DNA of 64,000 nucleotides, taken from Asterella californica (taxonomy: Eukaryota; Streptophyta; Marchantiopsida; Marchantiales; Aytoniaceae). The translations under genes were made by a program, and so were the position numbers. Below the pieces are notes generated by a model. The model was not told the origin of the DNA, made no database searches, and worked only from the letters and a program-made list of their open reading frames with translations. The stretch covers positions 34,409,501-34,473,500 of the forward strand of contig JAYKYS010000001.1 in NCBI GenBank assembly GCA_036924285.1, in the 5' to 3' direction. How positions within the stretch are numbered: position 1 is the stretch's first letter; every line of letters begins with the position of its first letter. Shown one piece after another: positions 1 through 64,000 of this stretch.

Positions 1-2881
1 TCATGCCGTAAGTTATGTAGAAAGGCGTCTTCTGGGTAGTGACTTTAGGTGAAATTCTGAAAGCCCACAACACAGATGGCAATTTCATGTCCCAGTCATA
101 CGCATGGTTAACAGTTACCTTGTTCAGGATGTTACACAGAAGACCGTTCGACTTCTCCGTCAGCCCATTAGCTTTCGGGTTGTATGGCGTCGTCTTCTGA
201 TGCTTAATCCTGAAGTATTGGGTCAGGAGGGAGACAGTCTCATTTAAGAAATGAGTGCCCCTATCTGACACCAATTCCAGCGGACATCCATACCTAGTGA
301 TGATGTTATGCCATAGGAACCTTGCTACTACTGCGGCATCATTCTTTCTCGTGGCCTCGCCTTCCACCATCTTGGTGGCATAGTCGGTAGCTATTAAGAT
401 GTACCTTGCTCGTGTTCTTCTCGCCACCGGGGCGATAGGTCCTACAAAGTCGATTCCCCACTTTTCGAACGGGGCAAGCGGAAGAATGAGAGTAAGAGGC
501 CACCTTGTTGTAGCGGTCGGTCTTCCCACCCTCTGGCATGCATCGCACTTCCTGATCTCCTGGAAAGTGTCTCGGTACATAGTTGGCCACCAGTATCCGG
601 CGTCTAGCATCTTCTTCACTGTGGTCGTCAATCCGTAGTGACCCCCAGCATCTTCGTAGTGAAGACCTGTGATCACTGCTTTTATCTCTGACGGCTCGAG
701 ACATCTTCTCAGCTTCTCGTCATGTCCCTTTCGAAACAGGATACCCTGGAAGATAGCATATGGACCTGCCTTGTGTAAGAAGACGGCCTTCTGCTCCGCA
801 TCCATTCCCTCGGGGTACTGTTGGTCTTCCAAGAACCTTCTCAAGTCCTTGAAGATCGACTCTTCTGTGGAAGTCGCAAAGACTGGATCAGAAGATCTAG
901 TCTCGTCTTCTGGGAAGCAGGCAGTACGCCCCTCCTCAGATGAAAGTGTCTCTGCGAAAACTGAAAACAACTTCTCGTCAGGAAACTCGTCTTCCACTTC
1001 ATCTTCTCGTCGTTCTGTCTCCAACCTGGATAGGTAGTCAGCATTAACATGCTGTCTTCCGGGCCTGTACTCAACTGTGTAAGTAAATTCCTGGAGTAGG
1101 AGAATCCACCTAGCTATCCTGCCAGACAAATCTGCTTTCTTTACAAGATGTTTCAAAGAGAAGTGATCTACATAGAAGACAAACGGGCTTGCCAGAAGAT
1201 AGTGTCTAAACTTCCTACAGGAGTAAATCATGCCAAGACACTCCCTTTCGGTTGTCGAGTACTTCTTCTTTGCATCACTGAGTTGTCTTCCCGCGTAGTA
1301 GATGGGGTAATCCTTCTTCTTCTCATCTTTCTGACTCAACACCAACCCGATGGCAAAAGCAGAAACATCCACATAAATGTGGAAGACCCTTTCCCAATCA
1401 GGCGGCCGTAGGATAGAGGATTCCGACAGAAGCCTCTTCATTTCTTCGAATGCTTCCTGCTGCTCAGAAGACCAAATGTATGGTTCGTCTTTCTTCAGCA
1501 ACTTAGTGAGTCTTCCTGCTACCTCTGCGTACCTGTCAATAAACCTCCTGTAGTATCCTACGTTGTCAAGGAAGCTTCTCAACTGTGTCAGGTTAGCAGG
1601 TGGGTGGAGTTTCATGATGACTTCCACCTTAGCACAGTCGACTTCTATACCTCTTCCGGAAATCCTATGTCCTAGCAAGATCCCCTCTGACATACCAAAG
1701 AAGCATTTCTCAGGGTGAAGTGCCAAACGATGTTCTCTACACTTCAGAAAACACTTCCTCAGAAATATCAAGTGGTCTTCTCTCGATCCAAACACACAGA
1801 AATCATCCAAGAAAATCTCCATAAAGGTGCGAAGATACTCCTTGAAGATTGTAATCATCAACCTCTGGAACGTGGCTGGTGCGTTGCATAAACCAAACGG
1901 CATTTGATTATACGCGTACGTGCCCCAGTCAGTAGTGAAAGTGGTTTTCGACTTGTCTTCTTCTCTGATTGAAACTTGGTTGTACCCAGAATACCCATCT
2001 AGGAAGCTGTAGAACTCATGTCCTGCTACCTGGTCTAACACAGAGTCGGTGAATGGTAAAGGGTGATGATCCTTTTTCGTGGCTAAGTTCAGCTTCCGGA
2101 AGTCCTGACACACTCGGATCTTCCCTGTCTGCTTCTTCGGCACGATGACAATGGGAGCTACCCATTCACTGCTAAGTACTGGGAAGATGACTCCTGCCTT
2201 CAGGTATTGGTCAATCTGGTCCTTCACCAGAAGCGAGTACTTGGGGTTGAGCCGGTACTGCCTCTGCCGTGTAGGAACAACACCTTCTAGCAAGTCGATG
2301 CGATGCTCTCCCAATTCTCGAGGTATGCCCTTCATGTCTTCTATGGTCCACGCGAAGACATCCTGGAACTCTGTCAGAAGTTCTCGAAAGTCTTCCAACT
2401 GCTGGCCCTCGATCACCTTGGAAAGCTTCAGCTTCTTCCCAGGAGCAACCTCCATCTCTTGGAGATCATCCGGGTTCACCATTCCTTCAGTGTGACTGTA
2501 CTCACTAGCACCGAAGTATTCTGGTTTGGGAGCTTCTTCTAGTTCGGATTCGTCTTCTGGAAGACCAACTGTCGGGTCTTCTGAAGGGAAGACGGTATTC
2601 CCGTCTTTTGGAAGCTCTTCTTCTGCAATCTCGTAGCACTCAATGTACCCACAGACTACATCGTCCACTTTCTCTGCTACTTCTGTAGCACACACGTTAT
2701 TCACCATAAACTCATTATACCGTTCATCACTGTCAGAAGACGCAGCCGAGTCTTCTGAAGTGTACCCCTCTGTTGTAGACGAAGTTTCACCTTGGTGTCC
2801 AATCTTGATCCAAGGAAGCGAGACTTTACTCTTCTCACCAGACTTGGGTGTAGGATTGGGAAATCTCAAACGATACCTTCG
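1..2881 (-). CDS. pol: Pol of element A: reverse transcriptase, RNase H, integrase (partial)
   Basis: I checked every codon of this frame from 2881 down to 1 and found no stop; the end lies outside the window. An acidic linker (about 2881-2400) leads to RT with LPKKQTGKIRVCQDF near 2110-2150, MPFGLCNAPATFQR at 1862-1903 and the catalytic FLDDF near 1805-1820. RNase H follows around 1450-1050 (DVSAFAIG, TTERECLGMIY, VDHFSLKHL, RPGRQHVNADYLSR). Integrase has the zinc-binding HYEDAGGH and KCDACQ (about 665-540), then GIDFVGPI, TDYATKMVE, LVSDRGTHF and ANGLTEKSNG, giving the D, D, E residues. Function: copy the element RNA into DNA and insert it. It follows the protease in the same frame after a UAG at 2882-2884. 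Confidence 0.88.
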
Positions 2882-4588
2882 CTAGTCGGTATTCACATTT
2901 GCAGCATACAGCCATGGTCTTCCTATCAACACCTGATATCCAACCTTAGCTACAGGTCGCAAAATGATGTAAGTGAGGTAAAAAGATACTCCACCAATTA
3001 CCGTCAAGACATCTTTCAGTTGCCCCAAAGGTCGTCTTCTGGTCTGGTCCGCCATTCTGAGAATTCTCGGAGTAGGCTGGAACTCAGTGAAGCCTAGGGC
3101 ATGCGCCGTTTCTTCCGTCATGATGTTAACTCCGGAGCCGGAATCAATGGGTACCTTCTTCAGAAGACAGCCATGGATCTCCATATCAAGTTCTGGAGCT
3201 CCCAAGTCCTCATGCTCTATTCTTAGGATCGGGGTGCTCGTGGGAAGTTTAGCTGCCCTCCTCTTCCTCGATCCTCGAAGCACAGATTGTAACAACTTCC
3301 TGTAACCAGCGTTGTCATCCAACAGCTGTTGGAAGGTCACATCCGCCTTCTGATTCCACAAGTCTCGCAAGAAGTCGTACGGAGATCTTTTCAAAAGAGT
3401 GACTGGTGTTTCCAACAGAGAAGATGTAGTAGCTGCTTCCTTGGGTGGAAGACCAGAAGAGTGTCTTCCCTCGACTGGAGGCTGTTCCCGTGAGACAGGT
3501 GTTGCCGTAGTCGGTGTAGGAAGCTGCTGTACTATCTTCCGTCTCTTCTCCAGCTCTTCTTGCATGATCGCTTCAACCTCTTGTCTTATGTCAGGAGCAA
3601 AGTACTTCGGATCTTCTCGGTCGTAAGTAGGAGAAGACGGCCGCTCGGGAGAAGATGACCTCTCCTTACGCTGCTTCTTCTTCTTGACGTCCTTCTGACG
3701 AGATTCTGACTTCCTTTTGCTTCTGGTACTTACCTTGAACACAGCTTCATCCAAAACTTCCTCCGGAGACCAACTATCTGAATTCGGGTCAGGATTCCAA
3801 ACAGTACCATCCGTCAAAGTGAGAGATGACGCTTCTTCAGGTGTCTTCATCTTCTGAGATGCAGTCGTCTTCTGCAACTGAGGTTCCTTTCCTTCGCGCT
3901 TCCCGGGGTCTGGTTCGTCTTCCTCGATATGGAGACAATCCGTACAATCCCCATGATCTTCTTCTTCTACCGTGATGTGCTGTACCACTGCTAACTCGAG
4001 CTTAGAAGATGATGCAACTTCTGCCGGAGGCGTGGTATCTGCAAATCTCATCATTTGTCGTGGCCGTAAGGTCTGAGGACAATTCCCTGTGAAATGACCG
4101 GCTTCCTTACAGTTCCCACACAAGGGCACTTGCCCAATCTGTCTTCTCGGATGAGGACAGGTGGACCACCAGTGTCCTGTCTCTCCACAATTATTGCACG
4201 CTCCAGGAAGAGGGTTGAGAGGTCGTTGTGATGAAGAAGGTTGCCAGGGTGTCCTGGTCTGTACATTGCTAGCTCTATCCCTCGGTACATAACGATTATA
4301 TTGGGCGGGAGGCGTAGGAGTGAAGGGTTGGATCGTCTCGATCCTATAGCAGGTTTCCCCACTGGGATCGTGTAGATATCCCTCATCATCTTCTTCCCAT
4401 CCTGTCCAGTTGACAGCTTGGTCCTGCGTACACTGATCTCTAGTGTGTCCAGAAGAGTTACAGAGGTTGCACCAAAGGTTTGGCCAGGAAGCTGTAGGTT
4501 GCTTCCGCTTATCCTTCTGGTTCAGAAGATGAACTTTCAGGTCGGCAAATTGCTTCAGAACCTCATCGATGCGGGGATCAGGTGCAGA
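2882..4588 (-). CDS. Nucleocapsid and protease segment of element A
   Basis: Frame shared with gag upstream and pol downstream, bounded by UAG codons at 4589-4591 and 2882-2884. Three CX2CX4HX4C zinc knuckles are visible: CNLCNSSGHTRDQC (about 4435-4480), CNNCGETGHWWSTC (about 4160-4205) and CGNCKEAGHFTGNC (about 4080-4122). A Lys/Arg/Ser-rich linker follows. The retropepsin core reads VPIDSGSGVNIMTEE near 3110-3155, with the catalytic Asp in DSGS, and VLIGRPWLYA near the end, the usual I-G-R-x-W-L second half of plant gypsy proteases. Knuckles bind the element RNA; the protease would cut the polyprotein. An ATG-initiated product could only begin at internal Met codons, so I read this as part of Gag-Pol. 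Confidence 0.82.
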   Translation of the reverse strand, partial: SAPDPRIDEVLKQFADLKVHLLNQKDKRKQPTASWPNLWCNLCNSSGHTRDQCTQDQAVNWTGWEEDDEGYLHDPSGETCYRIETIQPFTPTPPAQYNRYVPRDRASNVQTRTPWQPSSSQRPLNPLPGACNNCGETGHWWSTCPHPRRQIGQVPLCGNCKEAGHFTGNCPQTLRPRQMMRFADTTPPAEVASSSKLELAVVQHITVEEEDHGDCTDCLHIEEDEPDPGKREGKEPQLQKTTASQKMKTPEEASSLTLTDGTVWNPDPNSDSWSPEEVLDEAVFKVSTRSKRKSESRQKDVKKKKQRKERSSSPERPSSPTYDREDPKYFAPDIRQEVEAIMQEELEKRRKIVQQLPTPTTATPVSREQPPVEGRHSSGLPPKEAATTSSLLETPVTLLKRSPYDFLRDLWNQKADVTFQQLLDDNAGYRKLLQSVLRGSRKRRAAKLPTSTPILRIEHEDLGAPELDMEIHGCLLKKVPIDSGSGVNIMTEETAHALGFTEFQPTPRILRMADQTRRRPLGQLKDVLTVIGGVSFYLTYIILRPVAKVGYQVLIGRPWLYAANVNTD

Positions 4589-5677
4589 CTATATGATCTG
4601 AGTTTGAGGCATCTTCTGCACAACTTCCTCCCTTGCTCGTGTCTTCTCCTTCTTCTTCTTCTTCCGCGTCTTCTTCTCTTGTTCAGATTCGGATTCTGAA
4701 CTTTCGACAGTAGACTCTTCAGAAGTAGAGGCTGCTTCCGAATCACTGTTATCAGTTTCAGTGGACTTGGACTTCTTCTTGGACTTCCGGGAAGACTTCT
4801 TCGACTTCTTGGACTTCTTCGAGGTCTTCCCCTTGTCTTTCGTCATATTCCGAGTGATGCTCGAGGTTTCATACTGCTCGGCATGCTTCTGTACTTCTGC
4901 TAAATCATCACCTCCTCCTCTTCTGCAATACAATTCCATATCCTGAGACAATCCTCCCAAGTACCAGTCCACAGCTTGCTGAGCACAGTAGCCGGGTCTT
5001 CCTTGGTTCTGAGGGATGTGATCCAGGAGGTCTTCAAACCTCTCGGTGTAATCCCGCAGTGTCTCTTTCTTCTTTCGTTCGAGTCTCTGAAGCTCTATGA
5101 AGGTCATACGATCGTAGCCCACTCCTCTGAACCTCTTCAGAAAAGCTGCCTTCAGAGTAGCCCAAGCGGCCATTACTACAACATCATCCAACGTTTTACT
5201 CATCCACTTCCTTCCTTTCCCTTTGATCAAACTGGAAAATACACGGAGTCTGTCAACATCAGCGTCTTCCTTGTTGGATCTAGAGATGGTCTCGAACATC
5301 GTGATGAAGTCGTCCGCATCATCATCATCGTCGTACGGATGGTACTTCTGCCGAGTGTGGGAAGCCATGTTGACTGCCGGCTGGTGCGACTGCCAACTTC
5401 TTTCTTCCTCAGGTCCAGGTGGTGGAGATGGTCTTCTCGAAGGTCCAGGCCTGTCTGAATCAGGAAGATCGTCTTCTGAGTCAGAGCTACTGTCACTGCT
5501 ACCTCCCGAGACGTCTGGAACAATCTCCTCCAGTCTTCCCTCACCTTGAGAAGCTTCTCCCGCACTTGGGAAGACGTCTTCCGAGTAACCAGTACCGAAA
5601 TCTACTTTATACACGTGATCACCCGGTTGGCTTCTGTCTTCGCCAAAGATTATGCTCGAGATGGAAGGTTCTTCCAA
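4589..5677 (-). CDS. gag: Gag (capsid) of element A
   Basis: The frame is open from 5854 but has no ATG in frame before residue-rich gag sequence; 5677 is a TTG, so the real start is unresolved, or an ATG has been lost. A retrotransposon gag domain lies in the middle (WMSKTLDDVVVMAAW, LRDYTERFEDLLDHI, QAVDWYLGGL), preceded by an acidic Ser/Pro-rich region with DDDDDADDF and followed by a Lys/Ser-rich tail (KKSKKSKKSSRKSKKKS). Role: forms the virus-like particle. It ends at UAG 4589-4591, after which the same frame continues into the zinc knuckles, so the stop separates capsid from nucleocapsid. Confidence 0.78.
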   Translation of the reverse strand: MEEPSISSIIFGEDRSQPGDHVYKVDFGTGYSEDVFPSAGEASQGEGRLEEIVPDVSGGSSDSSSDSEDDLPDSDRPGPSRRPSPPPGPEEERSWQSHQPAVNMASHTRQKYHPYDDDDDADDFITMFETISRSNKEDADVDRLRVFSSLIKGKGRKWMSKTLDDVVVMAAWATLKAAFLKRFRGVGYDRMTFIELQRLERKKKETLRDYTERFEDLLDHIPQNQGRPGYCAQQAVDWYLGGLSQDMELYCRRGGGDDLAEVQKHAEQYETSSITRNMTKDKGKTSKKSKKSKKSSRKSKKKSKSTETDNSDSEAASTSEESTVESSESESEQEKKTRKKKKKEKTRAREEVVQKMPQTQII

Positions 5678-6171
5678 CTCTATCGATCGGATCTTCTTGA
5701 GCTCTTCTTCTTTCCTTTGGTGTCTCAGGGATATCCGCTGCTCTCTAGAAGCGGTTCGCTGGGGTGAGTTTACCCACTCAGGATCTTTACCCGTGCGTCT
5801 TCTGCTTCTTCCTCCGGTCGGAGGTATCCACCAGAGTACCGAGAACAGATGTCTCTATCCTTCTACCACTAGATCTGGTAGACCAAATGACTGAACAACC
5901 GATCACAAGTTCAGAACGTCTTCTTCTCCTGCTTCTGGTTGCACTCACTGCAATCTTCCAAGATCGAGTCTTCCAAGGAGTTCTTGGAAGCAGGGAAGCG
6001 GCTTCTTCCAACTCTCCCTGATGTATCTTACCAACTTCTGGTTGCGGTTCCTGTCTTCTAGCAAGATAGAGTCCCACAACACATTCAACTACAATCGAAG
6101 TTAGTTCGAAACGAATCCTAACTAATGGCACGCAGATCCAGGAAGCTAGAACAGAAGTTACTAAGATGAAA

Positions 6172-6189
6172 TCCCCGGCAGCGGCGCCA
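6172..6189 (-). promoter_or_regulatory. Primer-binding site of element A
   Basis: Minus strand reads TGGCGCCGCTGCCGGGGA, the tRNA-complementary start site of minus-strand DNA synthesis common in plant gypsy elements (Asp-type tRNA by my recollection). It lies 19 bases inside the LTR end at 6209, which is a longer gap than usual. Confidence 0.8.
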
Positions 6190-6208
6190 AAAATGGTTCC
6201 TCACTATA

Positions 6209-7470
6209 TGTAGTGACGAAGGATTTCTCCTTTTGCCCATTTAGTATACAAGATATCGTTCCCACAGAGGATTTGCACAAGTAACGCTGCTCTAAGTTCT
6301 AAGATCTGTTCAAACACACAAACACACGGGTTTTGTCTAAAAATCCCGTCTTCTCACAAAACCACACAAACCAACACGTCTTCCAGACACGCCAAATGGT
6401 GCTCTGGACCTAAACAAACAACTACCAATTACAATATCACACAACTATTCACAAAGAAGCTCGGGAAGACGAACTTCCTGCTTCCAGGTTGCTTCTTCGG
6501 TCTTCTCGATACCGTCTTCCCGAAGCGATTCTCGTCTTCTGGGGGTTTAGCTCGTCTTCTCACACCTCCAGAAGGCTGTCTTGCTTCGCAGAAGTCGACT
6601 AGTAACAGTCATTACACCTTATTCTCACACTCACATTCCAATCGGGTTGGATCAATCACAGGGTGTATGCCCCATGTAGCCTTCCCAGGCTTCTGCCTAC
6701 GGAAGTTGTCTTCCTGCAGCACTACAACGACATTCACCTTCACGGAAGCTCAATAGAAGTATCGGAAGCTCACTAGAAGAAGATAAGAAGATGGAGAAGA
6801 TGGAGAAGATGAGGGAAGATGGGAAGAAGAAGAAATCCAAACAAGAGAAAACAGGATGAAAAAGGGCAATTAAGATTCCGACAGGCTTCTAGTCCGGATC
6901 CTGACTAACAAGCCATCCCTGCTTGTAATAGTTTGGGGAGGAAGACAACAAACGTGAGTACTGTAGCACCGTCTTCTACTCGAGGATGTCGTCTTCTGTT
7001 GCGGGAAGAAGGCTTCTTTCTTCTTCACTTCGCTGCTCTGACTGCTCTGTCTTCTGGGATCACTTACCCAGAAGACCGTTCGTACGTAGATCCCAAGTGC
7101 TCTACTGAACGAGTCAAGCTACACTTCCACAACGGCTGACAGTCATCGCCACTCAAGAAGAACACTTCCCATGCACAATTGGGAGCGAATTCAATACATT
7201 CCACCACCCAGAAGACATGGACAAAGCGTCTGCACTCAAATCAACAATCTTTTCCCCAAGAAGAAGTCACAATGGCATTGGGAAGCTCACTCCCTCTACT
7301 TCCTGCGTCTACTCCTCGACACACCAGTCTAGCTAACAGGACTGCACGAGGATGCCGTTCCCTGTTCCTAGACTGTCCCTGCTCTAATGTGTCTCTCCTG
7401 CCTGCCTGTAGAATCGGTGTGTATGTTCAGTTACTGCCGAATTCTACAGAACTGGCAGCTTGCAACAGCT
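6209..7470 (-). repeat. 5' LTR of element A, downstream part
   Basis: On the minus strand it ends CGTCACTACA next to the primer-binding site. It is similar over about 1.25 kb to the end of insertion F (about 20240-21589) and more distantly to 46137-47512, including the shared stretch around GTGGGAACGATAT. It is crowded with GTCTTC and GAAGAC: five lie within 6421-6600. The LTR start (right border) was not found; sequence similarity to F stops near 7466, so this copy may be truncated, or a different upstream LTR section may follow. Confidence 0.72.
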
Positions 7471-7604
7471 AGCCTTAAGCACCCCCTTGCAACAGTCTCT
7501 GTACGTACAGTTTTTTCCTGAATCTCCTGAATAATAAGAAGCAGGCCCCTTGCGTCTTTGATATAACGCCTGAAGCCCTGAATACCCAGTCAGCAAGTAA
7601 CTAG

Positions 7605-8090
7605 GGGCCTAGCTTGATTTTACCTTGTTTCGAATCGCATAACTTCTTCCCTGGATGTCCAAACGAAGTAAACAAGATGCCCATGGAAAGCTGACAAAGA
7701 GCTCTACCCATCCATGTGATGAAAGTGAAGATCGGAAGTTGCGCCAAAAGCCCGTAAGCTGGGGCCTAGCTTGTTTTCTCCATCTTTCGAGTCTTGTAAC
7801 TTCTCCACTAGGCGCCCAAACGAAGTAGACAAAGTGCCTATGGAAAGCTGACAAGGAGCTCTACCCATCTATGCGATGAAAACAAAGATCCGAAATGGTG
7901 CCAAAAACCCGTAAGCTGGGGCCTAGCTTGTTTTCTCCATCTTTCGAGTCCTGTAACTTCTCCACTAGGCGTCTAAACGAAGTAGACAAAGTGCTTATGG
8001 AAAGCTGACAAGGAGCTCTACCCATCTATGCGATGGAAATGGAGATATGAAATTGTGCCAAAAACTCGTAAGCTAGGGCCTAGCTTGTCT
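7605..8090. repeat. 157-bp tandem repeat, three copies plus a partial
   Basis: Units start at GGGCCTAGCTTG at 7605, 7762, 7919 and 8076, giving an exact 157-bp period three times and about 15 bases of a fourth unit. Units share the words GAAGTA-ACAA, GGAAAGCTGAC and GAGCTCTACCCATC; the first unit is the most diverged. The 7470-7604 stretch before it holds no recognisable gene. Three copies suggest a repeat inside an LTR or a small satellite seed. Confidence 0.9.
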
Positions 8091-8573
8091 TACCCATAAG
8101 TGTCTTTGGAGCGACAAAAGTCAAAATTTGATTTTCATGTAGGAGCCGGTCCACGACACGACAACGTACAAGTTGTAGATCTTCTCTCTACTCGTTTCTA
8201 TCCTCTCCTCTCAAATCCTCAATCCTCCGATGTCAAACTCTGATCAGTCAGACGTAAACTCTTTGTAAAAATCTCCTAGTTTTTTTATTCTCTCTATTCG
8301 ATAGTCTCCGCTTGATAAACTCTACAATCCACCTTACGTAACCTTCAGTGCCATCTGACAGGGATAAAAGATACCTTAAACAGATGGCAACAGGAAAATA
8401 AATCATTGATAATAAATCTACACGTAAGAAGACTAGTTCACAAGCCTTCGCAAGTTAATCTGTACCGACGGTCACTGAGTCGACCGTACAGTCAGCATCT
8501 GACACCTCCACCCCTTGAGGGGCTTGAGAGGTCACTCTTTGTTCTGACAAGGTCTCTAGTTGTCAAGCCATTG
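8091..8573. other. Unassigned non-coding stretch
   Basis: I see no gene. One 8-base inverted pair, GCCATCTG (about 8351) and CAGATGGC (about 8381), could fold into a short hairpin. The stretch lies between the 157-bp repeat and the broken end of the G gag fragment. Confidence 0.4.
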
Positions 8574-9343
8574 CTATCCTGCCACGACATTGTCTAGCAA
8601 GAGTAGATACTGCTTCTTCCACTCTCCTCCAGTCAGAGGTAACTCCCTCTCTGCTCCACAATCAGCTAACGTGAAACAAAGTCTATCTGCTGTAAACTCA
8701 TCCATAGTCTTCAAGAACAACTCTGTCTTTCTAACATCCAACGTCAATCTTTCCAAACCAGAAAGCTGCGAGTACCTCTTTTCAAACTCACGAATCAACT
8801 CATTTAATCCCATGGTACGTCCAAGCCGACGCTCTATCCAATCAAGGAACGTCCTCCTGGTGACTATCAGAATCTTCTTCTAGAAACTCTTCTTTTAGTG
8901 CACGCTCAAACAAAGTCCATCCTCCTAGATGTCTCCTCTGTAGATTTCTCACTTTCTCTCTCTGTTCTGGAACAACAGTCAACTCAAAACTCAGAATTAT
9001 CTCAACCTCAAGTGCCCTGACCAGTTCCATCTCACCCACATACTCCCGCAAGTACCTAGTAACGTCTCTATCATCAAATCGTCCACATCTACCAACAACT
9101 GCTTGTAGCGCTTTTATAGATTTCTGCTCAAGTTTCTCCTCCAATTGCAGGTTGCTGTTGAATCAGATCAGCCAACACCTGAAGAATCTGAGCTGTATCA
9201 ATAGTCGGTTGTGCACTTGTTACTAGAACTACAGTAGGTCCTCCTTGAGAGCCGACCCCATCTCGGTCAGGAGTCTCTTGAACAGGAACACCTTGAGCAG
9301 CAGTAACACCCTGGACGGCAGCACCATGATCCATCTTCCTCAC
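8574..9343 (-). pseudogene. gag: Gag fragment of element G
   Basis: Three overlapping minus-strand pieces (9343-9128, 9144-8842, 8813-8574) in changing frames match the family B gag in order: a Gln-rich start (QVLADLIQQQP), LREYVGEMELVRALE, FELTVVPEQREKVRNLQ, LFERALKEEFLEED and MGLNELIREFEKRYSQLS. Family B has REMEVNKVPEKEM, FELAVVPEIRGRVKELK and SVNELLREFDRQYAQLS at the same places. The frame changes mean it is dead. The fragment ends abruptly near 8574, so the rest of the element has been lost or lies elsewhere. Confidence 0.75.
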
Positions 9344-9383
9344 TCAACTTAACCAGTTCTCCAAATCAATCACCCCAATCTCT

Positions 9384-9399
9384 CTCAGTGGAAGCACCA
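9384..9399 (-). promoter_or_regulatory. Candidate primer-binding site of element G
   Basis: Two bases inside the LTR end, the minus strand reads TGGTGCTTCCACTGAG. Position and the leading TGG fit a tRNA primer site; I cannot name the tRNA. Confidence 0.5.
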
Positions 9400-9401
9400 G
9401 A

Positions 9402-10838
9402 TGTCGTGGTGAGAGTCTCTCTTGGGAGGACAGACCTCCTGACTGTGACTGATTTTGAAGTCGATCAAAAGAAAAACAGCCTGCTGCCAACGATCAGACT
9501 CAAATTTGATCTCTTGCACCCACCGAATCAAGCCAGACACTCAAATATGTGCACATAGGCCTTTCACGACCCAATAAGCTTTATTCGAGTATCAATTTTA
9601 CCACCAAAATCTTCAGTGATAAAAAACCTCTCCTCTCACTCCTGCGCGTCTCTCCTCTTTCCTCTCAATTCCGTTCTCTGTTCACCAGATTCACCTCCGA
9701 ACACTCTAGTAGATAAAATCAAGCTTCCTAACTCTTATCCTTCTCTCTGCGACAACCTCCCAACTGAAATCTCTCAGAAAATTGATCCCCTCAGTCTCTG
9801 ACTTCTCATGTGCGTCCCGACGGCTCCTCTTTGCAAAAAATAGAATATCTTCTTCTCTGCGACGTCCACTATTTTCTCCAAAAACTCCAACACCCTTGCT
9901 AAGCTAGGATCCTTATAAGCAGACGTACTTATCAAGTAAACAGGCCCCTGCTAAGCTAGGCTCTTCTTATATTTACGTAATAGTCAAGCAGGCTCCTTGC
10001 CAAGCTAGGCCCTTGATTATTAAAAATTTCCAAGCTCTCGATGTCACCTTGATTATACCACAAACCATCCAATGTAAGCCAAAGCTCCTACACTTACGGG
10101 GCCACCCCATAAGACTTACAATCCCCTCATATGCGCACCAGGTATCTCCATGATATAATCCAAGTGGCATGCGGAGGCTTAGAACAGGAAACCCATGATT
10201 AAAGGAGATACTGGATATGCAGGACGTGACTGCATATCCAACATAGACTCTCTTCCAGGAGGTCAACATGCAAGAATAGGAAACACAAGCCAGGAGAATT
10301 GATCTTGAGACCACTTTCCTCCTAGGTGGGTGTCCTATCACTGGGACGGCCTCTGTTTCCATTCAAAAAGGAAATACAGTTTGTACATATCCTTAAGAAA
10401 AATTTTCTATACAATCTTTACTAGCTTTTCCTACACTAACTTCTCTGTACAACTCCGTTTCTAGTGAATAAGGAGTCAAAACTATAGTACTCACGAACAC
10501 CTACGCACTCACACTGTCAAATCATGAATTCGAGTCACGAGTCAGAATCAACAGCTTTCGCACTTTTCATAGCTTAAGACTTATACTAACTATTACCTAG
10601 AACGCTTTTCCTCGAAACCGAAAGTAAGAAGTTGCTCTTCTCCGTGAGCTCTGCATTCTATAACTTTTCTCCCTCTTCATGATGATATTTCAACCTAAGA
10701 TAGGGTGCAACTTGTCAAGCATAGCTCCAGCTTAGCTTCTTCCCAGCTTGATAAGCTGGGCACAACTTCTCGAACAAATGCAAGTTGAGTGTCTTATGAA
10801 GTTCCGTTTCATCATGTGGAATGTCACGCACTACGACA
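9402..10838 (-). repeat. 5' LTR of element G
   Basis: On the minus strand it starts TGTCGTAG and ends CACGACA. It matches in opposite orientation the LTR at 40256-41714 over most of its length (shared landmarks: CTTGATAAGCTGG, the CTTGATTATT region, AAACTATAGTACTCACGAACAC). Gag follows after the primer site, so this is a 5' LTR. A run around 9840-10020 has several repeats of the words GCTAAGCTAGG and CCTTGCTAAGC. Confidence 0.8.
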
Positions 10839-11272
10839 ACGTGTGAAGGTCCTCATAATTAGAAGGATTGCACACAGAGGAGAGGTGATTACGAGACGTC
10901 TGGGATGTCTCATGTTGCACTTAGACAGTGGTGAGCATTATGGACGATCAGGTCATAGTAGTGATTGTTGTTTTGACCTCCATCTTGAGCTACGACAAGG
11001 AAGACTGATCATGGACAAGGCGGAGGGTTCAAAGAGATCATGGTGGTCAAGAGATCTAGCACTGGAAAGAGTACTAGTCGGTCCATAATATGCTACGACG
11101 TCAAATGCGGATATGGCTACTCGGATTGAGCAGTTAGAGCAAAAGATAACTAGTATGGCTATGGCTCAGCAGAGATCTGGAGGAGAATGAGTTGACTTCG
11201 ACTTCATGGCTGGTGTGGCGTAGATCGAGACATCTACGGTAGTGACTCCAGGTGTAGTACGTGTCTCTGAGC
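10839..11272. other. Remnant between elements G and C
   Basis: A plus-strand ATG at about 11113 opens a short coiled-coil-like peptide (MATRIEQLEQKITSMAMAQ) that stops near 11190. It resembles the N-terminus of some gag proteins, but the match is too short to name. Otherwise nothing recognisable. GAGC at 11269-11272 is probably the target duplication of element C. Confidence 0.35.
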
Positions 11273-12183
11273 TGTAAACCCTCCACGATCCCATCGATCA
11301 ACTACCCCCCGATCTCTCAATCTCCACGATCGTCATTGATGAATCTGCAAATGTCGGGCATGTCTCTCACTCAAGGGTCACCTCTGATGGCTTTGATGGA
11401 AGCACACCATGAATCTTGAAGGGAAAAATGCTAAGTTCACTCATTAATACACCCACAAACTTATCCACTAAAAATCTCCATAAACTCATCAACTAAAATC
11501 TTCCATTCTAACGACGTCTCTCAAGTTCTCACATGCTAAAAACATCCCACACTCTCTATATTACTCAAGTTGTCATTACAACGATGTGAAAACAAAGATG
11601 AGGAGCTCTTCTTTACTCCTCTATTTATACATTCTAGATTTTTACTTTGGTACCTCCGGTAACTCAGCCGTAACTACTTTTACCGGGTTTTACTAAGATA
11701 TTACTTAAGGTAAAAGCATTAATCACATGGACATTTTATCTTTTCACATGGGCTTATTCCTTCAAAGTCAACAACTTCTAGAAGGATTCTGAAATATTCT
11801 CAAGGAATCTCGAATTTCCACCCCCTCTACACTAGGACCCACTAAAAAGGAAACATGTGGAATCTCTTCTTGTTTTTAATGCCCCCAAAGTCCACAACTT
11901 TAATCCAACCACTAATATCAAGTCAAAAAGGAGATAAAGGATACTTTCCACCTCCTTTCTACCTTTTAGACAAGATGACAAGATAGTAGTGCTCACTCTT
12001 TAGGAAATATCTGAATTCTGCCAAAAGTACAGCTAAGTTTAACCATAACTAACTTTAGCTAGTCATGACTAACTTGATACCTCCTTAAAGTACTTGGGCA
12101 GCAAATAAACCTTCTCAACACTTAGTTATAACTAAATATCTTACTAACAGACAAACTTCCTATGTGTAACATAGGTCGTTACA
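11273..12183 (-). repeat. 3' LTR of element C
   Basis: 911 bp; plus strand starts TGTAAACCCTCC and ends GTCGTTACA, so both ends read TGTAA/TTACA. Two solo copies of the same LTR lie at 27200-28113 and 36828-37737 in the opposite orientation. Confidence 0.9.
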
Positions 12184-12194
12184 TTTTACCCCCA
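12184..12194 (-). promoter_or_regulatory. Polypurine tract of element C
   Basis: Minus strand TGGGGGTAAAA lies directly before the 3' LTR, the expected primer for plus-strand DNA synthesis. Confidence 0.7.
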
Positions 12195-12298
12195 GACTAA
12201 ATTTTCGTTGTGTCTTCGGAGTGAGGAGAGAACTTTCGTCGATGAAACAACTTCAACTTGTCATGATTTACCCGATCGAATCTCCTTCCTCCCAGCTC

Positions 12299-12851
12299 CT
12301 AAAGGTCATATGTGAAGTTGCTCCACACCTTATCTACAACAAAAGGACCAAAATAGCTCGGAAGAAACTTCTTCCTAACCCTCTTGAATCTGATAGCATC
12401 CTACAACATAACCCAATCTCCGACTTGAAAAGATTTTACCTCCCTCTTGTCCAACCGTTTGTCGTAACTCTTCTTTTGATACGCCTGAGCTCGTTCCATC
12501 CGGATCATTGCTACCGTTCGGGTCTCTTCCAACTCCATGAGTTGCTCTCTTCTTGATCTGACCACGTCTTCTCCCCTCGACCTTTTCAACTTTCGTTGAA
12601 TAGTTTGAAAAGTATCCAGTTCGAATTGGATCGGCAACTTGGACTCCACTCCATAAATCAGTCGAAATGGAGAGTACTCAGTAGAAGTCTTTGTTGTCGT
12701 TCGGTACTCCCCTAAGATGGCATGTAGCCTCTTATCCCAAGTATGTTTCGCAGTCTCAACACCAGCATCTTTGGCGAGCATCATACAAAGTGTAAGATTG
12801 GTCTTCTCCGCAAGATCATTAGTATTTGGTTTGTATGAGGTCGTTACTCGT
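12299..12851 (-). pseudogene. Integrase C-terminal part of element C
   Basis: Continues the integrase after the solo LTR: KPNTNDLAEKTNLTL, WDKRLHAILGEYRTTT, SPFRLIYGVE, then RLDKREVKSFQVGDWVML and a GPY/F module (SYFGPFVVDKVW). TAG codons sit at 12401-12403 (after VML, before DAIRFKR) and 12299-12301 (after TYDL, before ELGG), both places where Gln fits. I see no chromodomain. Confidence 0.8.
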
Positions 12852-14224
12852 TGTCGCGCTACTTGGCGGCTACATGCTTGACTTCTACTCCGACGCTTAG
12901 GTTTGGTAGTTCTAGAAGTTAGCTCATATTACTTCTAGTCTTTTATGTATATGTTTGACACCTTTGCATACGGTGTTAACACTATTTTGAGTCCTAGTAG
13001 GCTGATAGTATGTTAGTTATCTTGTTCAAGCATTTGTGCGCTTGTGCAAGTGACTTCTTACTTGTCTATGACGTTCAATGTACATAACTTAGGGTTTCCA
13101 TGCTGATAGGGGTTTGAGCTCATGGGTTGTACTTACTTGTCGCCCATGCACGCTTTCTAGCTAATTTAAGTTAACTTTCAGGGTTGCGTGTCGTTTTAGG
13201 TAGTTTAAGTTGTACGCTGGCACTCTAGGGGGCTTGACGTGGTAGCCTATGAGTGTAGAAAAGTTACCAGGTAGTTTAAGGCACAAAAGGACAGTCAAGT
13301 GGAGCTATGAACTCCCATTGGTCCATTTTTGTCTTTTGTAAAACTCTAAGTTTAGAAACAGAGCTCTAGAGGAGAGTTCGAGCAATTGGTGAGGTATCTT
13401 CGAAATCTGAGAACACAGGAGGAGAGAGCTCGTCGTGCCAAGCACTGTCAGTGAAATTTTTGCTCAATTTGGATCAATAAACAAGGAGTTATGCCCAATT
13501 GAAGTTCGGATTGTGCCAAAACTGCGTCACTTTTGTTGATTTTGAGGTTTTCGGTGCCAATTGCAGCAAAATTGAGGAAATCACTTCAAAACTTTGTGGT
13601 TGCGTTCATTGTCAGGAGGGCTACGACTGTCCAAAAAGTTTTGAATCATTTGAGTAATTGAGTAATTCAGGGTGGCCGCTGAAGCAGAGGGGGTCTGAAA
13701 AGCTCTTAATCTAGAACAGCGACTTCAGAGGAGGAGATCTGGAGTTCTGTGTACATTCAGGAGTCCCAACTTCATAGGGATGTTCAGCATCCTGTAGACT
13801 TCAAATACTGTGAGAAGATTTGAAATTCATCGAGCCAATTCTCTGTTCTATGTCTGAATAGCTGTCTAGGTACTAGAAATTGCCATAATTCTCTTATTCA
13901 GAACTTTTCTGTCAACATCTCGGTGCTAGAATTCAATCTCAGGCTGAAACTTCGTGTGTGTGTTCAGTAGTGCTTCATTTACATGTAGGGGAAGTTTAGA
14001 AGTCTAAACCTTCATAGTTTTCCTCTCTTTGCGTGTCAAAGTTCACCGCTTAAACCTATTACTACTAGTGAGACCTAGATTTCGCTTTTTGAGCATATCA
14101 GAGGATCCTACACTCCTGTGTGAGTGTTTATAGCTCCTGTTGTGACCTGAAAGCCAACCTCTTGAGTAAACAACCACAGCCAGAAGCCCGGCGCTTTCCT
14201 AGGTAGACGGATCACACTCCGACA
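12852..14224 (+). repeat. Solo LTR of family B inside element C
   Basis: 1373 bp, TGTCGCGCTACTTGG to CACTCCGACA, flanked by the 4-bp duplication TCGT (12848-12851 and 14225-14228). It interrupts the integrase of C between FSIKPR and VTTSYKPNT, and removal of LTR plus one TCGT restores the reading frame. No internal sequence remains, as expected after recombination between two LTRs. Confidence 0.93.
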
Positions 14225-14228
14225 TCGT

Positions 14229-14641
14229 GGCTTGATAGAAAAGTGTTGTAGCATAGCAGTAGTCATGCTCCCTACAAACTCTCCTCCTCTATCAGAGACC
14301 AACTCTAACGGACATCCAAATCTTGTGATGATCCGCTCCCATAAGAATCTACCGACTTCTGTTTCATTAGTCTCTCTCAAAGGTCTAACCTCTACCCACT
14401 TGGTACAATAGTCAGTGGCGACTACAATGTATCTATTGCCTCGAGGTGTCTTATTAAGAGGACCTACAAAATCAATACCCCACTTCTCAAACGGCCCTAA
14501 TACTAGAATTGATCTTAACGGAGGTGTTCTAATAGACTTTAGAGCAAATGCTTGACATACGTCACAAGTTTTGCAATAGTCTAAACACTCTTTGAAAATC
14601 CCTCTCCAGTGATAACCCACATCCAAAATCTTGAAAACAGT
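14229..14641 (-). pseudogene. Integrase core of element C
   Basis: Contains the second half of the zinc-binding module (CKTCDVCQ) and the catalytic core: WGIDFVGPL, ATDYCTKWVEV, ITRFGCPLELVSDRGGEF. It is separated from RNase H by TGA at 14642-14644 in the same frame and cut by the solo LTR at 14224. Sequence past the third catalytic residue continues at 12851. Confidence 0.85.
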
Positions 14642-15649
14642 TCAAATCCAAAACCCTCCGCAAACAGTTCCGTCGTGAAACTCGTGCATTATCTTGAACG
14701 CCTCCTTCTGACCAACTGCTCTCCTTAGTAATCCATCTGATCCTTGATGAAACAGAATTCCCTCCACCATGGTGTAAGGTTTGCATCTCTTGATCAACGC
14801 GTTACATTCTCGAGTATGCATACCTTCTGGAAAAGAGCCATCTGCAAGGAAACTCCTGATTTCCTTGTACTCGTCCGGTATCTCCTCAATGCTTGTGATG
14901 GTCATCAGATGCTCGTTTGGAAATGAATCATCAAATGGTTCTTCTCCCTCATCATCAGAAGCCCTTGACAAAAGATCAGCATTCGCATATTTTTTCCCTG
15001 GTCTATCTTCGATCACATAATCGTATTCTGTTAGAAGTATCTTCCAACGAGTAATACGACCTTCGGCATTAAGCTTATTAAAGATATACTTTAAAGCCTT
15101 GTGATCTGTGACTATGGAAAATTTCCCTCCTTGCAAGTAGTGTCGAAATTTCTTCAATCCAAAGATCACCGCTAATCCTTCTCGTTCAGTCACGGAGTAA
15201 TTCTTCTCCGCTGGAATCATCTGCCTATGAGCATAAGCTATGGGATGATCATACCCATCTCGATCTAACTGACTTAATGTACATCCGATTGCTACATTGG
15301 AGGCATCCATATACAGAATAAATGCTTTACTCCACTCAAGTTTAGCAAGTATAGGAGCTGTCACCAATGCTGCTTTCAGCTCCTCAAATGCTTCCTTTGC
15401 CTTCTGATCATGCACTATCAAGTCAAAATCAACTCCCTTCTTCATGTACATAGTCAAAGCTATTGCTTTGTTTGAGAAGGAAAAGACAAACCTACGATAA
15501 TATCCAACCATGCCAAGAAACTACCTCAACTTTGTCAAGTTGATCGGAAATGGAAGATCCACAATCTTTTTCACCTTCTCAGGATCTACCGCAATCTCAT
15601 TCTTGGAAATGATGTGCCCTAACAGCAGACCTTCTTCCAGCCAAAGATG
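14642..15649 (-). pseudogene. RT end, RNase H and integrase start of element C
   Basis: Begins next to insertion F with EEGLLLGHIISKNEIAVDPEK, then TKLR, a TAG at 15521-15523, and FLGMVGYYRRFVFSF; Gln is usual at the TAG position. RNase H shows ILYMDASNVAIGCTLSQ, VTEREGLAVIF, VTDHKALKYIF and DRPGKKYANADLLSR. The integrase zinc module starts with EFHDGTVCGG. Frame ends at TGA 14642-14644 and continues in the same frame beyond it. Confidence 0.85.
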
Positions 15650-15804
15650 TGTGGTGCCCACAAATTACAGGATGCACGAATTTTTGAAATTTTTAAGAAT
15701 AATAACTTGTTTGTATAACTGAAGAAGCGTTGTTACTTAAGGTTACGTCTTCCTTAACATGAAGATGACCTTATGAGCTTTTTAATAAGAAGTTGACTTC
15801 TTCG

Positions 15805-15911
15805 GAAGACGACCGTCTTCGGAAGAGCGTCTTCTCAGTTGTGTCTTCGGAAGACGGGAAGACGGTAGAAGATGAGAAGACGGCGGAAGACACCTGTCTT
15901 CCGGAAGACAG
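15805..15911. promoter_or_regulatory. Cluster of GAAGAC/GTCTTC words with an 18-bp palindrome
   Basis: Ten copies of GAAGAC or its complement lie in 15805-15909, several head-to-head, ending in the perfect palindrome CTGTCTTCCGGAAGACAG at 15894-15911. A 14-base unit TGTCTTCGGAAGAC is repeated in tandem at 16747-16774 with one change. Such arrays can be protein-binding sites; the role here is unknown. Confidence 0.6.
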
Positions 15912-17663
15912 CGACCGCGAAGGCATAACCACGAGTTTTTGGGTAAAACAGTAGGTGTACCTACTGGGTCGCACCGAATAGGTAGGTAGGTCGGAGAAGA
16001 CACCTAATGTCGAGAACCCCTAATCTGCGGGGAAGATGCGTAAGGAAGCACATTAGGCGCATTCCAACTTCTCGCAGCACAGCACGCTTGAGAAGATCGA
16101 TTGGAGAGAGTGAGCTTCGCAAGTAAGCTTTGAGAGAGGAATCGAGTGAGGACATCGAGGTAGGAGAGAACCAGTTGACAGCTAGGCGAAGGGCGAGACC
16201 GAATTGCTAGAGCACAGAAGGCAGAAAGCAAAAGCGTTTCTGTGAGCTCCTGAGAAGTTGACATTGGAGAGTAGCGAGTAGAATCGAAGGTAGAATCGAG
16301 GCGTGGCCAAAAATTGACAGCAGGCGCAGTCGGGAGGGGTCGCATTGAAGCTAGGACAAGAGCCAGAAGCGCGCGGAGGTCGAAGACAACTCGGGGAGCA
16401 GAAGAAGACTGTAGAGGTTCTTCCCCACGTTCTTTCCCCTTCTCACTTCTTCTCGCCATTGTCTGGTATTCCCTGCGCTTCCTTGGTTGTGTGCAGGCAG
16501 CCTGATCGATTACCCCACCCCCCATTCTTTCTATTGAGACATTGGGCGCAGAAGCACTGCCCAATTTCTGTCAGACATCTCCTTGCTTCTTCCCGAGCTC
16601 AATTCGAGCTTCCCTACTCCTAGCCCTCAAATTGGAGATCCCAATTATCAATTTCCCTACCCTACTACCTCTCTATTCCCGAAACCCGGAACAGAAGACG
16701 ATTCGGAAGATGGGAACATCTTCGAAAGACACTTCTTAAACTTGACTGTCTTCGGAAGACTGTCTTCGGAAGTCGACTGAACACAATTCGTATCAAGAGT
16801 GGATTTGTGTTGCTTTGTGTTAAGAGAGGCTTGGTACGAATCCCGAGTGGTGTGGTGAGTTGTTTTGTTATTTTGAGAAGTTGGAAGTCGGGAACTAGGC
16901 CTGTGCCTCCCGGTCTTCCAAGCTTCTCCAACTCCACATCTTCCTAGAGAGACTAGAAGACTGAAAGGCTGGCAAAACGAGCGAGAAGACGTGAGGGTCC
17001 ATTCGGATCTCTTCTGTCCGATCCATAGCAGCCATTCCTTCTTCTTCCTGAACTTAGAAGAGAGTCGTGAGAATACTTGCTGGCAGAATCTGGAGAGAAT
17101 GGTCGAGGGTCATGTCTTCCCACCGAGCAGCAAGGTTCTTCTGAGTGCGTATGAGAGGTGAGAAGTCAGAAGAACAGAGTGCAATTGTCTTGAGTCTGTT
17201 GTGAGGATAGATTGCGCGTAGGAAGACGAAGACATGTGAGACCAGTGAAGGGAAGTCTGACTTCGGGAAGTCTTCCGAGAAAGACATTGAATCGGAAGCT
17301 GTCTCGAGTGTCTTCCCAGAGGCCACTGTCACCGCAGGAGCCCGCAACCAACTTCTGAACTTGTCTTGCACTTTATGTTTAGCGAATCTTGTATCTTCTG
17401 ATAGGAAGTAGGATGTAATGCAAGGTGGGTTGTCTTCTTGGTAATCCATGTGAGGCCTTGCTTAGATAGGATTGTTGAGATATAGCTCGGAAGACGAGAG
17501 CTATCTAGGAAGTACTGTTAGAATCCCGGAAGACGGAGCAGCTGTCTTCTGGAAGACTAGTTTCGTCTTCTGAGAAGTAGAAGCTAGACTGTGGGCACTT
17601 GGGAAGGACTGAGCCTTCAGCTCATAGTAAGTGCTTATGGCTTAGTGCAACAGATCTTCCAGC

Positions 17664-19963
17664 ATGCCGATGCACCCGCGAGGCTTGGTGTTACCAGCGG
17701 CAGAATTGGCCGAGGCCACTCCTTTCCTCAAGGAGTTGGGTCTCGACTTCTTCCTGTGGGATTGGAACCTCGCAGATCAAGGACTTCTCAAGGAGGTGTG
17801 GGCAGCGTTGCCACCTCGTAACCGTGTACCTGCGAAGGCAGGAGTAGCTCGAGGAAGACCGTCTTCCTGGACTGAAGACTGGTGGCGTAAGGCTTTTCAC
17901 AGGTCTGAATCCGAGAACCGAGGATATTGGTACGAGAAGAAGATCTTGCCTAGAATCGTGAGTTCATGGCATGTGCCTGGGAGCACCACCTGCCTTTTTG
18001 TGGAAGACAGGCAGGGGAGGAACGGTTGGAAGATAGAATCTTACCGGGAGCCGAAGAAGCGACTTCTGGCAAAGTTGTTTCTGCATCTCTTTCTCAAGGG
18101 GAAAGCGCAGAAGACAAGGTACTTAAGAGATCAGGACGTGGAGTTCTTGGAATCCGTGTGGGATGACAGGGTGCCCATCTACTGGAGCGCGTACATCCAC
18201 AACTACGTACAGACGGAGCTAGCATACTTGGGTACCCCGGCGGTAGGACACTTGACACCCTTCCTCTGCTACTTGTATGTAGCCATGGGGGATCTTAGGG
18301 AAGATCAGCTGGTAGGGTACGGGCCAACGGAGCGACAAGAGGTGAAGGAGGAGACCTCGGAAGACGATGACCGAGAGGCACCAGCAACGTCCCCTCCCAC
18401 TCTGATGCCACAGCTGAGGCCCGGCTCTCACCAGAAGACGCTTCTGGTGAGGGAAGACGAGTCTAGTGGGTCGGAAGACGCCACGCCACTGAAGAAGATG
18501 GGTCCCAGAAGTGTACCGAGGACACCCATCTCCCTCATTCATTCAGGATCGGAGTCCGACTCGGAAGAAGACCTGCTGAGTACCCGATCAGAGCAGAAGA
18601 CCGCTTCTGCAATACATGGGAGTCTTCCGAAGACTCCAGAAGACGAAGGATGGATGGGCGCTCCTGCTGCGATACGAGGAAGCGCAAAGAAGAGAGCCGC
18701 TCCTGCCATGAGGAGTCTTCCACCCCGGAAGATGAGAAGAGTAGCTTCTTCTCGTGCGCAGAAGATGAAGGCTATTGTGGTCGAAGAGGCTTCCTTGCCT
18801 TTGGAAGACGAAGTCGACACCACGGAGCGAGTGGTGGAGAGGAACTTGTCTTCCGCAGGAAGACGACTGGAGGAGTTCAGCGCCTACTTCCAGAAGGAGA
18901 TCCAGCCAGCTATGGAGTTGCTGGAGAAGAGAGCGAAGGCACAGGAGAGGCCCTTGCAACCTGGGTTCGGCCTGCGCACCTTGCTGCGACAGGGAGAAGA
19001 CCAGAAGAAGACAGAGTCGCTAGAAGCTAGTCTCCGCACCACGGAGAAGCTTGCAGCCAGGTACAAGGCGGAAGCAGCCGCTTCTGCCAAGGAGCTGGTG
19101 CAGCTTCGGAAGAGCAACTAGGAGTTGCAGGCGCGGGTACAGCAGCGTAATCAGGAAGTCACCCAAGTGCGGGAGAAGATCACCGCCCTCGCAGAAGAGC
19201 AGACCATATGGAAGACGCAGCGAGAAGCCGTAGAAGCGCGAGCTGCAGTTGAGACGACGCAGAGGGAAGCAGCAGAGGTCCGTGCATAGAAGATGCTGGT
19301 ACAGTCGGTGGAAGCGCTTCGGAAGAAGTTCAACTACACCGCGGGTAGGAAGTTACTTATCTTAGCTAGAAGATGGGACAGCGAGTCCAAAGTAATGTTG
19401 GTGGAATGCCGGGAGAGCATGTTCAGGTACTTGGATCGACAGATAGAAGGAGTGAAGACACTTTATGGTCTTCCCTCGCTTCCGACACTTGCAACCGCAT
19501 CTTCCCACGCTCCAGCACCATCGACTGGATCCGAAATGGAGAAGGAGGAGTTCGACCTCGCTGTACACTTGGTGATGACAGCGTTGGAAGCCGCGAAGAC
19601 TCCAGAAGACGCCCCGGAAGACAGGAAGACGAGCCGTCTTCCCAAGTATTCCACGTGGAGGAAGCGACTTCCTCGGATCCCTATGAGGTCTCCATGGTCC
19701 CTAGTCCCGCACCCGTGCCTCAAAAGACAGAAGAAGCACCGGTCGACTCCGCTTCCCAGAAGACGCTTCTGTCTTCCGAAGCAGAAGCCGAAGCCGAGGA
19801 AGACGCAGCAGCAGCGACAGCAGAGCCAGCCAAGGACGATGAGGAGGAAGCCATCTCAGTGACACCCGAGGTAACTGCAGGGCTTTCTAGCTTATCAGAA
19901 GTCGCATTAGGAGCTCCGATAGGAGCAGATCAGGTAGAGATTGCCTCCGTGCAATCTGAGTAG
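17664..19963 (+). pseudogene. LTR-encoded protein of insertion F (unknown family; globular plus coiled coil)
   Basis: ATG at 17664; open to TAG 19119-19121, then the same frame to TAG 19287-19289 and on to about 19620, after which the acidic, protein-like tail (EEATSSDPYEVSMV to ASVQSE, ends 19963) lies in another frame, suggesting one frameshift. Both TAGs fall in a coiled coil where Gln fits. Residues about 1-210 form a Trp-rich globular domain (FLKELGLDFFLWDW, GRNGWKIESY, IYWSAYIHNYVQ) similar to the D and H proteins. Residues about 215-390 are acidic and Ser-rich; a Glu/Lys/Ala coiled coil follows from about 400. It overlaps no gag or pol. Architecture recalls plant putative gypsy-type transposon domain proteins, but I cannot show homology. 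Confidence 0.7.
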
Positions 19964-20239
19964 TTAGTAACTCCATTGACAATTCTAAATATAATAGGAT
20001 CGAACATGCTATCTTAAGAGTGGCAATTTTTCCATGTAAAATTAGTTAGGATCCCATGTGGCAGCATAGGTAGCGTAGGAAGGACAAGGTGGATAGCCAA
20101 TTCAGACAGGGGAACCGCTTGCATGTGAGGTAGCAACCTCCTGTCAGCGCCTCTCTCTCCCTGGTGGTCGTCTCCCCTGGTTCTCATGGCAGCGACATAA
20201 GTAGGATCGCAGAGTAGGAGGAAGAGTTCTGCATGTTCT

Positions 20240-21589
20240 GCCAGTTCTAAAACGTCCAGTAGTCGATTCTATGGTGCAGGCAAACTAGACACATTAGAGA
20301 GAAGACACCTGATAGATAGTTCTTCGCACTACACCCGTTGTTGGAAACATACGAATAGTCTTGGAATACACAGGAGGGGTCTGCATACTCGTACCAGCAG
20401 TGGTTCGAAGATGTAGATAGAAGTAGTGGACAGTCTAGGAACATGGAACGGCATCCTCGTGCAGTCCTGTTAGCTAGACTGGTGTGTCGAGGAGTAGACG
20501 CAGGAAGTAGAGGGAGTGAGCTTCCCAATGCCATTGTGACTTCTTCTCAGGGAATAGATTGTGGATTTGAGTGCAGAAGCTTTGTTCATGTCTTCTGGAT
20601 GGTGGGTTCCTTGAATTCGCTCCCAATTGTGCATGAGAAGTGTTCTTCTTGAGTGGCGGTGACTGTCAGCAGTTGTGGAAGTGTAGCTTGGCTCGTTCAG
20701 TAGAGCACGTGGGATCTACGTACGAACGGTCTTATGGGTAAGGGATCCCAGAAGACAGAGTAGTCAGAGCAGCGAAGTGAAGAAGAAAGAAGTCTTCTTC
20801 CCGCAACAGAGGACGACATCCTCGAGTAGAAGACGGTGCAACAGTACTCACGTTTGTTGTCTTCCTCCCCAAACTATTACAAGCAGGGATGGCTTGTTAG
20901 TCAGGATCCAGACTAGAAGTCTGTCGGAATCTTAATTTACTCTTTTCATCTTGTTTTCTCTTGTTTGGATTTTCTTATCTTCCCCATCTTCTCCCATCTT
21001 CCCCATCTTCCTACCTTCTTCTAGTGAGCTTCCGAGATTTCTATTGAGCTTCCATGAAGGTGAATGTCGTTGTAGTGCTGCAGGAAGACCATTTCCGTAG
21101 GCAGAGGCCTGGGAAGGCTACAGAGGGCATACACCCTGTGATCAATCTAACCCGTTGGAATGTGAGTGTGAGAATAAGGTGTAACGACCGTTGCTGGTCG
21201 ACTTTTGCGAAGCAGGACAGCCTTCTGGAGGTGTGAGAAGACGAGCTGAACCCCCAAAAGACGAGAATCGCTTCGAGAAGACGGTATCGAGAAGACCAGA
21301 AGAAGCAACCTGGAAGCAAGAAGATCGTCTTCCCGAGCTTCCCTGTGAATAATTGTGTGATATTTTAGTTGGTAGTTGTTTGTTTAGTTCCAGAGCACCA
21401 TGTGGCGTGTCTGGAAGACGTGTGGTTGTGTGTGGTTTTGTGAGAAGACGGGCTTTTTGGACAAAACCCGTGTGTTTGTGTGTTTGAACAGATCCTAGAA
21501 CTTAGAGCAGCGATTACTTACGTAAATCCTCTGTGGGAACGATATCTTGTATGCTAAATGGGCAAAAGGAGTAATCCTGCGTCACTACA
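20240..21589 (+). repeat. A-like LTR end within insertion F
   Basis: Near 20240 the sequence begins to match, in opposite orientation, 6209-7466 of element A: shared CTGCCAGTTCT, GGAACGGCATCCTCGTGCAG, CTACGTACGAACGGTCTT and GTGGGAACGATATCTTGTAT. It ends CACTACA. The 19964-20239 stretch before it has no gene I can recognise. Confidence 0.8.
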
Positions 21590-21594
21590 AGATG

Positions 21595-22208
21595 CACTTC
21601 TCTGGATTTAGAGAAGCGTTGGCTTGCTCCAACCGCTGCAAAACTTTGATCACATGATCAAAGTGGTCCTCTTTTCTTCCGTACACACAGAAATCGTCAA
21701 TGAAATCACGAACAAACTTCCCTATGAATGGTTCAAACACCTTGTTCATGAACCTCTAAAACGTGGCCGGAGCATTACACAATCCGAATGACATCACTCG
21801 AAATGCAAATGTTCCCCAATGAGTAGTGAAAGTAGTCAACTGCTGGTACTCATGTGCTATCTTGATCTGATTATATCCACTATAACTATCACCAAAGCTG
21901 TACCACTCATGACCAGCAACTTCTTCTAAAATCTCATCTATAAATGGAAGAGGATAATAATCCTTCTTGGTAACTGCATTCAACTTCTTATAGTCTATGC
22001 ATACTCGAGTTCTCACAATCTCTACCTCACTCAACTCTTCTTTGTCAGGATCTTTCTCCACTGCTGGTCGAGACAATAAGTCAATAGCACTAAGCTGATG
22101 TAATGATTCATCTCGACCAAATCTTTCGTCATCAGACGAGGATTCTTGATCATAAGAATCTCCGGTATCTACTTCTGAGACACTTTGATCATCCTCCGTA
22201 TCAGATTC
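21595..22208 (-). pseudogene. Reverse transcriptase core of element C
   Basis: Reads ESDTEDDQSVSEVD (acidic linker), then VCIDYKKLNAVTKKDYYPLPF, EWYSFGDSYSGYNQIKI, TTHWGTFAFRVMSFGLCN and FIDDFCVYG. A TAG at 21756-21758 replaces the Gln of the near-invariant ATFQR motif. The frame is the same as protease and gag. Cut at 21594 by insertion F. Confidence 0.87.
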
Positions 22209-22961
22209 CTAGTAGTCACTAGTGGGTCTATCAGAGTCAGAAGTCACAACTCCAACATCCGAGAGAGGTACTATCACTCTATGATCTCTAGGCCCAATCT
22301 GTAAGTATCCCTTGTGCCACCTATCAGTGGTACGCACAGCTCTCAACCAAGGCCTACCTAGGAGCAAATCATAACTAGAGTCCTTTAACACTTGAAAGGA
22401 CATCAATGTTTGAACTCCCATCACAGACACGACCACCTTCTCTAACACACCAAGAGGTCTTACCCGTTGCTTGTTAGCCATCCCCACGACAATGCTAGCC
22501 GGGCGAGTTGGTTCCATCCCCAACTTCTTCATCAACCTCTCTGATATGGCATTTACAGCCGACCCTCCATCCACCAATACGTCAGAGACGTAGTGACCAT
22601 TCAACCTGACTTCAATCTTTGAAGCCCTAGTGCATATCTCTGAAGCATGCACATCCACCACACCAACTTCCACAGACTTTGATGTCTTGTTCTTGGGTTT
22701 CTTCTTCTTGCTTCTCTTAGAACTCAGTCCTCCTCTGAGTTCTCTTCGTAAGCATGGATTAAGTGCGATCAGTTGCCCAACAGTGATGTTAGCTTTCTGT
22801 GCACCCACATCTTCAACCACATCATATCTCGCTTGGGAAGATGAAATGATGAAATCCGCCATCCTCAACTTCCTTCTTGGCTCCCTTGGTGTACTGGAAA
22901 CATTACTCGAACGAGTACTTCTACTTGCTGACTCCTCCATGAAAACCGGTTCATCAGAAAA
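22209..22961 (-). pseudogene. Protease of element C
   Basis: After a basic segment (SSKRSKKKKPKNKTS) the retropepsin reads VLVDGGSAVNAISERL, with DGGS in place of the usual DTGA/DSGA, a variant I recall from plant gypsy proteases, and LLLGRPWLRAVRTTDRWH. Preceded by TGA 22962-22964 and followed by TAG 22209-22211, all in one frame with gag and RT. Confidence 0.82.
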
Positions 22962-24083
22962 TCAAGTTCTTTTCCTTTCTTGAGCTAAAAACTCCACCGG
23001 TGCATGAGAAGAGTTTGAACTCTCTCCTTTCTCGTAGATGGGATCTCGCACGACATCGATAGTAGCCACCCCCTTGTCTCGTCTTTGTGATGGATTTCCT
23101 CCACCCACATTCATTCTGACAGCTTCGGCACCTCTTGCTCCGTTGTTAAGACAATTTCGCTGGAAATGAGAACCTCCACACGTCCAACAAGTGATTCCTC
23201 CAAAGTTACCTTGGTTGCCTCCAAAGTTACCTTGATTTCCTCGGTTAGGATTGTTGTCGTAACCTCTTTGACCTCCTCCTCCACCTTTGTTCCTCCATTC
23301 GCGTAACTGCATCACGTTTATCTTGAGATCCGCAAGAATGTCGGTGATGCTCTTCAGCTCGACGTGAAAATCAGAGGTGGTAGTAGACATCGTTGTTGGG
23401 ACAAACGGTCTTGGCACCACCGTTGGAGTAGGAGCTGACGTTGAAGCAATCACCAATTGTGATGGTGCAGGTGCGATCGTTGTGACTACACCAAGAGTCG
23501 AAGTCGACACCAGAGCAGCATGATGAGGTTGGATGATATCTCCTTCATCCAAACTCTCTTTCATATTTGTCGTAATCTTGATGGCCTCCGCTTTGGTTGT
23601 TGGCTTCTCGTACCTCACTTGGGTTCGAATTGAAAGCCTCAACCCTCCCACCAAGTTGTTGGTCAACACTGCTCCAATCCTTGCCATTGTTAGCTCCACG
23701 TTGTCTCCACTCTTCCGTCGGACTGTTCGAAATCGTTGCTCCAACTTATCCACCCTTTCGGCATACTGCCGAACTTTCTCGTCATCCCGTTGCTTCAAAT
23801 CAGTAAGCTACACCATGAGCTTCTCATAGTTCTCTTCTGGAAAAAACTCTTCGATGAGTGCATTACTCAATGTCTCTCATGTATCCTCAACTGCACCAGG
23901 TGTCTTGTTCTTCACTCGGTCTTCATACCACGTAAGAGCAAAATCTTCTAAAAACTCTGGCAGTAACAACACCCATTCTTCCTTTCTTCTCACATTGTTT
24001 CCGATGCAACCCCTTTTGAAGTCTCGTACAAATGGTTCTACATCTTCATTGTCCTTCTCATGAAACACTGGTAACTTCCCCAT
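22962..24083 (-). pseudogene. gag: Gag of element C
   Basis: ATG at 24083-24081. Capsid sequence: MGKLPVFHEKDNEDVEPFVR, ALTWYEDRVKNKTPG, then TGA 23877-23879 where Trp fits, EEFFPEENYEKLMV, TAG 23808-23810, and DDEKVRQYAERVDKLEQRF. A Ser/Thr/Pro-rich linker and Gly/Asn-rich stretch (NRGNQGNFGGNQGNFGG) precede a zinc knuckle CWTCGGSHFQRNC. Frame closes at TGA 22962-22964 but continues into protease. No frameshift seen. Confidence 0.85.
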
Positions 24084-24296
24084 CTTATAACTACTCCTTC
24101 TACTCTTCTAATTTTCGTGCAATAACTACTCGCTAAAAGAGTACGAACATCACCAATTTCATTCGCGAATAATCTACCATAGGTAAAATAAAAGGAAATG
24201 ATTGTAACAACACCTCTTGTGTCATCTCTTCTCCCAAGGTAATCATGAGCCTGAGTCGCATCACCGCCTTCTCCACCATCCGAATGACGATCTTCA

Positions 24297-24788
24297 TCAC
24301 AACTCAACCGAGTCCTCTTTTGAAGTCGACAACTTCTCCGTCTCAGCTCTTTGAGTCTCGTCCAACTTCTCGACTACTGACGTAAGTAGGACGGTCACAT
24401 CGACGCACTTGTGTCCTCGTGATAGATCACCCACTCCACAACTTGGACAAAGATCTTCTCCTAGAAGATGAATTGGCGCTGGTGACGATGGACCCACTTG
24501 AAGACTTAAATCTGTAAACTCCCGCTTCCCTTTACCTCTCTCGGTTCTGATTCTAGTTGGACAATTCGCTACTTTATGTCCCAACCCTCTACAGAAATAA
24601 CACCACAAGTCGGTTTCTACTCTTCTCCTCAGAGATTCTACTTGAGGTTTTGTATTAGAGTTCTCAAACTCAACGATAACCTCTTTCGAGCTCTCTCCGA
24701 CGCTTATCATGACATCTAAACCTTGAGGAATGTTTCTAAGTCTAACTTTCCAATCTTTCGAACTTCCACTCATGTTGCACCTTCTCAA
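24297..24788 (-). CDS. Upstream ORF of element C with its own zinc knuckle
   Basis: A 163-residue frame upstream of gag, with ATG at 24788 or at MSGSSKDW six codons in. It contains a CX2CX4HX4C knuckle, CYFCRGLGHKVANC, near residue 80, and a second Cys/His cluster (CPSCGVGDLSRGHKC) near 125. Gag of the same element has its own knuckle, so this is a second nucleic-acid-binding module. Ogre/Tat elements carry an extra ORF before gag, which is the best comparison, but I cannot show homology. Whether it is translated is unknown. Confidence 0.5.
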   Translation of the reverse strand: MRRCNMSGSSKDWKVRLRNIPQGLDVMISVGESSKEVIVEFENSNTKPQVESLRRRVETDLWCYFCRGLGHKVANCPTRIRTERGKGKREFTDLSLQVGPSSPAPIHLLGEDLCPSCGVGDLSRGHKCVDVTVLLTSVVEKLDETQRAETEKLSTSKEDSVEL

Positions 24789-24838
24789 CCATTAAGTGAA
24801 CAAAATATCTTTGAAGAAAATAACTCTACATCACTTTC

Positions 24839-25210
24839 TTAACTCTTTCGAGCTTTATACTGAAAATCGTGTATTATACATGCTATACACGAAATAAAAT
24901 CCAATCTAAAATTAAGAGTCCATGATAATATCCTCATGACCATCGTCTGTACTGATCTAGCAAACATCTTAAAGTCACTTTTGTAGAGATCACACTCTAC
25001 TTTGCCAGGAGCATTCATGGCCTCCACAGTGAATGATACTTTGAACTCAACCTTCTTCGCATCTGCGCCGATGCTCGCAGAAGCTTCTATATATAACGCA
25101 AAAATGGCACCCCAACTGCAATAGATGCTTGATCGTAACGTCTCTATACTTAACTTTGGCTTTTCCGTCTCCGTTCTAACTCCCAAACGTCTCTTCTTCA
25201 ACCTCTGCAC
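24839..25210 (-). other. Short ORF in the leader of element C
   Basis: 123 residues, unrecognised, with VEFKVSFTVEAMNAPGKVE in the middle. It lies directly upstream of the zinc-knuckle ORF and might be an earlier part of it. Coding status is doubtful. Confidence 0.25.
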
Positions 25211-25443
25211 TCAAACTGGATTCCCCATGACGTATCGTCAAGACCTCTTTGTATGTCGAAGCGTATATCTCTTAATCGATAAGAGATCTCTCCAAGATTT
25301 TTGTGATCACCAGTAGCTCAACTTCCAAGCTATTAACTAATGAAGTTTTCATAGAAAATTCCTTAATCAAAAGAGATGGTGCTGACTATATAAATTTTCA
25401 GAGAACTGAAATTTGTATATTTTCACTTCTCTCATGGCTTTCA

Positions 25444-25823
25444 ACCCCCTCTACTTGGAAAATTCATGGCTCCCTCTCCATACCACCTTTTCTCCTGATT
25501 TCTATTGTCCTAGATAGCTTATCAGCCAATCTAAAACACTGGAAAGTTTCTTAGGAAAATAAAATTCACAGAAAATCTGACACTGACTGTAAACTTTTTC
25601 CAGAGAACAGAATTCCTCAACTCTCACGAATAGACCCCCTCAACTTTGAAAATTCATTGCTCCCTCTCTAGACCACCTTTTCCTATGACTTGTTTTGTAG
25701 TAGATAGGTTATCAGCCAAGCTACAGTCTTGGAAAGTTTCATTGGAAAATAAAATTCACAGAAAATATGACAATGACTGTAAAAAATTTCCAAAGAGAAA
25801 AAATCCTCAAACTCGAAAATTTT
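25444..25823. repeat. 190-bp tandem duplication in the leader of element C
   Basis: ACCCCCT starts at 25444 and 25634 and the two units share AAAATTCAT-GCTCCCTCTC, TTATCAGCCAA, GGAAAGTTTC and AAAATAAAATTCACAGAAAAT. A weaker partial unit may precede at about 25380. No gene within; 25900-26112 holds a 70-residue minus-strand frame of unknown status. Confidence 0.75.
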
Positions 25824-26094
25824 TCTCCTCTAATAACTTCTCTCTCCTGCTTTCTCTACATTCTTGTTTCATCCCCTTTCAACTCTCTTCAAACTCTTTC
25901 TAAGTGAACAAGATGTAAAGAATAACCTCGAATGCGTCATAGATCACTACGGGATACATAAAAGGTTCTAATGTTGCTAACATCGCGTTAGCTCTCTCTC
26001 CTCCCAACGTTCTCTCCATCTGTTCTCTCATAATCTCTTTTTGTCTAATATAGAACTGTACTCTAAACATTTTCAATGATCCCTTCAAGTGAGG

Positions 26095-26111
26095 TCCCGG
26101 CAACGGAATCA
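26095..26111 (-). promoter_or_regulatory. Degenerate primer-binding site of element C
   Basis: Minus strand TGATTCCGTTGCCGGGA, four bases inside the LTR, resembles the TGGCGCCGTTGCCGGGGA type with changes in the first six positions. Confidence 0.5.
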
Positions 26112-26115
26112 AAAA

Positions 26116-26498
26116 TGTAAACCCTCCACGATCTCATCGATCAACTACCCCCCGATCTCTCAATCTCCACGATCGTCATCGATGAATCTACAAATGTCGG
26201 GTCTGTCTCTCACTCAGGGGTCACCTCTGATGGCTTTGATGGAAGCACACCATGAATCTTGAAGGAAAAATGCTAAGTTCACTCATTAATACACTCACAA
26301 ACTTATCAACTAAAAATCTCCATAAACTCATCAACTAAAATCCTCCATTCTAACGACGTCTCTCAAGTTCTCACATGCTAAAAACATCCCATACTCTCTA
26401 TATTACTCAAGTTGTCATTACGACGATGTGAAAACAAGGATGAGGAGCTCTTCTTTACTCCTCTATTTATACATTCTAGGTTTTTACTTTGATACCCT
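26116..26498 (-). repeat. 5' LTR of element C, truncated
   Basis: Matches the first 383 bp (plus strand) of the other C LTRs from TGTAAACCCTCC to GATACCCT, then breaks off. B2 gag sequence begins about 14 bases later. A deletion has joined the two elements. Confidence 0.85.
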
Positions 26499-26540
26499 CA
26501 TAATGTTCATGTTCGAGAAGCTACATGATAGAATGACCTT

Positions 26541-27199
26541 GTGGATACTATGTCAGTGCATGCTTATGTTGCAAGAAGTCAGCATGAAGCTGTACTAGAA
26601 GAAAAATGCAGGAGGGAGGATGCATGTGAGGCTTCTATAGCCAAACGGCCTGCTACAAGGAGTGAAGGGGCTAGACCAGAGACAAAGCAAGAGAAAACAT
26701 TTACTCGGGAGGAGACTATGGAGGATCTACCACCTACAACACCCAAGGAGAAGGAAAGAAGCAAGGAGAAGGGTAAGATGCTTGCATACAAACTTCAGTC
26801 TGACATTGAGATTGCTACAGACCTGAAGCAAGTGTTAGAGAATCGTATCTTGAATGGGAAGGTTGAGTTTACGTTGGGTGAGATTCTTGGGATTGCAAAG
26901 CGTGAGTTCCATGAGGTTATCATAGATATCATCAAGAGGAAACGTCAGATTTTGGGTGAAGCAGCTACGCTTAACGCTCTAGGGACCAAACTGTCGGAAG
27001 ATGAGGGAGATGAGATTCTTGGTTACTACTCTCAAGTATTAGAGGGGAGATCGTATCTGCACGTGAGATTTGAAGATGAGGTGGAAGCATCGCAGAAGAG
27101 CCATTACTCTCACAACCATTGGGCAAGAGCAACCACAGAGACCTTAGTGAAGCTAGGAGATCTCGAGGAACCTGTGGTGGCGTTGATTGATCACGGCTC
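26541..27199 (+). pseudogene. gag: Gag C-terminal part of element B2
   Basis: Reads MSVHAYVARSQHEAVLEEK, charged linker (TPKEKERSKEKGKM), LQSDIEIATDLKQVLENRIL, LGEILGIAKREFHEVIIDII and ends in the protease start VVALIDHGS, where a solo LTR is inserted. Frame is open throughout. B1 has the same segment split by insertion D. Confidence 0.82.
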
Positions 27200-28113
27200 T
27201 GTAACGATCTATGTTGCACATAAGAAGTTTATCTATTAGTAAGGTATTTAGTTATAACTAAGTGTTGAGAATGTTCATTTGCTGCCCAAGTACCTTAAGG
27301 AGGTATCAAGTTAGTCATGACTAGCTAAAAGTTAGTTATGATTAAACTTAGCTGTACTTTTAACAAAATTCAGATATTTCCTAAAGAGTGAGCACTACTA
27401 TCTTGTCATCTTGTCTAAAAGGTAGAAAGGAGGTGGAAAGTATCCCTTATCTCCTTTTTGACTTGATATTAGTGGTTAGATTAAAGTTGTGGACTTTGTG
27501 AGCATTAAAAACAAGAAGAGATTCCACATGTTTCCTTTTTAGTGGGTCCTAGTGTAGAGGGGGGTGGAAATTCGAGATTCTTTAAGAATATTCCAGAATC
27601 CTTCTAGAAGTTGTTGACTTTGAAGAAATAAGCCCATGTGAAAAGGTAAGAAGCCCATGTGATTAATGCTTTTACCTTAAGTAATATCTTAGTAAAACCC
27701 GGTAAAAGTAGTTACGGCTGAGTTACCAGAGGATACCAAAGTAAAAACGGATAATGTATAAATAGAGGAGTAGAGAGGAGCTCCTCATCCTTGTTTTCAC
27801 ATCGTCGTAATGACAACTTGAGTAATATAGAGAGTGTGGGATATTTTTAGCATGTGAGAACTTGAGAGACGTCGTTAGAATGGAGGATTTTAGTTGATGA
27901 GTTTATGGAGATTTTTAGTTGATAAGTTTGTGGGTGTATGAATGAGTGAACTTAGCATTTTTCCCTTCAAGTTCATGGTGTGCTTCCATCAAAGCCATCA
28001 GAGGTGACCCCTGAGTGAGAGACAGACCCGACATTTGCAGATTCATCGATGACGATCGTGGAGGTTGAGAGATCGGGGGGGTAGTTGATCGATGGGATCG
28101 TGGAGGATTTACA
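27200..28113 (+). repeat. Solo LTR of family C in B2 protease
   Basis: 914 bp, TGTAACGATC to GGATTTACA, flanked by GCTC at 27196-27199 and 28114-28117. It splits the active-site codon region of protease; B1 shows the empty site at DHGSEINLM. Confidence 0.93.
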
Positions 28114-28117
28114 GCTC

Positions 28118-28561
28118 AGAGATTAATCTGATGTCTAAGGAGCTGTACAAGCGTGGAAGGTGGTCCATAGACACCGACCATGGATGGCTTATCCGTGCTG
28201 CCAACAACCAGAGGGAAGAACTCTATCGTGCTTGTCCCAACATCAAGGTACTGTGGGTGACATCAATGATGTTCAGAATTTCTTTGTACAAGACATGTCA
28301 ACCTATCCTATCATTCTAGGGCAGCCTTACATTACTGCTGTTAGAATGGAGACACGAGTTATGGATGATGGTTCCGCCTATGCTAGGATACGTAGTAGAG
28401 ATGGTAGAAGAGTTCTTCAATTTTTGACCGTTGCTGTAGAACATGAGAGAAATTGTGATAGCTTGAGGGATCGTCCACTACCTAAGATTACTCAAGAGTT
28501 TAAAGAGTCTAGGGGTTTTGGAAGAATACCATTGAAGAGCGAGACTTCAACGGTACAGTAG
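28118..28561 (+). pseudogene. Protease of element B2
   Basis: Continues EINLMSKELYKRGRW after the solo LTR, with a one-base change of frame near 28250 compared with B1 (VTVGDI region), then FVQDMSTYPIILGQPYITAV (second retropepsin half) and the C-terminus SETSTVQ with stop TAG 28559-28561. Active-site motif is D-H-G-S. The -1 frameshift signal lies in its last 50 bases. Confidence 0.78.
28513..28556 (+). promoter_or_regulatory. -1 frameshift signal, B2 copy
   Basis: GGGTTTT at 28513-28519, six-base spacer GGAAGA, hairpin arms from 28526 to 28556 (TACC/GGTA, one mismatch, TTGAAG/CTTCAA, seven-base loop). The lowest pair of the B1 hairpin is lost by a G-to-A change. Stop of the protease frame follows at 28559. 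Confidence 0.65.
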
Positions 28562-30641
28562 AGATAGAATTCTCGTCTGATCCAATAGAGCAAGAAGCTT
28601 TATCCACTAGCTTCTTAGGACTGACGTCATGTGGATCAATGTGTTATAGGAAGGTTGAGAATCTGAAGAGGTTTGAAAGGCAACATGTGAAGTATGTACA
28701 TCAGTCTTTGTGGGATAGTGAGAGTTAGTCGGAGATGAATACATATCTGGAGTGTTTGAAGAACAGTATTTGGTAGATACTATAGGGGAGTTGAAATCTA
28801 TAGTAGAAAGTTCTATAGATGATGTAGATAGAGTGGTGAGAGTGAGCTCCAAAGAGCTTCATGATGTAATTAATGCGTTCATAAACCGACAAGAAGTGTA
28901 TGTGGAGATCAAGTACAAGTCAGTGGCGAAGAAAGTCAAACCAGTGGCTTTGTCTTTACTACTCGACTATGATTAGAAGATGGAGCAAGCTGCACGAGAA
29001 CCAACGCTCAGAGGATCGAGAAGAATTGGGCACCAGTTCACAGAAACAACACTGAAGGAGCTGAGGATTGGAGGTGATGGATTTCTTACTGAGAAAGAGA
29101 AAAAGAGCTTCATGGAGATGCTATCTATGCATGGTAAGGCGTTTGCGTTTGAGTCACATGAAGTAGGATGTGTAGATTCAAGTGTAGTTGCACCTATGGT
29201 AATCTTTACTATACCGCATGTGCCTTGGAATCTACGTCCTATCCCTGTACCTAGAGCTCATCTACCAAAACTGATAGACTTGCTCAATGAGAGGATTAGG
29301 ATGGGTATCTTGGAACCATCTATAGCTCCTTACTCTAGCAGATGGTTTACTGTTCCGAAGAAGAGTGGAGCTTTGAGATTCATTCAAGATATGCAACCAG
29401 TTAACAAGGTGACTATCGAGAATATGGGTACAGGACCTATTGTAGACGAGTTTGCAGAGGCTTTTGCTGGTCGTGCTATCTATTCAATGGGAGACTTATA
29501 TTCAGGGTATGATCAGTTTCAATTATCCTCTGAGGGTAGAGACTTGACTACAATGAGGACACCTTTGGGGTTACTAAGGATGTGCACTTTGCCGCAATGT
29601 GCTACCAATTCTGTAGCACATATGATGAATGGCATGAACAAAGTTTTGAGGGATTTCATTCCTGAAAAAACTATGTCATTCCTTGATGATGTGCCGATCA
29701 AAAGGTGTGCTGAGGAGGAGAAGAATGAGGTAAATGATCAGAGGGGGTGTCATAAGTTTGTTGCAGACCATATAGTTGACTACGATAAGATATTGAGTCG
29801 ACTGGAGGAGGTTCATTTGACTTTATCAAGAGCAAAGTCTGTATTTGGAGAACAAGAGGTGTTAATTGTGAGGCACATATGTGGATCTTATGATCGGAAA
29901 CCTTGTCCAAACAAGGTTGATGCCATTCGAAGGATGAAGCAGACATGTGGGTCAGTTATTGAGGTGAGAAGGTTTCTAGGTGCATGTGTGTTTTATCATA
30001 TATGGATTCCACACTTTGCCCATGTAGCAGATCCGTTGTACAAGTTGCTGAGGAAGGGGTAAAGATTTCAGTGGCAATAGGAGCAAAGCGAGTCTATGAG
30101 GAAGTTGAAGGATCTTTTGGCTTCACCACCAACTCTACGGAAGGTAACATATGAGTTGGGCAGATCTGTTATCCTTACTGTTGATACTAGTCCTATTGGC
30201 ATTGGATGGGCTGTAGGACAAGACGATGAGGATGAAAATAGATATGTGGTGCGTTTTGGTGCTAAGGTATTAAGTTCACGTCAGAGAGACTACCTTCAGG
30301 TCAAGCGAGAGCTATGGGGAGTAGTTACTGCGATGAAGAGTGACAAGGAATACTTGATAGGAGCACCTGTGGTTGTGGAGACAGATTGTTTACCTCTCTT
30401 GAGAATGATCACTAGCTGTACAACTCTAGATATTGCTATGTTGAGGTGGATAGCATATATCAAGTCCTTGAACCTAGAGTTTAGACATATTACAGGAAAA
30501 GACAATCCTGTGGCAGATATGTTATCAAGGGCTAGGTATTACGGTGAGAAGGAAATGATAGATGATCAGGAGGATGTGGGAACAGAGTTCTATTCTAGTG
30601 TTCTTGCTAGAAAGGATAGAAGCTGTTTTGCAGCTCCATTG
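28562..30641 (+). pseudogene. Reverse transcriptase and RNase H of element B2
   Basis: In the -1 frame: FLGLTSCGSMCYRKVENLKR, a one-base deletion near 28720, then VEIKYKSVAKKVKPVAL, a TAG at 28974-28976 where B1 has CAG, and an RT with VPWNLRPIPVPRAHLPKL, SRWFTVPKKSGALRF, SMGDLYSGYDQF, FLDDVPIKR. RNase H reads ILTVDTSPIGIGWAV, SSRQRDYLQVKRELWGV, VETDCLPLL and DNPVADMLSRARYY. TAA at 30060-30062 and TAG at 30078-30080 break it. It is cut by the copia element at 30641 and retains a segment (about 29005-29100) deleted from B1. Confidence 0.85.
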
Positions 30642-30871
30642 TGTTGATATAGTCCCAAGCTCTAGTAGATCGACGGCTACCATTAGCCGGAGTGGTTAAG
30701 GTTGTTAGAGTTAGTTAGAGGGCTAACCCACCATTAGGGTTTCCCTTGTACTCACCTCCACTATATATACAGAGAGAGGCAAAGCCTCTCTCATCTCATT
30801 CCTATTTTTACTTCCTTGTCTACTCGCTCTCTCTCTTCTTGGAGTGTCCTCGAAGTATCGATCTTTCTACA
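30642..30871 (+). repeat. 5' LTR of the copia element, with primer site after it
   Basis: TGTTGATATAG to TTTCTACA. A TATA run (CTATATATACA) lies near 30763. TGATATCAGAGC at 30872-30883 directly follows and matches, with one change, the initiator-Met tRNA primer site TGGTATCAGAGC common in plant copia elements. Confidence 0.95.
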
Positions 30872-31551
30872 TGATATCAGAGCTGGTGAGAGTGTGTGTC
30901 CCTTGCTGATGAGCAAGATGGAGATTGGAGTACAGGAGAGAGAAGCCGGAGTTGTGCCTGATGTCGAGCACTATCCTGCTGATGCGTTCGGGTGAGGCGA
31001 AACCGTTTCTTTCGCCACCAGAAACTTTGAACGCGATTTCGGAGGCCTAGACGATTTTTTCTCGCTGATTTCTGTCGACCAGCCCTTCTAGGGCTGTCTT
31101 GTTCAGAAGGTGCGAATTGTGTACTGGGCCAAGTTTCAGTCGATTTGGAGATTTCCAGCGGCAGTTTTTCAAACGGATCTTTTTCGACCAAAACGAAAGT
31201 TTTAGGACTTGAGTCCAAAACTAATCCTGTTTCGAATAAGGGTGGCTAAGCTATTTGAAAATAAGCTATTTGAAAATTTCTGAAAATTTCAAGGGGTCGC
31301 ACGCCCATTTTCGACCTCATTTGGTCTAGTTTTCACCTTTCTTGGTGTGTTCTTTCGACGTTTCCGTCGTGTTTTGTACACCTACAGTTCGCGCACAGGT
31401 TCTTTTCTCGTTGTCGCTGCAGGAGGAGTTCGCGGAGTCGCCTCGTTGTGACTTGTGACAACTCTTGATCACGCGGTGGGGAGAGACGAGTTTCGTGCAG
31501 TTTCTGAGAGGTTTTCCGCGTACAGAACAGTGCAATTTCGACATTGCAGCT

Positions 31552-34425
31552 ATGGCGGAGTCTGTGTCTTTGATCACTGGAGAGAAACTCGACAAGAACA
31601 ACTACCAAGTGTGGAAGTTCCGGATGAAGACCTTCCTGCAGGGACAAGATCTATGGGATCTTATCACTGAGGAGGAGAAAGCGCCTGAAGTGCCAATTTC
31701 TGATCCGAAATTCAAGGAGTGGAAGAAGCGCTCATATCAGGCTATTCACTACATCGCGCTGACAGTTTCAGCATCGATGATCGGTCACATCCAGGATTGT
31801 GATACGCCCAAGAAAGCTTGGGATGCACTCGCGCATCTGTTTCAATCCGGAACAGAGGCGCGGAAGCTGCAATTGCTGCAGCAGTTCAATACCGTGAAGA
31901 AGGGGTCGATGTGCATAAACGACTATGTGAACGGGGTCAAGCAGCTCGCGGATCAGTTATCTTCTGTCAAAGTCGAGATTGATCCCACTGTCTTGATTGG
32001 AGCCACATTGCAGGGACTGCCTGCAGAGTACAAACAGTTCATAACATCGATTTCGACCAGAGAACCTCTTCCGCGGTTTGATGAGCTTGTTCCTATGATG
32101 TTAGGAGAGGAGGTGCGCCTACTGGGGAGTTCTACTTCGACGGGTCAGCAAGAATCTGTCTATTTTGCAGGTTCTGGAGGATCTCGAGGTAGGGGTCGTG
32201 GCAAAGGTGCTGGACGTGGATGGGGTCACGGACAGCAACAGCAATCGCAGCAGAACCAGCAAAACCAGCAACAGTCTGATGGTTCCAACAACAATCAGAG
32301 AAGAGCGCCTGGTTCCTGCAACTACTGCAAGAAACAAGGCCACAATGCGAATCAGTGCTACAAGAAGCAGAACGATCAGAGACAACACGACAACAACCCC
32401 CAACAAGGTAACAGCAACCAGCAAGGCTATGCAGTCACTGAGCATGTCTATTCGGAGCAGTTGCTGATTACTACGCATCAGAGTTATGCGGCTTTCGAGC
32501 CGCAGACTGACTGGGTGATCGACTCCGGCACCATCAGTCACATGACTCCCCATCGGGAGTGGTTTACTTCACTCGAGCCTGTGGAGACTCCACAGTTTAT
32601 GGTCACAGGAGATGACACCAAGCACAAGATCCAGCACAAGGGTAACATTCCACTTGACATTCCTGCCTCAACGTTTACTGGTATACGGAATGTCTTACAT
32701 GTACCTACATTGACTAGAAACCTGCTATCTGTAGGACAGTTGATAGAGCAGGGTCTGCAAGTGCGCTTCAATAAAGATGGATGCTTTATTGAAGATTCGA
32801 ATGGCACTGTCATAGCTCGAGGTATCAAGAGTGGTAGGCTGTTTAAACTAGATGCATCTGCGCCTAAGTTACAGGTTGCCATGTATGGACAGAGTGGTCC
32901 AGTAGTGTCTGACATTGACATCTGGCACAAGCGAATTGGGCACATGAACTTTCAGAGGCTGAAAAGCCTTCCGAGTTCTGACCTGGTTACAGGTCTGCCC
33001 AAATTCGAATCCAGTGAGCCCACTGGAGTCTGTGCAGCATGTCAATTCGGCAAGCAAGCTAGACAGCCCTTTAAGGGATCAGGTAGTAGAGCGAACAAGC
33101 TTCTGGAGCTTGTTCACACTGATGTATGGACTGCTTCTCAGCCAAGTATGACCGGTTTCCAGTACTTCGTGTCGTTCATTGATGATCATACGCGTTATAC
33201 TTGGATCTATTTGTTGAGAAACAAGTCCTCTGCCGAAGTACTGTCAGCATTTCAGACTTTCCGCAAGTTGGTGGAGAAACAGTCTGGAGCATCTATCCTC
33301 TGTCTAAGATCTGATGGAGGAGGCGAGTTTCTTTCTGGAGAGTTCGATGCATATCTGCGTGAGCATGGCATTCGACGCCAGAAGACCTGCAGTTACAGTC
33401 CGCAGCAGAACGGGGTTGCGGAGCGCAAGAATCGACACATAGCAGAAGCTGCTCGTGCGATGTTGAACGAGAAGACCATGCCTAGACCTTACTGGGCAGA
33501 AGCTGTTTCATGTGCGGTGTATCTGATGAACCGGACGCCTACAGCGGCAGTCCACAGCAAGACACCGATGGAGGTCTTCACAGGCAGTAAGCCTGATTAC
33601 TCTTTCTTTAAAGTTTTCGGATGTATCTGTTATGTGCACATACCTGATGAAAGACGTAAGAAACTAGATCCGAAAGCAGATAGATGTATCTTCCTTGGTT
33701 ATGCTTCTGATACGAAAGGATATAGGTGCTACAATCCTTCGTCCAAGCAGTTCTACATCAGTAGAGATGTCGTTTTTGATGAGCTACAGTCTTGGTTTGC
33801 ACCTGCACCTGTGATAGCCATCCCTGTACCTACTGTAGAACCAAGGAGTCAGTCCACTGTAGTACCTCAGAGTAGTACGTTGAGTGGAGGATCTGGAGAA
33901 GTCACTGATTCCAGATCAGAATCGGTTGCACATAGAGCTGATGTTAACGCTGGAGTCTACTTAACACAGCCTAGTGGAACTAGTGTAGTTTCTACACAGG
34001 ATGAGCGCGTGCTATTGCAGCGTATGTTTGACTCATCCAGATATGTGGATCTTCCACATCCACTGGATACTTTGTCCCAGACCTTGGCGTCTACGTCAGA
34101 TCAGTTGCAAGGGGAGGTGACTAGTGCACCAATTACCTCTCGCAGATCTGAGCGGCCAAAACATCCAGTGAGTAGGTATATGCATGAAGGTTTTCTTGCT
34201 GCGCACCATGCATATATGGCCAATGTTCTTCAGGAACAGGAACCGAGTTCGCTTGAGGAGGCGATGCACAAGGCCCAATGGGTAAGTGCTATGGAAGCTG
34301 AACTTGCTGCGCTTCATCACCAACAGACTTGGGAGTTGGTAGACTTACCTCAGGGTAAGAAAGCGATTGGTTGCAGGTGGGTTTTCAAGGTCAAGCGCAA
34401 CTCGGATGGTACCGTGTGTCGGTAG
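31552..34425 (+). CDS. gag-pol: Copia Gag, protease, integrase and start of RT
   Basis: ATG at 31552 (MAESVSLITGEKLDKNNYQV); the frame is open further upstream only through a TTG. Gag domain to about residue 200, Gln/Asn-rich linker, zinc knuckle CNYCKKQGHNANQC, protease DWVIDSGTISHMT, the pre-integrase module WHKRIGHMNFQ with CAACQFGKQ, integrase core VHTDVW, FIDDHTRYTWIYLL, RSDGGGEF and QQNGVAERKNR, then the RT start GCRWVFKVKRNSDGTV. The frame stops at UAG 34423-34425, where copia proteins usually have Tyr or His, and resumes in the same frame. This would truncate the product before the RT active site. Confidence 0.93.
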   Translation: MAESVSLITGEKLDKNNYQVWKFRMKTFLQGQDLWDLITEEEKAPEVPISDPKFKEWKKRSYQAIHYIALTVSASMIGHIQDCDTPKKAWDALAHLFQSGTEARKLQLLQQFNTVKKGSMCINDYVNGVKQLADQLSSVKVEIDPTVLIGATLQGLPAEYKQFITSISTREPLPRFDELVPMMLGEEVRLLGSSTSTGQQESVYFAGSGGSRGRGRGKGAGRGWGHGQQQQSQQNQQNQQQSDGSNNNQRRAPGSCNYCKKQGHNANQCYKKQNDQRQHDNNPQQGNSNQQGYAVTEHVYSEQLLITTHQSYAAFEPQTDWVIDSGTISHMTPHREWFTSLEPVETPQFMVTGDDTKHKIQHKGNIPLDIPASTFTGIRNVLHVPTLTRNLLSVGQLIEQGLQVRFNKDGCFIEDSNGTVIARGIKSGRLFKLDASAPKLQVAMYGQSGPVVSDIDIWHKRIGHMNFQRLKSLPSSDLVTGLPKFESSEPTGVCAACQFGKQARQPFKGSGSRANKLLELVHTDVWTASQPSMTGFQYFVSFIDDHTRYTWIYLLRNKSSAEVLSAFQTFRKLVEKQSGASILCLRSDGGGEFLSGEFDAYLREHGIRRQKTCSYSPQQNGVAERKNRHIAEAARAMLNEKTMPRPYWAEAVSCAVYLMNRTPTAAVHSKTPMEVFTGSKPDYSFFKVFGCICYVHIPDERRKKLDPKADRCIFLGYASDTKGYRCYNPSSKQFYISRDVVFDELQSWFAPAPVIAIPVPTVEPRSQSTVVPQSSTLSGGSGEVTDSRSESVAHRADVNAGVYLTQPSGTSVVSTQDERVLLQRMFDSSRYVDLPHPLDTLSQTLASTSDQLQGEVTSAPITSRRSERPKHPVSRYMHEGFLAAHHAYMANVLQEQEPSSLEEAMHKAQWVSAMEAELAALHHQQTWELVDLPQGKKAIGCRWVFKVKRNSDGTVCR

Positions 34426-35838
34426 AAGGTCAGATTGGTAGCTAAAGGCTACGCACAGCAACATGGAGTGGATTTTGAGGAGACCTTTGCTCCTGTTGCG
34501 AAGATGGTGACTATTCGGACAGCAGTTGCAGTTGCAACTCAGAAAGGTTGGAAGATGCACCAGATGGACTTCAAGAACGCTTTCCTCAACGGCGATCTTG
34601 AGGAGGAGGTCTACATGCAGCAACCTCCTGGTTATGAGGATCCTATGTTCCCTTCCCGTGTATGTAAGTTACGGAAGGCTCTCTATGGTCTGAAACAAGC
34701 ACCAAGAGCATGGTATGCAAAGATCAATTCTTATTTGCAGTCTCTTGGGTTCCAGCTTTGTAGTTCAGACTCTACCTTGTATTCATTGAGAATACGAGAC
34801 CGGATTGTTGTGATCACCATCTATGTTGATGACTTGATCATTACCGGTAACTTTGAGGAGCTTATTTCCCAGATCAAGGATCACTTGAAATCCGAGTTCG
34901 AGATGATGGACTTAGGAGAACTCAAGTACTTCCTTGCTGTGGAGTTCATTAGAGATGGGAAGGATGTTTGGCTTGTACAGCGACAGTATGCTCTCAGTAT
35001 GCTTGAGAGATTTGGTATGCTTGATTGCAAACCCATTGCTACACCATTAGAGCAAGGGGTAAAGCTAGGAGCAGAGGATGGTGAGTTGTTGGATGATCCA
35101 CGCATGTACAGACAGATGGTTGGAAGTCTTATCTACCTGACCATCACCAGACCAGACTTGAGTTATGCTGTCGGTCTGATTAGTCAGTTCATGCAGTCAC
35201 CACGGAGACCACACTTTGAGGCTGTCAAGCGGATCCTCCGCTACGTGAAGTTCTCGATGCAGTACGGACTTCACTATCGATACGGTGGACCATTGTTGTT
35301 ACATGGCTACACAGATGCTGATTGGGCAGGAAGTGCCGACAGGAGATCCACGTCAGGTTACGCTTTTGGACTTGGAAGCGCTGCTATAAGCTGGGCTTCT
35401 AAGAAGCAACCCACTGTTGCTTTGTCGTCCACGGAAGCAGAGTATCGAGGAGCAACGAACGCAACATGCGAATCGATTTGGCTTCGGTGTCTGCTATCTG
35501 ATATTGGTGTGGAGTGTACAGATCCTGTTGTTGTATATACAGACAACATTAGCAGCATGAAGTTAGCTAGTAATCCTGTTTTCCATGCTAGGACGAAGCA
35601 CATTGAGGTGCACTATCACTTTATTAGAGAGAAGGTCCTTGCAGGAGAGATTGAGCTCAGTTATGTGAGCACGGGAGATCAGGTTGCCGATATCTTCACT
35701 AAGGCGTTGCCTAGAGATAAGTTTGATGCTTTCAGACATTGTCTAGGAGTACAGGATGTAGAGATGAGCTTGAAGGGGAGTGTTGATATAGTCCCAAGCT
35801 CTAGTAGATCGACGGCTACCATTAGCCGGAGTGGTTAG
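34426..35838 (+). CDS. pol: Copia RT and RNase H
   Basis: Same frame as the preceding part: LVAKGYAQQHGVDFEETFAP, QMDFKNAFLNGDLEEEVYM, YGLKQAPRAWY, the catalytic IYVDDLIITG, then DLGELKYFLAVEF. RNase H: GYTDADWAGSADRRSTSGY, SSTEAEYRGATNA, YTDNISSMKLASNP, RTKHIEVHYHF, DQVADIFTKALPR. The frame ends inside the 3' LTR at 35838. All motifs are complete, so only the UAG at 34423 appears to disable it. Confidence 0.94.
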   Translation, partial: KVRLVAKGYAQQHGVDFEETFAPVAKMVTIRTAVAVATQKGWKMHQMDFKNAFLNGDLEEEVYMQQPPGYEDPMFPSRVCKLRKALYGLKQAPRAWYAKINSYLQSLGFQLCSSDSTLYSLRIRDRIVVITIYVDDLIITGNFEELISQIKDHLKSEFEMMDLGELKYFLAVEFIRDGKDVWLVQRQYALSMLERFGMLDCKPIATPLEQGVKLGAEDGELLDDPRMYRQMVGSLIYLTITRPDLSYAVGLISQFMQSPRRPHFEAVKRILRYVKFSMQYGLHYRYGGPLLLHGYTDADWAGSADRRSTSGYAFGLGSAAISWASKKQPTVALSSTEAEYRGATNATCESIWLRCLLSDIGVECTDPVVVYTDNISSMKLASNPVFHARTKHIEVHYHFIREKVLAGEIELSYVSTGDQVADIFTKALPRDKFDAFRHCLGVQDVEMSLKGSVDIVPSSSRSTATISRSG

Positions 35839-36010
35839 GGTTGTTAGAGTTAGTTAGAGGGCTAACCCACCATTAGGGTTTCCCTTGTACTCACCTCCAC
35901 TATATATACAGAGAGAGGCAAAGCCTCTCTCATCTCATTCCTATTTTTACTTCCTTGTCTACTCGCTCTCTCTCTTCTTGGAGTGTCCTCGAAGTATCGA
36001 TCTTTCTACA
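35781..36010 (+). repeat. 3' LTR of the copia element, with polypurine tract before it
   Basis: Identical to the 5' LTR but for one base. GAAGGGGAG at 35772-35780 is the polypurine tract. Confidence 0.95.
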
Positions 36011-36015
36011 CATTG

Positions 36016-36827
36016 GAGTTATTTGAAAAAATTATGTATGATGGCGAGTGGTTGGATCTTGGGCGCTATATGAGTTCATTGGAAAGACAAGAAGGCTGGT
36101 CTGATGCAGATTTCAAGAGGATCCGTAGAATAGCTTATGGTTACTTTTTATATGGAAGACATATATGGAAGCGCCCTAAGCTACAAGGAGGTGTACCACA
36201 GCGGGTGGTATGTGACCTGGAATTGCAACAGCAGCTGATCAAGGAGTTCCATGAGAGTTTATGGGCTGGTCGTAGAGGAGTTTGGGCTACATTTGTCAAG
36301 ATGAAGGAGAAGTATTGGTGGAAGGGTATGTATAAGGATGTAGTACAGTTTGTTTCATCATGTTTACCTTGCTAGATGTATTTCAATATACGCCATCGTG
36401 AGGGATTGCATCCTACTTATCCTTTACCCATTCATTACAAATGGGTAGTGGATCTGGTAACTATGTCATTTGGGCTTAGACAAATGTAGTATCTAGTCTT
36501 GACTAGAGAAGATCTATATAACCAAGTCGAAGGCCGTGCCCTGAGGACGAAAACCACTGCTAGTGTCTGCCGCTTTCTACTTGAAGATGTTATTTGTAGG
36601 TATGGGTGTGTGGGAAAGATCATTGCAGATAGGGGTGAGCTGGATTCACAAGAAGCAGTTGAGTTCTTCAAGCAATTGGGAATCAAGTTGGCGTTAACCA
36701 CTGCTTACAATCCTGAAGGGAATGGCAAGAGCGAACGGGGTCATCCGTCAATCATCAAAGCTTTGGTAAAAGCTTGCAAGAGTAAGATCCGTGAATGGCC
36801 TAGAGTGCTACCATTTGCTTTATGGGC
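36016..36827 (+). pseudogene. Integrase of element B2
   Basis: After the copia element: MYDGEWLDLGRYMSSLERQ, KFHESLWAG-like zinc module with FHESLWAGRRGVWATF and SSCLPC, TAG 36373-36375 where B1 has CAG, a second TAG at about 36487, then the core WVVDLVTM, IIADRGELDSQEAVEFF, and GNGKSERGHPSIIKAL with the third catalytic residue. A solo C LTR interrupts it at 36828. Confidence 0.82.
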
Positions 36828-37737
36828 TGTAACGACCTATGTTACACATAGGAAGTTTGTCTATTAGTAAGATATTTAGTTATAACTAAGTGTTGAGAAT
36901 GTTTATTTGTTGTCCAAGTACCTTAAGGAGGTATCAAATTAGTCATGACTAGCTAAAAGTTAGTTATGGTTAAACTTAGCTGTACTTTTGGCAGAATTCA
37001 GATATTTCCTAAAGAGTGAGCACTATTATCTTGTCATCTTGTCTAAAAGGTAAAAAGGAGGTGGAAAGTATCCCTTATCTCCTTTTTGACTTGATATTAG
37101 TGGTTAGATTAAAGTTGTGGACTTTGTGGACATTAAAAACAAAAAGAGATTCCACATGTTTCCTTTTTAGTGGGTCCTAGTGTAGAGGGGGGTGGAAATT
37201 CAAGATTCCTTGAGAAATTCCAGAATCCTTCTAGAAGTTGTTGACTTTGAAGGAATAAGCCCATGTGAAAAGGTAAGAAGCCCATGTGATTAATGCTTTT
37301 ACCTTAAGTAATATCTTAGTAAACCCGGTAAAAGTAGTTACGACTGAGTTACCGAAGGGTATCAAAGTAAAAACCTAGAATGTATCAATAGAGGAGTAGA
37401 GAAGAGCTCCTCATTCTTGTTTTCACATCGTCGTAATGACAACTTGAGTAATATAGAGAGTGTGGGATATTTTTAGCATATGAGAACTTGAGAGACGTCG
37501 TTAGAATGGAAGATTTTAGTTGATGAGTTTATGGAGATTTTTAGTTGATAAGTTTGTGGGTGTATGAATGAGTGAACTTAGCATTTTCCCTTCAAGTTCA
37601 TGGTGTGCTTCCATCAAAGCCATCAGAGGTGACCCTTGAGTGAGAGACAGGTCCGACATTTGCAGATTCATCGATGACGATCGTGGAGGTTGAGAGATCG
37701 GGGGGTAGTTGATCGATGGGATCGTGGAGGGTTTACA
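36828..37737 (+). repeat. Second solo LTR of family C in B2
   Basis: 910 bp, TGTAACGACC to GGGTTTACA, flanked by GGGC at 36824-36827 and 37738-37741. B1 shows the empty site at 60293-60296. Confidence 0.93.
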
Positions 37738-37741
37738 GGGC

Positions 37742-38312
37742 AGATCGTACAACTCATAGTACCATTACAGGTTACATGCCAGCAGATTTGATACTAGGAC
37801 AAATACCTGTGATGCCGATTGAGGAGATTGTGCCTACTTGGAATGTTTTGCCATGAGAAGATGGTAGAAATACGGAGGATCTTCTTGCATTAAGGATCCA
37901 GCAGTTAGAACGAAGACCTGAGGATGTTGCTAAAGCTATGGAAAGGTTAAAGACTGCTAGAGAGAGAAAGAAAGGCAAATTTGATGGAACACATAGATTA
38001 CGACCCAAACCAGTTAAGGAAGGTGATTGGGTGTTAGTCTATGATAGTAGTCTTGATAATCAGCATAGCGCTATCAGAAAGTTTTCCAAGAGATGGTTCG
38101 GGCCTTATGTGGTGTTAGAAGTTTATGATAATGTCACATACTCTTTGAGAGAGTTAGACGGTGCAGTGCTCAAGATATCAGTTGCAGGGAAGAGAATCAA
38201 GCTCTTTAGAAGGAGAGAGGAGGACCAGAACATTGCAGAGCTTACTGAGGATGAAGCTGAAGACTCAATGGAGGTTGAAGATGAATTTGAAGCTGAAGCT
38301 GAAGAGTCCTGA
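37742..38312 (+). pseudogene. Integrase C-terminus of element B2
   Basis: Starts with the sequence ADRTTHSTITGYMPADLILG, then PTWNVLP and a TGA at 37854-37856 that is also present in B1, then RLRPKPVKEGDWVLVYDSSL and the GPY/F module RWFGPYVVLEV. It ends in an acidic tail (EDEFEAEAEES). No chromodomain is visible. Confidence 0.82.
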
Positions 38313-38360
38313 TCGGGATCTGGCACATATCGGAGGATGTGTAGGTTCAGAGGGGGTGGA

Positions 38361-39731
38361 TGTCGCGCTACTTGGCAGCTACACGTTACATTTCTACTCC
38401 GACACTTGAGTTTAATAGTTCTAGAAGTTAGCTCATATTACTTCTAGTCGTTTATGTATATGTTTGACATCTTTGCATACGGTGTTAACACTATTTTGAG
38501 TCCTAGTAGGCTGATAATATGCTAGTTATCTTGTTCAAGCATTTGTGCGCTTGTGCAAGTGACTTCTTACTTGTCTATGATGTTCAATGTACATAACTTA
38601 GATTTACCATGTTGATAGGGTTTAAGCTCATAGGTTGTACTTACGTGTTGCCCATGCACGCTTTTAGCTGGTCCAAGTTTATTTTCAGGACTGCGTGTCG
38701 TTTTAGGTAGTTTAAAATTTACGCTGGCACTTTAGGGAACTTGACGTGGTAGCCTATGAGTGGAATTAAGTTACCACATGGTTTAAGGCACAAAAGGACA
38801 ACCAAGTGGAGCTATGAACTCCTATTGGTCTGTTTTTGTCTTTTATAAAACTCTAAATTTAGAAACAGAGATCTAAAGGAGAGTTCGAGCATTTGGTGAG
38901 GACACTGCAAAATCTGAGAACACAAGAAGATAGAGCTCGTCGTGCCAAGCACTGTCAGTGAAATTCTTGATCGATTTGGAGCAATAAAGAAGGAGTTATG
39001 CCCAATTGAAGTTCGGATTGAGTTGAAACTGCATCACTTTTGTTGGATTTGGGGTTCTCAGTGTCATTTGCAGCAGAATTGAGGAATTTGCTTCAAACCT
39101 TCGTGGTTGCGTTCACTGTTAGGAGGGCTACGACTGTCCAAAAAGTTTCAGGTCATTTGAGTGAGTGAGTAATTCAAGGCGACCGCTGAAGCAGAGGGGG
39201 TCTGAAAAGCTCTCAATCTAGAGCAGCAACTTTAGAGAACGAGATCTAGAAAACGGTGTACAATCAGGAGTCCCAACTTCACAACGGTGTTCAGCCCTGT
39301 AGACTCCAAATGCTGTAAGAATCTTTGAAAGTGATCGAGCCAATTCTCTATTGTAGGTCAAAATAGCTGTCTGAGTACCAAACATTGCTGCAATATCTTT
39401 ACCCAGAACTTTTCTGTCTATATCCCGGTGCTAAAATTTGATCTCAAGCTGAAACTTTGTGTGTGTGCTCAGTAGGGCCTCTTTTACATGTAGGAGAATT
39501 TTAGAAGTCAGAATCATCATAGTTTTCCTCTCCTTGAGTGTTAAAGTTCACCGCCTGATCCTATTACTACTAGTTAGACTTGAATTTCGCTTTCTGAACA
39601 TATTAGAGGATCCTAAACACATGTGTGAGTGCTTATAGTGCCCTGTTGTAACCTGAAAGGCCTACCTCTTGAGTAAATAACCACAGCCAGAAACCCAACG
39701 CTTTCCTAGGTAGACGGATCACACTCCGACA
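38361..39731 (+). repeat. 3' LTR of element B2
   Basis: 1371 bp, TGTCGCGCTACTTGG to CACTCCGACA, preceded by the polypurine tract AGAGGGGGTGGA (38349-38360). Same length as the 5' LTR of B1. Confidence 0.92.
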
Positions 39732-40229
39732 CCGTGGGAAGACGGAATAGATCGTGTACAACTTCTTGCACTTCGAATCAGGCAGCTAGAACCTAGAGAG
39801 GAGGATCTTATAAAGACACAACAGAAGCTGAAAGAGGCTCGTCTCAAGAATTTAGACAAGTTTGACAGGACCCATAGGCTCCGACCGAAACTCATACATG
39901 CTAGAGATTGGATATTGATGTATGACAGTACGCTAGAAAACCAACACTCTACAGTTCTTGAATTTTCTAGGAGGTGGTTTGGTCCGTATGTTGTCTTAGA
40001 AGTGCATCAGAATGTTACTTATTCTCTGCAGGAGCTTGATGGTACACCTCTGAGGCTTCCTGTCGTCGGCAAGGGTATCAAGCTGTTCAGAAGAAGAGGA
40101 GAATCTGTTGAGCTAGCTGCATTTTTGGAGTCGGATCAGATGATGGATGCTGATGCAGATCTGCTACCTGACGAAGACGTTGAAGACGTTGAAGAGAACG
40201 ATGATAATTTAGAGAACCTTGGAGACTAG
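39732..40229 (+). pseudogene. Integrase C-terminus of element G
   Basis: Reads WEDGIDRVQLLALRIRQLEP, RLRPKLIHARDWILMYDS, then RRWFGPYVVLEVHQNVTYS and an acidic end (DEDVEDVEENDDNLENLGD), stop TAG 40227-40229. Closely parallels the B integrase end, but keeps TGG (Trp) where both B copies have TGA. Upstream part is lost to the B2 insertion or a deletion. Confidence 0.78.
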
Positions 40230-40255
40230 TGGAAAGGTTGTTACATACCGGAGGA

Positions 40256-41714
40256 TGTGCAAGTTTGGCGTTCCACATGATGAAATGGAACTTCAGAAGA
40301 GACTCAACTGACATTTGTTCGAGAAGCTGCGCCCTAGCTTATCAAGCTGGACAGGAGCTAAGCTGGGGCTATGCTTAACAAGCTGCCCCCTAGCTTAGGT
40401 TGAAATATCACCTTGAAGAGGGCGAAAAGTTCTAGAATGCGGAGCTCACGGAGAAGAGAGACTTCATATTTTTCGGTTTCGAGAAAAAGCGTTCTAAGTA
40501 ATCGTTAGTACAAATCTTAAGCTATGAAAAGTGTGAAAGAGGGAAATCTGTCGATTTTGGCTCGTGACTCGAATTCATGATCTGACAGTGTGAGTGCGTA
40601 GGTGTTCGTGAGTACTATAGTTTTGACTTCTTATTCACTAGAAACGGAGTTGTACAGAGAAGTTAGTGTAGGAAAAGCTAGTAAAGATTGTACAGAAAAT
40701 TTTCCTTAGGGATATGTACTAACTGTATTTCCTTTTTGAACGGAAACAGAGGCCATCCCAGTGATAGGACCTCCATCTAGGACGAACGTGGTCTCAAGAT
40801 CAATTCTCCCTGGCTTGTGTTTCCTATTCTTGCATGTTGACCTCCTGGAAGGAGTCTATGTTGGATCTGTAGCCACATCCTGCATATCTAGGAGCGGGAG
40901 ACCAGTATCTTCTTTAATCGTGGACTTCTTGGTCTAAGCCTCCGCATGCCATCTGGATTATACCATGAGAGATACTTGGTGCGCATATGGGGGGGCTGTA
41001 AGTCCTGTGGGATGACCTCATAAGTGTAAGGGCTTCGGCCTACATTGGATGGCTTGTGGTATAATCAAAGTGACATCAAGATGACATCGAGAGCCAGGAA
41101 ATTTTTAATAATCAAGGTCCAGCTTGGCAAGGGGTCTGCTTGATTGTTACGTAAATAATAAGAAGAGCCTAGCTTAGCAAGGGGCTTGTTTACTTGATAA
41201 GTACGTCTGCTTATCAGGACCTAGCTTAGAAGGGCTGTTGGGATTTTTGGAGAAAACAATCAACGTCGCAGGGAATAGAGTATTCTTTTTTTCCAAGGAG
41301 GAGCCGTCGAGACGTACAGGAGAATCCAGAGACTGAGGGGATCGATTTTTTGAGAGATTTCAGTTGGGAGGTTGTCGTAGAGAGAAGGATAAGAGTTAGG
41401 AAGCTTGAATTTTATCTACTAGATTGTTTGGAGGTGAATCTGGTCAACAGAGAACGGAATTGAGAGTAGAGGAGAGGCGCGCAAGAGTGAGAGAAGAGGT
41501 TTTTTATCATTGAAGATTTTGGTGGTAAAACTGATATTGGAATAAAGCTTACTGGGTCGTGAAAGACACATATTTGAGTGTCTTGTTTGATTTGGTGGGT
41601 GCAAGAGATCAAATTTGAGTTTGATCGTTGAAGCAGTCTGTTTTTCTTTTGATCGACTTCAAAATCAGTCACAGTCAGGAGGTTTGCTCTCTCCAAGAGA
41701 GACTCACCACGACA
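40256..41714 (+). repeat. 3' LTR of element G
   Basis: About 1459 bp, TGTGCAAGTTTGG to CACCACGACA; matches 9402-10838 in opposite orientation. The start is less sure than the end because the first 20 bases have diverged and no clear purine tract precedes it. Confidence 0.75.
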
Positions 41715-41769
41715 ACGAAAGAAGGACGGCATGTACTTCTGTCCACTAGGTCGTGGTGAGTCTCTCTTA
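41695..41769. repeat. 19-bp inverted repeat at the G LTR end
   Basis: AAGAGAGACTCACCACGAC (41695-41713) and its exact complement (41751-41769) face each other across 37 bases. The words GAAGGACGGC-ATGTACTTCTG also recur directly at 41721 and 41772. The second arm looks like an inverted piece of LTR end. Confidence 0.85.
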
Positions 41770-41888
41770 GAGAAGGACGGCATGTACTTCTGTCCATTAG
41801 GTCCTCCAACATCTCTCTACGTTTGTGAATATTTAGCACGATCCCTACCTCCACCACCACCACCACCACATTACCTAACGTGTGGTAC

Positions 41889-42200
41889 TCAAGAAGAGGT
41901 AGTCGTCTCATGTGACGCCTCCCTACTGAACCTAGCAGTCACCACCCTCTCCTCCACCATGTTGAACTCAATCCGCTCAGCCAAACCAAAGACAACCGTC
42001 AACGTCGAGACGGTATCTCTAAGGAAAATCGTATCTCTAACTCTCCTACGTAGCTCTAGGTCCAATATCCCATACCAGAACTGGATTGCATGTGTCTCCG
42101 TCACTCTCCTGAGTAACATTGATCGACCACCTCATGCGAGTATACGTTTCGCGTAGGCTCTCTCTAGTCTTCCGTTGGAACCCCTGCAGACTCCTCAACT
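41889..42200 (-). pseudogene. Gag fragment of an unplaced gypsy element
   Basis: Minus strand: KLRSLQGFQRKTRESLRETY, RRVTETHAIQFWYGI, LRRRVRDTIFLRD, VVFGLAERIEFN. The pattern of a Ty3/gypsy gag C-terminal half. No zinc knuckle remains; a CCA repeat (about 41850-41870) follows. Not obviously from any other element in the window. Confidence 0.55.
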
Positions 42201-42812
42201 TGTCGGTCCGTACACTATGAAGTCTTGATTTTACATTTTTGTTAATTAATTTACTGGTTGTAGAGTAAATAAGAAGAATAGGTAGTAGAAGATATAAGAT
42301 AAAAGTAGAGTTTAGTGAAGAAGATCTATTCTTGAGGAATCAAGAGAAGTTGTGAAGTCAGTTTGGATGGAAGTTCCTCATGAATGGATTCTTTGAGTGG
42401 AGAGCTTTCTAACGATATGTTATGCGAGACAAACGGAGTCCAAATGACGAAGTTACTAAGGATTGAAGAATCGATGAAATCGATGAGGAATGATCTTTTC
42501 GTACTTCGATCGACGAAGAACTTCGGCGGTCTGTGAAACCTTAATTGTGACACATGTGACAAAGGTGTAGTGATGTATAAGAGCGACGAGTTAGGTCATT
42601 TGTCATATTGTGTCAAAAGTGCTAGAGAGGGTGAAAAGGCTGATAGAAAGATATCGACAAAGAAGCTTCTCTTCGACGAAGACTGTTCAAGGAAGAAAAT
42701 TATAAGTGAAGAAGGTCATTCTTCTTTCCTCACTCTGTTCTTCGTACCTCAACACATCTGCATACTACAATATTTTCTTCTTCGCACTTCATCAACTCTT
42801 CCTACTTCATAG

Positions 42813-44500
42813 ATGCACGACATGCAGACATCGAAACCATCACGACTTCGGACCTTGGATATGAACTATGCAAGACATTGTAGATATGAGAAGGACCTCG
42901 AGGATATGACGTTGTCTTTTCTTTTACTACTGTGGTGGTCGATGGTGTCCTCGAAGCTGATCCAAGAACTTCGGATGTGCCGAGAGCATCCTTCGGAGGA
43001 GTCATATGAGAGGTTTGAGAACTGGATCGAAGAAAACTAGAGCTTCCTACTAAGAATCGACAAAGTAGAAAAAGAAGGAGATCTGCTGTTTGACAGCACT
43101 TCGTTGCACACACCAGTGGAATCGCTGAGGAACTTTTCTCGCTTGTTCAAGGAGCTACCTCAAGGGAGGAACAAATATCGTATAAGAGACTTCCTCGACG
43201 CGAAGAAGCACGAGGTAGCAAATGCGATTATGGATATCTTTCGACTGAAGAGGACAACTTACATGTAGAACTGGCAGATCTCTTCATTGAAGAACTCTTC
43301 GTCCATAAGAGAGCACGTTGGATGAGGATGTACAGAAGTTGTGGATCAAAGACGACATGATGTACATCGACGTCTTTGTATCAGTCTTCTACATGAGGAT
43401 AGGGTTGATCATCAAAGAAGACAAGAAGAAGTTAGGCTTCGTAGATCAATCCGAAGAAGATGCATTTGTAGTGGAGCCAACTCCGTAAAGAGATGTACCG
43501 ATGGAGTAGCTCTTTGATGAAGTTGCCACTGACAAAGTCATGAATGAGTCAGAGATCGTGAAATTGGACAAAGTTGACGATATCGAAGAAGTCGTAGCGA
43601 CTGTATGAAGAAGATGACGAAGAAGAATATTGGGAGAGACACCAAGGTCTACGTCGTCGACTTCTTGGAAGAAGATGAAAAGAAAGCGAACAGTGTATAT
43701 AGAGGAGTTCAATGTGGACGATGTCGCTATGGAGGAATAAGAAACATCGATCAAGAAGAAGAAGGAAGAGGTCGATGAAGTACAAAGACGTTCTTCTTCG
43801 ACTGAAGATGTTCATCGATTGAGTACTTCGGTGAAGTACCTACAAGAGGTGGTGGTATCATTGCTCTTCGCTCTCGAAGAGAATCATGATACGTATAAGC
43901 AGATGGTCCGGAGATAGTTAAACTTGACAAGGCTTGTATAGATGTTGAACTTCAGCGGAGGTAGTAGAGAAGGAGAATCTACGAGCTACTATCTTGGCGG
44001 TGAAGAGGGAAGTCACTACGAAGAGAGAAGAAGTACGTAGACTGACTTCGGAGCAAGAAGTCTTACTTCGTCAGAAGTCTGAGATCAGGAAAGAGCACGA
44101 GAATGTGTTATTTTGGCAAAGAAGGAGCTAATCGAGATGAGATTTCAACCCGATGTCAAGATGTCGTAGCGGAAATGACTATGGAAATAGAGGAGTTGAA
44201 GACGAAGTGTACTTCGGCCGAAGAACAATCAGCGATTGTTCTTAGTCGAGTTGAGCTGACGTTGAAGAATTATTAAACGACGGATATGGATACTTCGGAG
44301 CTAGATCTTCTCTGAGAGATTAGACAGGAGTTAGTGATAGAAGATGTAGAGGATTCTTCGGCAAAGAATCGAGTAGCTATGCTAGGACAGAGGGTAGTGA
44401 GAGAACTTCGGGAGATTAGAGCAACTATAGAGTTCTCGGTTAGTGAGATAGTTAGAGAGTTGGCGTTAGATTTTGGTGTTGTTCCTGGTGTCATTTTTGG
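42813..44500 (+). pseudogene. Broken LTR-encoded protein of insertion H
   Basis: Pieces in several frames parallel the D protein: FLLLLWWSMVSSKLIQEL with RMCREHPSEES (D: LLENWGVISSDLLQE with ICRGHSSED), then GDLLFDST, GRNKYRIRDF, IFRLKRTTYM and NWQISS, and at the C-terminus VIEDVEDSSAKNRVAMLGQR with ELREIRATIEFSVSE (D: SAKSRIVRLAERI, DLKELRETVKF). Stops include TAG after WIEEN (about 43037) and before NWQI (about 43267), plus frameshifts. Clearly dead. Confidence 0.75.
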
Positions 44501-44579
44501 ATGTAAGATCTTCATCGGTCAGTACAAATATTCACTCTACTTCTTAGGAAGTCAGATCTGGTGATTTTGGACGAAGTTG

Positions 44580-44587
44580 TATATAAA
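44580..44587 (+). promoter_or_regulatory. TATA box of insertion H
   Basis: TATATAAA lies just downstream of the ORF end, within a block that aligns with D (AGATC then GACGAAG-TG-TATATAA). It marks the likely LTR promoter and puts the ORF in U3. Confidence 0.6.
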
Positions 44588-45240
44588 CGTTGTGTTGTTC
44601 ATTTTGTTCATTCTTTGGACCCCTCAAGTTTTTATTTTGTTATTTGAATTTTATGTTATTTACAGGGCCAGTGTGTAGTTGTCTTGTTTGGAGTTTTACC
44701 TACAAAGTTTCATAGTGTGTTGTGGTAGGAGTTAGTATAAGTGATGAAGTACTTTGTCGGTTGCACGCGAAACTTGAGAGAAGTTTAAGACGAAGACTGA
44801 AAACAAACCAGCAACTACGAAGTAGTTTTAAGACGAAGTACTTTAGAGGAAGTGTTCTTCTTGAGAAGTATCTTCGATCTGAAGTTCTTTTTAGGAAGCA
44901 GTTTTGAAGAAGTATTCTTCGTACTTCGACGGAAGAAGATAATTCTTTGTCAGAGTTTCCGATAACAGTAATGGTGAAGATATCTAGCGTTTATAGTGAT
45001 AGAGGCTACTTAGTAGCACTTCAACAATACTTCTCTAAGAAGATTTATCATTCGTGGCTCCGTACTCTTGTGTTTATCTGTTTCTTGAGGTCCTTGACTT
45101 ATTTAGTATATGTTACGTTATTTGTCAAGATTAGCAACTCTATCTTGTTGGAAAGACTTGAGTTTGATCTCCACCGGTGTTGAGAGCGTGAAGTTTGATA
45201 TGAGAATACATGGGACATCTGACTGTAGAGAGATATAGCA

Positions 45241-46136
45241 AGTCTTTGGACCTACTCGATGAAATCCTAGTGTCCTCACTATCTAACCTATAAGCTTGTC
45301 CAGGCTTCTACTGACCTAACATGACCTTAAGAGTATTACACGTGCATCACACAACACAAGTGGACCTTCAATCTTATCCTGAGTACAAGAAGTATCTATT
45401 CATGATGAACATACACTATAGCTCACAAGAGTACCTTCATGCAGTTCCAACTCTAGTTCCCAAGTCATTTGCTCAAAGCCAACCAAGTAGGTGAAATTAC
45501 TCTTCTCTTTTGAAACCCGTCACGCTATAATCCAAACTTTGACAACCTCGTGCTTCCAACTCGAACTTCCAATTGGGCTCAAACTTCATAGGAAATTCTC
45601 TCTTCAACTTTAGACCCCAAACTAGTTGCCCGAAATGGACCAAGTCTTTCGTCTGTGCTAACTTATGAGCTTTCCAAACCTCGGTGGCTAAAATCCATGA
45701 CTCCAACACTTTCACTTAACCAAATGAGATGAAATTTCATATACAACAAGCTGATATGGCACACTCTAATCCTGAAAATTTTCACTTAAAGATTCGATCC
45801 CACGCTCATGGAACAACCCAATCCTTAAATCTAAGAAAAAAGATTTTACCTCTATTTCTCAACTATCACAGCCAATTTCAATCGATCATTTTGAGATCAA
45901 ATCCAACCAAACGTATGACCATTTTACATCAGTGCAACCGGCACAGCGTCAACTATCCAATTCATTCGACAAAACCAAAAGATCATCTCACTAACTCTCG
46001 AGACACTCGGAAACGTGACTCAAGGTACCGATCCGACCCCCTGACTTTGAACGATCATAACACCCACTGCGACTAGCTCTATGATCATATCACCCTAACC
46101 CAAACGGGGGTTGTGAGTGCAGTCCACGTAGCTAGA
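45241..46136. other. Unassigned stretch
   Basis: No recognisable gene, repeat or LTR end. AT-rich, with only short open frames in all directions. Confidence 0.4.
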
Positions 46137-47512
46137 TGTAGTGTCTCAGGATTTCTCCTTTACACCATTGTAGCATAAAAGACTTCGTTCCTCAAGAAGA
46201 TTTACACTTAGTTACACTGTTTTAAGTTCTAAGATCTGTTCAAACTCACAAACACCCTAGTTTTACCCAGAAGTTCCTTCTAACTCATAAAGCCATGCGG
46301 CTTCCAGACCCTTTAAAAGACGCTCTGGATCACAACACACAACTATTACTTAAAATACAACACAAATATACACTGAGAAGACATGGAAGATGATTATCCT
46401 AGCCCAAGCTTCCAATCTTCTCACGTCGGCTTTCAGAGGCAAATCTCGTCTTTTGAGGGTTCAACTTGGCTTCTGACACCCTTAGAACACTGCCACTGCT
46501 CAGTAGATGCCAATTACTACTCCATACCACAAATTATCATTACGATATTCAACTGATTAGATCATTCACAAGGTGTATGTCTTCTTAACCTTCCCAGGCT
46601 TCTGCCTGTTGAAATAATCTTCTGGTAGCACTACAACGATACTCACATCCACTGATACTCACACAAAGCTTCTATAACCAAGTAGAGATAGAGTGAAGAT
46701 GGGAAGATGAGAGAAGAGAAGGAAGAAGAGAAAATTAACAAAAGAGAAATGAAAGAAAAGAGAGAAATCAATCTTCCGATAGGTTTCTAGTCCGGGTCCT
46801 GACTAATAAGCCATCCTTGCTTGTAGTAAATTGGAGGAGAAGATCGAATATCTACTTACAGTTCCACTATCTTCTTGTTGAGGATGTGGTAAGAAGCAAT
46901 CTGATGTGGTAAGGAGCAATCTGCCAGCTTCTGTATACTTTAGGTCTTTCCGCTCGAGGCAGTCCTGGAGTTACTTACCACCCACTGTTCTTTTGACCAA
47001 ATGAGGTTTTACAGGGGTTTAGACCTGTGTCGATACTCTCATCACCTAAATCTTCGACTTCTTGCTTGGTACTCAGTCAACTTCTACAAATACTGCTTCT
47101 AGCTTCTTCTGCCCTTGCTTCGACTACTCTGTCTCAAGAGATCAATCTCTTATGGACAGTCCGTATATGGAACCGAAGTGCTCCACTAGATGAGACAAAC
47201 TTGGACACTACAGAGCTTCTAACAATCACCGCCACTCAACAGGAAAACTTCCCATGCATAATTGAGTATGAATTCGATGAAACCCAATCTCTAGAAGACT
47301 TCTGTAAGCAAAAATTATCAATCAAATCCATGAGAAGAAGTTACATCGGCTTCTGGTAGCTACTCCTTCAGCTTTCTGTCACTACTCCTCCACACACCAG
47401 ACTAAACAAGACTATATGAGGATGTCGTTCTCTGTCTACTCTATCTACTCCTGTCTACATTCCTGTGATCCTCTCTTAAGTGCGGAGGTGCAGACCTACT
47501 ATGTGCGCGTTG
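46137..47512 (-). repeat. A-like LTR end, interrupted by B3
   Basis: Minus strand ends GAGACACTACA at 46137. Landmarks shared with 6209-7470: GTTCTAAGATCTGTTCAAAC, CAGGCTTCTGCCT, GGTTTCTAGTCCGG-TCCTGACTAA and TAAGCCATCC. More diverged than F is from A. Element B3 begins at 47513, so the remaining LTR would lie beyond the window. Confidence 0.7.
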
Positions 47513-48136
47513 TCGGAGTGTGATCCGTCTACCTAGGAAAGCGCCGGGCTTCAGGCTGTGGTTGTTTACTCAAGAGGTTGGCTTTCAGGTCACAATAGGG
47601 CTATAAACACTCACACAGATGTGTAAGATCTAGTAATATGCTCAGAGAGCGAAATTCTAGTCTAGCTGGCAGTAATAAGATCCGGCGGCGAACTTTGACA
47701 CTCACAGAGAAGAAAACTATGAAGGTTTAGACTTCTAAACTTCCCCTACATGCAAATGAGGTACTACTGGACTCACAAACGAAGTTTCAGCCTGAGATCA
47801 AATTCTGACACGGAGATATGGACAGAAAAGTTCTGAGTAAGAAATTTGCGGCAATTTCTGGTACCCAGCTGGCTATTTCAACCTAGAACAGAAGATTGGC
47901 TCGATCAAATTCAAATATTCTCACAATATTTGAAGTCTACAGGGTGCTGAACCTCCCTGTGAAGTTGGGACTCCTGAATGTACACAGAACTCCAGATCTC
48001 CTCCTCTGAAGTCGCTGCTCTAGATTAAGAGCTTTCCAGACCCCTCCAGCTTCAGCGGCCGCCTTGAATTACTCAGTCACTCAATCGATGCAAAACTTTT
48101 TGGGAAATTGTAGCCCTGCTGGTAGAGAACACAACC
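47513..48136 (-). repeat. 3' LTR fragment of B3
   Basis: Downstream half of the family B LTR, nearly identical to 63640-64000 over the shared part. Joined directly to protease sequence at about 48137. Confidence 0.85.
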
Positions 48137-50113
48137 ATGGGCCATCTCCCACGCTTGTACAGCTCCTTAGACATTAGATTAATCTCTGAGCCATGATCAA
48201 TCAACGCCACCACAGGTTCCTCTAGATCTCCCAGCTTCACTAAGGTCTCTGTGGTTGCTCTTGCCCAATGGTTGTGAGAGTAATGGCTCTTCTGCGATGC
48301 TTCCACCTCATCTTCAAACCTCACGTGCTGATAGGATCTCCCCTCTGATACTTGAGAGCAGTAACCAGCAATCTCATCTTCCTCATCATCCGACAGTTTG
48401 GTCCCTAGAGCATTAAGCGTAGCTACTTCATCCAAAATCTGACGTTTCCTCTTGATGATATCTATGATAACCTCGTGGAACTCACGCTTTGCAATCCCAA
48501 GAATCTCACCCAAAGTAAACTCAACTTTCCCATTCAAGATACGGTTCTCTAACACCTGCTTCAAGTCTGTAGCAATCTCAATGTCAGACTGAAGTTTGTA
48601 TGCATGCATCTTACCCTTCTCCTTGCTTCTCTCCTTCTCCTTTGGTGTTGTAGGTGATAGATCCTCCATAGTTTCCTCCCGAGTAGGTGTTGTCTCCTGT
48701 CTTGCCTCTGGTCTAGCCCTTTCACTCCTTGTAGCAGGTCGTTTGGCTGTAGAAGCCTCACCTGCATCCTGCCTTCTGCGTTTTTCTTCGAGTACAGCTT
48801 CATGCTGACTTCTTGCAACATAAGCATGCACTGACATAGTATCCACAGGGTCATTCCATCCTGTAGTTTCTCGAATTGAGTTGCCAACCCTCCGTAGCAC
48901 ATCCTTGTCTAACTCTGTTCTAGCTACGGATCGCACTACATCAGACCACAACCCAGTAGTTCCTTTCTCTCTCTCCATTTCCACTTTCACTCCACACGTA
49001 GCAGCATTCACAAGAGAAACAACATGTGATGCTGATATCTCATTCACAAGTCTCTTCATACCACCCTTGCCAAAGTTGGTTCCCAACATTATCCCAGTCT
49101 CTCTCAGATGGATCTTACCATCTTTGAAGAAGATCATATCCTTCCTCAATGCATCTGAAAACTCCCCACAATCTCTTCTTACATGGTCTAGGCTATCACA
49201 CCATATACAACGATGAACAAAGTCTTCTCTCATCTGAGGTCTCTGCAAAGCAGGCTGTACATTCTGCTCCTTCTCTTCTAACCTAGTGAGCTTAAGCTTA
49301 AGCTCCTTCATACCCTTAATCAACTCATCAAGCGATGAGTCTTCCTCTCTAGCAATTACATAAGCGGGTTTAGTAGGCAACTGCTTGACAGGAATTATGA
49401 GAGGTGCTGCTTCACTTACCACCACCTTGTCCCTTCTTCTCTGTCTCTTGGTCAGCAAAGAAACAGCCTCTTCAACCTCCTTCCAATCAGTCTTCAATCC
49501 TCTCTCCCTCACTCTTGTCTTCCAGCAACAGCTCAAGCTTCTCCTGAATAGTCACGTCCGCTGCTTGTAGGAAAAGCTCTGTCTTCTCCACCTCTAGTGT
49601 AAGCTTCTCTGTCCTAGAAAGCTGAGCATACTGACGATCAAACTCCCTTAACAACTCATTTACAGACAAACCTTTGTTAGGCTTCACCACCCACTCCAAG
49701 AACGTTCTCTTGATCACCCTCTCTGAATCTTCAATGTAGTACTCCTCCTTCAAAGCTCGCATAAAGCTCTCCCAACTCTGTCCTTGCTGCTGCTTGAGCT
49801 CTTTCACACGCCCCCGAATCTCAGGCACAACAGCAAGTTCAAAGTTCTCCACCATCTCCTTCTCAGGTACCTTGTTCACCTCCATCTCCCTAGCATAGTA
49901 TCGCACGTACTTGGAAATATCTGTCTCCTTGAACTGGTCCATCTGATGCCTTGATTGCAACGCCTTGGTTGCTAATACCTCCTTCCTCTCTGTGGTCTGC
50001 TGCTGCTGCATAAACATGGAAAAAGCTTGAAACATCTTCATCGTAGCAGCATCCAACTGAGCAGGTTGCTGAGCAGCAGCAGCACCTCCACTTGATGATC
50101 CTTGGTTGGCCAT
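48137..50113 (-). pseudogene. gag: Gag and protease start of B3
   Basis: ATG at 50113 (MANQGSSSGGAAAAQQPAQL). Capsid: DISKYVRYYAREMEVNKVPE, SWESFMRALKEEYYIED, SVNELLREFDRQYAQLS. A one-base insertion near 49500 shifts the frame; afterwards come TKRQRRRDKVVVSEAAP, a zinc knuckle CIWCDSLDHVRRDC and the region leading to the protease motif VALIDHGSEINLMSKEL. Frame runs on through the deletion junction into antisense-free LTR sequence and stops at 48073. Best-preserved family B gag in the window. Confidence 0.85.
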
Positions 50114-50187
50114 GATATCTGATCCTGTAACACTCTCAAGAAAACTCCCACCCTAGGTGTTTCACGTCGAGTTCACCAAAAGAGAGT

Positions 50188-50385
50188 ATGTCGGAGTGTG
50201 ATCCGTCTACCTAGGAAAGCGCCGGGCTTCTGGCTGTGGTTGTTTACTCAAGAGGTTGGCTTTCAAGTCACAATAGGGCTATAAACACTCACACAGACGT
50301 GTAAGATCTAGTAATATGCTCAGAGAGCGAAATTCAGATCTAGCTGGCAATAATAGGATCCGGCGGCGAACTTTGACACTCACGG
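50188..50385 (-). repeat. 5' LTR end of B3, left of the B1 insertion
   Basis: Plus strand starts TGTCGGAGTGTGATCCG, the complement of the family B LTR end. Followed at 50382-50385 by ACGG, duplicated at 63609-63612 by the B1 insertion. Confidence 0.88.
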
Positions 50386-51756
50386 TGTCGCGCTACTTGG
50401 CGGCTACATGCTTGACTTCTACTCCGACGCTTAGGTTTAGTAATTCTAGAAGTTAGCTCATATTACTTCTAGTCCTTTATGTATATGTTTGACACCTTTG
50501 CATGCGGTGTTAACACTATTTTGAGTCCTAGTAGGCTGAGAGTATGTTAGTTATCTTGTTCAAGCATTTGTGCGCTTGTGCAAGTGACTTCTTACTTGTC
50601 TATGACCTTCAATGTACATAACTTAGGGTTTCCATGCTGATAGGGGTTTGAGCTCATGGGTTGTATTTACTTGTCGCCTATGCACGCTTTCTAGCTGATT
50701 TAAGTTATTTTTCAGGACTACGTGTCATTTTAGGTAGTTTAAGTTTTATGCTGGCACTCTAGGGGGCTTTACGTGGTAGCCTATGAGTGTAGAAAAGTTA
50801 CCAGGTAGTTTAAGGCACAAAAGGACAGTCAAGTGGAGCTATGAACTCCCATTGGTCCATTTTTGTCTTTTGTAAAACTCTAAGTTTAGAAACAGAGCTC
50901 TAGAGTGAAGTTCGAGCATTTGGTGAGGTATCTGGGAAATCTGAGAACACAGGGAAAGAGAGCTCGTCGTGCCAAGCACTGTCAGTGAAATTTTTGCTCG
51001 ATTTGGATCAATAAACAAGGAGTTATGCCCAATTGAAGTTCGGATTGTGCCAAAACTGCATCACTTTTGTTGATTTTAGGATTTTCGGTGCCAATTGCAG
51101 CAGAATCGAGGAAATCACTTCAAAACTTCGTGGTTGCGTTCACTGTCAGAAGGGCTACGACTGCCTAAAAAGTTTCGAATCATTTGAGTAACTGAGTAAT
51201 TCAGAGCGGCCGCTGAAGCTGAGGGGGTCTGAAAAGCTTTTAATCTAGAGCAGTGACTTCAGAAGAGGAGATCTGGAGTTCTGTGTACATTCAGGAGTCC
51301 CAACTTCACAGGGATGTTCAGCATCCTGTAGACTTCAAATACTGTGAGAAGATTTGAAATTCATCGAGCCAATTCTCTGTTCTATGTCAGAATAGCTGTC
51401 TAGGTGCCAGAAATTGCCATAATTCTCTTATTCAGAACTTTTCTGTCAACATCTCCGTGCTAGAATTCAATCTCAAGCTGAAACTTCGTGTGTGTGTTCA
51501 GTAGTACCTCATTTACATGTAGGGGAAGTTTAGAAGTCTAAACCTTCATAGTTTTCCTCTCTTTGAGTGCCAAAGTTCACCGTCTAAACCTATTACTACT
51601 AGTGAGATCTAAGTTTCTCTTTTTGAGCATATTAGAGGATCCTACACTCCTGTGTGAGTGCTTATAGCTTCTGTTGTGACCTGAAAGCCAACCTCTTGAG
51701 TAAAACCACAGCCAGAAGCCCGGCGCTTTCCTAGGTAGACGGATCACACTCCGACA
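50386..51756 (+). repeat. 5' LTR of B1
   Basis: TGTCGCGCTACTTGG to CACTCCGACA, 1371 bp. A TGG-led candidate primer site, TGGTGAACTCGACGTGAA, starts at 51768, 11 bases after the LTR; the same sequence is present in B3. The tRNA is not identified. Confidence 0.93.
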
Positions 51757-51832
51757 TACTCTCTTTTTGGTGAACTCGACGTGAAACACCTAGGGTGGGA
51801 GTTTTCTTGAGAGTGTTACAGGATCAGATATC

Positions 51833-53427
51833 ATGGCCAACCAAGGATCATCAAGTGGAGGTGCTGCTGCTACTCAGCAACCTGCTCAGTTGGATGCTGC
51901 TACGATGAAGATGTTCCAAGCTTTTCACATGTTTATGCAGCAGCAGCAGAGCACAAAGAGGAAGGAGGTGTTAGCAACCAAGGCGTTGCAATCTGTGGTG
52001 CACCAGATGGACCAGTTCAAGGGTACAGATATTTCCAAGTATGTGCGATACTATGCTAGGGAGATGGAGGTGAACAAGGTACCTGAGAAGGAGATGGTGG
52101 AGAACTTTGAGGTTGCTGTTGTCCCTGAGATTCGTGGGCGTGTGAAGGAGCTCAAGCAGGAGCAAGGACAGAGTTGGGAGAGCTTTATGCGAGCTTTGAG
52201 GAGGAGTACTACACTGAAGATTCAGAGAGGGTGACCAAGAGAACGTTCTTGGAGTGGGTGGTTAAGCCTAACAAAGGTTTGTCTGTAAATGAGTTGTTAA
52301 GGGAGTTTGATCGTCAGTATGCTCAGCTTTCTAAGACAGAGAAGCTTACACTAGAGGTGGAGAAGACCGAGCTTTTCCTACAAGCAACGGACGTGACTAT
52401 TCAGGAGAAGCTTGAGCTGTTGCTGGAAGACAAGAGTGAGGAGACAGGATTGAAGACTGACTGGAAGGAGGATGAAGAGGCTGTTTCTTTGCTGACCAAG
52501 AGACAGAGAAGAAGGGACAAGGTGGTGGTAAGTGAAGCAACACCTCTGATAATTCTTGTCAAGCAATTGCCTACTAAGCCTGCTTTGGTAATTGCTAGAG
52601 AGGAAGACTCACCGCTTGATGAGTTGATTAAGGGTATGAAGGAGCTTAAGCTTAAGCTCACTAGGTTAGAAGAGAAGGAGCAGAATGTACAGCCTGCTTT
52701 GCAGAGACCTCAGATGAGAGAAGGCTTTGTTCATCGTTGTATATGGTGTGATAGCCTAGATCATGTAAGAAGAGATTGTGGGGAGTTTTCAGATGCATTG
52801 AGGAAGGATCTTATCTTCTTCAAAGATGGTAAGATCCACCTGAGAGAGACTGGGATGATGTTGGGAACCAACTTTGGCAAGGGTGGTATGAAGAGGCTTG
52901 TGAATGAGATATCAGCATCACATGTTGTTTCTCTTGTGAATGTTGCTACCTGTGGAGTGAAAGTGGAGATGGAGAGAGAGAAAGGGACTACTGGGTTGTG
53001 GTCTGATGTAGTGCGGTCTGTAGCTAGAACAGAGCTAGACAAGGATGTGCTACGAAGGGTTGGCAACTCAATTCGAGAGACTACAGGATGGAATGATCAT
53101 GTGGATACTATGTCAGTGCATGCTTATGTTGCAAGAAGTCAGCATGAAGCTGTACTAGAAGAAAAACGCAGGAGGGAGGATGCAGGTGAGGCTTCTACAG
53201 CCAAACGGCCTGCTACAAGGAGTTAAAGGGCTAGACCAGAGGCAAGGCACGAGACAACACCTACTCGGGAGGAGAATATGGAGGATCTACCATCTACAAC
53301 ACCAAAGGAGAAAGAGAGAAGCAAGGAGAAGGGTAAGATGCATGCATACAAACTTCAGTCTGACATTGAGATTGCTACAGACTTGAAACAGGTGTTAGAG
53401 AACCGTATCTTGAATGGGAAGGTTGAG
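51833..53427 (+). pseudogene. gag: Gag of B1
   Basis: ATG at 51833 (MANQGSSSGGAAATQQPAQL). Capsid as in B3; a missing A near 52199 shifts the frame compared with B3. The second frame (to 53226) holds WVVKPNKGLSVNELLREF, a Lys/Arg stretch, the zinc knuckle CIWCDSLDHVRRDC, NFGKGGMKRLVNEISASHVV and SIRETTGWNDHVD. TAA at 53224-53226 replaces GAA of B2 and B3. The same frame continues to the D insertion at 53433. Confidence 0.85.
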
Positions 53428-54250
53428 TTTACTGTAACAACCCAGAGAAACACAAAGTATCGGAAATAGTAAATTAAAGATCGTTCCCACGAAGATACAG
53501 TTAACAATTACACAAAACACAGTACTACAACGTCACAATGATAATTCAGATAGTTTTCTGTTATTCTCACGGAATGGAATAATATCCGGATGAGAGTTCA
53601 AGTCTGATAAGAAACCAAACCCAAGTACAAACCTGATAAATCGAATACAAACAACAATGAAATAGTTCTTTGATCAGGGACCCTTCCGACAAACATAAAT
53701 AGAAGATTCGAGAAGACAAATGTGTGGGTAAATGGGGTAGCAAAATACTGCTGAAATGTTACTAGTCTTCTGAAAAGACAGAAGAATACAAATTTCACAT
53801 CAAGGTTCAAAGAATAAGCCCCTACTCTTCCTAAGAAATGTTCTTCCAACTAAATCCTCACTCTTAAGAATCCCACTTATTTGAAGAAGGCAGACTTAAG
53901 ACGAAGCCACCATCATCCAAACTCTTCTTACAATTTAACTTATGCTTCTCCACTTCACAGTAACTAATGTATTCTCAGATCTTCGTTCAAACACCTTCGA
54001 AGTATACAGTCTCAACTTCGGCCGAAGTCACCTTCGGTCAAATTCTCCACTGAAGTCACTTCGTCCGATGTAAATGATAAAGGCCTTCGTCAATCAGAAT
54101 TACACCTGCGACAGCAAACTACGTCCTTCGTAGGTAAATCGCCTTCGCCCACTTTCATTCACACACTCACTCCGCAATCTTGCGCAATTGAAAATTAAGA
54201 AACAAAAATTGAAAACATGGAAAAGGTAAAATGACTGAAACTCGTATCGC

Positions 54251-54257
54251 TTATATA
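54251..54257 (-). promoter_or_regulatory. TATA box of insertion D
   Basis: Minus strand GAAGGAGTATATAAGCG, about 65 bases after the ORF stop, aligned with the TATA box of H. It is the likely LTR promoter, downstream of the ORF. Confidence 0.6.
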
Positions 54258-54321
54258 CTCCTTCGCCCTAAGATGGCGGATCTCATTTCCTACAAAAGAT
54301 GGTCACATCTAGACCGCATGA

Positions 54322-56100
54322 TCACGACTCCCCAGTTGACGGAACCGCAGTATCTACTCTACCTAACTGTAACTTCTGTCCTAAACTGCATAGTGTAAAC
54401 TTAACTGTCTCTCTAAGCTCCTTCAAATCTCTAATGATTCTCTCCGCTAGTCTAACTATTCTGCTCTTCGCCGAAGGATCTGGTGCTATAGTTAACTCTG
54501 CCCGAAGCCGCTGGAGAAGCTCCAACTCTGTCCCATCAAGTTCGGTGGCGAAGTAGGTTGTCGTGACCTCATCCACCTTCGTCCGAAGTTCTTCGGCCTT
54601 CGCCTCAGCTATTTCCTTTGCTTTCTCTGACTTCGCTAGCTCCTCATCCTTTGCGACCAACTGTTCGTCCTTCGTCGCAAGCTGTTCCAACATGGCATCT
54701 CTCTCAGACTTCAGATCGTGAAAGCGTGCAGTCATGAGACTCAACTTCATCTCTACCTCTTGAATCTCATCCAAGTATCGCGTCTGTTCGTGTGACTGCT
54801 GTATGAGTAACGCCTCCCGTTGTGACATGTACTTCTTGACATCGGCCGAAGTCTTCTCTAACTTCGCCATAAGAGCATCCTTCTCCTTCAACCATCCATA
54901 CCGCCCGAAGTGCACAGCGTCGAGAAGGTCACTCAATGAAATTGGTTCCTTCGTCTCCTTCTCATAGATATGTCGTTGAAGATCCATCTGTGCAATGAGT
55001 GGCAATGCTGTACCACTTAGGAACTCAAGAGTCTGCTTGAACATCTTCAATTCCTTCCCGACATTGGCGTCACTCGGTCCCGCCGAAGTTGTCGCTTCTC
55101 CTGGTTTAGGCGAAGTCCGAAGTTCTGGAACTTCCCTCTCTGTTGTATGCTCCTTCGAGAGTACCCTGCGCACACTTGATTCTGCTTGGTCTCCTCCCGG
55201 TCTCACTATTCCCAATATCTCGACTGAAGATGACTTCGCTGGAGATTTAGCGCCATCAACATCTTCGTCCGAAGTCGTTATCGTCGTTCTTCTTGCTTTC
55301 TTCTTCTTCCTCGAAGTCGCACCCCCTGGTGTAAGTTCGTCGAGCTTCCTCTTCGTCCGAGTACTAGGTCCCGCCGAAGTTGTCACTGGTGTCGTTACTT
55401 CTTCTTCTCTCTGGGGAGTAGCTTCCATTACCCGCTCATCTTCCGAGATCGTTCTTCGGTCGAACTTCTCCTCTTCTTCTGGTGATAGCAACTTCATTCC
55501 CTTGTAGAAGAATACTGCGAAGGCTGCAAAGTACGTCGACCCGCCTTCGTCGAAAGTGTTGAAGAGCTTCTGTACATGGTCGTGGAAGATCTTCGCCCAA
55601 TACGCTTTCCTACCCCCGAAGATCTGTTCGATGAAGTTAATCTGCCAATTGGCCAGATAAGAAGTACGTTGCGATTTGAAGATGGTGTTGAGGGCGATCG
55701 CCACATCCCGCTTGAAAGGATCGATGTAAGTGTGTACTTTGAATCCGTTCGATCCCACCGGTGACTTCGAGAAGAGTTTGCCATACTTCGCCACTTCGTC
55801 CGAAGTCGGCTTGCAAGTACTGTCATACATTAAGTCACCTGGCACTCCTGCGTCATCGATTCCTAGGGTGAAGTTCCAATGGTTCAGAGTCCAATTATTC
55901 GGCCTCGCCCGAAGATCTTCAGAGGAATGTCCTCTGCAAATGAGTATCTCCTGTAACAGATCCGAAGAGATCACGCCCCAGTTCTCCAGCAAGAACGCCA
56001 ACCCCATCTCCTCGAGTCGTTCTCGATACGGACTGAAGTCCGGCCACTTCGTCGCTATAGTCTTCAACTTCGGTCGCTTCGCTGTCTTCATTCCTCGCAT
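54322..56100 (-). CDS. LTR-encoded protein of insertion D, intact, unknown family
   Basis: ATG at 56100-56098 (MRGMKTAKRPKLK); the frame is open upstream to about 56229 without ATG, so 592 residues. Residues about 10-210 form a globular domain (LLENWGVISSDLLQE, GDLMYDST, GSNGFKVHTYIDPFKRD, YLANWQINFIEQIFGG, AYWAKIFHDHVQKLF). About 220-360 is charged and contains basic runs (SRKKKKARR, possible nuclear signal). About 370-570 is coiled coil (DEIQEVEMKLSLM, DEQLVAKDEELAKSEKAKE, SRIVRLAERIIRDLKELRE). No stop or frameshift. Homologs: F (17664) and H (42813). No catalytic motif seen. It might be structural, nucleic-acid binding, or a captured host protein; I infer no function. Confidence 0.82.
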   Translation of the reverse strand: MRGMKTAKRPKLKTIATKWPDFSPYRERLEEMGLAFLLENWGVISSDLLQEILICRGHSSEDLRARPNNWTLNHWNFTLGIDDAGVPGDLMYDSTCKPTSDEVAKYGKLFSKSPVGSNGFKVHTYIDPFKRDVAIALNTIFKSQRTSYLANWQINFIEQIFGGRKAYWAKIFHDHVQKLFNTFDEGGSTYFAAFAVFFYKGMKLLSPEEEEKFDRRTISEDERVMEATPQREEEVTTPVTTSAGPSTRTKRKLDELTPGGATSRKKKKARRTTITTSDEDVDGAKSPAKSSSVEILGIVRPGGDQAESSVRRVLSKEHTTEREVPELRTSPKPGEATTSAGPSDANVGKELKMFKQTLEFLSGTALPLIAQMDLQRHIYEKETKEPISLSDLLDAVHFGRYGWLKEKDALMAKLEKTSADVKKYMSQREALLIQQSHEQTRYLDEIQEVEMKLSLMTARFHDLKSERDAMLEQLATKDEQLVAKDEELAKSEKAKEIAEAKAEELRTKVDEVTTTYFATELDGTELELLQRLRAELTIAPDPSAKSRIVRLAERIIRDLKELRETVKFTLCSLGQKLQLGRVDTAVPSTGES

Positions 56101-56712
56101 CCTCGCTGAAGGTCCGAAGTACCTTCGATCTTCTATGCTTACGACACTTCTTCGTCGAAGTTGATACCTGATCGTGGAAACGTCGACTTCGGAGGTCGCC
56201 GTTTTAACCACCACAGCCTGCACCGATAAAACCTAACCCTTCGCCGAAGTCTGTCTTCGTCCTCTTTCTTCCGATTGATGAAAGCGGAGCACTTCAGTAA
56301 ACCCGCGATTGGAAACAGTAAAGTGAAAATGCTTTTTGATTCTTACTTATAGCTTTTCCTCTTCGTCTCCTCACGTGCGAAGTCTTTCTCGATTCTCGCG
56401 CGCGAAGTTGCGCCAACTCCTGTCTCATTTTAGTCTTTCTTTCCAAGGCCATAACTTCGTCGTCCGATATCCATTCTTAGCAAATGAGGTATCCCTGGAA
56501 AGCTCTTCGTCCGTAGAGTACAACCAAGTTATCTCCCCAATGATATATCTGACATAGCTTCTGTATTTCTACTCAGCATCATCCTTCGGCATAGAAATCC
56601 CATTCTTCACTGAATCTATCTTATCTATCATCTATACTAAACATTCTATTGGTTTACTTATCAAAAATAAAAAAATTCTTAACAAAGTGAAAATCCAAGG
56701 CTTCACATTTAC

Positions 56713-57484
56713 CTTGGGTGAGATTCTTGGGATTGCAAAGCGTGAGTTCCATGAGGTTATTATAGATATCATCAAGAGGAAACATCAGATTTTGGGTGAA
56801 GCAGCTACGCTTAACGCTCTAGGGACCAAACTGTCGGAAGATGAGGAAGATGAGATTGCTGGTTACTGCTCTCAAGTATCAGAGGGGAGTTCGTATCAGC
56901 ACGTGAGGTTTGAAGATGAGGTGGAAGCATCGCAGAAGAGCCATTACTCTCACAACCATTGGGCAAGAGCAACCACTGAGACCTTGGTGAAGTTGGGAGA
57001 TCTGGAGGAACCTGTGGTGGCATTGATTGATCACGGCTCAGAGATTAATCTGATGTCTCAAGAGCTGTACAAGCGTGGGAGATGGCCCATAAACACCGAC
57101 CATGGATGGCTTATCCGTGCTACCAACAACCAGAGGGGAGAACTCTATGGTGCTTGTCCCAACATCAAGGTAACTGTGGGTGACATCAGTGATGTTCAGA
57201 ATTTCTTTGTACAAGACATGTCAACCTATCCTATCATTCTAGGGCAGCCTTATATTACTGCTGTTAGAATGGAGACACGAGTTATGGATGATGGTTCAGC
57301 TTATGCTAGGATACGTAGTAGAGACGGCAAAAGAGCTGTTCAGTTTTTTACCGTTGCTGCAGAACATGAGAGGAATCGTGATAGCTTGAGAGATCGTCCA
57401 CTACCTAAGATTACTCAGGAGTTTAGAGAGTCTAGGGGTTTTGGCAGAGTACCATTGAAGAGCGAGACTTCAACGGTACAATAG
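56713..57484 (+). CDS. Gag end and protease of B1
   Basis: After D: LGEILGIAKREFHEVIIDII, then the retropepsin VVALIDHGSEINLMSQEL with catalytic D in D-H-G-S, RWPINTDHGWLIRATNNQRG, VTVGDISDVQNFFVQDM and STYPIILGQPYITAV. It ends at TAG 57482-57484. Open throughout. Its last 49 bases hold the -1 frameshift signal leading to pol. Confidence 0.87.
57436..57484 (+). promoter_or_regulatory. -1 ribosomal frameshift signal between protease and pol (B1)
   Basis: Zero-frame codons GGT TTT preceded by G give G GGT TTT (57436-57442), the X XXY YYZ form. A six-base spacer GGCAGA (57443-57448) precedes a hairpin: GTACC 57449-57453 with GGTAC 57475-57479, an A/C mismatch, TTGAAG 57455-57460 with CTTCAA 57468-57473, and a seven-base loop. 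The -1 frame has a stop at 57433-57435 just before the heptamer and then stays open into pol; the zero frame stops at 57482. Conserved in B2. Confidence 0.82.
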
Positions 57485-60238
57485 AGCTAGGATTCTCGCC
57501 TGATCCAGTAGAGCAGGAAGCTTTATCCACTGACTTCTTAGGACTGACATCATGTGGATCAGTGTGTTATAAGAAGGTTGAGAATCTGAAGAGGTTTGAG
57601 AGGCAATATGTGAAGTGTGTACAACAGTCTTTGTGGGACAGTGGAGAGTTAGCAGGAGATGATTACATATTTGGAGTGTTTGAAGAGCAGTATTTGGTAG
57701 ATACTATAGGGGAGTTGAAATCTATAGTAGAAAGTTCTATAGATGATGTAGATAGAGTGGTGAGAGTGAGCTCCAAGGAGCTTTATGATGTAATTGATAA
57801 GTTTATAGATCGACAAGAGGTGTATGTGGAGACCAAGTACAAGTCAGTGGCAAAGAAAGTCAAACCAGTGGCTTTGCCTTTACCACTTGATTACAATCAG
57901 AAGCTGGAGCAAGCTGCACGAGAACCGACGCTCAGAGGACCAGAAGAAGAGCTTCAGGGAGATGCTATCTAGGCATGGTAAGGCGTTTGCGTTTGAGTCA
58001 CATGAAGTAGGATGTGTAGATCCAAGTGTAGTTGCACCTATGGTAATCTTTACTATACCGCATGTGCCTTGGAATCTACGTCCTATCCTTATACCTAGAG
58101 CTCATCTACCAAAACTGATAGACTTGCTCAATGAGAGGATTAGGATGAGTATCTTGGAACCATCTATAGCTCCCTACTCTAGCAGATGGTTTACTGTTCC
58201 GAAGAAGAGTGGAGCTTTGAGATTCATTCAAGATATGCAGCCAGTTAACAAGGTGACTATCAGGAATATGGGTATAGGACCTATTGTAGACGAGTTTGCA
58301 GAGGCTTTTGCTGGTCGTGCTATCTATTCCATGGGAGACTTATATTCAGGTTATGATCAGTTTCAATTATCCTCTGAGAGTAGAGACTTGACTACAATGA
58401 GGACACCTTTGGGGTTACTAAGGATGTGCACCTTGCCGCAAGGTGCTACCAATTCTGTAGCACATATGATGAATGGCATGAACAAAGTTTTGAGGGATTT
58501 CATTCCTGAAAAAACTATGCCATTCCTTGATGATGTGCCGATCAAAGGGTGTGCTGAGGAGGAGAAGAATGAGGTAATGGATCAGAGTGGGTGCCGTAAG
58601 TTTGTTGCAGATCATATAGTTGATTGCGATAAGATATTGAGTCGACTGGAGGAGGTTCATTTGACTTTATCAGGAGCAAAGTCTGTATTTGGAGAACAAG
58701 AGGTGTTGATTGTGGGACACCTTTGTGGGTCTTATGGTCGGAAACCTTGTCCAAACAAGGTTGATGCCATTCGAAGAATGAAGGAGACGTGTGGATCGGT
58801 TACTGAGGTGAGAAGATTTCTAGGTGCTTGTGTGTTTTATCATATATGGATTCCACACTTTGCCCATGTAGCAGATCCGTTGTACAAGTTGCTGAGGAAG
58901 GGGCAAAGATTTCAGTGGCAAGAGGAGCAAAGCGAGTCTATGAAGAAGTTGAAGGATCTTTTGGCTTCACCGCCAACTCTACGGAAGGTAACATATGAGT
59001 TGGACAGATCTGTTATCCTTACTGTTGATACTAGTCCTATTGGCATTGGATGGGCTGTAGGACAAGACGATGAGGATGGAAATAGATATGTGGTGCGTTT
59101 TGGAGCTAAGGTATTAAGTTCACGGCAGAGAGACTACCCTCAGGTCAAGAGAGAGCTAGGGGGAGTAGTTACTGCGATGAAGAGTGATAAGGAATACTTG
59201 ATAGGAGCACCTGTGGTTGTGGAGACAGATTGTTTACCTCTCTTGGGAATGATCACTAGCTGTACAACTCCAGATATTGCTATGTTGAGGTGGATAGCAT
59301 ATATCAAGTCCTTGAACCGAGAATTTAAACATATTGCAAGAAAAGACAATCCTGTGGCAGATATGTTATCAAGGGCTAGGTACTACGGTGAGAAGGAAAT
59401 GATAGATGACCAGGAGGATGTGGGAACAGAGTTCTATTCTAGTGTTCTTGCTAGAAAAGATAGAAGTTGTTTTGCAGCTCCATTGGAGTTGTTTGAGGAA
59501 ACTATGTACGATGGCGAGTGGTTGGATCTTGGGCGCTATTTGAGTTCATTGGAAAGGCAAGAAGGCTGGTCTGATGCAGATTTCAAGAGGATCCGTAGAA
59601 CAGCTTATGGGTACTTTTTACATGGAGGACATCTATGGAAGCGCCCTAAGCTGCAAGGAGGTGTACCACAGCGGGTGATATGTGACCTGGAATTGCAGCA
59701 GAAGCTGATCAAGGAGTTCCATGAGAGTCTATGGGTCGGTCATAGAGGAGTTTGGGCTACATTTGCCAAGATGAAGGAAAAGTATTGGTGGAAGGGTATG
59801 TATAAGGATGTAGTACAGTTTGTTTCATCCTGTATACCCTGCCAGATGTACTCCAATGTACGCCATCGTGATGGATTGCATCCTACTTATCCTTTAGCCA
59901 TTCATTATAAATGGGTAGTTGATCTGGTAACTATGCCATTTGGACTTGGACAAATGAGGTATCTAGTCTTGGCTAGAGAAGATCTATCTAACCAAGTCAA
60001 AGGCCGTGCTCTGAGGACGAAGACCACTGCTAGTGTCTGCCGCTTTCTACTTGAAGATGTTATTTGTAGGTATGGGTGTGTGGGAAAGATCACTGCAGAT
60101 AGGGGTGAGCTGGATGCACAAGAAGCAGTTGAGTTCTTCAAGCGATTGGGAATCAAGTTGGCGTTAACCACTGCTTACAACCTGAAGGGAATGGCAAGAG
60201 CGAAAGAGGTCATCCGCCAATCATCAAAGCTTTGGTAA
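57436..60238 (+). pseudogene. pol: Pol of B1: RT, RNase H, integrase
   Basis: Entered by -1 frameshift. N-terminal part: LGFSPDPVEQEALST, FLGLTSCGSVCYKKVENLKR, VETKYKSVAKKVKPVALPLP. A deletion of roughly 80 bases near 57943 (present in B2) shifts the frame; then RT: VPWNLRPILIPRAHLPKL, SRWFTVPKKSGALRF, SMGDLYSGYDQFQLSSE, LPQGATNSVAHMMNGM, active site FLDDVPIKG (about 58523-58549). RNase H: ILTVDTSPIGIGWAVG, VETDCLPLLG, DNPVADMLSRARYYGE. Integrase: FHESLWVGHRGVWATF with SSCIPCQ, WVVDLVTMPFGLG, ITADRGELDAQEAVEFF. A base deletion near 60182 shifts the frame before the third catalytic residue. Confidence 0.88.
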
Positions 60239-60903
60239 AAGCTTGCAAGGGTAAGATCCGTGAATGGCCTAGACTGCTACCATTTGCTTTGTGGGCAGAT
60301 CGTACAACTCATAGTACCGTTACAGGTTACATGCCAGCAGAGTTGATACTAGGGCAAAAACCTGTGATGCCGATTGAGGAGGTTGTGCCTACTTGGAATG
60401 TTTTGCCATGAGAAGATGGTAGAAGTACAGAGGATCTTCTTGCATTAAGGATCCAGCAGTTAGAACGAAGACCTGATGATGTTGCCAGAGCTGTGGAAAG
60501 GTTAAAGACTGCTAGAGAGAGAAACAAAGGCAGATTTGATAGAACGCATAGATTACGACCCAAACCAGTTAAGTAAGGTGATTGGGTGTTAGTCTATGAT
60601 AGTAGTCTTGATAATCAGCATAGCGCTATCAGAAAGTTTTCCAAGAGATGGTTCGGACCTTATGTGGTGTTAGAAGTTTATGATAATGCCACATACTCTT
60701 TGAGAGAGTTAGATGGTGCAGTGCTCAAGATACCAGTCGCAGGGAAGAGAATCAAGCTCTTTAGAAAGAAAGAGGACGACCAGAACATTGCTGAGCTTAC
60801 TGAGGATGAAGCTGAAGACTCAATGCAGAGCCAGAGCTGTGGAAAGGTTGGTTGGTCAATGCAGGTTGAAGATGAATTTGAAGCTGAAGCTGAAGAGTCT
60901 TGA
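60239..60903 (+). pseudogene. Integrase C-terminus of B1
   Basis: Continues after the frameshift: ADRTTHSTVTGYMPAELILG, PTWNVLP then TGA 60409-60411, RLRPKPVK then TAA (about 60572; B2 has GAA), WVLVYDSSLDNQHSAIRKF and the GPY/F module RWFGPYVVLEVYDN. The acidic tail holds an extra stretch (QSQSCGKVGWSMQ) absent from B2, perhaps a small duplication. No chromodomain. Confidence 0.82.
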
Positions 60904-60951
60904 TCTGGATCTGGCACATACCAGAGGATGTGCAGGTTAAGAGGGGGTGGA

Positions 60952-63608
60952 TGTCGCGCTACTTGGCGGCTACATGCTTGACTTCTACTCCGACGCTTAG
61001 ATTTAGTAGTTCTAGAAGTTAGCTCATATTACTTCTAGTCCTTTATGTATATGTTTGACACCTTTGCATGCGGTGTTAACACTATTTTGAGTCCTAGTAG
61101 GCTGAGAGTATGTTAGTTATCTTGTTCAAGCATTTGTGCGCTTGTGCAAGTGACTTTTTACTTGTCTATGACGTTCAGTGTACATAACTTAGGGTTTCCA
61201 TGCTGATAGGGGTTTGAGCTCATGGGTTGTACTTACTTGTCGCCCATGCACGCTGTCGCACTACTTGGCGGCTACATGTTATATTTCTACTCCGACGCTT
61301 GAGTTTAGTAGTTCCAGAAGTTAGCTTATATCACTTCTAGTCGTTTATGTATATGTTTGACACCTTTGCATACGGTGTTAACACTATTTTGAGTCTTAGT
61401 AGGTTGATTACCATGTTGATAGGGCTTAAGCTCATGGGTTGTATTTGCGTGTCGCCCATGCACGCTTTCTAGCTGATTTAAGTTATTTTTCGGGGCTGCG
61501 TGTCGTTTTAAGTAATTTAAGTTTTACGCTGGCACTCTAGGGGGCTTGACGTGGTAGCCTATGAGTAAAACTAAGTTGCCATGTGGTTAAGGGTACTAAA
61601 GGACAACCAAGTGGAGCTATGAACTCCCATTGGTCCATTTTTGTCTTTTGTTAAACTCTAAATTTAGAAATAGAGCTCTAGAGTGGAGTTCGAGCATTTG
61701 GTGGGGGATCTTCGAAATCTGAGAGCACAGAGAGAGAGGGCTCGTCATGCCAAGCACTTCCAGTGAAAATTTCGATCGATTTGAGTCAATAAAGACGGAG
61801 TTATGAGCAATTGAAGTTCGGATTGTGCTAGAATTGAATCATTTTGGTTGGATTTAGGGTTTTCAGTGTCACTCGCAGCAGATTTGAGGAAATTGCTTCA
61901 AAACTTCGAGGTTGTGTTCTCCGCCAGCAGGGCTACGATTTCACAAAAAGTTTCATATCGATTGAGCAACTGAGTAATTCAGGGCGGCCGCTGAAGCTGA
62001 GGGGGTCTGAAAAGCTCTTAATCTAGAGCAGCGACTTCAGAGGAGAAGATCTACAGTTCTGTGTACAATCAGGAGTCCCAACTTCACAGGGATGTTCAGC
62101 ACCCTGTAGACTGCAAATCCTGTAAGAAACTTCGAAATTGATCGAGCCAAACTCCTGTTATAGGTTGAAATAGCCAGCTAGGTACCAGAAATTGCCATAA
62201 TTTTCTTGCTCAAAACTTTTCTGTTCATATCTCCGTGTCAGAATTTGATCTCAGGCTGAAATTTCGTCTGTGAGTTCAGTAGTACCTCATTTGCATGTAG
62301 GGGAAGTTTAGAGGTCTAAACCTTCATAGTTTTCCTCTCCGTGAGTGTCAAATTTCACCGCCGAATCCTATTACTGCCAGCTAGACCTGAATTTCGCCTT
62401 CTGGGTATATTACTAGATCTTACACATCTGTGTGAGTGTTTATAGCCCTATTGTGACCTGAAAGCCAACCTCTTGAGTGAACAACCACAGCCAGAAGCCC
62501 GGCGCTTTCCTAGGTAGACGGATTACTCTCCGACAACGCTTTCTAGCTGATTAAGTTATTTTTCAGGACTACGTGTCATTTTAGGTAGTTTAAGTTTTAT
62601 GCTGGCACTCTAGGGGGCTTTACGTGGTAGCCTATGAGTGTAGAAAAGTTACCAGGTAGTTTAAGGCACAAAAGGACAGTCAAGTGGAGCTATGAACTCC
62701 CATTGGTCCATTTTTGTCTTTTGTAAAACTCTAAGTTTAGAAACAGAGCTCTAGAGTGAAGTTCGAGCATTTGGTGAGGTATATGGGAAATCTGAGAACA
62801 CAGGGAGAGAGAGCTCGTCGTGCCAAGCACTGTCAGTGAAATTTTTGCTCGATTTGGATCAATAAACAAGGAGTTATGTCCAATTGAAGTTCGGATTGTG
62901 CCAAAACTGCATCACTTTTGTTGATTTTGGGATTTTCGGTGCCAATTGCAGCAGAATGAGGAAATCACTTAAAAACTTCATGGTTGCGTTCACTGTCAGA
63001 AGGGCTACGACTGCCTAAAAAGTTTCGAATCATTTGAGTAACTGAGTAATTCAGGCCGGCCGCTGAAGCTGAGGGGGTCTGAAAAGCTCTTAATCTAGAG
63101 CAGCGACTTCAGAGGAGGAGATCTGGAGTTCTGTGTACATTCAGGAGTCCCAACTTCACAGGGATGTTCAGCATCCTGTAGACTTCAAATACTGTGAGAA
63201 GATTTGAAATTCATCGAGCCAATTCTATGTTCTACGTCAGAATAGCTGTCTAGGTGCCAAAAATTACCATAATTCTCTTATTCAGAACTTTTCTGTCAAC
63301 ATCTCCGTGCTAGAATTCAATCCCAGGCTGAAACTTCGTGTGTGTGTTCAGAAGTACCTCATTTACATGTAGGGGAAGTTTAGAAGTCTAAACCTTTATA
63401 GTTTTCCTCTCTTTGAGTGCCAAAGTTCACCGTCTAAACCTATTACTACTAGTGAGACCTAAGTTTCACTTTTTGAGCATATTAGAGGATCCTACACTCC
63501 TGTGTGAGTGCTTATAGCTCCTGTTGTGACCTGAAAGCCAACCTCTTGAGTAAACAACCACAGCCAGAAGCCCGGCGCTTTCCTAGGTAGACGGATCACA
63601 CTCCGACA
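60952..63608 (+). repeat. 3' LTR of B1, split by a nested LTR
   Basis: Outer parts 60952-61253 and 62540-63608 total 1371 bp, equal to the 5' LTR, and differ from it at a few positions per 300 bp by eye. The polypurine tract AAGAGGGGGTGGA lies at 60939-60951. Confidence 0.9.
61254..62535 (+). repeat. Solo LTR of a diverged family B member inside the B1 3' LTR
   Basis: 1282 bp, TGTCGCACTACTTGG to ACTCTCCGACA, flanked by ACGC (61250-61253, 62536-62539). More diverged than the B1 LTRs and lacking a segment of about 90 bases near 61405. Confidence 0.9.
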
Positions 63609-63612
63609 ACGG

Positions 63613-64000
63613 AGAAGAAAACTATGAAGGTTTAGACTTCTAAACTTCCCCTACATGCAAATGAGGTACTACTGGACTCACAAACGAAGTTTCAGCCTGA
63701 GATCAAATTCTGACACGGAGATATGGACAGAAAAGTTCTGAGTAAGAAAATTGCAGCAATTTCTGGTACCCAGCTGGCTATTTCAACGTAGAACAAAAGA
63801 TTGGCTCGATCAAATTCAAATATTCTCACAGTATTTGAAGTCTACAGGGTGCTGAACCTCCCTGTGAAGTTGGGACTCCTGAATGTACACAGAACTCCAG
63901 ATCTCCTCCTCTGAAGTCGCTGCTCTAGATTAAGAGCTTTCTAGACCCCTCCAGCTTCAGCGGCCGCCTTGAATTACTCAGTCACTCAATCGATGCAAAC
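63613..64000 (-). repeat. 5' LTR of B3, continuation to the right of B1
   Basis: Follows the ACGG duplication and continues the B3 LTR from 50385. Nearly identical to 47710-48100. Runs off the right edge. Confidence 0.88.

Follow-up and report, generated by a model that had tools for sequence, protein, structure and literature searches.

A gene within the long terminal repeats of a Ty3/gypsy retrotransposon family of Asterella californica, and a family-specific DNA word that its protein may recognize

Insertion D in the genome of Asterella californica is the solo LTR of a Ty3/gypsy element with a 3.28-kb LTR, and the gene that it carries is kept under purifying selection in the D family. The 5.9-kb LTR of a sister family carries a homologue of this gene, and in both families LTR and gag-pol alike are saturated with a short word of the family's own, CGAAG in the D family and GAAGAC in the other. 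We marginally favor a reading, based on sequence comparison, in which the gene lies in U3 and encodes a nuclear protein that would bind the family word and keep the family transcribed, word and protein co-diverging. The window is the whole stretch of 64,000 nucleotides that was analyzed (contig JAYKYS010000001.1, positions 34,409,501 to 34,473,500), and all coordinates refer to it.

The solo LTR D occupies positions 53433..56707, with the minus strand as the sense strand. The forward-strand letters start with TGTAACAACC and end with GGCTTCACA, and the sense strand runs TGTGAAGCC...GGTTGTTACA, so that the ends are TG...CA. A target site duplication, TTTAC, flanks the element at 53428..53432 and 56708..56712. 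The window contains two empty sites that the joined flanks match at ∼96%, one of them within another copy of the host element (26723..27017, plus strand) and the other at 48365..48664 (minus strand). No internal region was found within 1500 bases of D, and a repeat finder detected no terminal direct or inverted repeats in it, only short internal ones. D thus shows what defines a solo LTR, namely a single LTR, a duplication on both sides, and no internal region. The initial annotation had described an apparent solo LTR lacking terminal repeats, with TG/CA ends, paired TTTAC, and an empty site, and each of these points was borne out.

A DNA search of the genome with D scored 40 of 1630 candidates and returned 43 matches, of which 39 are near full length, with 92%–97% identity (D itself, 100%). 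Since near-full-length relatives exist, D is not a chance structure. In the four full elements that were read, 3.28-kb LTRs, ∼10.0 kb apart from start to start, flank a 6.7-kb Ty3/gypsy gag-pol, and the ORF is located within both LTRs in the same sense as gag-pol. Perfect 5-bp target duplications surround three of the four, as well as the solo copies L005, L031, and L035. All four have a PBS-like TGGCGCCGCTGCCGGGGAT ∼20 nt past the 5′ LTR, which we take to fit tRNA-Asp, and a PPT-like GAGAGGGGGAGTA (...GACTA in L012) preceding the 3′ LTR. Pfam matches in element L010 were, in order, Retrotrans_gag, zf-CCHC, Asp protease (E 2e-4, below that profile's cut-off), RVT_1, RT_RNaseH, H2C2, and rve, which is the gag, protease, RT, RNase H, integrase order of Ty3/gypsy. 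The initial annotation had postulated a parent retrotransposon with long protein-coding LTRs and had suggested a genome search for full elements; the unit was indeed found at both ends of gag-pol. The contrary cases that it named beforehand (an ORF between shorter LTRs, a truncated element, inverted repeats) were absent from the copies read.

The LTR-encoded gene (54322..56100, minus strand) runs unbroken from ATG 56100 to the stop at 54322 and encodes 592 amino acids within a stop-to-stop frame of 636 codons, upholding the single intact ORF annotated initially. Because it sits inside the LTR, the gene outlasts loss of the rest of the element. A protein-level search of the genome (74 of 8976 candidates scored) returned 75 matches, of which 60, counted from the match table, span residue 1 to at least 589. 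Among these 60 copies, 24 are free of stops, although a stop-free copy may hide a frameshift, and two of these copies carry one. Between elements, median dN/dS was 0.15–0.19 (351 comparisons, 27 copies). In contrast, LTR pairs within an element (n = 10) showed 30 synonymous and 85 nonsynonymous changes, a near-neutral pN/pS of 0.82; Fisher tests of seven between-element pairs, picked out of the 351, against this within-element set gave p of 1e-9 to 2.5e-3. The gene is therefore maintained, with dN/dS of ∼0.15 between elements against near neutrality within them. The lengths of indels in the ORF showed no bias to multiples of three (16/42). Copies L022 and L024, which differ at only four ORF sites, are probably the two LTRs of one element.

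The protein has an N-terminal domain (residues ∼1–230) common to D and the sister family F2, a basic linker with a nuclear-localization-like KRK...RKKKKARR, and a C terminus predicted with low confidence to form long helices. AlphaFold models made without an alignment were unusable, with a mean pLDDT of 44 for the whole protein and 37 for the N-terminal part. Among 5.8 billion proteins, in a database whose plant coverage is not established, no homologue was found for the whole protein (E up to 0.001), for residues 1–215 (E up to 1), or through a six-sequence alignment that included F2 (E up to 1); in the whole-protein and alignment searches, scoring was confined to the 7999 candidates with the most words in common. 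Pfam gave no meaningful match and no recognized DNA-binding domain, and no match to DUF1985/DUF287, the VANC family, at E up to 1. Searches of the PDB likewise gave no meaningful match, the rows of one being coiled-coil or designed helical proteins.

The F2 solo LTR (15650..21589, plus strand; 5940 bp, TG...CA) is flanked by AGATG at 15645–15649 and 21590–21594. It interrupts a host pol, in which residues 137–276 of the D-family pol match up to 21594 and residues 288–750 from 15616. Its homologue of the D protein (17664..19118, plus strand) is 27% identical over 222 amino acids (blastp E 2e-17); the window copy is stopped early, and the stops fall at differing places among copies. Comparison of the window copy with a 95% relative showed no codon-position bias and no selection signal, and comparison with two 89% copies did show selection by codon position. 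A decayed D-like LTR, F3 (42217..45110, plus strand, approximate borders), contains a broken homologue at 36% identity. The window also holds an F2-type element, E1, whose gag-pol lies at 1..6208 (minus strand) and whose LTR 3′ end at 6209..7378 (minus strand) matches the end of the F2 LTR at 92.5% identity. The pol proteins of E1 and the D family are 66% identical. Selection on the gene, the F2 homologue in the same window, and the family-specific words all go beyond the initial annotation.

The word CGAAG occurs 65 times in the D LTR, with ∼10 expected, and 40 times in F3 (8.8 expected), and GAAGAC occurs 76 times in the F2 LTR (6.5 expected). The ORFs show the same preference, with CGAAG at 38 versus 12.4 expected and GAAGAC at 3 versus 2.5 in D, and CGAAG at 8 versus 5.2 and GAAGAC at 20 versus 7.1 in F2. 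In gag-pol, the excess tracks each element's own family (GAAGAC in E1, 53 versus 7.8). The link between protein and word covers two families and one decayed D-like copy. In four copies ∼79%–83% identical, CGAAG sites hold at 50–61, with 13–16 new sites per copy. Synonymous third positions within CGAAG are kept at 0.83–0.95 versus 0.65–0.80 elsewhere (p 0.0002–0.007 for the 5 copies shown, of 18 used); limited to CpG third positions, the test was not significant (p 0.36–0.78). In the noncoding LTR, CGAAG is kept at 0.70, 0.67, and 0.52 versus 0.58, 0.53, and 0.45 for all 5-mers, a modest excess (rank 15–24 of 68).

Two TATA boxes are present in each of the 20 aligned LTRs, the first preceding the ORF and the second following it closely, and this arrangement indicates that the gene is probably within U3 and has its own promoter. 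The candidate promoter of the gene, P1 (TATAAG, 56346..56351, minus strand), lies at LTR sense position 357, and the ORF ATG is the first downstream of it in 18 of the 20. The candidate promoter of the genomic RNA, P2 (TATATAAG, 54250..54257, minus strand), lies at LTR sense position 2451, ∼65 nt beyond the ORF stop. A TATAWA-type box was not found close upstream of the ORF in the F2 LTR. In the favored model, the gene would be transcribed from P1 upstream of it, and the genomic RNA would begin at P2, just past the gene. The protein would be nuclear and probably dimeric and would bind the word of its own family; once bound, it would sustain transcription of the family, whether through simple activation or through the removal or blocking of DNA methylation. 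With gene and promoter both placed in U3 by this model, any LTR, solo LTRs included, could provide the factor in trans. Protein and word would diverge jointly, which would make sister families independent.

Parts of this arrangement are known from other systems. Foamy virus Tas is a retroviral transactivator of its own LTR and internal promoter, encoded between the LTRs. The D protein would similarly be an element-encoded factor acting on its own promoters; unlike that of Tas, its gene is inside the LTR. In MMTV, the U3 of the LTR is described as holding the sag/naf ORF with its own promoter, P2 of that virus (PMC9412291). The D-family gene is likewise inside the LTR and hence duplicated, with a predicted place in U3 and a putative LTR-internal promoter besides the genomic one. 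MMTV is, however, an animal retrovirus whose sag product is a superantigen, whereas D and F2 belong to plant Ty3/gypsy elements whose LTRs measure 3.3–5.9 kb and whose DNA word extends through the family. Extra genes, or aORFs, are described for Athila, Tekay, and other plant Ty3/gypsy elements (PMC11728184), and the D gene resembles these as an extra conserved gene with nuclear signals and helical and disordered parts. In that account, aORFs are grouped according to whether they lie 5′ or 3′ of gag-pol; in contrast, the D ORF was found inside the LTR, not between LTR and gag-pol, in the four full elements and the other placed copies. VANC proteins are anti-silencing proteins of the Arabidopsis VANDAL (Mutator-like) transposons, described as transposon-encoded proteins with short element-specific words that differ between related families (PMC5735166; PMC10398659). 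D and F2 resemble them in that each is enriched in a short word specific to the element. As described, VANC alone has a DNA transposon host, words in tandem repeats in noncoding DNA, and DUF1985/DUF287 proteins, whereas the D and F2 words are dispersed and also lie within codons, the gene is in the LTR, and word binding is putative. We infer word binding and a role in expression or anti-silencing from a likeness to VANC in logic, not in sequence.

LTR retrotransposons make up most of many plant genomes. A protein gene borne in the LTR recasts the solo LTR as perhaps a standing gene acting on its relatives, not debris. If the protein recognizes the family word, element-specific anti-silencing would have arisen a second time and without relation to the first. 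That plant LTR retrotransposons evolved sequence-specific anti-silencing or self-activation independently of VANDAL/VANC, through a factor gene in U3 with its own promoter, an element-wide word that reaches into the codon choice of gag and pol, and co-divergence, is a tentative proposal that we rate somewhat short of even. Under it, solo LTRs would serve as autonomous genes for the factor. The model makes a sharp prediction, that the D protein should pair with CGAAG and the F2 protein with GAAGAC.

A rather unlikely alternative, though one of some weight, is that an accessory gene of the env-like or gag-assisting type landed in the LTR and that the word excess is unrelated to its protein, reflecting instead a host factor, or a habit of codon use or mutation particular to the family. 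Extra ORFs are described in several plant Ty3/gypsy lineages (PMC11728184), and the lack of a recognized DNA-binding domain is in keeping with such a gene. Moreover, gag-pol is word-enriched too, next to other GAAG-rich words: the core GAAG is common to both family words, similar purine-rich words are also in excess, GAAGA (94 versus 30) ranks above CGAAG (43 versus 11.5) in the D internal region, AGAAGA (69 versus 11) ranks above GAAGAC in the F2-type gag-pol, and GAAGAA is over-represented in F3. However, the excess occurs in noncoding DNA as well as in synonymous codon choice, in both orientations, the words differ between sister families despite the 66% identity in pol, and three other coding stretches of the window are flat. 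It is improbable that the word is instead read in RNA, for packaging, dimerization, or Gag binding, with the LTR protein as an RNA-binding factor. Sense copies do outnumber antisense ones, 39 to 26 for CGAAG in the D LTR and 51 to 25 for GAAGAC in the F2 LTR, and the sense excess is greater in the 3′ noncoding parts (×12 versus ×5). Antisense copies nevertheless exceed the base-composition expectation ×5–7 in the D LTR and ×5–16 in the F2 LTR, and this enrichment of both orientations points to duplex DNA as the putative target. A chance or recently captured ORF that is yet to decay would account for the lack of a stop in D, but it is very improbable and is ruled out by the selection test, dN/dS of ∼0.15 persisting to dS of ∼0.9 across subfamilies, as well as opposed by the 27%-identical homologue in F2. 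There is next to no likelihood that D is a DNA transposon or a two-LTR element that has been truncated; the absence of terminal inverted repeats rules this out, as do the full copies, in which gag-pol lies between two LTRs and has PBS- and PPT-like borders, alongside further solo copies with perfect 5-bp duplications.

The initial annotation read the insertion at 53433-56707 (minus strand; D) as a solo LTR that carries a gene, and sequence checks agree at each point. Its ends are TG...CA with TTTAC duplicated at both flanks, and the minus-strand frame is unbroken for 592 residues from the ATG at 56100 to the stop at 54322. A repeat finder gave neither direct nor inverted terminal repeats, and a search with the joined flanks located two empty sites in the window (26723-27017 and 48365-48664). 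Other solo copies of the family have perfect duplications (L005, L031 and L035) or one with a single mismatch (L038). Full elements with the gene inside each LTR had been predicted. Searching the 516.7-Mb green-plant genome around the window with the D unit gave at least 43 matches, a lower bound because 40 of 1630 candidates were scored. Several matches pair up on the same strand ∼10.0 kb apart, and the internal stretches of four such pairs (L009-L012) were read. The predicted elements were indeed found: in all four, the repeated unit is a 3.28-kb LTR that includes the ORF, oriented in the sense of gag-pol. Each internal stretch is 6.7 kb long and holds gag-protease, one in-frame stop and then pol. 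Additional stops interrupt pol in L009, L011 and L012, and in L011 gag-pro as well. The Pfam matches listed for L010 (gag, zinc knuckle, a weak aspartic protease, RT, RNase H, integrase) follow the Ty3/gypsy order and include no chromodomain. All four elements have a PBS-like sequence, ∼20 nt past the 5′ LTR, as well as a purine tract upstream of the 3′ LTR. Three have perfect 5-bp duplications; in the fourth (contig C62), one LTR matches over only 3263 of 3275 bases. The same residues flank the single gag-pro/pol stop in all four, where stop readthrough is possible.

To follow the LTR gene, 45 of the fetched copies were aligned to the D frame, with stop-containing codons excluded. Ten within-element LTR pairs, including two pairings on contig C526 inferred across 18.8 and 31 kb, showed 30 synonymous and 85 nonsynonymous changes (pN/pS 0.82; 49/32/34 at codon positions 1/2/3), and this change is close to neutral. 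Between elements (27 copies, 351 comparisons, partial and second copies left out), median dN/dS was 0.15-0.19 in every dS bin from <0.04 to >0.4, and single values ran from 0.07 to 0.88. Judged by sequence, L022 and L024 are probably two LTRs of one element, so the set represents ∼26 elements. Seven between-element pairs picked from the 351, each set against the within-pair counts, gave Fisher p values of 3e-7, 1e-9, 4e-9, 7e-6, 4e-4, 2.5e-3 and 9e-9. The low ratios between elements and the near-neutral change within pairs indicate that the LTR gene is maintained during element replication and decays once inserted. The ratio of nonsynonymous to synonymous change is lowest in the N-terminal domain (0.64 vs 1.09 and 0.94, six pairs). 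Of 42 indels in the D frame, 16 have lengths divisible by three; this lack of bias counts against selection. In the same family, dN/dS for gag-pro was 0.11-0.23 in six comparisons with dS >0.08, rising to 0.31-0.56 for the three closest; for pol, it was 0.10 in one distant comparison and 0.18-0.37 in six close ones.

Two further homologues of the D protein were located in the window by tblastn. One (17664-19118; 27% identity over 222 residues, E 2e-17) is carried by another solo LTR, which belongs to a sister family (F2; 15650-21589, 5940 bp) and has AGATG at both flanks. A D-family pol match reaches 21594 at one side of this LTR and resumes at 15616, 11 residues on, and the insertion borders therefore agree with the AGATG duplication. 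The F2 ORF in the window has an early stop, and three other F2 copies are stopped at different positions. In five comparisons with two copies of ∼89% DNA identity, dN/dS was 0.13-0.18 over the first 220 codons and 0.30-0.36 over the first 660. For the window copy and its 95% relative, the values were 0.30 and 0.51, respectively, and no codon-position bias was seen. The gag-pol at 1-6208 belongs to an F2-type element (E1); the adjoining LTR end and that of F2 share 92.5% identity. Protein identity between F2-type and D-family elements is 66% for pol (E1) and ∼37%-38% for gag-pro (three stretches aligned). At about 6180-6209, E1 has a PBS-like layout similar to the borders of L009-L012. The other homologue (42813-43333) is disrupted, and the D-like LTR around it (F3) is decayed.

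Each family is enriched in a word of its own. CGAAG occurs 65 times in the D LTR against 9.8 in dinucleotide shuffles, and 40 against 8.8 in F3; GAAGAC occurs 76 times in the F2 LTR, counting from 15655 or 15650, against 6.5. The excess is found in all parts, coding as well as noncoding 5′ and 3′, and in either orientation; by orientation it is 5- to 16-fold in the LTRs, ∼3.5-fold in the D internal region and 7-fold in the F2-type internal region. Shuffling of synonymous codons sets the two families apart by word. For the D ORF, D-family gag and D-family pol, observed versus shuffled counts were 38 vs 12.4, 30 vs 12.7 and 13 vs 5.1 for CGAAG and 3 vs 2.5, 11 vs 6.5 and 6 vs 3.8 for GAAGAC. For the F2 ORF, F2-type pol and F2-type gag, they were 8 vs 5.2, 8 vs 10.8 and 3 vs 4.6 for CGAAG and 20 vs 7.1, 26 vs 7.6 and 10 vs 4.6 for GAAGAC. 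Both words were flat in three other coding stretches of the window. Other GAAG-rich words are also in excess and outrank the family word in both internal regions (GAAGA, 94 vs 30 in D; AGAAGA, 69 vs 11 in F2-type). When the window was divided into 20 tiles, the six with a top 6-mer z >8.5 all overlapped the D, F2 or F3 families, the top 6-mers being AGAAGA (two tiles), GAAGAC (two), GAAGAA (F3) and ACTTCG (D). In four D-family copies ∼79%-83% identical, 52%-74% of the CGAAG sites of D are kept, the figure for the remaining CG-containing 5-mers being 31%-35%; each copy adds 13-16 sites, which hold the total at 50-61. Synonymous third positions inside CGAAG in the ORF are kept more often (p 0.0002-0.007 for the five listed among 18 pooled copies); restricted to CpG positions, this conservation was not significant. 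Extra conservation in the noncoding LTR is modest. A third LTR end (F4; 46137-47506), 69% identical to that of F2, contains GAAGAC 3 times, where the corresponding stretch of F2 has 12, and perhaps represents a further family with a different word.

A word present in noncoding DNA, on both strands and in synonymous codons, and differing by sister family, is the trace expected of a family-specific reader of duplex DNA. For this reader the obvious candidate is the LTR protein: it is located in the LTR itself and under selection, it has strongly diverged between families whereas pol has not, it contains a basic stretch resembling a nuclear-localisation signal, and it may dimerise through its long helical C-terminus, as a low-confidence model suggests. 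We propose on these grounds a role like that of VANC, the anti-silencing proteins of Arabidopsis VANDAL transposons: the LTR protein would bind its own family's DNA and would keep that family transcribed. The words that VANC proteins bind are arrayed in noncoding tandem repeats within these DNA transposons (PMC5735166), whereas the D and F2 words are dispersed. The D and F2 proteins gave no match to VANC domains in Pfam. The portions available of PMC12844716, PMC13317346 and PMC12859917 do not name an LTR-encoded anti-silencing factor.

Two TATA-like boxes, TATAAG (LTR position 357) and TATATAAG (position 2451), are shared by all 20 LTRs of an alignment in which 13 are D and its close relatives and some are the two LTRs of a single element. 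In 18, no other ATG intervenes between the upstream box and that of the ORF, 194-278 nt away. The downstream box lies ∼65 nt past the ORF stop. In the simplest reading, a promoter at the first box (P1) would yield the gene mRNA and one at the second (P2) the genomic RNA, which would place the gene in U3. The only such box ahead of the F2 ORF is a weak one a long way upstream, at LTR position 65. The nearest known case in anatomy is mouse mammary tumour virus, in which an ORF within U3 is served by a dedicated promoter (PMC9412291). Additional ORFs of sunflower elements are classed by position 5′ or 3′ of gag-pol (PMC11728184). Among the titles and abstracts listed in searches of the open literature, none gave an LTR-encoded ORF in plants; subscription papers fall mostly outside this search and a printed case is possible. 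The leader after P2 (54106-53770, minus strand) has CAG/GTGTAA and, 336 nt on, CTTTTCAG/AA. Of the 20 LTRs, 19 have the donor-like word and all have the acceptor-like one; the stretch between them is a candidate intron in the leader of the genomic RNA.

At C627:27832249-27845853, which includes L022 and L024, the 3′ LTR of a D-family element breaks off at base 315; after it comes an inverted D-family LTR carrying a few leader bases. L022 and L024 differ at 4 sites in the ORF, and the arrangement may therefore be a product of self-insertion. The same contig has clustered light-harvesting chlorophyll-binding genes with similar scores at about 2.9-3.0, 24.8-25.0 and 27.9-28.3 Mb; PF00504 has 67 matches in the genome.
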